From positions 1 through 40,174 of IMG/VR virus record IMGVR_UViG_3300010885_037967: 40,174 nucleotides of DNA. One strand, 5' to 3'. The first letter of the stretch is position 1. Every line of letters starts with the position of its first letter. Shown here one piece after another: positions 1 through 40,174 of this stretch. The position numbers and the translations under genes were made by a program. The stretch is from a virus. A model generated the notes under the pieces. The model made no database searches. It was not told the DNA's origin and worked only from the letters and a program-made list of their open reading frames with translations.

Positions 1-449
1 AACATTTCCACCCTATCATTTGGTTTCTCAACTTCTTTGATGACTTCAACTATTTTTTCCACCTCTTTGATTATTTCAACCGGTGGTTCGTCTAAAGAAA
101 TGTCTAAAATAATGTCTAAATTACGTCTAAGTTCGTCTAATTTTTCATCCTTTTTAGACATTTCTTCTTCCAACTGTTTGATTTTTAATAACAGTTCATT
201 TTCACCACTTTTGTCACAAATGTATTCTATTTTTGTGACAATTTTCTCAACCTCCCTTATAACTTCAACGGGTACTTCCACCCGTATTTCCTCAATCTCA
301 CCTGTTTTTAAGTCTTTTTCTCCTTCATTAAGTGTTTCCCCCAAAAGGCCAAACTTCTTAATGTCAAAACCTTGTTTGAAACAAAGGTAGATAAAATTGT
401 CTTTATCCTCAATATTGTTTGCATCACAAAATGAAGACACCGACTGCAT
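1..449 (-). CDS. coiled-coil protein, 3' end cut by the window edge
   Basis: Open frame of 149 codons read from ATG at 449 to the left edge without a stop, so the C-terminus is missing. It starts 10 bases after the stop of the SbcD-like gene, so it is probably co-transcribed. The first 50 residues look globular. The rest is charged and heptad-like, with two related stretches around VPVEVIREVEKIV (about residues 57-69) and PPVEIIKEVEKIVEVIKEVE (near the edge), plus a Lys/Glu-rich helix between them. That predicts a coiled coil. It lacks the N-terminal Walker A of an SbcC/gp46 ATPase, so it is not the usual partner of the upstream nuclease. Function is unknown; a structural or scaffolding role is possible but not shown. 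The plus-strand frame opposite it is a shadow. Confidence 0.75.
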   Translation of the reverse strand, partial: MQSVSSFCDANNIEDKDNFIYLCFKQGFDIKKFGLLGETLNEGEKDLKTGEIEEIRVEVPVEVIREVEKIVTKIEYICDKSGENELLLKIKQLEEEMSKKDEKLDELRRNLDIILDISLDEPPVEIIKEVEKIVEVIKEVEKPNDRVEM

Positions 450-459
450 TATTGTTTTA

Positions 460-1239
460 TTAAATATTTTGGAGTCTTTCTGTTCCATTCTCAATATCTT
501 CAAATGATTTTATGGTGAACTTTAAAAATGGTTTTGGATTTGGTAGATCAACATAATCATAACCTTTTGTCACAACATCGTATATACCATATCCGTGTTT
601 ACCAATACTTTCACCAATATTTTGTTGTATTGGACTTCCAATCATATAACCTTTACCCGTCTTAAACTTAAATTCTTGTCTTTTATGAATGTCCCCACAT
701 AATACGGATTCAAGTCCATTAAACTTTTCTACGTCATAAGCCTCCTCACCAAAATCAAATCCAAGATCCGTTTTCATTCCTTGAATTGGACCGTGAAACA
801 ACCCAATTCTTTTTCCTTTAGCATCTGTTAAATCAGGAGGAATATTTCCTTGATACTGTGAATACACACACCAACTAATGTTTTCATCTTCGTAAACACC
901 TCTATCTTTATAGTAAACAATATTATTACTATTTAAAGAATTTATAATCGGAGATAGTGCGTCTAACCTTTCTGTATTATTTACTAAAAAATCATGATTT
1001 CCAGGAATTATAATTATTTTACAAATGTTAGAACATTCAGTTAATAACCATGAAACAATATCTATTAGTTCCGGTGTAAGTTGATTTTTAGAATGAACAA
1101 GGTCTCCCGTAAATATAATCCTATCAGGTTTTAATTCTTTCCATTGATCAATCGCCGTTTCTAATATTGATCGATACAAATCGTGGTCTTTGAAAAGACG
1201 GATGTGTAAGTCAGAAAAGTGTACTAAAGTTTTAATCAT
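460..1239 (-). CDS. SbcD/Mre11-like nuclease, T4 gp47 type
   Basis: Metallophosphoesterase of the Mre11/SbcD/gp47 family, 259 residues. The metal-binding set is complete and in order: D10 and H12 in FSDLH, D46 in TGD, N81-H82-D83 in PGNHD, H149 in LFHG, and D183/H185 in CGDIH. In T4, gp47 works with the SMC-like ATPase gp46 to resect DNA ends for recombination-dependent replication and to degrade host DNA. The start at 1239 is preferred because the motif-bearing domain begins right there; an in-frame upstream ATG at 1293 would add 18 residues lying inside the previous gene. The chosen start overlaps the upstream stop by 8 bases, suggesting translational coupling. Its gp46/SbcC partner is not directly downstream and may lie beyond the left edge. 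Confidence 0.93.
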   Translation of the reverse strand: MIKTLVHFSDLHIRLFKDHDLYRSILETAIDQWKELKPDRIIFTGDLVHSKNQLTPELIDIVSWLLTECSNICKIIIIPGNHDFLVNNTERLDALSPIINSLNSNNIVYYKDRGVYEDENISWCVYSQYQGNIPPDLTDAKGKRIGLFHGPIQGMKTDLGFDFGEEAYDVEKFNGLESVLCGDIHKRQEFKFKTGKGYMIGSPIQQNIGESIGKHGYGIYDVVTKGYDYVDLPNPKPFLKFTIKSFEDIENGTERLQNI

Positions 1240-1414
1240 TTTTACTTCTATTAAATGGTTCTTTCTTAAAAAAATATCCAGAGATATCAACATACCTTAA
1301 TAGTTCAATATTACCTTCAACAGTTGTTGTTCCTTTTGATGATTTAAGCATTGCAATTTTGTACCCAAAACGGTTCGATAACCATTTAATGAATAATGCG
1401 GGGTATCTTTTCAT
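1232..1414 (-). CDS. small basic protein of unknown function, 60 aa
   Basis: A 60-residue frame starting with ATG at 1414 and ending 8 bases inside the nuclease gene, an overlap typical of a phage operon. It is Lys/Arg-rich (begins MKRYPALFIKW, ends NRSKND) with aromatic residues spread through it, and has no recognisable motif, signal peptide or clear membrane segment. The coupled arrangement suggests it is made together with the SbcD-like nuclease, possibly as a partner, but that is inference. The AT-rich leader at 1415-1526 upstream shows no other convincing gene. Confidence 0.6.
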   Translation of the reverse strand: MKRYPALFIKWLSNRFGYKIAMLKSSKGTTTVEGNIELLRYVDISGYFFKKEPFNRSKND

Positions 1415-1526
1415 ATTTTATATTGTTTTATTTTTATATCTTCAACACACAAAAAAAATTTTGGTTATCTAAGTTTTTTTAAAATATATTTTAAAAATTT
1501 GTATCTTAATTTATATATCATATTAT

Positions 1527-1976
1527 TTAATTGTTCGGTTTAACCGTTATTGTATATTTTCTAGTATAACTAGAATCCTCATTTTTTACTAACACACCTA
1601 ACACAGGTGTAAACCCATTTGGGTCATACATAACTGGCGTAATAACAACATTTATGTTAGAGTTTTCTAATTGGGTTTTAATTTGTTGAGTTATTGACAA
1701 CTCATTAATTTCTGTAATTAAATATTTATCCTTTAACGGTGGTTTGTAACCATATTCCGTTTCTTGTTTCCGCTTCAACCAATTGTTTGCGGTCAAGTAT
1801 AAACTTTTATAATTAGTATTCTTTTTAAAATTTTCGATGTTATTTAGAATGTCGTCAATTTGTTGTTTAGAATATTCCAACCTTAATTTATTAAATTCAT
1901 CGACGCTTAAACTTAAATGTGCGAATGCCCTATATGTATTTTCTTTATTATTCTTGTTTGTTGTTATTTTTTTCAT
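1527..1976 (-). CDS. hypothetical protein with a replication-protein-tail-like motif, 149 aa
   Basis: Soluble, Lys/Asn-rich protein of 149 residues. The middle (about residues 30-70) has a helical pattern [20 protein letters not shown] followed by [15 protein letters not shown]. This resembles the C-terminal segment of phage replication initiators and DnaD-like proteins, where a helix pair ending in NW+K+ follows the winged helix. No winged helix is visible here, so it could be a stand-alone interaction or DNA-binding piece. The C-terminal half looks like beta strands ending in TVKPNN. It starts 18 bases after the stop of the GNAT-like gene and lies in the same minus-strand run as the recombination nuclease. 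A link to replication is inference only. Confidence 0.65.
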
Positions 1977-1994
1977 TTTTAATTATTTGTTTGT

Positions 1995-2327
1995 TTATTC
2001 TATTATTTTTTCAACATAAGTTGATGTCTCACCTTCAGTAAATCCTTTTTCAATTAATAATGGTAATGAACCTGGTTTACACCAAGCATATACTGTATAC
2101 CCACTATAACGAGTTTTAACATATTCCCATCTAGTATCCCATAACTTTCTAAAAATACCTTTTAGTCTATGTTCCTCATGTACCCAAGCATCTAAGAATT
2201 TTATTTTATTACTCTCTTCTCGTTCCATATATATGTGTCCCACAATCTCACCATTTAACATGGCAATCCATGTTTCAAGTTGTTGAGCATTACTCTTAAG
2301 ATGAATAATTTTAATATCTTCAATCAT
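1995..2327 (-). CDS. GNAT-family N-acetyltransferase-like protein
   Basis: 110 residues with the order of a small GNAT fold: a beta hairpin around GEIVGHIYMERE, a strand DAWVHEEHR, then a motif-A-like turn HRLKGIFRKLWD, and a C-terminal strand-helix GYTVYAWCKPGSLPLLIEKG ending in a last strand. GNAT enzymes transfer the acetyl group of acetyl-CoA to amines of small molecules or proteins. The R-x-x-G-x segment that grips CoA is degenerate (RLKGIF instead of R/QxxGxG/A), so activity is not certain. It follows the 72-aa gene with a 2-base gap, in a run of tiny early-type genes. Modification of a host protein is a reasonable guess for this setting but is not shown by the sequence. Confidence 0.7.
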   Translation of the reverse strand: MIEDIKIIHLKSNAQQLETWIAMLNGEIVGHIYMEREESNKIKFLDAWVHEEHRLKGIFRKLWDTRWEYVKTRYSGYTVYAWCKPGSLPLLIEKGFTEGETSTYVEKIIE

Positions 2328-2329
2328 AA

Positions 2330-2548
2330 CTACATTACTATTTTTGGTGGATATCCCAAATCATTATCTATTGGGAATGGATTAATAGGTATTGGTATTG
2401 ACCTATATGGTTCCGCAATACCAAATTTACTTTCTTCTTTTACTTGACCCATTTTTTCAACAATAGGTAAAATTTCTATGTGTTTGTTTTCAAGTTTACC
2501 ATAAAGATAACCTTCTAACCAAATATAAAATTCTTTGTGTGTTAACAT
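2330..2548 (-). CDS. small hypothetical protein with a KEFYIWLEGYL motif, 72 aa
   Basis: 72 residues. The N-terminus LTHKEFYIWLEGYL is a short aromatic helix often seen at the start of small phage proteins of unknown role. The C-terminal third is proline- and isoleucine-rich (SIPIPINPFPIDN) and probably extended. Its start overlaps the end of the 48-aa frame by 7 bases (ATGTTAA) and its stop lies 2 bases before the GNAT-like start, so it belongs to a tightly packed cassette. No function is recognised. Confidence 0.65.
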   Translation of the reverse strand: MLTHKEFYIWLEGYLYGKLENKHIEILPIVEKMGQVKEESKFGIAEPYRSIPIPINPFPIDNDLGYPPKIVM

Positions 2549-2688
2549 AATTCTCTACTATAAAGATTTACTAAAATAATTCCTGCAAACTTAAAATCTT
2601 TTGCTCTGTTTAATTTTAAACCATACGCCAACGCCACACTATTAAGGTGTGGATATGCTTCAGTTAATGTCATTTTACCAATTTCCAT
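2542..2688 (-). CDS. very small hypothetical protein, 48 aa
   Basis: A 48-codon frame: ATG at 2688, stop TAA at 2544-2542. The start shares one base with the stop of the zinc-ribbon gene (TAATG) and the stop overlaps the next start by 7 bases (ATGTTAA), so it fills the space between two supported genes exactly. The translation starts MEIGKMTLTEAYPHLNSVAL and has a moderately hydrophobic C-terminal part ending ELC. The double overlap is the main evidence that it is real. No function is recognised; a short helical peptide is likely. Confidence 0.6.
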   Translation of the reverse strand: MEIGKMTLTEAYPHLNSVALAYGLKLNRAKDFKFAGIILVNLYSRELC

Positions 2689-2906
2689 TATTCAAAAATT
2701 AAAAATTCTTCATTTACAAATCCACAACTATTACACATATATGTAGGAAACGGAACAATTGTATCTTCGTGACTTCCTGTTAATAATTTAGGTACTTTTT
2801 TTAACATACTTACTTCTTTAAAAAACTTTGAACCACACTCTTCACAGATTATAGTTGGTTGTATTCTAAGATCAATTTTAGGTTTTATACTGTTATCTTC
2901 TCCCAT
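2688..2906 (-). CDS. zinc-ribbon protein, 72 aa
   Basis: 72 residues with two CxxC knuckles: ICEECGSKFF (about residues 20-29) and MCNSCGFVNE (about residues 57-66). About 34 residues separate the pairs, as in rubredoxin-like or transcription-factor-type zinc ribbons. Such a small ribbon could bind nucleic acid or a protein partner; nothing indicates catalysis. It is the first gene of the overlapping small-gene cassette and ends by sharing one base with the next start. The leader at 2907-3014 is AT-rich and may hold a promoter. Confidence 0.75.
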   Translation of the reverse strand: MGEDNSIKPKIDLRIQPTIICEECGSKFFKEVSMLKKVPKLLTGSHEDTIVPFPTYMCNSCGFVNEEFLIFE

Positions 2907-3014
2907 TTTATAATATAATTTATATTTATTTTAATTGTTGTATTGTCCCAACTTGTGTTGGTGAACCAAACTGGTGTAATTATAGTTTTCATACTCAATA
3001 ATAGTTTATTTTTA

Positions 3015-3869
3015 TTATTTTGTCAAATACTTTTTCATATCCATTTCAAGAATTGTGTTAATCGTTTTCTTTAAGACTCTATGTTCAACATATTCTCTTT
3101 CTTCCGTTAATAAAACAACAATACAACCCATCAATTTAATGTTCTCATATTTCGTACCCTCTAACATCTTCAATAATAACTTACCGTAAAATGGTAATTG
3201 AGTGTTGTAGTGACCAAGAGCGTTATCAGGTAAATCTTCAAATGGTTTCTTCATTGGTTTTGTAAACTTATTCTTTTCAAAGTTTTTAGGTTTGTTTGTT
3301 TTCCAATCCGTAATTAAAATACCAAGATCACCATTTGTACCAATAATTAACCATACCTTATCGGGTTGTCCTGTATAACCCAATTCAGGGTGACCCAAAA
3401 CCATTTCCGTATCAAGTAAAATACAATTACGTTCTTTAAGTAAATCAATGTATTGTTTACCCGCAACAACCATAGTATCTCCTTTTACAATCTGTTCGGC
3501 ATCACATTCATAAATTGGTTGTCTAACTTCTTTACTAATACCAAATTCTTCTAAGGTATGTTTTTCTAATAAGAAGTGAACACGAGAACCCATGTTTGTG
3601 GAATATGTTCCAGCGGCAGCCCATTCCTCCAATAATCGTTGTTGTTCATAAGGATCACCATTTGCCTTTCTAAATGAAATTCCTTCAGAATCAAATTCCG
3701 TATAGAAATATTTCATTAATTTAGAAACAGAAGGGAAATCATCCCTTAATTTACCACTAACATCCAACATTGTGTATTTGTGAGCATCCTCCTCAAATGT
3801 TAATTGAAACTCTTTTTGTTTTTCTGATATGATTTCTCTGATCTCTTCAGATATTTTTTTTAAATCCAT
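3015..3869 (-). CDS. PD-(D/E)XK (Cas4/RecB-like) nuclease
   Basis: 284 residues with the signature of the PD-(D/E)XK phosphodiesterase superfamily: helix motif GSRVHFLLE (H98, E102), E155 in TEMVLG, D170 in TGQPD, the core D188-W-K190 in TDWKT, and Q224 with a following Tyr in QLPFYGK. This order matches RecB/Cas4/lambda-exonuclease-like enzymes that degrade or trim DNA ends. The extra His and Gln are typical of the Cas4/AddB branch, but there is no cysteine cluster, so no iron-sulfur centre is expected. It follows the primase by 42 bases. A box reading TATCTTTG on its strand lies 21 bases upstream of the start and may give it its own promoter. A role in recombination or host DNA breakdown is likely. 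Confidence 0.88.
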   Translation of the reverse strand: MDLKKISEEIREIISEKQKEFQLTFEEDAHKYTMLDVSGKLRDDFPSVSKLMKYFYTEFDSEGISFRKANGDPYEQQRLLEEWAAAGTYSTNMGSRVHFLLEKHTLEEFGISKEVRQPIYECDAEQIVKGDTMVVAGKQYIDLLKERNCILLDTEMVLGHPELGYTGQPDKVWLIIGTNGDLGILITDWKTNKPKNFEKNKFTKPMKKPFEDLPDNALGHYNTQLPFYGKLLLKMLEGTKYENIKLMGCIVVLLTEEREYVEHRVLKKTINTILEMDMKKYLTK

Positions 3870-3889
3870 GTTTTTTTTGTTTTATTTTA

Positions 3890-3897
3890 CAAAGATA
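3890..3897 (-). promoter_or_regulatory. possible Bacteroidota-type -7 box (TATCTTTG)
   Basis: On the minus strand this octamer fits the TAnnTTTG element recognised by the primary sigma factor of Bacteroidota. It lies 21 bases before the nuclease start, which would give a short A-rich leader. No convincing TTG element is seen at the usual spacing upstream, where the sequence runs into the end of the primase gene. Confidence 0.4.
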
Positions 3898-3911
3898 ATA
3901 CTTTTTTTTTA

Positions 3912-4811
3912 TTAATCCCTAATTTTTACAAAAAAATCTTCAATGTTTCCTTTTAAGTCACAAACATCTTGATCCATAGGTAATCTAACAATTTTTATTC
4001 TATCATATAGTTCACCCCCATTTAACTCTCGATATAATTTAACCGCATTATTAAAAGCGTCACCATCAAGGGATATAATTATATCTCTTTTAGCTTTATT
4101 ATATATTTTTTCAAATAAAAGTTCTGACATATGTTTACCTAACATTGGAATTGAGTTGTCCAAGAAAAACCCATCAAAAACCCCTTCGACTAAGTAAATG
4201 TCTTTTTCCCAATCTATTAATCTTTCGTTAAATATAATCTTATCTTTTTCTTCCTCAGGGTTTTTATATTTAAATTTACTTTTTGTGTCCCAACTGCGAG
4301 CAACATAGTAATTTAATTCCCCATTAATATCATATGATGGGACCACAATACGTCCTATATGACTACCACGATCACAAAAACCAATATTATATTTGGCAAT
4401 GATCTCATCCGTTATTCCCCTACTTTTTAAATAATTATACGCTTGTCTTCTTACTGGGTATACCGGACTTGACTCGGTAAATAACGTGAATCCTTCAGGA
4501 AGTGTTAATTTTTTTGTTCGTTTTTGTCTTGGTTGTACCGTCTCAGGTTTTAAAATATTATATAATTTCTTTAATTTTTTGTTTCCGTACTTATCAAAAA
4601 GTTTTCCCAAAGATCCGTGAGTTCCATTAGTGTCCCCACAAGACCAACATTTGTAGACATTATTTATATAGTTAATTTCTAAATTGTGTTTATTTTTATC
4701 GTCATCACAAACCGGACAATTAAATGAAATTTGACCACGATTATGGTAATGTAATCCGTGATCCCCTAAAAGTCCCTCTAATAATTCAACAATTGCATCA
4801 CTTTCTTCCAT
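3912..4811 (-). CDS. DnaG-type primase, T4 gp61-like
   Basis: 299 residues from the preferred start at 4811 (an in-frame ATG at 4844 would add 11 hydrophobic residues that look like leader). An N-terminal zinc ribbon (CPVCDDD then CWSCGD, about residues 34-60) recognises template DNA. The catalytic TOPRIM domain follows, with the conserved Glu in IYLVEGVFDG and the metal-binding DGD in IISLDGDAFN. The middle has the primase-core motif IGRIVVPSYD and NYYVARSWD. It makes RNA primers for lagging-strand synthesis, working with the DnaB-like helicase encoded at 34545-35930 as gp61 does with gp41 in T4. It heads the left-hand early block and diverges from the plus-strand fibre genes. The leader is A/T-rich (TTTTATAACA before ATG) with no Shine-Dalgarno. 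Confidence 0.92.
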   Translation of the reverse strand: MEESDAIVELLEGLLGDHGLHYHNRGQISFNCPVCDDDKNKHNLEINYINNVYKCWSCGDTNGTHGSLGKLFDKYGNKKLKKLYNILKPETVQPRQKRTKKLTLPEGFTLFTESSPVYPVRRQAYNYLKSRGITDEIIAKYNIGFCDRGSHIGRIVVPSYDINGELNYYVARSWDTKSKFKYKNPEEEKDKIIFNERLIDWEKDIYLVEGVFDGFFLDNSIPMLGKHMSELLFEKIYNKAKRDIIISLDGDAFNNAVKLYRELNGGELYDRIKIVRLPMDQDVCDLKGNIEDFFVKIRD

Positions 4812-4886
4812 TGTTATAAAAATATAAACAAAATAAAAGAACATATCAACTACACAAGTTTTTAATAAGTTCTATATTTATAAGAT
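4812..4886. promoter_or_regulatory. divergent promoter region between primase and fibre genes
   Basis: 75 AT-rich bases separate two diverging genes and must hold start signals for both. The plus strand has TATATTTATA at 4873-4882, four bases before the ATG at 4887; read on the minus strand this is TATAAATATA, 62 bases upstream of the primase. It could serve either direction. For the minus strand, TTG followed by a TTTTATTTTG stretch near 4825-4850 is a loose match to a Bacteroidota promoter. Confidence 0.4.
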
Positions 4887-5108
4887 ATGCCAACAAATAT
4901 AACAATTAATAACGTTACGGGAGCACAACCATTTGATATTTATGTTTGTGATTCACCAATTACTACTTGTATTTATGTCGCAACCATTAATACGGTTGAC
5001 ATTCCATATAGTTTTGATATTCCTTTAGTTTATTCTAGTTTAACCGAATTTATTGTTAAGGTGGTTGATAATAATGATTGTGTCGTTACAGATACGTTAA
5101 ATATATAA
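4887..5108 (+). CDS. small SprB/Ig-like beta-domain protein, probable fibre component
   Basis: 73 residues forming about one beta-sandwich domain. It reads like a single trimmed repeat of the SprB-like type: NNVTGAQPFDIYVCD at the front matches the GGTxPYxY part of those repeats, and FIVKVVDNNDCVVTDTLNI at the end matches YTVTVTDSNGCSVSDSISV in the 817-residue tail protein at 12793-15246. No signal peptide or catalytic motif is present. It is the first gene of the only plus-strand unit and is followed after one base by the 421-residue fibre protein, so the two are probably made and used together. A small adhesin or fibre tip is plausible. Confidence 0.7.
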   Translation: MPTNITINNVTGAQPFDIYVCDSPITTCIYVATINTVDIPYSFDIPLVYSSLTEFIVKVVDNNDCVVTDTLNI

Positions 5109-5109
5109 T

Positions 5110-6375
5110 ATGAGTTGTAGTATAGATATTTGTATAAGTAATACGGGGATATACGATGATACGTATACAATAGATGGTTTATATAATAGTTTAGATTATT
5201 ATACGGGAGCCACTAATGGTTATTACATTTTTTATTCAACAACAGAAAGTAGATGGTGTTTAGCTGCAAACTTGGGAGATCCTTGTATTTTATTTGGTCC
5301 AACAAATTCCGTTAATCCATGTCCTGATTTTTATTCTGGAATTCTTGTTGACGGTTTATGCCCAACCCCAACTCCAACCCCAACCCTAGCTTGTGATATT
5401 GATTTTGATGCACTATTTGATTGTGACGTATTTGTAACTCCTACCCCAACACCAACCTCAACACCAACCTCAACTTTAACTCCGACACCAACACCAACTA
5501 ATGTTTGTGGGGGAGTATCTTTAGATGTTACCGCAAACACATATTCTCCAACACCAACTCCAACACCAACATTAACCCCCACACCTTCATCACCAATTGA
5601 TAGACCATGTAATTTTGATGGTATTGCCAAATTTAATAGTGTTGATGGGTTTATTGTATGTGCAACTAGTAAGAAATTTGAGGATTGTTTTACAGGTATA
5701 GAATACTATACAACACAAACATTATTTGATTCTTTTGGTAATTTATTAGTTGTTGGTGACGTTTATGGTGGAACAATAAACGGAATATCTTCATGTTTTA
5801 TTTTTCAAACAATTGTAGATAACATAAGTGGTGGAGACAAAGTTGTTATTACTACAGAATATGGTCCTTCTAGTGAAGGTAGTTGTTTAAATTGTTTCCC
5901 AATTAGTAATACTCCCACATTAACACCTACTATAACACCAACCCCGACAACACCTTGTTTATGTTTGTCATATAGAATTTCAAACTTTAGTGTTTTAACC
6001 ACAACAATTAGTTTTTTAGATTGTGATGGTAAAAACATTATGTTAAGACCTGGATCTATGCGTTGGAATAATTGGTTAAATCATGAGGTAATTATTTGTT
6101 CTAAAACTATACCTACAATTGGTGTTGGGTCTGCAACTATTATAAATATTGGTGATTGTTGTAATGGTATTTGTGTACAATACTTATTAAGTAATCTTTC
6201 AACATCACCCGAAACTTATGTTTATACAAATTTATTAGGTGTTATTATATCTCAAACATTAAATGTGTCTCAAAGTATTATAGTTAATTCATTTTCAACA
6301 CCATATTCTTTGAGTGGATCAATATCTGTAACAAATACAGGAATTGATTGTTTTCCAACACCAACACCAAATTAA
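5110..6375 (+). CDS. modular tail-fibre-like protein with Thr-Pro linkers
   Basis: 421 residues built as globular beta modules joined by Thr-Pro runs. Linkers lie near residues 84-95, 109-131, 146-161 and 267-282, and the protein ends in PTPTPN. Modules are cysteine-rich and bounded by Cys next to the linkers (GLCPTP, LACDID). The module at about 285-358 (CLSYRISNFS to GDCCNG) and the next one (VQYLLSNLS to GIDC) look like copies of one fold, also seen in the 686-residue protein on the other strand. No enzymatic motif is seen. The pattern fits a receptor-binding fibre with stiff, possibly glycosylated spacers. It is translated after the 73-aa gene and ends at a strong hairpin. The minus-strand Val-Gly frames opposite the linkers are artefacts of the repeat. 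Confidence 0.8.
   Translation: MSCSIDICISNTGIYDDTYTIDGLYNSLDYYTGATNGYYIFYSTTESRWCLAANLGDPCILFGPTNSVNPCPDFYSGILVDGLCPTPTPTPTLACDIDFDALFDCDVFVTPTPTPTSTPTSTLTPTPTPTNVCGGVSLDVTANTYSPTPTPTPTLTPTPSSPIDRPCNFDGIAKFNSVDGFIVCATSKKFEDCFTGIEYYTTQTLFDSFGNLLVVGDVYGGTINGISSCFIFQTIVDNISGGDKVVITTEYGPSSEGSCLNCFPISNTPTLTPTITPTPTTPCLCLSYRISNFSVLTTTISFLDCDGKNIMLRPGSMRWNNWLNHEVIICSKTIPTIGVGSATIINIGDCCNGICVQYLLSNLSTSPETYVYTNLLGVIISQTLNVSQSIIVNSFSTPYSLSGSISVTNTGIDCFPTPTPN
5356..5590 (+). repeat. degenerate CCAACA-type repeats encoding Thr-Pro linkers
   Basis: Three clusters of short tandem units (variants of CCAACACCAACT), at about 5359-5392, 5441-5500 and 5548-5585, encode the Thr-Pro linkers of the fibre gene. 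Similar DNA, in the opposite orientation, encodes linkers at about 8930-9070 and 13010-13080. Such tracts can expand, contract or recombine. Confidence 0.75.
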
Positions 6376-6390
6376 AAATATAAAACAAAA

Positions 6391-6441
6391 AAATATCGTC
6401 TAAAAAGACGATATTTCAAATTATCGTTAAATTAAACGATA
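6391..6441. terminator. bidirectional terminator, two hairpins
   Basis: An 11-bp perfect stem with a 4-base loop (arms 6391-6401 and 6406-6416, core AAATATCGTCT) has A-rich sequence before it and T-rich after it, so it can act on both strands. A second 7-bp hairpin (6422-6428 with 6435-6441) abuts the resolvase stop. They lie between the converging fibre and resolvase genes. Confidence 0.8.
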
Positions 6442-7050
6442 TTAATCCCAAATTTTTTTACTTTTCATATAGCCTAAAACACACGCATAAGCATCTGTTT
6501 GGTCAAAATTTTCTTTCTTTAAAGTATTGTTTTTAGTGTAATGCCATTGTATTTGGGGTTCTTTTTTTGCAACTAAATCCCAAATAATCATTTTTTTGTC
6601 TATATCTTTAGGAAGTCCTCCAAATAAAACATGTTTTTTTTTATCATTTTCTTTTACTAATTCAGGAAACGCAAATTTTCTTGAGTTATATGTAGATATG
6701 AATTCAGGAACAATACCTATCATATCATAAATTGTTTTACATATTAATGTATTAAATCTTAGTAAAGTTTGAATAGTATAAACATTGTTTGAGTTTAATA
6801 ATGGTTCTTCAATTATAACACTAACAATCCCTAAATTTTTATATCCTTCCAATTTAGTTTTAAATACTTCAGATTTTAATATTAATTCTAACATTTTATT
6901 TTCTTCCGTATCTTTATTTTTTGGTCTCGGGGATACATGAGTTAATTCTAGTAATTCTTGTGATTTAATATCAAAAAGTGCCCAACCTATTGTTTTAGTG
7001 GAAATGTCTAACCCTAAGACTTTAGGTGAATTTTTAATTGATGTTCGCAT
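6442..7050 (-). CDS. RuvC-like Holliday-junction resolvase
   Basis: 202 residues of the RNase H-like RuvC fold. The first strand carries the catalytic Asp in VLGLDISTKTIGWA (D15), a second acidic site is IIEEPL (E81/E82), and the C-terminal acidic pair is NFDQTDAYA (D183, D186) on a helix. These four positions bind two metal ions in RuvC. The middle holds a Lys-rich helix suited to DNA contact. Such enzymes cut four-way junctions; in T4 this job, needed to debranch DNA before packaging, is done by the unrelated endonuclease VII (gp49). It is the last gene of the minus-strand structural run and converges on the plus-strand fibre genes, with terminator hairpins abutting its stop. A nuclease of related fold with another target remains possible. 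Confidence 0.85.
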   Translation of the reverse strand: MRTSIKNSPKVLGLDISTKTIGWALFDIKSQELLELTHVSPRPKNKDTEENKMLELILKSEVFKTKLEGYKNLGIVSVIIEEPLLNSNNVYTIQTLLRFNTLICKTIYDMIGIVPEFISTYNSRKFAFPELVKENDKKKHVLFGGLPKDIDKKMIIWDLVAKKEPQIQWHYTKNNTLKKENFDQTDAYACVLGYMKSKKIWD

Positions 7051-7103
7051 AAACTTATTTTTAATTATAATATAACTATATCGTTGTAAAACTAAAGTTT
7101 TTG

Positions 7104-9638
7104 TTATAAATCAAACTTAACTAAGAATTGTTGAATTCCTTGTCTTAAAACAGGAGATTGTAACTTTGAGACAACTAATACGTCTTTTTTATCATCTAAC
7201 AACGCTATTTCAGTAATATAAGAATTAGTTCCTGATTTCCAAGTTGGATTTGATGTTTTTTGAAATTCAGTATAATTTAAATTAATCTTATACATCATTT
7301 CATATATTGTTGCTTGTATATCAGTTTCAATACCTCCGTAGAAATAATACTCATCTCCAAAATTTAATTTTGGTCCAACATTACCAATAGGGGTTAAATT
7401 AATATATTGATTTAAATCATAGAATGGTGCCGAATTATATAACGATTCAGTAACAATAAATGTAGTTCCTGTTAATGCATCTTCAGTAAGATAACCATTA
7501 ATTGTTTGTCCACTTATAGTATTAGTAAAATCAATTAATTTCCATTTTGAAGAATCTGGTCTTGTCCCTGTAGGTACTTTTTGTGCCAATACTTCAAATT
7601 TAGTACCATAAAATCCATTTGGAATATCACATGTAGGACATATTGTTGTAGTTGTCGTAACAATAGGATTAAGTGTTGTAGTTGTTGTTATAGGTCCAAA
7701 TGTAGTTGTTGTTGTTGTTGGATTATATCCAGGAACAACCAAACATCCAAATTCTCCCCCAAATCTTATTGCAACATTTTTAGATGTGTCAGGAAAACAA
7801 TCATTATTATTACCCACAATTTTAACATAATAATTAGAATGTAATGAATTTGTAAAACCATAATCATTACTAATTCTATATGTAATATACATAGTTTCAT
7901 TGTTTCCTGTTAATATACCATTAATTTCTCCCGAGGTAGTATCACAAATATTTGGAGTTATTAAAGAAACTTGTGGTGCAGGTAATGTCCAATTTCTATT
8001 TGATTTATAAGATAACGCAGCAACAATTTCTTCATCATCAATAATAATTGTTTGACTATCTGGAAATACTTTACCAATTCGACTTGGCAATCCATTATTG
8101 TTTGGGTGTGTATCCCATAAGTGATAATATCTTAATCCAGGATTATTCATATCATTATTTTGATTTGATTCCATATAATGAACTTCAAATAAGTTTTTAT
8201 CTTCAAAATCAGGCGGATCAACCCAAAAAGTAGATCCAAAACAACATTGTGGATTTTTATGCCACATAATCCATGGTATATATAATTTAAAATTTCTAGC
8301 TTGACCTGTTGTATCATTAGGATTAGATGTATCATATGGTTCTAACGCAAATTTTTCACCATAAAAGAAATCAATCGTTTGGTTTGTATAATGAATAATT
8401 GCAATTGTTTTTTGTTCTTCAGGTTCAACTTTAATAACCTCATCAAATGAATTATAATAATAAGTGTCAGTAGTTTCAGCACTTAATACTGAATTTACGT
8501 AAAATGTCTGTCCTAAGTTTGAATTATACCCAAAATACTCTTTACTACCAATATAATTAACAGATCCAAAATAAGTATAATCTTCATGTTGTGTTGGTAA
8601 TAATCCGGCAGGATTTTCGGTCCAAGGAATATTCATGTTCCAAATTTTAACGTCAAAATTATCAACATCACATAATGTTTCGTAATTAATAACGTCATCA
8701 CCCCAATGTGGACTTGGAGTTATACTATCATATAAATCTGTCATACTTTTAGGGTAAACTAAAGCTCTAAAACAACATTCGTCACTTATTAATCCAAAAT
8801 CTGGTGTTGTTCTATCTAATGTTACTTTATTTTCACAAATTGCAATAATTCTATAAGTTAAAATTGGATAACAACTATATAATGACATCAAACAAACGGG
8901 GTCAGGTGGTGCGGGACATTGTCTACTTGGTGTTGGTGTCAAACATTCTGTTTTTGTAAGGGTGGGTGTTGGGGTTGGACTTTCACAATTAATGTAACCA
9001 CTACTTACTGATGGTGTTGGAGTAGGTGTGGGTGTGGACCCTTGTGATGCCGTTGGTGTTGGTGTTGGTAAATTGGTACATGAACAATTTTCACATCCTA
9101 AACCATCAAAATAAATAGTAATAAAATCACCAACCTCGTAACCTCCAAATGAAGATGTGTTACATCCCGAATAAATTAAAGTTATTTCATTAGTACCATT
9201 TAATGATAATGGATTTACCAAATAATTAGAAGTTTTAACATAATTATTACTTGTTAACGCACTCCAATTAATTGTACTTGCGGTTGTGTTACCACTAAAA
9301 AACCCCCTTAAAGGAGCTCGATTAAACACAGACTCAACAGTTGAGTCCATGTATGGAATTCCGTATGTATTTCCCCCAATATTATCCACATAATATGGGT
9401 ATTTAACATTTTGTTTATTTGATTGTGGTATTCCGTCACTATTTTGACTTCCAAACGGTGGAGTTAAGACAAAACTATTAACTTGATTATAACTAACAGA
9501 AACTTTATCATAAGAAACTTCACTATCCCCTACCTGAAAATAACTTACATTAAAATTTCCTTGTGACATCTTTAACCTGCCAGTATCCGTTATTCTGGTG
9601 TTAACAAGTCCTGATGTATTTTTTATTATATATGACAT
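7104..9638 (-). CDS. virion structural protein with inserted fibre modules and Thr-Pro/poly-Thr linkers
   Basis: 844 residues. The N-terminus (NTSGLVNTRITDTGRLKMSQ, then SYFQVGDSEVSYDKV) looks like the entry of a baseplate or fibre-attachment domain. The last 45 residues (YITEIALLDDKKDVLVVSKL and a beta strand) resemble the TEIGL.D...L...AK pattern that closes such domains. Between them are Thr-Pro linkers at about residues 188-238, a large aromatic-rich domain (about 240-630), and a Thr-rich linker with three poly-Thr runs at about 636-666. Cysteine pairs flank the linkers. It appears to be a virion scaffold interrupted by exchangeable modules. It is the last gene of the structural run before the resolvase. 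The leader contains TATTTATA six bases before the start. The exact virion position is unknown. Confidence 0.78.
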   Translation of the reverse strand: MSYIIKNTSGLVNTRITDTGRLKMSQGNFNVSYFQVGDSEVSYDKVSVSYNQVNSFVLTPPFGSQNSDGIPQSNKQNVKYPYYVDNIGGNTYGIPYMDSTVESVFNRAPLRGFFSGNTTASTINWSALTSNNYVKTSNYLVNPLSLNGTNEITLIYSGCNTSSFGGYEVGDFITIYFDGLGCENCSCTNLPTPTPTASQGSTPTPTPTPSVSSGYINCESPTPTPTLTKTECLTPTPSRQCPAPPDPVCLMSLYSCYPILTYRIIAICENKVTLDRTTPDFGLISDECCFRALVYPKSMTDLYDSITPSPHWGDDVINYETLCDVDNFDVKIWNMNIPWTENPAGLLPTQHEDYTYFGSVNYIGSKEYFGYNSNLGQTFYVNSVLSAETTDTYYYNSFDEVIKVEPEEQKTIAIIHYTNQTIDFFYGEKFALEPYDTSNPNDTTGQARNFKLYIPWIMWHKNPQCCFGSTFWVDPPDFEDKNLFEVHYMESNQNNDMNNPGLRYYHLWDTHPNNNGLPSRIGKVFPDSQTIIIDDEEIVAALSYKSNRNWTLPAPQVSLITPNICDTTSGEINGILTGNNETMYITYRISNDYGFTNSLHSNYYVKIVGNNNDCFPDTSKNVAIRFGGEFGCLVVPGYNPTTTTTTFGPITTTTTLNPIVTTTTTICPTCDIPNGFYGTKFEVLAQKVPTGTRPDSSKWKLIDFTNTISGQTINGYLTEDALTGTTFIVTESLYNSAPFYDLNQYINLTPIGNVGPKLNFGDEYYFYGGIETDIQATIYEMMYKINLNYTEFQKTSNPTWKSGTNSYITEIALLDDKKDVLVVSKLQSPVLRQGIQQFLVKFDL
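8930..9072 (-). repeat. repeats encoding Thr-Pro linkers
   Basis: Short GGTGTT/GGTGTTGGAGTA-type units on the plus strand encode three Thr-Pro runs of the 844-residue protein. They are inverted relative to the linker repeats in the plus-strand fibre gene. Confidence 0.7.
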
Positions 9639-9661
9639 TTTATGTATAAATATTTATTTAT

Positions 9662-11722
9662 TTATTTTTTTATCCCCACACCTAAAGGATTAACTACTCT
9701 TACCGTATCGCAATTATTATTTATTTTTACATTATTTAAATAAATGTGGTAGTATCTGTTTGCAATAAAACAATTTGGTGTTGGTAAAACGGGAGATATT
9801 GTATCAGTATAAGAACCGTTTATAATAGTTCCTGATGTCATAGATAAATTAATCCAATTATATTGTCTTGTTGTGGAATATTTAAAAGATGCTTGACAAG
9901 GAAATGTTTGTGGAAGTGGTAAGAATGGAGTTATTGATTGATTAGTGGCGGTGACGGGTGATCCATTAACATTTAATGTTGCTATGTTGTTATAAGTGGC
10001 AGCTGCCGCTGATGGTCCAACGGTAAATGTGTTAGTATGAATTACATCAAAAGTAATCGTTACACCAATTGGTAATAAAGGAGAAACATTTACATTAAAC
10101 ACATTAGTACCAAATATAGTAGAAGCGTAAGACATAGTAACAATATAGTTTATACTTGAAGTTGGGGGAGGTAAAACAACCGTTTGAGTACTTGTAAATC
10201 CTGAAGAATCTCTGACATAAACAATATATGATCCTTGACATAAGTTATTATATATTGTTGTAGGTTGATACGTTGATCCTCCGTTGATTGAATACTCATA
10301 TGGTGGTGTTCCCCCAAAAGGAGTTAATAATATACTTCCATCACAACCACATTCGGGTCTATTAACTCTTATTGTTAAGTTGGGAGTACTAAGTTTAGTA
10401 CATAATCCTAAATTTGCGGTTATTGATAATATTTGATTAGGTAATGATGTTCCAACCGAATTCCACCCAAATAATGGTGGGGTAGAACTGTTTATATTAA
10501 TTATTTGTCCCGCCGTCCAACCCGATACTTGCCATTGATTACCATTAAGATTCCATACAATATCTAAACTATTTATAGTATCCTCCCAAGTTGGGTAATC
10601 ATCAATGTACCCATTATATTGAAATTCATAATATTCAACATAAGATTGTTGTTTATTTCCTCTTATAATTGTAAGACAGATATCTTCGTATATCGGTAAA
10701 GGATTAAAAGTTGTTGTACTTGTTGTAATTGGTATTTCAACCCCTAAAACACAAGTGGTATATGCCGTAAAATCCCCGTAATAATCAGTAACGATTGAAT
10801 CATATTTTCCAACCCCAAGATTACTTAAAGATTGTGAGATAGATCCGTTTTCCCAAATAACCTCATAAGGAGGAGTCCCCCCTGTTATACCTAAAGTAAT
10901 TAACCCGTCAAAAGAACTTGATGTTAATGGGTCAACTGTAAAACATTCAACACCGAGAGGAAAAATTGTTATAACATCACATTCGTTTTTAGGTTCAATT
11001 GGTGGATTTGGTGGTGCAAAAGTTGTTGTTGTTGTAACAATCGGGTTAGTCGTAGTTGTTATTGTACAAGGGGTACATTTACCATTGTTAATAATTTGTA
11101 TATCTCCCGATAAAACTTTTACTCCTGTTGAGCTACATATAGAAATACCTGTTTGGTAAGGCATATTATATGGTGATTTTTTTCCCTCATCACAACATGG
11201 GGTAAATTCAATCTTTGTTTTAACGTTTTGTGAGGATTGATTAGTTACAAAATAATTAGTACAACAACTATTATCTACAACACAGGTATCACAATTATTG
11301 TACTCATTAACATTAAACTGAACTAAAGTAACACTTTCAGATCCAACTATACTACAGTCATATGTGGAGGAAAGACCACGTCCAACTAATTCATAACAAC
11401 CAGATTTATAATTATTAGGATTTGAAGATAGTAAGGCCTCATTAAAATAAATTATAACACCATTTAAATAATTTCCAAAAACTGATGTAGGTGGTCCGTC
11501 AAAATAAAAAGAATCATCATTACAACAACTTTGAAAACAATATCTTATTGTTCCTTTTGTAAGTGAGTTAATATATAAGAGTGGGTTTGTAACACTAATA
11601 TTACCATTAATATAATAAGAAACCCCAGGTGATAAATCAACCACTTTAATAACGTTATTGTCGTCAGTAAACGTAAAGTTATTATAAATTACCGAACCAC
11701 TATTTATTACTTGATAAACCAT
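9662..11722 (-). CDS. modular tail fibre or adhesin with poly-Thr linkers and SprB-like repeats
   Basis: 686 residues. The N-terminal module (VYQVINSGSVIYNNFTFTDD) and the module at about residues 150-217 (NYFVTNQSS to NNGKC) resemble the repeated module of the plus-strand fibre protein. Poly-Thr linkers lie at about 214-239 and 328-340. Two regions match SprB-type repeats: about 245-325 (FDGLITLGITGGTPPYEVIW) and about 454-520 (GSILLTPFGGTPPYEYSING, then GSYIVYVRDSSGF). The C-terminal part is Thr/Pro/Val-rich beta. Many Cys pairs suggest disulfides or compact loops. There is no catalytic motif or signal peptide. It lies between the glycosyltransferase-like gene and the 844-residue protein. 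A receptor-binding fibre is the best guess. A TATTTATA box lies 19 bases upstream. Confidence 0.78.
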   Translation of the reverse strand: MVYQVINSGSVIYNNFTFTDDNNVIKVVDLSPGVSYYINGNISVTNPLLYINSLTKGTIRYCFQSCCNDDSFYFDGPPTSVFGNYLNGVIIYFNEALLSSNPNNYKSGCYELVGRGLSSTYDCSIVGSESVTLVQFNVNEYNNCDTCVVDNSCCTNYFVTNQSSQNVKTKIEFTPCCDEGKKSPYNMPYQTGISICSSTGVKVLSGDIQIINNGKCTPCTITTTTNPIVTTTTTFAPPNPPIEPKNECDVITIFPLGVECFTVDPLTSSSFDGLITLGITGGTPPYEVIWENGSISQSLSNLGVGKYDSIVTDYYGDFTAYTTCVLGVEIPITTSTTTFNPLPIYEDICLTIIRGNKQQSYVEYYEFQYNGYIDDYPTWEDTINSLDIVWNLNGNQWQVSGWTAGQIININSSTPPLFGWNSVGTSLPNQILSITANLGLCTKLSTPNLTIRVNRPECGCDGSILLTPFGGTPPYEYSINGGSTYQPTTIYNNLCQGSYIVYVRDSSGFTSTQTVVLPPPTSSINYIVTMSYASTIFGTNVFNVNVSPLLPIGVTITFDVIHTNTFTVGPSAAAATYNNIATLNVNGSPVTATNQSITPFLPLPQTFPCQASFKYSTTRQYNWINLSMTSGTIINGSYTDTISPVLPTPNCFIANRYYHIYLNNVKINNNCDTVRVVNPLGVGIKK

Positions 11723-11750
11723 TTAAGTTATTTCTTTACTATATAAATAA

Positions 11751-12731
11751 TCAATTTATTGTTTTTTGAATAAATGATTTCATTACTTCAATATATTTTA
11801 TTGTTGTACTATTAATTTCAATATAATCAAAGTGGGATGGGTTTTCTTTAAGTTTTAAAATAGGGTCAATTGTAATATATTCTCCTTTATAAAATTTATT
11901 ACTTTTTAAATTATCTGTAACTCCAGCCATATGTAAAATAGGTCTTTCTTCATATACTTTTAAATTATCTGTTGCCCAAGAAAAATTAAGATCATCAACA
12001 ACTTTAGTATCATAATTTAATAACCATAAATTCCACAATAAAGACCACATTTCTGCCGTCCAAAATTGGATTTCACCAGGACTTATTGGGTGTCTTTTGT
12101 GATAACTATGCATTTGTTTATAAAGAGGATAACAATCCAAATATATTTTTTCCCAAAGACTATATGTCATATTTTTCAATAAATATTGACCCCCACCTGA
12201 GTTTTCTTGGTTATCTTTAATTATGTCAACGTTTATTCCAACAATATTTGCCATTTCTTTTAATAATTGACCTTTTTCTGATTTTGGGTGTGCTTTTTCA
12301 TATCTGTTACAACAATCCATTATATAGTTGTATCCGATATAACCAATTGTATCCGATAAATAAGAAATATCATCATTCATTAATTTATTAAAATCGGGTA
12401 ATACTCTAAAAATAATATCCGCATCATGTAAGAAAAAAGTTTTACCATATTCAGGATATTCAAATAACCATCTTGATATTAAATATGGTTTGATACTTGG
12501 GATATAATTTTTACTTATTCTATCATCAATGTAAAAATGTACATTAAACCCGTAATCACATAGTTCTAACGCTCCCTTAGAAGGTTCTGTTTGTCCATTA
12601 GTTAATCCAAAAATAACATGAATTTGACAAGGATTGATTCCCTTTTCAATAAAGTTATGAGTATAAAGTTTTATTTGCCAATGAAAATAAGGAACATCAG
12701 GTTGAGCGGACACAAAAATAATATCTTCCAT
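11751..12731 (-). CDS. GT-A-like glycosyltransferase
   Basis: 326 residues of a soluble nucleotide-sugar-dependent enzyme. The first strand IIFVSAQPDVPYFHWQIKLY is followed by a Rossmann-like half and the metal-binding D103-A-D105 in TFFLHDADIIF. After the DxD come a GGGQYLLKN loop, an aromatic segment AEMWSLLWNLW and a late His in PILHMAG, as expected for GT-A acceptor and metal sites. The YFxWQ start and the layout recall hydroxyproline O-arabinosyl/serine galactosyltransferases of plants and algae (GT95/GT96 type), but this is a weak resemblance from memory. No membrane segment is present. It sits inside the fibre cluster between two genes with Thr-rich linkers, suggesting that fibre linkers are its target; modification of DNA or host glycans is the alternative. 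Confidence 0.7.
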   Translation of the reverse strand: MEDIIFVSAQPDVPYFHWQIKLYTHNFIEKGINPCQIHVIFGLTNGQTEPSKGALELCDYGFNVHFYIDDRISKNYIPSIKPYLISRWLFEYPEYGKTFFLHDADIIFRVLPDFNKLMNDDISYLSDTIGYIGYNYIMDCCNRYEKAHPKSEKGQLLKEMANIVGINVDIIKDNQENSGGGQYLLKNMTYSLWEKIYLDCYPLYKQMHSYHKRHPISPGEIQFWTAEMWSLLWNLWLLNYDTKVVDDLNFSWATDNLKVYEERPILHMAGVTDNLKSNKFYKGEYITIDPILKLKENPSHFDYIEINSTTIKYIEVMKSFIQKTIN

Positions 12732-12792
12732 ATAACTAAAATATAGTATATGTGTAATAAGTCAATATTGTTAATTAATATAAAAACTTATA

Positions 12793-15246
12793 TTACCCAC
12801 TACATGGATACGATGTTATACACGTTGGACAATCAATAGAAAAAAGAAATGGAGTTGCGGTACCAACTGCGGTACCATTAGTTGTTGAAACTGTAGTCCA
12901 ACAATTACTATTGTACACTAATAATTGACCCGCAATAGTCCCTAAAGGTAATATTAAAATAATATTTGAAACTAATCCACAACAATCGGAAACTATCCAT
13001 TTATTTACAAATGTTGGGGTCGGTGTTGGGGTCGGTGTTAAATTTGGGGTATTTGTTTGGGATGGTGTTGGTGTAGGGACATCACATTCAACACAAGAAA
13101 TATCATAATTTATTATTAAATTAATTACAACTTTTGCATCAGATAACGTATTAAATTTAGTTGGTACACAACTTTTATTGATGTCTTCACAATCATTTAC
13201 AATAGTTATTTTGTTTTTAACAATGTCTATATCAACTTCACCAATATCCGGATAAGATAATAACATTAATTTTATTATATTAATCCATTCAATATCTGTT
13301 GGGTAATCATAAAGTCCTATTGAGGTATAAAATAAGTTTTGTTTTATCACCCCATTTACACTTGTTTCAATAATAAATTCCGCACCATTAATTACACACC
13401 CTAAATCATTGTATGTTAAATCAAAAAATCCCTCACTATACATTTGTCCTATTCCTCTCATACCATCAATTCCAGTATTAACAAAATTAGTGTCACTTAT
13501 ATTGTAAACTTGATAATCACCTAAAAGTATAGTTCCCGATAAAACAATTGATTTAGTATGTGTACATCCAGAACTATCAACAACTTGTAATGTATATGTT
13601 CCCGCACTTAAATTAGTTACTGTTGATCCAGTTTGTGAGTTTACATTTGAACTCCAATTATAAGTAAAAGGTGGAGAACCACTACTTAAAAAAGAACTTA
13701 TTTCACCATCATTTCCATTAACAGGTTGTATTGCAAATAAATTAAAAAATACGGAATTTGATGGTCCAACATATGCTGTTGTTGTTTGTGAACAACCATT
13801 TGCATCGGTAACGGTAACATTATAAAACCCAAAAGGTAAATTATTATAAAAATTAATTGGAGATATTGCGTATCCAGTAATTTGATAAGTATATGGTAAT
13901 GTACCCCCACTAGTTGTTAATATCTGTAAGGTACCATTATTTAATCCACATGTGGTATTAGTTGTAACCGCAGTTATTGTAAACAAATTAACATTTGTAA
14001 CTGTTGTGGTTCCAGTATAAACACATCCTGAATTATTATCAATCAAAATTGTATATGTGTCTGATTGTAAATTATTAAAAGTTGTGTTAGTACCAACAGT
14101 TGTTGTATTAACCGTATTTCCGGAAGAATTCAGTAACGTATAGGTAAATGTTCCCGTAGGGGATCCAGTATTAACAACTATTGTTATTGCCCCATTATTA
14201 CCACAATTAGAATTTGTTGTGGTAATTGATGAAATAGTAAATCCATTGGGTGTTGTTAACGAAGTTGATTGAGTATCACTACATAACCCAGCATCTTTAA
14301 CAGTAACGGTTAAAATACCTGAAGGTAAATTTTGAAATGTGTATGTGTTTGAGAATGTAACTATTGTATCCCCATTAGATCCAGAAAAAAAGAATGGTGC
14401 TGTCCCCCCAGTAACAGTGACTTCAACCACACCATCACTATTAAAACAAGTACTTCCTGTTGTTAAAAAAGAAGATATTCCAATTGGCGGAACATTATTA
14501 ACCGAAATACTATCGGAAACGGAACATCCATTTGAATCTGTTACGGTAACAGTGTAATATCCAACCGTTAATCCAGTTGCTGTAGACCCTGTTTGTCCAT
14601 CATTCCAAATATATGTATAAGGACCAACTCCTGTTTGTCCAGTAACAAATATTTTTCCCGAACCAAAAGCAACATTACAACTTGCATCGTCAACAACATA
14701 AAACCCGTAAGAAAAAGTTGTTGATGATAAAATTGGTACGCTCGAACTTACTCCATTACACCCTGCACCATCATCACCAACAATATAATAAGTTCCTCCC
14801 GATAAATTTGAAAAGGTTATTCCACTAGTTGGAGTTGACCCACTATTTATATACCCGTTTGTTGTTTCATAAAGCAATGCAGATCCAACCCCATAAAAAG
14901 GGTTAAACCCAAATGTTATTTCTCCATCATCATTACCACAAGTTGTATTTATTACATTTTCAACACTTATAGATGTTCCCGATGATATTGGTATGTTTAA
15001 GTATATTGTATCAAAAGTTGGATTTATACACGAATCTTGGATTGCCAAACTATATGTACCGGCAGACATTCCACTAAAATAATAAGTTGTTGTGGATGCA
15101 GATGTTGGTAATAAACCTGTTGAGGAAATTTCATATACAGTGTAGGGTGAAGTACCACCAGTTATCTCAATGTAAATTTCTCCAACATTAGTATTAGTAC
15201 AATCACCAGAGATATAAAGATTATATATTATTTGTCCACAACTCAT
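12793..15246 (-). CDS. tail adhesin with seven SprB-like repeats and a Thr-Pro linker
   Basis: 817 residues. The first 573 are about seven tandem beta repeats of 77-88 residues (boundaries near 88, 175, 254, 334, 420, 497, 573). Best copies read GGTxPYTY then LxxGTYTVTVTDxxGC, as in PYTYIWNDGQTG plus YYTVTVTDSNGCSVS. This is the signature of SprB repeats, known from the giant gliding adhesins of Flavobacteria. A module at about 574-722 follows (NGAEFIIET to NYDISC), which resembles the end of the upstream 1,005-residue protein. Then come a Thr-Pro linker at about 724-746 and a Cys-rich end. It overlaps the upstream gene by ATGA, so the two are translated together. It is probably a baseplate-attached fibre binding the host surface or its polysaccharide. 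Confidence 0.82.
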   Translation of the reverse strand: MSCGQIIYNLYISGDCTNTNVGEIYIEITGGTSPYTVYEISSTGLLPTSASTTTYYFSGMSAGTYSLAIQDSCINPTFDTIYLNIPISSGTSISVENVINTTCGNDDGEITFGFNPFYGVGSALLYETTNGYINSGSTPTSGITFSNLSGGTYYIVGDDGAGCNGVSSSVPILSSTTFSYGFYVVDDASCNVAFGSGKIFVTGQTGVGPYTYIWNDGQTGSTATGLTVGYYTVTVTDSNGCSVSDSISVNNVPPIGISSFLTTGSTCFNSDGVVEVTVTGGTAPFFFSGSNGDTIVTFSNTYTFQNLPSGILTVTVKDAGLCSDTQSTSLTTPNGFTISSITTTNSNCGNNGAITIVVNTGSPTGTFTYTLLNSSGNTVNTTTVGTNTTFNNLQSDTYTILIDNNSGCVYTGTTTVTNVNLFTITAVTTNTTCGLNNGTLQILTTSGGTLPYTYQITGYAISPINFYNNLPFGFYNVTVTDANGCSQTTTAYVGPSNSVFFNLFAIQPVNGNDGEISSFLSSGSPPFTYNWSSNVNSQTGSTVTNLSAGTYTLQVVDSSGCTHTKSIVLSGTILLGDYQVYNISDTNFVNTGIDGMRGIGQMYSEGFFDLTYNDLGCVINGAEFIIETSVNGVIKQNLFYTSIGLYDYPTDIEWINIIKLMLLSYPDIGEVDIDIVKNKITIVNDCEDINKSCVPTKFNTLSDAKVVINLIINYDISCVECDVPTPTPSQTNTPNLTPTPTPTPTFVNKWIVSDCCGLVSNIILILPLGTIAGQLLVYNSNCWTTVSTTNGTAVGTATPFLFSIDCPTCITSYPCSG

Positions 15247-18200
15247 GGGTTACATAGGATAGTAAAGTTTATTCCCACATTCAATTCAAAATTTTGGGTG
15301 GTATTCAATGGTAAACAGTTATTATTGTATATTGTTATAGTTTGATCATCAGTATTAATAGTATAAGATAAACCATAATCAAGTAAATTAGTTAATGAGT
15401 CATATAAACTGTCAACCCAATTATTTGCTGTTGGAGTACTTAAAGTTGGGTTTGAGAATCCAACCCCATTAAAAAATGGGTATATAATTATTGGTGAACC
15501 ATCAATTCTAATATCGATATACCAATCAGACTCTAATGTATTTAATAAACAATCATTATTAATATCCAAATTATTATCATTCCCATATGTGGTTAATGAA
15601 CTACCCAATAATGCTCCAAATGAAGTTATTGTTGGATTTGTGTCCCAAGGGTATAGACCAATAACAGTTTGTTGTATAGGACAATCATATGAAAATATTT
15701 GTGTTATTAATTTACAAGGTTTACAAGGTACTGGTATAATTTCACAACCCCTTTGTCTTCTCCACACAAATTTTTGTCTATGAAAAATTGAGTTTTCATA
15801 TTTTACTCCCGTATTCCATATTGTAGTTGCTGGTATCATTTGTTCAACTAATCTTATCCAATAATCTCCCATACCATTAACATAGTCAATCATTGTTTGA
15901 TAGTTAAAATTATCATTAGGAATATTTATTGCCATTCCAGATTCCAAATATTTCCAATAAATTGAAGATAGTGTTGGATATCCACTTGTCTTTCCATCGG
16001 TATTAAATTGTCTGTTTCTTACATTTATCATATTTTTCCAAAAAGTTTGGGCAAATTCAAAAAATGTTTTTTCTTTTGGTTTTGGTATAATTTGGGTCCA
16101 ATCAATACCCCCTCTACTTGGATATTCAACATTTGGGTATGGATTACAATATGTTGGATCTATATAACTTAACCCTTGTTCTGGAATTGGGTAATTATAT
16201 TTTCTAGACATTGTCCACACATCATACACCAATCCTTGTGATGGATTCATAAATAAATCAACATTTTTAACATTTATAACTAATCTATCGTCAGATACCT
16301 TATAATAAGCATTAAAGTTACCATCAAAGTTTTTTCTTAAAAATTTTTCATTATTTATCCAACTTTTTTTATTGTCAACCGTTTTTTTAAGATTAAATCC
16401 TAAATTCATGTATGGAAAACTACGATATCTTTCTAAATATTCTTGCCCATAATTAAATGGTAATAATTTTGTTTGATAATTAGGGTTGGATCCAGTAAAT
16501 ACACTATTTGTTAAATCAACTTTTTCGGGCATTCTGTGTTGTGGTGTTGATTCAAACCAACCTCCCCCAATTTGAAAGAAATATGTGTCGTTTGGAACTG
16601 GCATACTTGGAAAACCGTAACTATCAATAGGGTAATCATTGTTCGTTAAACTAATATCTTGAGTGATTGTGGTTGTTGTAAATCCAGTATATTGTACCCC
16701 CATAATTGAAAACAAGTCATTTGTGTCCAAAACAGGTAATTCCTGTGAGTATGTTCCACCAGATATTTGAGCGTACTGAATATCAAATTGTCTCAAATTT
16801 ATTTTTTGATCGGCAAGGTAAATATATTCGTTAAATTCTGTTAACGCTTCAGGAGCCCCAACCATTCTTAATAATATTTCAATTGATTTTCTTGTTCCTT
16901 TAGATTTAAATAAAAAAGCGGAATTTAAAATTAAATTTCTGAAATATTGATAATTTAACTCTTCAGGTGTTTGACCTATTGGTAAACCCGTAAATGAATT
17001 ACTCCCGTTACTAAAAACTGAACTTAATAATTGATCGTTTGTTATTTGAGAGATGTTTGTATTCCACCCAAGTGTTTGTGCCAAATTTTTAAGTAATTGT
17101 GATGGAATATCATTTTTAATATTGTAATTAACAGAATTCATGTTAGCAAGAGCCGTAATAAATTTTCTTGTTTCGTCAAAACTTCTACCGTATATCTGTA
17201 ATACTTTTTGTATTTTTTGGTCTGAAGTATCAAATTCTTTTATAGCATCAGCAGTTAAAAATCTTGTTATTAAGTTTGTTTTATATAAATCAATACTTTC
17301 CGATAAAGAATTTAATTTTGTTAAATAATTTGTAAATTTGGGGGTTATAATATCTAAATTCCACGATCCATTTAACGGAAATATTGCAACTTCTTGTGTA
17401 TAATAAAATTGTCCGTCATCATTTTCTTTTGGTATGTTAAAATATGAACTATATATTGGAACCATATTTCTATTCAACAAAAAGTTTTCAACTTGATCTA
17501 AATTTTCATTAAATACTTTATTAACGTATAACTGTTTTGGTCTTATTATAAAATTACTATTTGTTGTTGTATTACCAGAAAACGGATCACCATTAACATA
17601 AACTTTAAAAACAGTGTCCGTTACTTGTGCGGGAATAAAATCAGATATAGGGTATTCAATATCATTTAAAAACAGTGAATATTTTAAATACTGTGTCGTA
17701 AAATTTCTTAAATATGAAACAGATATTTCCCTTAATTCAATATTTCTAGTGGCATTAACAGTATAATCAATACTAAACGGATTTCTAATAACAGATATTG
17801 GTATTTCAAAGTATGTTTCATCTTCAACACTATTATAAATAATGTTTTGTGCGGTTAAAGATATAACAAAATTAGTTTGTACATTGTTTATGTCTAATGC
17901 TGCAGGAAAATAATTAATAATGTTTGTAACTGAAGTTGACATCCTTTTGGTTAAAGATCCAAACATAGTAAAATTAGTAACTTGACTTAAATCAAAATTG
18001 GGATATACTCTAAAATTATCGGCAATTAATTTTTTTGATTCTTCTATATTAGATATATTTAACGTATCTAAAGATATTGGTTCAGAAAACGATCCAATTG
18101 AAAATGTCCTATCTTGTTTTTCACTAATGCTTGTTGTAAACTCAAAATTTGCCTGCGTAAAACCTCCACCGTCAACTAGTTGGAACCCAACTAAGTTGTC

Positions 18201-18260
18201 TGAAAAGGTACCCTGACCACTGGCAGGTTGAGGGGGACATTTATATTTGTTTGTCGCCAT
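15243..18260 (-). CDS. large baseplate/tail protein with a gpI/gp7-like motif
   Basis: 1,005 residues. The N-terminal half has long beta and helical stretches without recognisable domains. At about residues 440-475 a helical segment reads FRNLILNSAFLFKSKGTRKS then IEILLRMVGAPE. This resembles the KGT-containing helices of tail protein I (P2 gpI), whose T4 counterpart in the wedge is gp7. A central Tyr/Trp-rich region follows, and the last about 100 residues (IDGSPIIIYPFFNGVG to NFTILCNP) form a module also found inside the next gene, to which this one is coupled by ATGA. The start shares one base with the upstream stop (TAATG), and its first 12 bases are identical to those of the gp32-like and helicase genes. 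A wedge role is inferred from motif and position. Confidence 0.72.
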   Translation of the reverse strand: MATNKYKCPPQPASGQGTFSDNLVGFQLVDGGGFTQANFEFTTSISEKQDRTFSIGSFSEPISLDTLNISNIEESKKLIADNFRVYPNFDLSQVTNFTMFGSLTKRMSTSVTNIINYFPAALDINNVQTNFVISLTAQNIIYNSVEDETYFEIPISVIRNPFSIDYTVNATRNIELREISVSYLRNFTTQYLKYSLFLNDIEYPISDFIPAQVTDTVFKVYVNGDPFSGNTTTNSNFIIRPKQLYVNKVFNENLDQVENFLLNRNMVPIYSSYFNIPKENDDGQFYYTQEVAIFPLNGSWNLDIITPKFTNYLTKLNSLSESIDLYKTNLITRFLTADAIKEFDTSDQKIQKVLQIYGRSFDETRKFITALANMNSVNYNIKNDIPSQLLKNLAQTLGWNTNISQITNDQLLSSVFSNGSNSFTGLPIGQTPEELNYQYFRNLILNSAFLFKSKGTRKSIEILLRMVGAPEALTEFNEYIYLADQKINLRQFDIQYAQISGGTYSQELPVLDTNDLFSIMGVQYTGFTTTTITQDISLTNNDYPIDSYGFPSMPVPNDTYFFQIGGGWFESTPQHRMPEKVDLTNSVFTGSNPNYQTKLLPFNYGQEYLERYRSFPYMNLGFNLKKTVDNKKSWINNEKFLRKNFDGNFNAYYKVSDDRLVINVKNVDLFMNPSQGLVYDVWTMSRKYNYPIPEQGLSYIDPTYCNPYPNVEYPSRGGIDWTQIIPKPKEKTFFEFAQTFWKNMINVRNRQFNTDGKTSGYPTLSSIYWKYLESGMAINIPNDNFNYQTMIDYVNGMGDYWIRLVEQMIPATTIWNTGVKYENSIFHRQKFVWRRQRGCEIIPVPCKPCKLITQIFSYDCPIQQTVIGLYPWDTNPTITSFGALLGSSLTTYGNDNNLDINNDCLLNTLESDWYIDIRIDGSPIIIYPFFNGVGFSNPTLSTPTANNWVDSLYDSLTNLLDYGLSYTINTDDQTITIYNNNCLPLNTTQNFELNVGINFTILCNP

Positions 18261-19168
18261 TATGAAGTTATATTTGAGAAGTTTTTACTAAAATCAATAT
18301 TAATACCCCTATCTTGTCTTACCTCATATAATAAGTTATTAAATTGATCTCTAATTTCATAAAGATTGTATTGTTTATAAATATTGTTGTTACTGTCATA
18401 TATGGTATATATACCATCATCCATAGATTTAGTTTGATTACCATATAACGCAATTGCTAGTGTTGAAATATCGTGTTCAACAATTTCAATTTCAACTGTT
18501 GTTGGATTAAAGTATGTGTTAGATATTATTATATTTTGATCCGGTTGTCCAATAAATGGGGTTGCATTTGGTTTATTTGTTGGAGATGACGATGGAGATA
18601 AAGTACAAAATATTAAATTTGTTGATGATTCAACATACCTATATCTAATAGACTTTTGACTTGTATTCGTTAAATTTTCAACAACAGGTTCACAATAGAA
18701 TGATGAGGTTATAATTCTAAAAAAATTAGGAATTTTAGTCCCATCAGAATTTAAATATTCAACCCTAAAACCAACTAAACCTTGATTAATAAATTTATTT
18801 TTAAAGTTAGAAGGAACATTATTTATATCAACAACAATACCTTTAACATTGGGTAAAGCGGACAATATTCCACAATCTAAAATTTTAGTTCTTATTTCTG
18901 CTGGTCTTATATATAACGTATATATACCAAGTTGATTGAATTGATCTGTGGGTAATTTTAAATTATATAATCCCCCAAGTATTTCAACATTATTATTACC
19001 ACCAGTAGTTCCGTTATGAAAATATGGTCTCAATATCGCACTCGCATTTAATTTTGTTAATACAAAATTGTCTGTTTCGTCTCTTGATGGTGTATAATTT
19101 AAAATTATTTCTACGTCATCAGGGCTTACATCCGAGCTTCTTATTGTTCCGTAATTACCTGTAGCCAC
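18260..19168 (-). CDS. virion structural protein of unknown fold, 302 aa, GTG start
   Basis: 302 residues starting at GTG (19168); no in-frame ATG lies near, and the encoded VATGNYGTIRSSDVSPDDVE has the form of other starts here. The protein is strand-rich and lacks catalytic or membrane motifs. Stretches such as LYNLKLPTDQFNQLGIYTLY and DDGIYTIYDSNNNIYKQYNL suggest beta-sandwich domains. A Pro/Ser/Thr-rich segment near residues 196-210 (LSPSSSPTNKPNATP) may be a flexible joint. It sits between the PKD protein and the gpI-like protein and shares one base with the latter's start, so it is part of the baseplate operon. A box TATTTATA lies about 35 bases upstream. It is probably a baseplate or fibre-connector part. 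Confidence 0.7.
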   Translation of the reverse strand: MATGNYGTIRSSDVSPDDVEIILNYTPSRDETDNFVLTKLNASAILRPYFHNGTTGGNNNVEILGGLYNLKLPTDQFNQLGIYTLYIRPAEIRTKILDCGILSALPNVKGIVVDINNVPSNFKNKFINQGLVGFRVEYLNSDGTKIPNFFRIITSSFYCEPVVENLTNTSQKSIRYRYVESSTNLIFCTLSPSSSPTNKPNATPFIGQPDQNIIISNTYFNPTTVEIEIVEHDISTLAIALYGNQTKSMDDGIYTIYDSNNNIYKQYNLYEIRDQFNNLLYEVRQDRGINIDFSKNFSNITS

Positions 19169-19218
19169 AATTATTAGTTTTTAAAATTTGTTTATTGTTT
19201 AAATATAAATACTTAAAA

Positions 19219-20391
19219 TCATTGTTTTTCAACATTAAAAAATCCATATCCATATTTTTCTAAATCTCCCACATTATCAACTTCTCCAAGTCTTTCAATA
19301 CTTTCTAATCCCGAATTTTTACCTCTCTCAATATAGACATCAGTTTGTATTTCTGGTTGGTCAATTACATTAAGTAACGCTTCATTTTTTGTTATTGCAG
19401 ATAAAATTAAATCGTTTTGTGTAAATCCTGATGAATCAATAATGTATAATGTGGTACCATCATTATAATCATAGTAAAGAATATCATTAATTGTATATGC
19501 AGTATATGTGTTTGTCGGATCCGGACCCCAATAAGTTCCAACAGATTCTGATGTTCCGGTAACTTGTATCCCTATTTTAAATTTACCACCATATAAATTA
19601 TATGTTGGACCATATGATGTTAAATCATTTACATTTGATTGTGTATATCCTGTTATAATAAATGGTACAGTGGTGTAGTTTGAACTTATGTAATCATTTA
19701 TGTTAGTATTTGAATCGCCAGTAAAAATATAATCATAATTAAATGATGTATTTGCCCAACTACCTCCCGCAGGGGTGAATGTTGCAACTCCATTAGGATT
19801 AAAAATAACCACATTAGTAAATGGAACAGTAACAGTTTTTGTTATGATTGATATTCCCCATGGTGATATAGATTTAAGGGTAATTGTGTATGTTTGATTA
19901 ACAACAGGATAAACATGGGTATATTGAATTGGTGAAGTTACTGTTTGAATTGGGGATCCATCCCCCCAATCAACAGTATAAGTTGATACGGATAAAAACT
20001 TTTTGAATTCAGTGTCTGAAGTATTATAGAAGTAAAAAGTATATGGATTACCTGTTGTTGCGGAAAATAAAAAGTTAGTAATAACTTCTTTTTGTATTAT
20101 TGCTCCGTCAAATATAGAGTAATAACCAATATCTGTAGCCACTTCTGTTAATAGAATTGGTACCGATAGTTGAGTTAATAATGAATATCCATTTGTTCCT
20201 CCTGACAATATTTGTGACATACCTGAGTACACACCAGTAAATCCAGTTAATGTTGTTGGGGTTACTGAAGTAATTGAACAACACGGATCAGTAAAATAAG
20301 AGTATTCAGTATCACCTAAGTAGGTAATACCAACGATGTCCCTCTTAATATTTTCGGGAGATATTTTAAAATAATATTTTTGTTCTTCCAT
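19219..20391 (-). CDS. PKD-domain virion protein, 390 aa
   Basis: 390 residues. At about residues 130-197 a PKD domain is visible: the hallmark VDWGDGSPIQTV, then YTHVYPVVNQTYTITLKSIS and the closing strand TKTVTVPF. PKD folds are Ig-like beta sandwiches common in surface and sugar-binding proteins. The flanks are also strand-rich, with many Thr and Tyr (VGTYWGPDPTNTYTAYTIND). The C-terminus is charged (RGKNSGLESIERLGEVDNVG). It starts one base after the upstream 273-residue gene, with which it must be co-translated. It is probably a baseplate decoration or fibre-base protein. Confidence 0.75.
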   Translation of the reverse strand: MEEQKYYFKISPENIKRDIVGITYLGDTEYSYFTDPCCSITSVTPTTLTGFTGVYSGMSQILSGGTNGYSLLTQLSVPILLTEVATDIGYYSIFDGAIIQKEVITNFLFSATTGNPYTFYFYNTSDTEFKKFLSVSTYTVDWGDGSPIQTVTSPIQYTHVYPVVNQTYTITLKSISPWGISIITKTVTVPFTNVVIFNPNGVATFTPAGGSWANTSFNYDYIFTGDSNTNINDYISSNYTTVPFIITGYTQSNVNDLTSYGPTYNLYGGKFKIGIQVTGTSESVGTYWGPDPTNTYTAYTINDILYYDYNDGTTLYIIDSSGFTQNDLILSAITKNEALLNVIDQPEIQTDVYIERGKNSGLESIERLGEVDNVGDLEKYGYGFFNVEKQ

Positions 20392-20392
20392 A

Positions 20393-21214
20393 TTAAGGGT
20401 TTACATATTCATACCATTGAATTGGGAATCCGTCTATCCCAACTCTTTGTGTTAAATTTGAAGTTGCGTAAACTTCATAAGTTTTATTTGTGTAATCTAA
20501 CTTAACTTTATAATAAAAATAATCATTTGGATTAAATGTAAATTTATTTCCAATGTTTGGTTGTGAAGTATTTGTCATTTTAACATAAACCCCCAATCTT
20601 GCATCAAAAAATTTAGCTCCCATATAAAAATCAGAAATATTAATATAATCTTGTTTTCTTAACCAATATAAATGAAAACCTTCCTTATCTCCAATAAAAT
20701 CTAAACTAAACTTTGGTATTTTAATATCAACATTTGATAATAATGAGGATAGTGTTACCGGTTGAGTAAACCCTTGTTGTACAGGTAATATTATTGATAA
20801 ATAAAGATTTTGAGTTTTTTCATCGGTAGTGTCATATAAATCCAATTTAAAAAATGATTTAGTAAAAGGTTTTTGGTAAAAATAAATTTCGTCCACAGTA
20901 AACCCTTCATCTAAATAACTATTATTCCAATTTGTATTATTTATTAACGGCGATGTTATTGGTAAAACATTGTCATAAAAATAAAATTCATAATTTATAT
21001 TTGTTTTCATTAAATTTAAATTATCAACATATTCATTGTGAGAAAATCTTGAGATCTCAAAATCATTTACCCCCCCAATAACTTCTTTAACCATTTTTTC
21101 TTGATATTCATCAATACTATCATCTCTACCAAGAAAATCCCAATTCATTTCTAATGGAATATTTAAATACTGATTATTTTCAGGTAAAACTATTTTATAT
21201 TTATTCACAATCAT
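20393..21214 (-). CDS. virion structural protein of unknown function, 273 aa
   Basis: 273 residues, rich in Tyr, Phe, Asn and Asp, with no recognised domain. The N-terminus VNKYKIVLPENNQYLNIPLE is followed by an acidic stretch and by segments such as DFYMGAKFFDARLGVYVKMT. A C-terminal strand pair (YYKVKLDYTNKTYEVYATSN) looks like a small beta domain. Its first 14 bases overlap the end of the 589-residue gene, and it ends one base before the PKD gene, so it is a fixed member of the baseplate operon. Only a structural role is supported by context. Confidence 0.65.
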   Translation of the reverse strand: MIVNKYKIVLPENNQYLNIPLEMNWDFLGRDDSIDEYQEKMVKEVIGGVNDFEISRFSHNEYVDNLNLMKTNINYEFYFYDNVLPITSPLINNTNWNNSYLDEGFTVDEIYFYQKPFTKSFFKLDLYDTTDEKTQNLYLSIILPVQQGFTQPVTLSSLLSNVDIKIPKFSLDFIGDKEGFHLYWLRKQDYINISDFYMGAKFFDARLGVYVKMTNTSQPNIGNKFTFNPNDYFYYKVKLDYTNKTYEVYATSNLTQRVGIDGFPIQWYEYVNP

Positions 21215-22970
21215 CTGTAGTTGGTGGTGCTATTACGTTTATGTTCTGAACTCCAACATTACTTCCTTCAGGTATTATTCTAAAAATCGTATTTACAAAG
21301 GGATAATGTTTACCATTTATAAATGGATAATCAACCCCCACTCCATCATTATCAATAAAACCATACGGATATAAATCTCTCCATCTAAAACTATTTGATA
21401 AATTGGAGTAAAATGAATAGTCAGGAATGTTAGTTACCTTTAATGGATCACCCTCTTCAACATATGATGAATATTTTCTTAAAACAATTGGGTCATGTGG
21501 TTTATAAAAATACCCAAATTGATTATTTTGTGGGGCATTAGTATTCAAACTAAAATAAGCTTGATTGTAAGTTATTTTATGGTTGTATTTAGATATTACT
21601 CTTTCAGTTTGTTCATAATCATTCCATTCACAATGATCACCATCAATTAAATCTTCAGATTTAAGATTTTCATTGTATAAAAACGGTCCCACTATTGGTG
21701 TTGTTAGACTATTATAAGTGTTAGTTAAAATTGAAGTCTCCGATAAAGGATTGGAAACATCCCACCAAGGATTTGGTAGTGAGTTATTTAAATATAAATT
21801 AAAATCCCAACCTTCTTTTAACTTTTTTGTCCACCCAAAATACCCTTTCCATATAGTTGTAAAAAATAATTCACTTACTGGTCTATTTTGATTATCCCTT
21901 AAAGGGTTAATATCTATATCAACATTAAAGGATAATGAATACGACTGACTTCCTTCTAAAATTGATGTTCTTGAAAGATTGTTTGGTGTTAACACCGCAT
22001 TTTCAAATTTACTTTTTGCGTTATATATATTTTGTTCAAACCCAGCTTTAACCATTACAGCGTCTTCAGAATTTGTTAATATTTTATGAACCCTAACATA
22101 ATATTCTGAAGTAGTTTCAATTTCATTACTTTTATTTATTACTCTTTTAAATGTTCCTGTATTTCCGTTATTAAATGTTGTACCAACATAACCAATATTA
22201 TAAATGTTAAATATAAATTCTTCACTACCAAAACCACCGTCCCCTAAACTATTAATTTGAAATATATTAGTTCCATTGTATGTTAAAGATAATTTTACAA
22301 ACTCACCAACATTTAACCCATGTTTCATAGGACATCTAAATTCAATGTTTGGTCCAAAATTATTATTACCAACATTAATTATAAATGGAATTCCATCTGA
22401 AACCATCCAAACCCAACTTGCTGTTGTTTCTGTATCAATAGCATACATTTGTTTAGTATAGTTATTTTTATATCCATAACTAACATAATGTGTCCAATTA
22501 TATGTACTAGCACTTTTATTCACAAAATTAATATGGTTATTTGGGGGTAAAGTATATCCACCAACATTATTATCCGTTCTAATAAAATCAAATTCAAAGT
22601 ATTGTGGAAGACCGTCCCAAGGAACATTTGGTACGGGAATTGCCGGTGGTTGGTTTCCTCCAGGAAATGTTAATAAAGTATTTTCAATAGAGTTAGTATA
22701 ATATAAATTGTTTTTAAATGGGTCGTAATTTGTTGATCCTGTATACTCATTTTTAAAAATAATAGAATATTTTGTTACAGGTCTAAAAATTGTACTTGAT
22801 TCTCTTTCATCAATAAAAACTTGTTGTAAACCTAAATCTACATTTCTATCAAATTCAATAATTTCTTTTTCATTTTGATTTAAATCAACATTTACCGATA
22901 ATACGGAATTTGGTGAAGATTTATATCTTAACGAACCTAAAACTATTTTTGTTGTATCATTTACTCCCAT
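21201..22970 (-). CDS. virion structural protein, 589 aa
   Basis: 589 residues, strongly aromatic and Asn-rich, without catalytic motifs, signal peptide or membrane segments. It starts MGVNDTTKIVLGSLRYKSSP; the middle has TSEYYVRVHKILTNSEDAVM and SLSFNVDIDINPLRDNQNRP, suggesting several beta domains. The C-terminal part has Tyr/Pro-rich segments (FGYFYKPHDPIVLRKYSSY) and ends in acidic TTDDCE. It shares one base with the stop of the 1,897-residue gene and overlaps the next gene by 14 bases. Its place after gp25, gp6 and the giant protein suggests a peripheral baseplate component comparable in position to T4 gp8-gp10, but no sequence likeness to those was recognised. Confidence 0.68.
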   Translation of the reverse strand: MGVNDTTKIVLGSLRYKSSPNSVLSVNVDLNQNEKEIIEFDRNVDLGLQQVFIDERESSTIFRPVTKYSIIFKNEYTGSTNYDPFKNNLYYTNSIENTLLTFPGGNQPPAIPVPNVPWDGLPQYFEFDFIRTDNNVGGYTLPPNNHINFVNKSASTYNWTHYVSYGYKNNYTKQMYAIDTETTASWVWMVSDGIPFIINVGNNNFGPNIEFRCPMKHGLNVGEFVKLSLTYNGTNIFQINSLGDGGFGSEEFIFNIYNIGYVGTTFNNGNTGTFKRVINKSNEIETTSEYYVRVHKILTNSEDAVMVKAGFEQNIYNAKSKFENAVLTPNNLSRTSILEGSQSYSLSFNVDIDINPLRDNQNRPVSELFFTTIWKGYFGWTKKLKEGWDFNLYLNNSLPNPWWDVSNPLSETSILTNTYNSLTTPIVGPFLYNENLKSEDLIDGDHCEWNDYEQTERVISKYNHKITYNQAYFSLNTNAPQNNQFGYFYKPHDPIVLRKYSSYVEEGDPLKVTNIPDYSFYSNLSNSFRWRDLYPYGFIDNDGVGVDYPFINGKHYPFVNTIFRIIPEGSNVGVQNINVIAPPTTDDCE

Positions 22971-25900
22971 TATATCTCAGTAAAATTAACATATTTTTTT
23001 ATAAATCTATTCATCGCAGTTTTTCCGTTATTTAAACCAAAATAAAAGTGACTAGGTGCTCCAACCAAATAAAGATTACCGTTTACCGCAAGGGGTTGAC
23101 CAGGTATTATTGGTGACGGAAGTCCTGTTGACGCATTAAAATTAGTTATAAACCCTTGGGGTAATAGTGGTAAAGAATTTCCAGGTATTAATGAAGGTGT
23201 TGAAAAATAAGGATCAACACTATAATCTAAATCTTGATATCCTTTCTTAAAAAATCCAACCCCCCCACTTTGATTGGGGTTTGTCCACCAATTATTAGAT
23301 TCCGACCCAAAAATTACACTAGATGGTTGTAAAATCCATTTATAATGGGGTACTTCTTGAGTTTTTGGATAACCATAAGCATCTTGTAATAAAGGTGAAA
23401 TGTTATAAATTTCAATACCAGGTGTTAATTGTCTTCTGTAATAATATTCAATTGTGGATGATCTATAAAATACACCAAAAACAGGTTTACTTGGTGAAGG
23501 AGACTGTCCATCATCACCAATAAATATGTCCAAATTACCATAATTTTCATCAATAAATGAATTAATTTTATGTTCTGAATTAATAGATAATGATTGAGCA
23601 AAATCACCATCAATTCTATCTCCGCCACGACTGCTATTAAAAAACTGAATAATCCCCTTACCCTCACTATCATTTCCACCAACACTAACAGGTATTAATG
23701 CTTGTCTAAAATTAGCGTTTAGTATTCTTGATAAAAACCCTATTTGTATAATATCACCATTTTCATTATAACTTGTTGATCTGAACTGTTCGGCCATATA
23801 CCCTTTAAAATTAGGGTCATTACAAATTTCACTTATATATGAATCTCTTGGCCCCATATCTAATATTGTGGTTGGGAACATTATATTTTTATCATTATAC
23901 CCTGGTTTAAAATTTAATGTTAACCAATTTGGTGGTTGTGGTATTTCTTTTCCAATAAATTCTTGATTGCTATCACTCCAAGGAGAACTTCTATAATAGA
24001 AATTATTACTGTTATTATTATAAACAACAATATCTTTACAATATACATAATTAGGTGTTGTTATATTAGTAAGGTTGCTTGTTGGATATATTGATCTTTT
24101 GTTAAAAGTTGGCATGTATAATGTACCATTTATCCAATTATTTTGAAAAGTTTGAGCGAAAACTCCTCTACACAGAGCAAATACTAATGTAAATCTTGTT
24201 TTCCATTCCATAAACAATCTACGATCGTCTCTAAAAGCATTTCTTATTAAATAATAATGTTTATCATGATCACTATTATCTTTATTTAATAAACAATAAC
24301 AACCTTTAGTTACTCTATTTTCAGGAATAGAACATTGGTTAGCGGGGATTACCCCCACATTAGTACCACTACCCGAATAACAATCTAAAGCAACCAATCC
24401 ATCACAAGTAAGTGTTTGAGTTAATCCAGTATTACCACTATATTGATCTAAAAATTCAGAAACATCATAAATACTAGCAAAATTACTTGTGTTTTGACCA
24501 CCAACACCGTCAGCTTTATAATAACAGAACTTATTGTTTTGGTGTAAAGCGTATCCAGTACCATTTCCAGGTGCAGGATCAATACAAGTGGATGTAGGTA
24601 ATCTATCACTTCTCATAACAATTCTATTTGAATTATTAAAATTAACACCTAACAAGGAAAGGTCCTTAAAATAAGCTGGAGAATATAACGCAAAATGATC
24701 GGTTAGATTATTAGTTGGCCAACCATAGTCTGTCTTATTCGACACTTGGTTATAAAAAGCTCCATTTAAAGAGTACGAATAATTAAAAGACGCAGCAATA
24801 AAAGGACCTCCACCTATATAGTCTGTTTGATTTCTAGGTAAAGTATAATTACTAATTGGTGATAATAAATAAGGATTTATAGCTAAAGCTTGTTTTGGTT
24901 GGAAATATGTTAATGGAGCATATGGGTTTGATGATAGCTCATCTGTTGATAAATAGTAATATGGTAATGTAGACGTGAAACCTGTATAATTACTAGGAGT
25001 TATTGTAAAAGTAAATGAAGGGAAATATAAATTGGTGAACGTATTTGTTGGTGTATTATGTGTCAATGGTGTTTGACCAACAGGTTTTATTGGTTGATTT
25101 AAATAATATTTACCTCTTATTTTTAAATTTGCTTGTGGTGTTGTATATCCTAATATTTTTGATATATCATATTCTATTGTTTGTTTTTCGGTATGTGGAT
25201 CAACACCTCTAACAAACATTAATACCTCATAATTTGCCGAATTAGATAATGAAGCAAGACAATCAAAATTATTTGCCTGTATCGAAGGTATTCCATTATC
25301 ATTATTATAGGTTTGTCCGTTAACAAAAGTTGGTGGGGTAATAGGACTGGAGTTACTAAAACTATTAAATATGTATGGAGGAAACGGTAGGAAATAAGTT
25401 AAATCACAAGGATCAGCAATAACATATTGAATTTCGTGTCTTAAATATTTTTTTGGAAATAAATTTATATTTGTAGTACTATCTAATAAATTAAAATTAG
25501 AAACAGAAATTCCTGTTATTACTTGAAAATACTCCACATCTGTTGGATATTTTAAATAATCATCTTTATTTATATCAGTTATTGTGTCACCAGTTTGAAG
25601 TATGTTGATAGTTGAAAAAAGTGGCATACTTGGGTTGGTTGGGTTAGCATATGTAATAGTGTTTGAAATTGGAACAACATTAGATGTAATATTTGGTGCC
25701 GCAGATAATGTTGTTGTTCCTGTTACCGAGTTATTACCAAATATATTTAGTGTTGCACCAGTTAAATTTATGTTTCTTGGTATTAGTTGTCCATTTTTAA
25801 AGAGAGGACTCTGAAATGTCACAAGTTCTCCTATTCCTAAAGTTTGTGCTGTTCCGGCATTTGCTAAAACAACAATAATTTGATCTGTAAATGATTGTTG

Positions 25901-28663
25901 AGGCCCTAAATTATATGGGGCAACACTCAACTGAGGGTTTACCGTAGTGGTTATTATATTTGGTCCTCCACCGGGACCAGTAGTATTAAAATATTTATCT
26001 CTAGTGTTAAACTCATTTAATTTTTGTGGGTAGGTTTCTTTTGTTGGATATCCAAACCATCTTTCATCAGGTCCACCACTTTTTTCAGCGGCAAATAAGA
26101 ATGGTTGTGGTGCGTGGTATTTATGAAAATCCAAAGTTCCTGGTGTTATTATATCAGTACCTGAAAATAATCTTCTAAAATCAATTACCGCATTTATAAC
26201 AACATCACCATCTATCTGTTGATCAACAACTCTATTTATTAATGATTTATATTGACACTGTCCCAAACCCAATCCAATACTTGTTGGACAATAAAAATAT
26301 CCCTTAGAATTTGCATCCGCGTCTTCCTCTGGATAGTTTTCAAAATTTGGGTGCATTACGTTATATGACCCCGATAAATTTATAGGAGCAATAAATGATG
26401 TTGACTGCGCATATTCTAAACCAGAATCATCTAACCCACTTTGTTGTGCCGCAATATCAGCATTAACAGAGTTGGCATCAATATCATCATCAATTTCTGC
26501 GTTTCCGCAATCACAATCACAACTTGTACATTCTGGATAAGACATCATTGGTAATCCAAGTCTTGGGAAATCCGTTATTTTTATTAAATAAATTATGGTA
26601 AACGCAACAAAAGATAAAGATAAGGCTAGTTTAAAAAGAAGTTTTGCATAATACAAAGCAATTTGTAATATGTCACCTGCACTAAATACAGGTCCTCCAG
26701 GAACAGAAACAGTGGAAGTCGATGAAATAATCCAATTTGTTAATTGAATCCCATCTGATATCGCTTCATAAGCAAAATAAAGTCCTAAAACAATTAATAA
26801 ATATTTTAAAACAGGCCAAATAAATGCAATAAAATGCATCAACCATAATATGATTATAAGTGGTATTGCTAATATATTAAGTATTATATTAAACGCAAAA
26901 AATAAAGGGTCAAAATTTTTAATTATATCATTAACTGGAAATGTGTTAGTTGTAGACTTACAACTTCTGTCGTCAATTTCTTTAATCCCTAAATGTCTTG
27001 CTCTGCCAGCTCCTCTTTTATACCTATCCAAAAACATTGAGGTGGTATAAACTTTATTATAATTAAATTCATAAAACTTATCTTCACAGTCTATCGCCTC
27101 TTGTATCATTTGTTGACCTGTGGTAGTCGTATTATCACCATAATCATTCCAGTCCACACTAAAAGCATAAGATCTTAAAGCATCAAAAGTTGGTTGTTGA
27201 TAAAACGTATAATTAAATTGGGTTAGAGTGCCGGGATTTATAGGAACAACATTTATTGTTAAAATTGTAGGAATAACGGTAATTGGAATACTTTCTAAAT
27301 CACCAAAATATAGGACACCATTTAATAAAATTGTAAAACTTTCAACGTTAATTTTATTATCTAAAGCTAATCCACCTGTTGATGTGTTATTTAGAGGATA
27401 TGTAAAAGTAACCGTACCATTTGGTATTATAATTGTATGTAATGTAGTTGGGTAATTTATCAATGGGTCAATTGATGGCGTTATCCATCCGTGTTCTTTA
27501 ATATTTGGAACAAGAAAATGTCCTCTTTGAAATGGGTTTTGTAAACCTTGTTCATTTTGCCATTTAAATTTAAATCTATATTTTCCTTTTGTTGGTAGAC
27601 CTTTATTAGGATCATTAGATAAAACTTGTTCCCCAAATTCATTGGTTATAATATAATTTAAATTCATTGGAACATTTACTAAAAATGTACCGTCTGAATC
27701 AATAACCTTACCACCTTCAACTAACGCATAAGGTTCAAGAATTGGTCGACCAAGTTGGTCAACTCCAATAGTTTGCCTAATTGTTACTATTTCTCCAGGA
27801 CCTGAAACTAATTCACATAAATTTCCTGTATTATTTCTTGGTGTACAACTAACTCTAACCGCATCATCGTTTGTAGTCGAAATTAATGACCCCATAAATA
27901 CTGCTGTTGGTTGTATATTAATATTTAGATTTGCCGTCAAATCAAAGTCAGATCTAGTTATTCCTAATAAACAAATTTCAGGTTCACCCCATAATGGTGA
28001 TACCTCAATAATTTTATTTAAACTAACAATTTGCGGTAATTCATTTAAATTTGTTGATGTTTTAAATCTAGAACCATTAACTTGTGACTCTACCGCAACA
28101 CCAATGTCTATTAAATCTTGTGGTGATAACGAAAAACATCCAATATCAGATAAATCAACGTCCATTAATATTGTTTGAGTACCTGTTGGTACTCCAAATA
28201 TCATGTAATCACCACTTTCATTTGTTCTTACTGAAAATTTATAGTATTTATCGTATACCTCAACATATGATTGATCTGTAAGAATTTCATTTTTTGTTGG
28301 GAAATTTCCCGTTGATGAGTGTCCATTATATGACGGTTCTTTTGGTAATAAGTTATATCTATATCCATCTTCATTTATGTCAGAAATTGTTTTATAAGGA
28401 TATAATTCAGAAATTATTGGATTTTCTAAATCTAAATCACTAATAGGAATAAAAACAGATACTCTAGCGTTTGGAACTCCAAATCCATTATTAACAATAA
28501 CTCTACCAACAACTACCCCATAATCGGAGCACATTCTATTATAGATTTCGCCTTGATTTATTTTTAAAGATAATATCTCTAAAAACTCAAAGTCCTGTTC
28601 TAATTGAATGTTGATAGTTTTTTCACTACCAGGAGTAGTTCGTATTCTATATGATTTTGGCAT
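22970..28663 (-). CDS. giant baseplate-region protein with an internal membrane-like segment
   Basis: 1,897 residues. Near the N-terminus a carboxypeptidase-regulatory-like beta domain is suggested by DYGVVVGRVIVNNGFGVPNA (about 46-66) and FSVRTNESGDYMIFGVPTGT (about 146-167). At about 588-700 lies a block of three to four strongly hydrophobic helices (IILNILAIPLIIILWLMHF, LLIVLGLYFAYEA, and FKLALSLSFVAFTIIYLI). A cysteine cluster CTSCDCDCG and an acidic stretch follow. The remaining 1,150 residues are Tyr/Asn/Pro-rich beta structure ending in APSHFYFGLNNGKT. It occupies the slot after gp25/gp6 where T4 has gp7. A hydrophobic block is unusual for a baseplate protein and could insert in the host membrane or be buried. 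Function unknown. The leader has a 12-base direct repeat and a TATTTATC box. Confidence 0.75.
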   Translation of the reverse strand: MPKSYRIRTTPGSEKTINIQLEQDFEFLEILSLKINQGEIYNRMCSDYGVVVGRVIVNNGFGVPNARVSVFIPISDLDLENPIISELYPYKTISDINEDGYRYNLLPKEPSYNGHSSTGNFPTKNEILTDQSYVEVYDKYYKFSVRTNESGDYMIFGVPTGTQTILMDVDLSDIGCFSLSPQDLIDIGVAVESQVNGSRFKTSTNLNELPQIVSLNKIIEVSPLWGEPEICLLGITRSDFDLTANLNINIQPTAVFMGSLISTTNDDAVRVSCTPRNNTGNLCELVSGPGEIVTIRQTIGVDQLGRPILEPYALVEGGKVIDSDGTFLVNVPMNLNYIITNEFGEQVLSNDPNKGLPTKGKYRFKFKWQNEQGLQNPFQRGHFLVPNIKEHGWITPSIDPLINYPTTLHTIIIPNGTVTFTYPLNNTSTGGLALDNKINVESFTILLNGVLYFGDLESIPITVIPTILTINVVPINPGTLTQFNYTFYQQPTFDALRSYAFSVDWNDYGDNTTTTGQQMIQEAIDCEDKFYEFNYNKVYTTSMFLDRYKRGAGRARHLGIKEIDDRSCKSTTNTFPVNDIIKNFDPLFFAFNIILNILAIPLIIILWLMHFIAFIWPVLKYLLIVLGLYFAYEAISDGIQLTNWIISSTSTVSVPGGPVFSAGDILQIALYYAKLLFKLALSLSFVAFTIIYLIKITDFPRLGLPMMSYPECTSCDCDCGNAEIDDDIDANSVNADIAAQQSGLDDSGLEYAQSTSFIAPINLSGSYNVMHPNFENYPEEDADANSKGYFYCPTSIGLGLGQCQYKSLINRVVDQQIDGDVVINAVIDFRRLFSGTDIITPGTLDFHKYHAPQPFLFAAEKSGGPDERWFGYPTKETYPQKLNEFNTRDKYFNTTGPGGGPNIITTTVNPQLSVAPYNLGPQQSFTDQIIVVLANAGTAQTLGIGELVTFQSPLFKNGQLIPRNINLTGATLNIFGNNSVTGTTTLSAAPNITSNVVPISNTITYANPTNPSMPLFSTINILQTGDTITDINKDDYLKYPTDVEYFQVITGISVSNFNLLDSTTNINLFPKKYLRHEIQYVIADPCDLTYFLPFPPYIFNSFSNSSPITPPTFVNGQTYNNDNGIPSIQANNFDCLASLSNSANYEVLMFVRGVDPHTEKQTIEYDISKILGYTTPQANLKIRGKYYLNQPIKPVGQTPLTHNTPTNTFTNLYFPSFTFTITPSNYTGFTSTLPYYYLSTDELSSNPYAPLTYFQPKQALAINPYLLSPISNYTLPRNQTDYIGGGPFIAASFNYSYSLNGAFYNQVSNKTDYGWPTNNLTDHFALYSPAYFKDLSLLGVNFNNSNRIVMRSDRLPTSTCIDPAPGNGTGYALHQNNKFCYYKADGVGGQNTSNFASIYDVSEFLDQYSGNTGLTQTLTCDGLVALDCYSGSGTNVGVIPANQCSIPENRVTKGCYCLLNKDNSDHDKHYYLIRNAFRDDRRLFMEWKTRFTLVFALCRGVFAQTFQNNWINGTLYMPTFNKRSIYPTSNLTNITTPNYVYCKDIVVYNNNSNNFYYRSSPWSDSNQEFIGKEIPQPPNWLTLNFKPGYNDKNIMFPTTILDMGPRDSYISEICNDPNFKGYMAEQFRSTSYNENGDIIQIGFLSRILNANFRQALIPVSVGGNDSEGKGIIQFFNSSRGGDRIDGDFAQSLSINSEHKINSFIDENYGNLDIFIGDDGQSPSPSKPVFGVFYRSSTIEYYYRRQLTPGIEIYNISPLLQDAYGYPKTQEVPHYKWILQPSSVIFGSESNNWWTNPNQSGGVGFFKKGYQDLDYSVDPYFSTPSLIPGNSLPLLPQGFITNFNASTGLPSPIIPGQPLAVNGNLYLVGAPSHFYFGLNNGKTAMNRFIKKYVNFTEI

Positions 28664-28736
28664 TAATTACTCTTTTTTGATAAATAGTTTATTTCCTATT
28701 TTCAAAAAATAATTCTTTTATTCAAAAAATAAATTA
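28664..28736 (-). promoter_or_regulatory. leader of the giant gene with a direct repeat and TATTTATC box
   Basis: 73 bases between gp6-like and the giant gene. The 12-mer TTCAAAAAATAA occurs twice, at 28701-28712 and 28721-28732, exactly 20 bases apart, about two helical turns. On the minus strand the pair lies 14 bases upstream of TATTTATC (28686-28679), which is 16 bases before the ATG. This looks like a promoter with paired binding sites. Confidence 0.45.
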
Positions 28737-30575
28737 TCAAGAGAAATTAATTGTTTTTAAATTAAGAACATTAACGGTAATGTCTTTGTTTGGATACCTA
28801 ATTTGATATATTTGAGTTGGTTCTGCAAATATTGTATCGGCAATTAATTTAATCATTTTTGTTGATGGGTCTTCATACGCCTGTGAAGTTTGGGAAGATG
28901 AATATTGTCCCCCAACTTTATTATAAATGAATATTCCTGAAACAGAAATAATACCATTTTCACTCTGTATTAATCTTCTAATTTCAGAAACATAAACATT
29001 TTGACCTAACCCCCTAACAGTTGGACTAAAATATTGTGTAACAATATTAATAATTTTAGCAACAACTGACCCTTGATTTTGACTTGAGTCTAAAACAACA
29101 TCTACATCAACACTTAAATCTATTACATTAGCTGTCTCAACGGATATGTAATCGTTTATCATCCTATAATTTGATAGATAGTTTGCAACATTACTTTTAA
29201 GTGTGTTAGAAATAACTTCTGTTAGATTACCATTAGTGTCGTAGGATAACATTTTAATTTTTATTTTATTATTTTCTTCAACAATAGATACTTTACCCGG
29301 TGCACCGAATTGAGACGGCATAGTTCTTAATACCGATTCATAATCATTTATTGTAACCGCTCTGTTTTGTGCGGAAAAATTATAAGATACATATTGTCTT
29401 ACTTCCTCAGTTGTTGGTGGATTAGCTCCCCCAATTGCTGCGGTAACATTATTAACTCTAAGTGAATTAACTACCGTTGAGTTAATTGATTCTGAGGGTC
29501 CGTTAACAAAAAACGAAACTGTTCCAATCTGTGTAATAATGTTAACACCTAAATTGGTTGATTGTCCTCCCCCAACACGATATTGTATAAATAATGTTGA
29601 ATTTGGCTTTAATGCACTACCTAAAGCTAAATTATTAACATATTTGTTAAGATCAAATCCAACACCGTCTCTTGCAAATTCTCTCAATTGTTCATCAGCT
29701 GAAACATTTCCACCACCAAAAGTCATTTTAGTATAACCTTCTGGGGTATACTCACTAATAAATTTAGTATTTGTAACAATGTATTTACCAACTTTAATTC
29801 CAGGTTGATCTGATGGTTTTGTCGGGTCTTCAACAAAAACTCTGTCTTCCGCCAATGCCTTTACTTCATACCATCTATTTAATAACGATATAAATTCTTG
29901 TGTCTCCGGTGGAGAAGTATATTGTGTCCCGTCTTTAAGTAAGACACTGGTTATACCTAAAACATTTTTTTCAGGTAAAAATAATTCAAAAAATGGTTTT
30001 ACATCATTTGGTGTAATAACTCTTTTAAAAACTTTTGTTATACCATTAACAATAACCTCTCTTTTTGTTATTGTATAATTAGTAATATTATTATTTGCAT
30101 CAAAATTTGGAATTTTTAGTCTGTTTGGTGATCCTTCGGCATTTGTTGGTGATGAAAAATCAATATCATATACTGTTTCAAATGGTTGTCCGGCCCCATT
30201 AACCTGTGACCCTCTTCTTAAAACTCCACAATATCTTAAATCTTCTCTATCCCCAAAAGCCGGAACTGTTATTGAAAAGTCTACTAATGCAACCGAAGGT
30301 CTTGATCCAGGTATTTTTAAACCATAAGTTTTGGCAATATTATAAATAGATGACTTTTGTTGTGCGTATTGTAATACTGTTTCTTGTATACTTCTATCAA
30401 TCTGAAATTGTAAGTTATCAGTTACCGCAGCGTTTAAATCTAATAATACCGAAAATACTCCCGCATCATTAAAATTTTGTACTAAGTCGGGATAATAAGA
30501 TCTTGTAAAGTTTATTAATTCAGTTCTTATTCCTGCGAAGTCTCTAGTTGTGTAAGATATTTTTTTATTTGCCAT
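28737..30575 (-). CDS. baseplate wedge protein, T4 gp6/P2 gpJ-like
   Basis: 612 residues. The N-terminus SYTTRDFAGIRTELINFTRS and the following NFNDAGVFSVLLDLNAAVTD match the start of T4 gp6 and the baseplate-J family, where it contacts gp7 and the neighbouring wedge. The second half contains the usual NRAVTINDYESVLRTMPSQF and later strand-helix units of the core domain. In the virion, gp6 forms the inner ring that links wedges and triggers sheath contraction. It starts 6 bases after the gp25-like stop and is followed by the giant protein; the gp25-gp6 order mirrors simple contractile systems. The length is close to that of T4 gp6 (about 660). Confidence 0.9.
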   Translation of the reverse strand: MANKKISYTTRDFAGIRTELINFTRSYYPDLVQNFNDAGVFSVLLDLNAAVTDNLQFQIDRSIQETVLQYAQQKSSIYNIAKTYGLKIPGSRPSVALVDFSITVPAFGDREDLRYCGVLRRGSQVNGAGQPFETVYDIDFSSPTNAEGSPNRLKIPNFDANNNITNYTITKREVIVNGITKVFKRVITPNDVKPFFELFLPEKNVLGITSVLLKDGTQYTSPPETQEFISLLNRWYEVKALAEDRVFVEDPTKPSDQPGIKVGKYIVTNTKFISEYTPEGYTKMTFGGGNVSADEQLREFARDGVGFDLNKYVNNLALGSALKPNSTLFIQYRVGGGQSTNLGVNIITQIGTVSFFVNGPSESINSTVVNSLRVNNVTAAIGGANPPTTEEVRQYVSYNFSAQNRAVTINDYESVLRTMPSQFGAPGKVSIVEENNKIKIKMLSYDTNGNLTEVISNTLKSNVANYLSNYRMINDYISVETANVIDLSVDVDVVLDSSQNQGSVVAKIINIVTQYFSPTVRGLGQNVYVSEIRRLIQSENGIISVSGIFIYNKVGGQYSSSQTSQAYEDPSTKMIKLIADTIFAEPTQIYQIRYPNKDITVNVLNLKTINFS

Positions 30576-30581
30576 ATACTA

Positions 30582-31040
30582 TTAAATATTAATAATTAAA
30601 AAATCACTTGAATTAAATGCATTATTAGTATTTTTGTAATCAATTCTAACTTTTGCGGTATGTTCTAACTGTGATATATTTGGTACCGTAAATTCTTTTT
30701 CCCCATATTGATTTACATATGTTCCTTGATTTTGGTCTTCTTTTGATGCATCTGTTATCTTAATGTTTGTTATTAAGATCCCTGGCATATATTTACTAAC
30801 AGAATCCCTTATTTCATTTTCAATTTCACTAAATGTTGGTCCGTCTAAAGGTTCAAAAAGATATTCGTATAATCTAGATCCAAAATCGGGTAAAAAGTAT
30901 CTTGTTCCTTTTTTACTTAATAATAAGTGTACAAGATTACTTCTTATTTCTTCATCACTATCATTAGAGGTATCTAAATATCTACCAACGAACGAATCCC
31001 TAAACGGGAAAGTTAAACCATATGTTATTCCATTTGCCAT
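30582..31040 (-). CDS. baseplate wedge protein, T4 gp25/GPW-like
   Basis: 152 residues. The family signature is clear: early TFPFRDS, the helix EEIRSNLVHLLLSKKGTRYF then PDFGSRLYEYLFEP, and FSEIENEIRDSVSKYMPG followed by a strand. This is the GPW/gp25 fold shared by phages, type VI secretion (TssE) and related injection machines, in which gp25 connects the baseplate core to the sheath. It opens the virion block directly downstream of the NrdA terminator. The leader reads TATTTATT five bases before ATG, with no Shine-Dalgarno. Start MANGITYG fits the usual beginning. Confidence 0.93.
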   Translation of the reverse strand: MANGITYGLTFPFRDSFVGRYLDTSNDSDEEIRSNLVHLLLSKKGTRYFLPDFGSRLYEYLFEPLDGPTFSEIENEIRDSVSKYMPGILITNIKITDASKEDQNQGTYVNQYGEKEFTVPNISQLEHTAKVRIDYKNTNNAFNSSDFLIINI

Positions 31041-31080
31041 ATCTAATAAATATAAGGTTAAGAATTTTTGATTAAATAGA

Positions 31081-31116
31081 TATAAAATAAAAAATCACGA
31101 CTTTTGCCGTGATTTA
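31081..31116 (-). terminator. intrinsic terminator after NrdA
   Basis: An 8-bp stem (arms 31092-31099 and 31108-31115; AAATCACG with CGTGATTT) with an 8-base loop. On the minus strand it is followed by a T-rich tract down to 31081. It lies about 20 bases past the NrdA stop and separates the replication block from the virion block. Confidence 0.8.
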
Positions 31117-31134
31117 TTTAAATAGTGATTTATT

Positions 31135-33564
31135 TTAAGATGAACAACCAAAACATTCAAACTCTGAACTATCCGGTTTTAATGGTAAACCTTCATTTAC
31201 ATGTTCAAATTTTGGTACTTCTGAGTTAAAATTTATTTTTTCTTTTTTACTTGTGTCCAACGCCAAATGTTTAGCTCCCGTTGAGATTGCTTTTGTTCTT
31301 ACATAATAACAAAGGGTTTTTAAACCTTTTTCCCAAGAATGGAAATGTGATGAGGTAATTTTAGATAACGTGGGACTTGACATATAAATGTTCATTGATT
31401 GTGATTGATCAATAAACGGAGCTCTATCCGCCGCCATATTAATTAATTCTTTTTGGGATATTTCCCAAATTGTTTTGTATTTAGGTATTAAATGTTCAAT
31501 TCTTTTAACTTTTTTATTATAATTTTTGTCATCAGGATCTAAATAGTTATTAAAATTAATATTTTTAATTGATCCTTCATTCATAATAATTTCATTTTTT
31601 AAATCTTCAGACCATATCCCAATTTTTTCAAAATCAGTAATTAAGTATTTGTTTACAATCATTATTTCACCACCAACAACTCGTCGATTAAATAATGCCG
31701 AATGTGCGGGTTCTGTCATTTCAAATGAACCTGTAATCTTAGCTGAAGACGCTACAGGCATTTGTGCGGTAAATAATGAATTACATACACCATACTGTTT
31801 TACATCATCTTTTAATGTGTTCCAATCCCAATATCCTGATAAATTATCATCAGTTAATCCCCACATGTCAAATTGAAATATTCTTTTCGACATTGGTGAT
31901 CCTTTAAAGAATTTATATGGCTTATATTTATTTTTTTTACATAAATCATTACTCTCGTATATTGCACCATAATATATCGTTTCAAAGATTTGTTTGTTTA
32001 ATAATTTTGCCTCTTCTTCAGTAAAAATCAAATCAAGTAAATAAAAAACATCTGCCAAACCTTGTGTTCCAATAGCAATTGATCTTTGTTCTAACCCCCC
32101 TTTTAATCCTTTTTTAGTTGAGTAACTATTTATATCAATAACTTTGTTTAAAGTTCTCACAACTTTTCTAACTTCATTAAATAATAATTGAAAATCAAAT
32201 TTATTTCCAATAATAAAGTTTTTAAGTACAATAGACGATAGGGTACAAATTGCAGTAGTTTCTTCATCCGTATACTGATATATCTCATTACAAAGATTAG
32301 ATTGTTTAATTACTCCAATATTTTGATGATTAGTTTTTCTGTTTGCATTATCTTTGGAACATAGATAAGGAATTCCAGTTTCAATTTGTGATTCAATTAT
32401 TTTAGACCATATATCTTGTGCCTTAACTTTCTTACCTAACCCTAAAGAAACAGCTTTATTATAATTTTCTTCATATTCATCACCAAATGATTCTTGTAAT
32501 GGTTTAATCCCCGCTTTAATTATATCGTTAGGACATAACAAATACCAATCTTCATTATTTTTAACTGATCTCATAAAGTTGTCAGGAATCCAAAGTGCCG
32601 TAAATAAATCACGAGCTCTTAATTCTTCAGCACCAGTATTTTTTTTAATTTCCAATAAGTCTATAATATCTTTATGCCAAGGCTCCAAATAAATTGCTGC
32701 GGATCCAGGTCTACGACCTTGTTGGTTAAAAAACCTTAATGATTCGTTAACAATTTTTAAATACTTCAACAACCCACCAGAATGTCCACCTGATGTAGAT
32801 ATTCTACTTTCCTTACTTCTAATGTTAGACATAGATAATCCAATTCCTGCAGCATCTGAAGAGTAAGTTGAAATATCGTTTAATGTGTCCAATAATCCTT
32901 GTCTTGAATCAGAATTATTATAATGTAAAACACAAGAAGCCAATTGAGGTACTTTTGTACCAGAATTAATCATTATTGGTGTTGCTTTAGAAATAAGTTG
33001 ATTTGATAATGATTTATAATATTCAATTGCATCTTCAAAAGTATCTGTAACCCATAAGGCAACCCTCATATACATATGCTGTGGTCTTTCAATTACTTTT
33101 CCTTGTGGTGTTTTTAGTAAATACATCTCTTGTAATGATCTCCAAGCAAAATAGTCAAAATTATAATCGTTATTATGGTTTATAATTTCATCAATATTTT
33201 TTTCTCCGTATTTTTGAATTGTTTCTACTAACACATCATTAATAATTCCATGTGAATGTAACTCTGACATTGTTTCTGAAAAACTTGGGTTAGTTTCTTT
33301 ATGGTATGAAGAAATTGCAATTGAAGATGCTAATCTTGAGTAATCATGATGACTTCCGGTGTAAGACGCCGCTATCTCATAAATTAATTTATCTAATTCT
33401 TTTGTTGTTATATCACCTTCAGTTGGTACTGAAGTGATAACCTTGATAAAAATCTCGTCTGAATTGACACTCAAACCTTTTGCAGATTTTTTAACACGAT
33501 TGTAAATTTTTTGTGGGTTAAATGTTACATTATCCTCATCTCTTTTTATTATTTTAAGTGACAT
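31135..33564 (-). CDS. nrdA: class Ia ribonucleotide reductase large subunit
   Basis: 809 residues, full length. An N-terminal ATP-cone (KIIKRDEDNVTFNPQKIYNR) suggests allosteric control of activity. The catalytic residues are all present: redox pair C211 (QLASCVLHY) and C440 (TTAICTLSS), thiyl-radical C425 with N423 and E427 in SNLCNEI, and the Tyr pair in TLCYYVRTK that passes the radical from the small subunit. The C-terminal tail ECFGCSS holds the CxxC that re-reduces the active site. It converts ribonucleoside diphosphates to deoxy forms for phage DNA synthesis. It starts 16 bases after NrdB, and no intron or split is seen. A terminator follows. A thioredoxin or glutaredoxin partner was not found in this window. 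Confidence 0.97.
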   Translation of the reverse strand: MSLKIIKRDEDNVTFNPQKIYNRVKKSAKGLSVNSDEIFIKVITSVPTEGDITTKELDKLIYEIAASYTGSHHDYSRLASSIAISSYHKETNPSFSETMSELHSHGIINDVLVETIQKYGEKNIDEIINHNNDYNFDYFAWRSLQEMYLLKTPQGKVIERPQHMYMRVALWVTDTFEDAIEYYKSLSNQLISKATPIMINSGTKVPQLASCVLHYNNSDSRQGLLDTLNDISTYSSDAAGIGLSMSNIRSKESRISTSGGHSGGLLKYLKIVNESLRFFNQQGRRPGSAAIYLEPWHKDIIDLLEIKKNTGAEELRARDLFTALWIPDNFMRSVKNNEDWYLLCPNDIIKAGIKPLQESFGDEYEENYNKAVSLGLGKKVKAQDIWSKIIESQIETGIPYLCSKDNANRKTNHQNIGVIKQSNLCNEIYQYTDEETTAICTLSSIVLKNFIIGNKFDFQLLFNEVRKVVRTLNKVIDINSYSTKKGLKGGLEQRSIAIGTQGLADVFYLLDLIFTEEEAKLLNKQIFETIYYGAIYESNDLCKKNKYKPYKFFKGSPMSKRIFQFDMWGLTDDNLSGYWDWNTLKDDVKQYGVCNSLFTAQMPVASSAKITGSFEMTEPAHSALFNRRVVGGEIMIVNKYLITDFEKIGIWSEDLKNEIIMNEGSIKNINFNNYLDPDDKNYNKKVKRIEHLIPKYKTIWEISQKELINMAADRAPFIDQSQSMNIYMSSPTLSKITSSHFHSWEKGLKTLCYYVRTKAISTGAKHLALDTSKKEKINFNSEVPKFEHVNEGLPLKPDSSEFECFGCSS

Positions 33565-33580
33565 AGTATTTTTTTAATTT

Positions 33581-34528
33581 TTAAAAATCTTCTTCAAATG
33601 TAATTTTTTCATTTAATTTTGCTTTTTGATATTCCATTGTTCTTGACTCAAAGAAATTACCTTTTGTTTCAACAGCAATTTGTTCCATAAATTTAAATGG
33701 TTGGTCAACATTAAATTCTTTATTACAACCAAATTTTACCAAAAGACCATCTACAACAAATTCCAAATATTGTTTCATTAAATTTGAGTTCATTCCAATC
33801 AATGAAACTGGTAAGGATTCGGTAATAAATTCTTTTTCAATCTCAAGTGCGGATAATAAAATTTCTTTAATTCTTTTTTCTGATGGTTTATTTTCACAAT
33901 GGTTATTTAACAAATGAATTGCAAAATCACAATGTAGATTTTCATCTTTAAAAATTAGAGAATTAGCGTTACATAGTCCTTGCATAATTCCTCTTGACTT
34001 TAACCAAAAAATAGAACAGAATGAACCTGAAAAGAATATTCCTTCAACTGCCGCAAAAGCAATTAACCTTTCTTGGAAAGATGAATTATCAATCCAGTTT
34101 AATGCCCATTTTGCCTTCTTCTGTACCGCAGGTAGTCTATCAATCGCATTAAAACATTCGTCTTTTTCTTTAGTATCACTAATATAGGTATCAATCAATA
34201 ATGAATACATCAATGAGTGAATGTTTTCCATCGCTAATTGGAATCCGTAAAAGAATTTTGCTTCAGGATATTGTACCTCACGATAAAAATTTTCCGCTAA
34301 GTTTTCATTAACAATACCATCAGATGCTGCGAAAAATGATAATAAATTTTTAACAAAGTATTTTTCATTATCCGTTAGTTTTTCCCAATCACGAATATCA
34401 TTTGTTAAATCTACCTCTTCTGCCGTCCAAAATGCTGCTTGATGTTGTTTATAAAATTCCCATATGTCATTATGTTCAATTGGGAATATGACGAATCTTG
34501 AGGGGTTTTCAATTAATATTTTTTCCAT
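33581..34528 (-). CDS. nrdB: class Ia ribonucleotide reductase small subunit
   Basis: 315 residues of the ferritin-like R2 fold. The di-iron ligands can be placed: D70 (ASDGIV), E101 and H104 (MENIHSLMY), E162 (AVEGIFF), E196 and H199 (DENLHCD). The radical Tyr is Y108 in HSLMYSLL, so this is a normal tyrosyl-radical enzyme rather than a Phe variant. The C-terminus is short and ends EKITFEEDF, the tail expected to dock to NrdA. It lies between the helicase and NrdA, 16-17 bases from each, making an nrdB-nrdA operon. The order NrdB first is the reverse of E. coli. Confidence 0.96.
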
Positions 34529-34544
34529 TTTATTTAATTATTTT

Positions 34545-35930
34545 TTAATTTTTTTGTTTTTCTTGTCTTTCTTGTCTTTTTTCTAACAATTCTGTTACTC
34601 TTTGTCTTTGTCTTTCTTCTTGTTTTTCTTCTAAACCTAAGAAAGTCATAGAACTCTCGGTGTCAATGTCTAACATTGCATTATCAAATTTACAATTTTC
34701 AAATATTACACCGTCATCTCCAACCCTTGATTTTGTAATTGCTATTGTCGCTAATTTCATCTCTTTCTGTTGAAGTGTTTTTGCAACCGTAATAATAACG
34801 TGACCAACTTGTGCCTTTTTAATTGACCCACCCATTTGATCAGTTGTTACAACCTCAGAAGAAATAGAACTTCTATTACCTTGTGTTGCAGTCCAACCAA
34901 CTAAATTAAGTTCATGACACATAGCTTCAAACCCTCTCATAACAGAACCTTCGCTTTTCCATTCATCACCCAAATTTTTTTCAGGAACAACACAGTCAAT
35001 ATAATCTAATAATACCATATCAATCTTTGTTCCTTCAGCAACCATTTTTCTAATTTGATTTTTAATTTGTAAAATAGTTACAGTGTCAGAAGGTAATTTA
35101 TTCATTATTAACTTATTTGGCATTGACTCTTCGATAGTTTTAACTTTTTCTATTACCTCATCCCTTTTTTCAGATAATTCGTCAGGATGAATTTTTGTCC
35201 AAAGAGTAAAATGTTTTCTTTGAATTACCTTTGGGTTATCTTCAAAAAAGATCTGAAGTACGTTGTTTCCTAAGTTAAATGCGTGGTTAGCAATTTTAGT
35301 TAAGATTGTAGATTTACCCACTCCTGTTGGAGCTAAAATAACTCCAATTTCACCTCTAGCTAAACCACCTTTTAATAGTTTATCGATACCTGGAATTCCC
35401 ATTGGTATTGGATGTCTATAATCATCATCAAGTACTTGATAAATATTAGAAAAAACATCCATAGCATTAGTATTTTTTTCTCCTACTTGTAATGCTCCTC
35501 TAACTAACTCTTCAAGAGTGTCATAATTTTCAAATTCACCTCCATCAATTATTTTTTGAGCTTTAGTCATGACTTTTTGAAGTTCTTGTTGTTTACAGAA
35601 TTTCAAAGCCTTTTCTTGTACAAAATTAACACCGTCAATAGGTGAATCCTTAATTTTCTTAATTGTGTCCAAAACTATTTTAGACGCAATTTCTTGTTGT
35701 AATTCAGATTTAGTAATCTGTTCTAATGTTTCAAATGATGGGGTATGTTCGTATTTTACATAATACTCCTTAATCATTTGAACAATTATTTTAAAGTATT
35801 TATTTTCAAAATAATTGTTTTCTATTACATCAATAATTGACTGTGAAAAGTCTTTATCTAATATGATTTGGTTTAATAATTGTAGTTGAAATACATTACC
35901 TAAGTACTCAAAGTTTTTGTTTGTCGCCAT
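34545..35930 (-). CDS. replicative DNA helicase, T4 gp41/DnaB-like
   Basis: 461 residues. An N-terminal helical domain (about 1-160) is followed by a RecA-like ATPase domain. Walker A is APTGVGKST at 200-208; a catalytic Glu follows in LQIFFED (E230); Walker B is IDMVLLDYID with D309. The DnaB-type segment ATQGNRSS and a C-terminal TKSRVGDDG complete the core. The tail is a charged helix of Glu, Arg, Gln and Lys. It unwinds DNA 5' to 3' as a hexamer and activates the primase encoded at 3912-4811. It begins with the same 12 bases (ATGGCGACAAAC) as the gp32-like gene. A TATTTATC box lies about 22 bases upstream. No separate helicase loader (gp59) was recognised. Confidence 0.94.
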   Translation of the reverse strand: MATNKNFEYLGNVFQLQLLNQIILDKDFSQSIIDVIENNYFENKYFKIIVQMIKEYYVKYEHTPSFETLEQITKSELQQEIASKIVLDTIKKIKDSPIDGVNFVQEKALKFCKQQELQKVMTKAQKIIDGGEFENYDTLEELVRGALQVGEKNTNAMDVFSNIYQVLDDDYRHPIPMGIPGIDKLLKGGLARGEIGVILAPTGVGKSTILTKIANHAFNLGNNVLQIFFEDNPKVIQRKHFTLWTKIHPDELSEKRDEVIEKVKTIEESMPNKLIMNKLPSDTVTILQIKNQIRKMVAEGTKIDMVLLDYIDCVVPEKNLGDEWKSEGSVMRGFEAMCHELNLVGWTATQGNRSSISSEVVTTDQMGGSIKKAQVGHVIITVAKTLQQKEMKLATIAITKSRVGDDGVIFENCKFDNAMLDIDTESSMTFLGLEEKQEERQRQRVTELLEKRQERQEKQKN

Positions 35931-35960
35931 GTTTTTTTGTTTTGTTAGTAATGATAAATA

Positions 35961-36413
35961 CTATTGGTTTTGATTAAAATTCGGGTAATAATAATTAAAA
36001 TTTTTACCTGAAAAAATGTCAGTAAGATCGTTAAGTACACTTTTTAATTGTGGTCGTAGATCTACTGTATACCTTATTTTTGGCGGGTAATGTTTTGCGT
36101 TAAATGTTCTCTGACATATTGTCATATCACCAATTTTAACATAAACATTAAAATTTTCAGGTCCATCAGTAATTGATGTGTTTAACATATCAGGATTTAC
36201 ACCTATTTCGTATTGGTTATCTAACATATAGATAACACTCCTCATTTTTAAATTATTTTTTAATTTATCCGTAAATAAACGAAAATAATCATAAAATTCA
36301 ACTGATTTGTGAGAGTTTTTGTTTAAACCTTTCACATTAAAAAATCTTTGTACGACAATATTGTCATTACACATTAATAAAAATTCTACTTTTGTTACAT
36401 CTTGATCTTTCAT
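35961..36413 (-). CDS. hypothetical protein within the replication block, 150 aa
   Basis: 150 residues with alternating strand-like segments (KVEFLLMCNDNIVVQRFFNV, FNVYVKIGDMTICQRTFNAK), suggesting a small alpha/beta protein built from two similar halves: each half has a strand ending in ...CNDNIVVQRFF or ...DMTICQRTF followed by a variable stretch. The C-terminus is Asn/Tyr-rich. It sits between the RNase H/FEN gene, 9 bases away, and the helicase, an arrangement suggesting a replication accessory role. No motif of a known loader, clamp or ssDNA binder is evident. Role unknown. Confidence 0.65.
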   Translation of the reverse strand: MKDQDVTKVEFLLMCNDNIVVQRFFNVKGLNKNSHKSVEFYDYFRLFTDKLKNNLKMRSVIYMLDNQYEIGVNPDMLNTSITDGPENFNVYVKIGDMTICQRTFNAKHYPPKIRYTVDLRPQLKSVLNDLTDIFSGKNFNYYYPNFNQNQ

Positions 36414-36422
36414 ACTTTTTTT

Positions 36423-37433
36423 TTAATTTTTGTTTCTAAATTTTGTTTTTTCTTTTCTTGATAATTTTAAAAATGGTTTTAAAAAATTAATCCATGCATC
36501 ATCTCCTTTTGGGAGGTACTTGAAGAACCCGTCGGTCATCATCATTCTAATTAGGTTTCTATGTCCTCTTCCATCAGGATCCATTGACTCAGAGTAATAT
36601 TCTCTAACCATTTTTTTACCATCTTCATCAATTAAAGGTTCTGATAAATCTACGATTTTTTTATTGATTCTAAAAAAATCATCACCCATAATACCTTCTT
36701 TTGTTTTTCCAATGATTAAATTTCCTAAAACAACATTTTTTTGTTGTTCTTTTAATAGTTGTTCACCTTTTGTTAAAATATCGGTTAAATATATCTTTGA
36801 ATCAAGTATTTCAGGAAAAAATTTAATTAAAGTTTTCTCACCCATTAAACTTATTCCATCAATATTATCCGAAGTATCACCAGCAAGGATCTTAAATGTC
36901 ATAACATTATAATGAGGAATCGAACAATTTTTAAATTTAATGTTGTCACCAAATTTATAATACGACTTTAAGTTTGGTGAATAAATTAATACCTTTTCTG
37001 AAATTAATTGAGTTAAGTCTTTATCACTTGAGAATATCGTTTTCTCTTCATCTAAAGAGATTTGACAGTAATACGCAATAAGATCATCGGCTTCCGAATT
37101 TTCAATCTCTAATTGTCTAATAAACATCTCTTCAAGATATTGTTTAACTCTTGTTTTTTGTTTGTTAAATGAATCTGTCTTCTCCACATCATTAGGAGAA
37201 GATTTACGATTCATCTTATATTTTGGATATATTAATTTTCTTTGAGATGAGTTTGTGTCACTATCCCAAAAGACCATAACTTTATTAAAATTGGTTTCTT
37301 CTAAGAATTTACGAATTGTGTTAATAAAATGCCAAGTTCCACCAATGTGTTCCCCATTATTATAAAAATCTTTAACTCCGTGAAATCCTATTTTTAATAA
37401 ATTGTTACCATCAACAATTAATGTTTTGACCAT
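36423..37433 (-). CDS. RNase H / 5'-3' exonuclease (FEN family, T4 Rnh-like)
   Basis: 336 residues of the FEN/5' nuclease family. The metal-binding acidic residues are visible in order: D8 (LIVDGNN), D58 (VFWDSD), E114 and D116-D117 (NSEADDLIA), D137 and D139 (SSDKDL), and D186 with D189 (AGDTSDNI). The helix-hairpin-helix site GISLMGEKTL follows. In T4 this enzyme removes RNA primers and adjacent DNA from Okazaki fragments. The C-terminal 120 residues are Lys-rich and may bind ssDNA or the gp32-like protein. It lies between UvsX and the 150-aa unknown, with a 31-base gap upstream. Length is close to T4 Rnh (305). Confidence 0.92.
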   Translation of the reverse strand: MVKTLIVDGNNLLKIGFHGVKDFYNNGEHIGGTWHFINTIRKFLEETNFNKVMVFWDSDTNSSQRKLIYPKYKMNRKSSPNDVEKTDSFNKQKTRVKQYLEEMFIRQLEIENSEADDLIAYYCQISLDEEKTIFSSDKDLTQLISEKVLIYSPNLKSYYKFGDNIKFKNCSIPHYNVMTFKILAGDTSDNIDGISLMGEKTLIKFFPEILDSKIYLTDILTKGEQLLKEQQKNVVLGNLIIGKTKEGIMGDDFFRINKKIVDLSEPLIDEDGKKMVREYYSESMDPDGRGHRNLIRMMMTDGFFKYLPKGDDAWINFLKPFLKLSRKEKTKFRNKN

Positions 37434-37464
37434 TTAAATTTTTTAAGTCGTTTGAAAATACTTT

Positions 37465-38448
37465 TTACTCGTCAGAGTCATCATCAGATTCGGCTAAAGA
37501 ATAATCTGAATATCCTAATTTTGTTTCCCAATAATCAGAATAGTCTTTCTTATAATTATCCAAAGATTCTTTTGTGTCTGCAATATAACCTTGTGGTACT
37601 GCAATTATCTTACCATCTTTATACCCAATACCATTAACGTGATTCTTTAATATCGAAATCTTAGTTCTAATTGCAAAAGACACTTTTCTACCATTCTTAG
37701 TTGCGTCAATGTGACTAATACCTGCCTTTTTCTGATTACCAAATAAAAACACTAATGATGATGCCAACCATACCGCTTCACCACCTTTGGCCTTGATTTC
37801 AGGTTGTCCAAATGGATTATCAGGAAGTAACACCCAAGGTTGATTTAAGATCACTAAAGTATTGTAATATGGGTAGTCTTCTTTTTTAGATTTTGAGATT
37901 CTTGAATGAATTCCCATACCAATTTTATCCGCTAATACTTTTGCGTTGTGCATTCCACCACCTTTACCATCAAAAGTCATCTGACAAGGTATACTTCCAA
38001 TACTGTCCCACAAAAATAATAAACTATAAGGAATATCTCCCTTTTCTTGAGCGTCAAGAATGTTATTAATAAATTCAGTTGCTTGTTCAATTACATCAAA
38101 TGAATCGTTAAAAATAAACATACCATCATACTCACCAAGTTCGTTTTTTTCCGCCTGTAATCCCAATTCAATAGCATGTTCCCAAGACCATTTTTTCTCA
38201 GTAATAATAAGAATAGGTAAATGACCTTTTTTCTGAGCGTCAGCTGCTGCAAGGATCATTGCCGTTGTTTTTGAGGTATTTGAATGTCCTAAAAACATAT
38301 TTATACCACCCATAATAGGGCCAGGTAATCCACATGATCCCATAAAAGCTTCTCCACAATTATAGAAACTTTCTGGTTTGTATTTTGTTTTTGTCGAATA
38401 TTTACCTTTAATTGTTTCTAAAGATATTTCTCTTTTTCTTATCGCCAT
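37465..38448 (-). CDS. uvsX: UvsX/RecA-like recombinase
   Basis: 327 residues. The P-loop is GHSNTSKT at 54-61, a variant in which the usual Gly before Lys is Ser; T4 UvsX also deviates there (Phe). Walker B is LLFLWDSIG with D148. An L2-like segment NPFGQPEIKAKGGEAVW and the strand LVFLFG match RecA-type recombinases. The C-terminus is a short acidic tail (SDDDSDE), as in many RecA-family proteins that use it to limit DNA binding. It catalyses strand exchange on ssDNA coated by the gp32-like protein, feeding recombination-dependent replication together with the gp47-like nuclease. It follows the 75-aa gene after 4 bases. No UvsY mediator was recognised. Confidence 0.93.
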   Translation of the reverse strand: MAIRKREISLETIKGKYSTKTKYKPESFYNCGEAFMGSCGLPGPIMGGINMFLGHSNTSKTTAMILAAADAQKKGHLPILIITEKKWSWEHAIELGLQAEKNELGEYDGMFIFNDSFDVIEQATEFINNILDAQEKGDIPYSLLFLWDSIGSIPCQMTFDGKGGGMHNAKVLADKIGMGIHSRISKSKKEDYPYYNTLVILNQPWVLLPDNPFGQPEIKAKGGEAVWLASSLVFLFGNQKKAGISHIDATKNGRKVSFAIRTKISILKNHVNGIGYKDGKIIAVPQGYIADTKESLDNYKKDYSDYWETKLGYSDYSLAESDDDSDE

Positions 38449-38452
38449 TTTA

Positions 38453-38680
38453 TTATAAAATTTCTGAATTATATTTACGAATTTTTTCTAATGACTCAAG
38501 TTTATCTTGTGCGTTTGCGAATTTTTCAACTAACTTATCCATTTCTTCTAAATGTTGTGGATGTTCACCAATACCAACAGATGAAGTTAAATAAACTAAT
38601 AACGTCGCTTCTGATTCTGCCATTTCACTGCGATATTTTAAGGACAATGCCTCATACATTTTTTCTGCTATTTTACTCAT
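38453..38680 (-). CDS. small helical protein between gp32-like and uvsX, 75 aa
   Basis: 75 residues, predicted almost fully helical: SKIAEKMYEALSLKYRSEMA, then HPQHLEEMDKLVEKFANAQD and a last charged helix. No cysteine, signal or membrane segment. Its position between the ssDNA-binding protein and UvsX, 4 bases before the latter, hints at a role in loading UvsX, the place of UvsY in T4, but the sequence does not show UvsY features, so this is a guess. The leader is a twofold ATCAAAAAAA repeat with no Shine-Dalgarno. Confidence 0.7.
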   Translation of the reverse strand: MSKIAEKMYEALSLKYRSEMAESEATLLVYLTSSVGIGEHPQHLEEMDKLVEKFANAQDKLESLEKIRKYNSEIL

Positions 38681-38710
38681 TTTTTTTGATTTTTTTTGAT
38701 TTTAAAAAAT

Positions 38711-38740
38711 ATGGACACTCAGTATTTCCAAGTGCCCATG
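38711..38740 (-). terminator. terminator after the gp32-like gene
   Basis: On the minus strand GGGCACT (38737-38731) pairs with AGTGTCC (38719-38713) with one G-T wobble and an 11-base loop, followed by ATATTTTTT. It lies 15 bases past the stop and would let the ssDNA-binding protein be made as an abundant short message. Confidence 0.65.
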
Positions 38741-38751
38741 TCGAACTTTAA

Positions 38752-39612
38752 TTAGAATGGTAATTCCTCATCAACGTTATTATTTGTTTGAGGGTCTTCA
38801 ACTTGATTAATTGATTTTGATCCACCCAAAGAAATTTCAGATACACTACTGTTGGAATAAATGTATTTTCCCGCATCAGTATCCCATCTTGGGGTTTCTC
38901 CTTTAGCAATTGATTCAAGATACTCAACAGGTTTTTTGGAATATACATCCTCCCAAGTTAACTCATTATTAATCCAATCATTAGATGTATCAGTATCAGT
39001 ATGTGTTGGTGATGGATCATCATACATAACCGTTTGAATTACGGTATATGTTGCTCCTTTTGGAGTCTTTGCCTTTGTAAGTTCAAGGATTAAGTCACGA
39101 CCATTATCAGAGTCGGTAACATCACCTTTTGCCTTCCAAATTGGAATAATTTTATCAAGTATTCCTTCTTGTTTGTAATTGTGTTTAAATCTCCAAAATT
39201 TAACACCGTCTGATTCGTTATCACGATCAATTACTTTAACAATATAAAACTTACGTGATTTGTATTGTGTTGCTAATTGTTTGTCGGATTCACGACCTGT
39301 TGAAATCAACTCTTCATAAACCTCATTTAAAGGTGAACGTTCGTTGTCATTTTTTCCTGGATCATAGAACTTTTGCCATTTACCATCAACATTAATTTCG
39401 TGGAACCATACCTCTTTAAAAGGTGATGACCCATCTGTTGTAGGTAAAATACGGATTATTCTCTGACCTTGTTTTTCGGTATCCTTAAGGATTGCTGCGA
39501 AATACTTTTTCATTCTTTCTTCTTGTGTAAATTTTGAAGTGGAAGAAGAACCACTTTGTTTTGAACTCTCATACTGAGCCAAAACCGCATCAAAGGAATT
39601 GTTTGTCGCCAT
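38752..39612 (-). CDS. ssDNA-binding protein, T4 gp32-like
   Basis: 286 residues. The N-terminal Ser/Lys-rich segment (SSKQSGSSSTSKFTQEERMK) is followed by an OB-like core with the gp32 family pattern: QRIIRILPTTDGSSPFKEVWFHE, YSRKFYIVKVIDRDNESDG-type strands and FWRFKHNYKQEGILDKI. In T4 gp32 a zinc site (one His, three Cys) braces the core; this protein has no cysteine at all, so the zinc site is absent. The C-terminus is acidic and ends DEELPF, very like the DDDIPF/DDDLPF tip by which bacterial SSB recruits partners. It coats ssDNA at the fork and in recombination. It has a near-consensus promoter upstream, a terminator downstream, and shares its first 12 bases with the helicase gene. Confidence 0.9.
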   Translation of the reverse strand: MATNNSFDAVLAQYESSKQSGSSSTSKFTQEERMKKYFAAILKDTEKQGQRIIRILPTTDGSSPFKEVWFHEINVDGKWQKFYDPGKNDNERSPLNEVYEELISTGRESDKQLATQYKSRKFYIVKVIDRDNESDGVKFWRFKHNYKQEGILDKIIPIWKAKGDVTDSDNGRDLILELTKAKTPKGATYTVIQTVMYDDPSPTHTDTDTSNDWINNELTWEDVYSKKPVEYLESIAKGETPRWDTDAGKYIYSNSSVSEISLGGSKSINQVEDPQTNNNVDEELPF

Positions 39613-39645
39613 TGTTTGTATATTTTTTAAAAGTTTATAATAGAA

Positions 39646-39674
39646 AGTATAAGTTAAATAAAAATAGTAGTCAA
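39646..39674 (-). promoter_or_regulatory. sigma70-like promoter of the gp32-like gene
   Basis: On the minus strand TTGACT (39674-39669) and TATACT (39651-39646) are separated by 17 bases, nearly the sigma70 consensus, about 34 bases before the ATG. It stands out in this AT-rich background and lies in the 109-base gap before the gene. Confidence 0.6.
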
Positions 39675-39721
39675 TAAGGTAAGTAAAAATATATAGAGAT
39701 TTTTATTAAATAATTAATATA

Positions 39722-40174
39722 TTACATCATTTCATCTTGGTCTTCGTAGTCATTAAAACTACCTTTAATTTCATTTGGGGAAAATTCTTCAACATCATTA
39801 GTTGTTAAAACATATTCATTTTTTCCAGATTTTTCCATTTCTCCCATTTTGTCATCAAAAAAATCACTTAATTTTTGATTAAAAGGTCCAGAATCTAAAC
39901 TTCTTAATTCTAATTTTTCTTCAGGAGTTTTTGGTCTTATTTTTTCAATTTTTGATTCCAAACTATTTACCGTATTAACTAAATTATCCATTTCACCTAA
40001 TTTAGTCTCAAGAGTATTTAATTGATTAAATAAATTATTAAAATATTCTTCTTGTTTGTCAGCAAATGTTTTTTGTGTGTTAATTAAATCGGTAATATCA
40101 AGTTCTTCGGTTTCATTTCCAACTTCTTCCACATCAGGATCATTTTTAATATCAACTGGTTGAGGTGTTGGTTC
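39722..40174 (-). CDS. acidic coiled-coil protein, 5' end beyond the window
   Basis: The frame is open from the right edge to the stop at 39722 (150 codons visible). A GTG at 40132 exists, but the frame continues upstream without a stop (EPTPQPVDIKNDPD), so the true start lies outside. Acidic N-terminal residues are followed by a coiled coil (about 40 residues: TFADKQEEYFNNLFNQLNTL, then KLGEMDNLVNTVNSLESKIE), a Pro/Lys hinge and an acidic tail ending DQDEMM. It lacks membrane segments and known motifs. It lies upstream of the gp32-like gene but is separated by its promoter. A scaffold, neck or tail-assembly coiled coil is possible; function unknown. Confidence 0.75.
   Translation of the reverse strand, partial: EPTPQPVDIKNDPDVEEVGNETEELDITDLINTQKTFADKQEEYFNNLFNQLNTLETKLGEMDNLVNTVNSLESKIEKIRPKTPEEKLELRSLDSGPFNQKLSDFFDDKMGEMEKSGKNEYVLTTNDVEEFSPNEIKGSFNDYEDQDEMM

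Follow-up and report, generated by a model that had tools for sequence, protein, structure and literature searches.

Why would a phage encode, within its tail genes, a protein built largely of SprB repeats, a family (PF13573) shared with the SprB gliding adhesin of Flavobacterium johnsoniae? The question is raised by SprB817, an 817 a.a. protein encoded on the minus strand (nt. 12793–15246) of a 40,174-base stretch of DNA classed as a virus record (hereafter, the window).

Gene order and domain layout of SprB817

The window has a G+C content of 29.7% and carries nearly all of its long open reading frames (ORFs) on the minus strand, with the high coordinates transcribed first. These encode a single-strand binding protein, a UvsX-like recombinase, an exonuclease, a DnaB-like helicase, and both subunits of a ribonucleotide reductase. 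Next in transcription are two genes matching "baseplate wedge subunit" families in PHROGs, one gp25-like (nt. 30582–31040; phrog_261, E 8.7e-16) and one gp6-like (nt. 28737–30575; phrog_219, E 3.7e-24), following what we take to be their T4 names, and then a run of large genes in the order g1897, g589, g273, g390, g302, g1005, SprB817, GT326, g686, and g844 (labels coined in this analysis). Within this run, g1897 (nt. 22970–28663) encodes a large protein, g302 (nt. 18260–19168) is a highly conserved module gene that served as our survey anchor, and g1005 (nt. 15243–18260) is a conserved neighbor directly upstream of SprB817, the two genes sharing a 4-base stop/start overlap. The tail context assumed in the original prediction thus agrees with this same-strand run and its two baseplate wedge matches. 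The sole plus-strand ORF of >200 a.a. (nt. 5110–6375, 421 a.a.) gave no PHROG match at E 0.1.

The host of the phage is likely a member of the Bacteroidota. The best phage matches to the reductase large subunit came from Cellulophaga, Tenacibaculum, and one uncultured phage (39.6–41.9% identity), and the small subunit is 66–67% identical in two Tenacibaculum phages. Shine-Dalgarno sites are mostly missing in Bacteroidota, and their scarcity in the window (1 of 26 starts; shuffled mean 0.6) would fit a Bacteroidota host without proving it. A scan for the Bacteroidota promoter motif, with a consensus assumed from general knowledge, returned 22 matches, above the mean (9) and maximum (18) of 100 shuffles, but was set aside given that 18 of the 22 lay on the strand opposite most genes.

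SprB817 matched the Pfam SprB profile over six stretches (E 1.3e-21; 76.4 bits against a cut-off of 28), and our own repeat alignment and HMM delineated seven units of 74–88 a.a. filling residues 1–571. The tandem repeats originally read by eye, about seven in number (there placed in residues 1–573) were therefore borne out, as was their assignment to SprB by profile search. All on the minus strand, these are R1 (residues 1–88; nt. 14983–15246), R2 (89–176; nt. 14719–14982), R3 (177–252; nt. 14491–14718), R4 (253–335; nt. 14242–14490), R5 (336–418; nt. 13993–14241), R6 (419–497; nt. 13756–13992), and R7 (498–571; nt. 13534–13755). The signature quoted for the repeats held less evenly: by eye, it is clear in R3, R4, R6, and R7, whereas R1 shows part of it and R2 and R5 a degenerate form. 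Two further copies had been claimed for a 686 a.a. protein, and g686 (nt. 9662–11722, minus strand), which also has Thr/Pro-rich stretches, indeed matched Pfam SprB (E 1.4e-9) over two stretches (nt. 10271–10345 and 10844–10912). Chance similarity was ruled out, as the same SprB family search gave no matches in 14 control genomes and the array recurs in relatives, most pairs of whose arrays share <50% identity.

Cysteines are found in both repeat halves in 57–61 of 61 family proteins for R2–R6, in 46 for R1, and in 11 for R7, and likewise in 580 of 672 host repeats. One PHROG match of SprB817 (residues 424–587, E 1.2e-7) was to phrog_26672, a "virion structural protein" filed under head and packaging. 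SprB817 had no match among phage records at E 1e-5, while at E 10 it retrieved 59 records, mostly as weak Wac/fibritin matches. Downstream of the array lie a conserved alpha/beta domain (D; residues 572–722, nt. 13081–13533), a Thr/Pro-rich linker (residues 723–747, nt. 13006–13080), and a variable, cysteine-containing tip (residues 748–817, nt. 12796–13005).

The array is predicted to be a string of SprB-family repeats, each folded as an Ig/FN3-like beta-sandwich. An AlphaFold2 model of the whole protein (52 family sequences; mean pLDDT 78.3) shows seven strand-rich domains followed by D, with 52 of 57 ten-residue blocks of the array at pLDDT 80–94 and residues 722–817 below 50; its pTM of 0.39 makes the placement of the domains relative to one another unreliable. 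The best solved structures by Foldseek were segments of the Aureispira grappling-hook protein GhpA (E 7.8e-19, 20% identity), at TM-scores of 0.16, which are low but expected for a flexible string. A second look with VIA retrieved mostly fibronectin type III strings (3t1w; Z 12.1, rmsd 14.6, 304 aligned), along with GhpA (9fly; Z 10.3, rmsd 49.9, 514 aligned) and the lambda central tail fiber (8xci; Z 9.7, rmsd 10.9, 152 aligned); these PDB matches mainly cover residues 91–496, outside D. Against PDB sequences, the family profile retrieved the neck-whisker protein of a phage (9occ) at E 2.1e-5 and, more weakly, two decoration proteins (E 5.9e-4 and 3.5e-3). The SprB/Ig-like fold anticipated from the repeats is, on these strand-rich domains and Ig/FN3-type matches, in keeping with structure prediction.

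A constant array and a changing tip in the window clade

To sample relatives by a criterion other than the repeat, viral contigs were searched with an alignment of g302, itself built partly from contigs first reached through SprB, and the best 80 of at least 592 relatives (592 of 599 matched stretches) were kept. These 80 loci (numbered with the prefix L) are the nearest to the window g302 (77–100% identity), such that the constancy described below holds for one clade, and at least three of them (L106, L107, and L132) had already been fetched by SprB or the repeat motif. The gene after g1005 is in view in 63 loci, while 15 end at or in g1005 and two show no g1005. In all 63 informative loci this gene is an SprB-repeat gene consistent with seven repeats: 54 are complete with seven repeats inside the first 620 a.a., L178 has its seven behind an N-terminal insert, L120 is split 2+5 by an in-frame stop, and of the truncated remainder five have seven repeats and two are cut after the fifth.

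The repeats also correspond by position. Across 61 non-identical proteins (from 71, motif-selected ones included), 24,075 of 25,618 best matches (94%) fell on the same repeat of the other phage, with a mild circularity in that the unit boundaries were set by aligning each protein with that of the window. Copies of the window (L001–L007) and proteins below 280 bits were dropped from this set, as were those cut by contig ends or split (L120, L061, L180, L166, L026, L108, L023, L138, and L152); two proteins with ORFs reaching the contig end (L146 and L164) stayed in the set, their tip lengths being lower bounds. Unit lengths are nearly fixed (R4, 83–84 a.a.; R7, 71–75 a.a.), with R1 varying via N-terminal inserts, and the region beyond the array spans 137–841 a.a. 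As 1,542 of 1,830 array pairs are <50% identical, this constancy is not mere closeness of the sampled phages. The dN/dS between the window and L010 (0.22 in the array; 0.16 in D) indicates that the array is under purifying selection.

The group appears to be uncultured, since g302 has at least 592 relatives in viral contigs but none in the 50,697 phage records searched, and none of 98 pattern-fitting stretches in the bacterial genome collection was confirmed; records very close to the window may have been outside these searches. No relatives of g1005 were found among the phages or plasmids searched. As a side observation, g302 is a possible marker for this uncultured phage group.

Beyond the array, the D profile also matched the C-terminus (last fifth) of 31 of 78 g1005 homologues, with the window g1005 below threshold. 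A non-linker tip of at least 50 a.a. was counted in 37 of 61 proteins, or 36 once the "tip" of L178 is recognized as misaligned domain D; 29 of the 37 have a Thr/Pro-rich linker, and the tips form 14 groups separable by BLAST. The remaining 24 proteins have no tip of this size. Of the 12 pairs with arrays ≥90% identical, 4 differ in tip state (three of these four involving L010), as do 11 of 25 pairs at 70–90%. Between the window and L010, identity is 541/571 in the array (95%) and 140/151 in D, and falls to 18/69 in the tip (26%), which could also reflect a fast-diverged homologue rather than a swap. Among eight long proteins scanned, the tips matched DUF285 (two), PBP (one), and Fib_succ_major (one), with no family found in the other four. 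By these comparisons of sequence, the C-terminal tip, and not the repeats, is the most variable part of the SprB817 family. Phage receptor-binding proteins generally have a stalk-and-tip layout, and the conserved N-terminal and variable C-terminal parts found here, outside the 24 proteins with no tip of at least 50 a.a., form the pattern of constant stalk and changing tip expected of such a protein; binding of the host would then fall to the tip.

Between the two SprB-repeat genes of the window lies GT326 (nt. 11751–12731, minus strand), which we consider a putative glycosyltransferase, GT8-like by its predicted fold. Searches of its sequence against Pfam and PDB gave no relevant match, so that only its predicted fold was informative: the model (pLDDT 91.3) resembles glycogenin (3rmw; Z 15.5, rmsd 3.5, 230 aligned) and also UGGT-type transferases, and H102, D103, and D105 are invariant in 24 sequences, as in a GT-A fold with a DxD motif. 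A GT326 homologue is in view in 22 of the 42 loci showing at least 3 kb after SprB817, between 13 and 3,102 bases downstream. GT326 may glycosylate the Thr/Ser-rich tail proteins. GT326 also matches phrog_4417 (no function assigned), and tblastn retrieved relatives from 74 phage records, of which 63 are from phages of Lactobacillus, Enterococcus, Staphylococcus, or Lactococcus.

Spacer, adhesin, or captured host protein

On balance, we lean toward SprB817 being a fixed-length arm of the virion, composed of Ig-like domains and showing a variable recognition tip, with the array mainly a spacer. SprB817 would be a structural tail or baseplate protein in a group of uncultured phages that probably infect Bacteroidota and whose baseplate genes are T4-like. 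Its seven SprB domains, fixed in number and order and nearly fixed in length, would form with D an arm of set length, presumably oriented with the N-terminus to the baseplate, which in most members would hold the Thr/Pro linker and the changeable tip at a distance from the baseplate. Host recognition is the likely role of the tip, and the array would serve mostly as spacer, perhaps having some weak affinity for glycans. Location in the virion is suggested by synteny and by weak similarity to a protein of Cellulophaga phage phi19:1 whose virion annotation comes from MS/MS, and which matched the repeat HMM (E 1.8e-10) but had no Pfam SprB match. Against the arm stand the head category of phrog_26672 and the 24 of 61 proteins without a tip of at least 50 a.a., in which recognition must lie elsewhere. 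A sister clade also appears to manage mostly without a seven-domain arm after g1005.

This sister clade was surveyed from a more distant g302, and there the repeats lie in the g1897 homologue (40 of 43 ORFs of >700 a.a.; 2–6 per protein), with the best repeat in the C-terminal half in 40 of 40; in the window clade, the 74 g1897 homologues in view all lack SprB repeats. In most sister-clade loci no repeats are seen in the slot after g1005, with one or two weak ones in L213, L230, and L234, and a further slot between g273 and g390 has repeats in small extra genes of L188, L192, L193, and L220. Related phages thus seem, judging from these gene comparisons, to place SprB-like domains in different genes. 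An adherence role has been proposed for other Ig-like domains on phages, and it is possible, if rather unlikely, that the SprB-like repeats are themselves adhesive, each beta-sandwich weakly binding a host or environmental glycan and the array providing avidity. The recurrence of the domain after g1005, in g686, in sister-clade g1897 homologues, and in the extra genes between g273 and g390 would suit this explanation: two to three copies are few for a long spacer, and reuse of one domain family suggests that its surface matters. Yet the copies are diverged (mean 30% identity within one phage protein, versus 43% within 40 motif-selected host proteins), their number is fixed at seven in the window clade, which is not an obvious outcome of selection for avidity, and it is the tip rather than the array that varies most.

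We consider it improbable that the SprB domain surface is itself under selection, with virions binding the ligand or machinery of the gliding adhesin and adsorbing via the moving adhesin layer; this idea is prompted by the presence of the same domain family in several proteins of the tail run, in different slots in the two clades.

That the repeats may have been taken from a host was also part of the original prediction. For the window repeats, the best same-clade phage match is 52–67% identical versus 29–53% for the best host match, the top host matches being R3 (53%, Flavobacterium hydrocarbonoxydans) and R6 (50%); the host repeats came from motif-chosen loci among the matches listed, a choice that favors good matches. 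The best host match outscores the best sister-clade phage match for R3–R7 (R4 barely), is tied for R1, and is outscored for R2. In a tree of 101 repeats (85 columns, four phages), host and phage repeats are interleaved; R3, R4, and R5 form well-supported clades, R1 (100/51) and R7 (54/37) weaker ones, and R2 and R6 none. R3 and R7, and likewise R2, R5, and R6, look like old duplications in this tree. The proposed phylogeny of phage and host repeats thus resolved some positions but yielded no clade of phage repeats apart from the host ones, and with 85 columns for 101 rows the former are not placeable relative to the latter.

What may still hold of the host proposal is an older origin or exchange, consistent with the host scores for R3–R7 and the interleaved tree; recent capture is not supported, as the array is inherited as a unit under purifying selection and its same-clade phage matches exceed those to hosts. 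It is accordingly very improbable that SprB817 is a recently captured gliding adhesin used to bind SprB's own ligand: the same family does occur in host Bacteroidota, with good matches to R3 and R6, but positional orthology extends to 63 of 63 informative loci, and no type IX sorting domain was found above threshold.

Two other SprB-bearing proteins were noted in the virus records. In LR756502.1, a 642-kb uncultured phage (L012:9727–14751), a 1675 a.a. frame has 13 SprB stretches, PKD, and CHU_C (E 5.2e-14), with a signal-peptide-like start by eye and phage topoisomerase II genes nearby; it is apparently a phage-encoded, host-type secreted adhesin. The second (L065:1672–4143) is an SprB, PKD-like, and CHU_C protein with a signal-like start, located within a contractile-tail cassette (sheath, tube, baseplate hub, and tape measure), and its C-terminus is the same in L058 and L076 and similar in L103. 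The L065 locus may belong to a phage or, despite its label as a virus, to an extracellular contractile injection system.

The 642-kb record suggests that a phage can encode SprB stretches with the CHU_C type IX secretion domain, but it is very improbable that SprB817 is likewise secreted to the surface of the infected cell, outside the virion, as it has no CHU_C match in Pfam, a sub-threshold Por_Secre_tail score (9.2 bits against a cut-off of 27), a start (MSCGQIIYNLYISGDC) in which no signal peptide is seen by eye, and an unbroken same-strand run in common with baseplate genes.

Precedents and significance

The closest precedent for SprB817 is the tail-associated BACON array of crAssphage, which is described as having tandem domains with position-specific clades, stable order, internal duplications, and unknown function (de Jonge 2019, PMC6949934). 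Both are bacterial beta-sandwich domains arranged in tandem and conserved by position in a tail-associated phage protein, and SprB817 shows the same position-specific grouping (94% same-position matches; R3–R5 clades). They differ in that the crAssphage array is of BACON domains (PF13004) in gut crAss-like phages, whereas the window phage has seven SprB copies, D, tips, and baseplate wedge neighbors.

Other likenesses are more partial. SprB of F. johnsoniae has the same repeat family, whereas SprB817 lacks a detected C-terminal type IX sorting domain of the kind that marks secreted gliding adhesins and has seven diverged units within a phage tail run. GhpA of Aureispira (PDB 9flp and 9fly), the top solved-structure match, is, from its entries, a very large bacterial protein (fragments to residue 5009) whose context is not shared with SprB817. 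The Wac fibritin of Pseudotevenvirus RB43 is a T4-like virion protein with C-terminal Ig/SprB-like domains (Pfam SprB E 7.4e-11), but Ig_3 matches it better (E 2.6e-20), and it is a neck whisker of an Escherichia phage; its locus (NC_007023.1; L015:1426–3714) passes the Pfam SprB cut-off. The best BFVD match (E 1.3e-57, 32% identity) was UniProt A0A6J5LD72, a 714 a.a. "SprB repeat [uncultured Caudovirales phage]" which, judged by its name and structural match, is probably a member of the SprB817 family, such that the database label pre-exists.

In the open-access literature searched, seen mostly as titles and abstracts, no description of SprB repeats in phage tails was found. One paper states that the adhesins SprB and RemA may act as phage receptors (PMC13288928), and a 2025 paper reports uncultured large aquatic phages with predicted Bacteroidota hosts, SprB being unmentioned in the passages seen (PMC12619734).

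With SprB817, SprB joins BACON among the bacterial surface domains turned into phage tail parts. The difference between a constant arm and a changing tip shows where in the protein to look when linking these phages to hosts or studying their receptors, and the reading of SprB817 as an arm with a tip suggests how these phages may reach and recognize their hosts.
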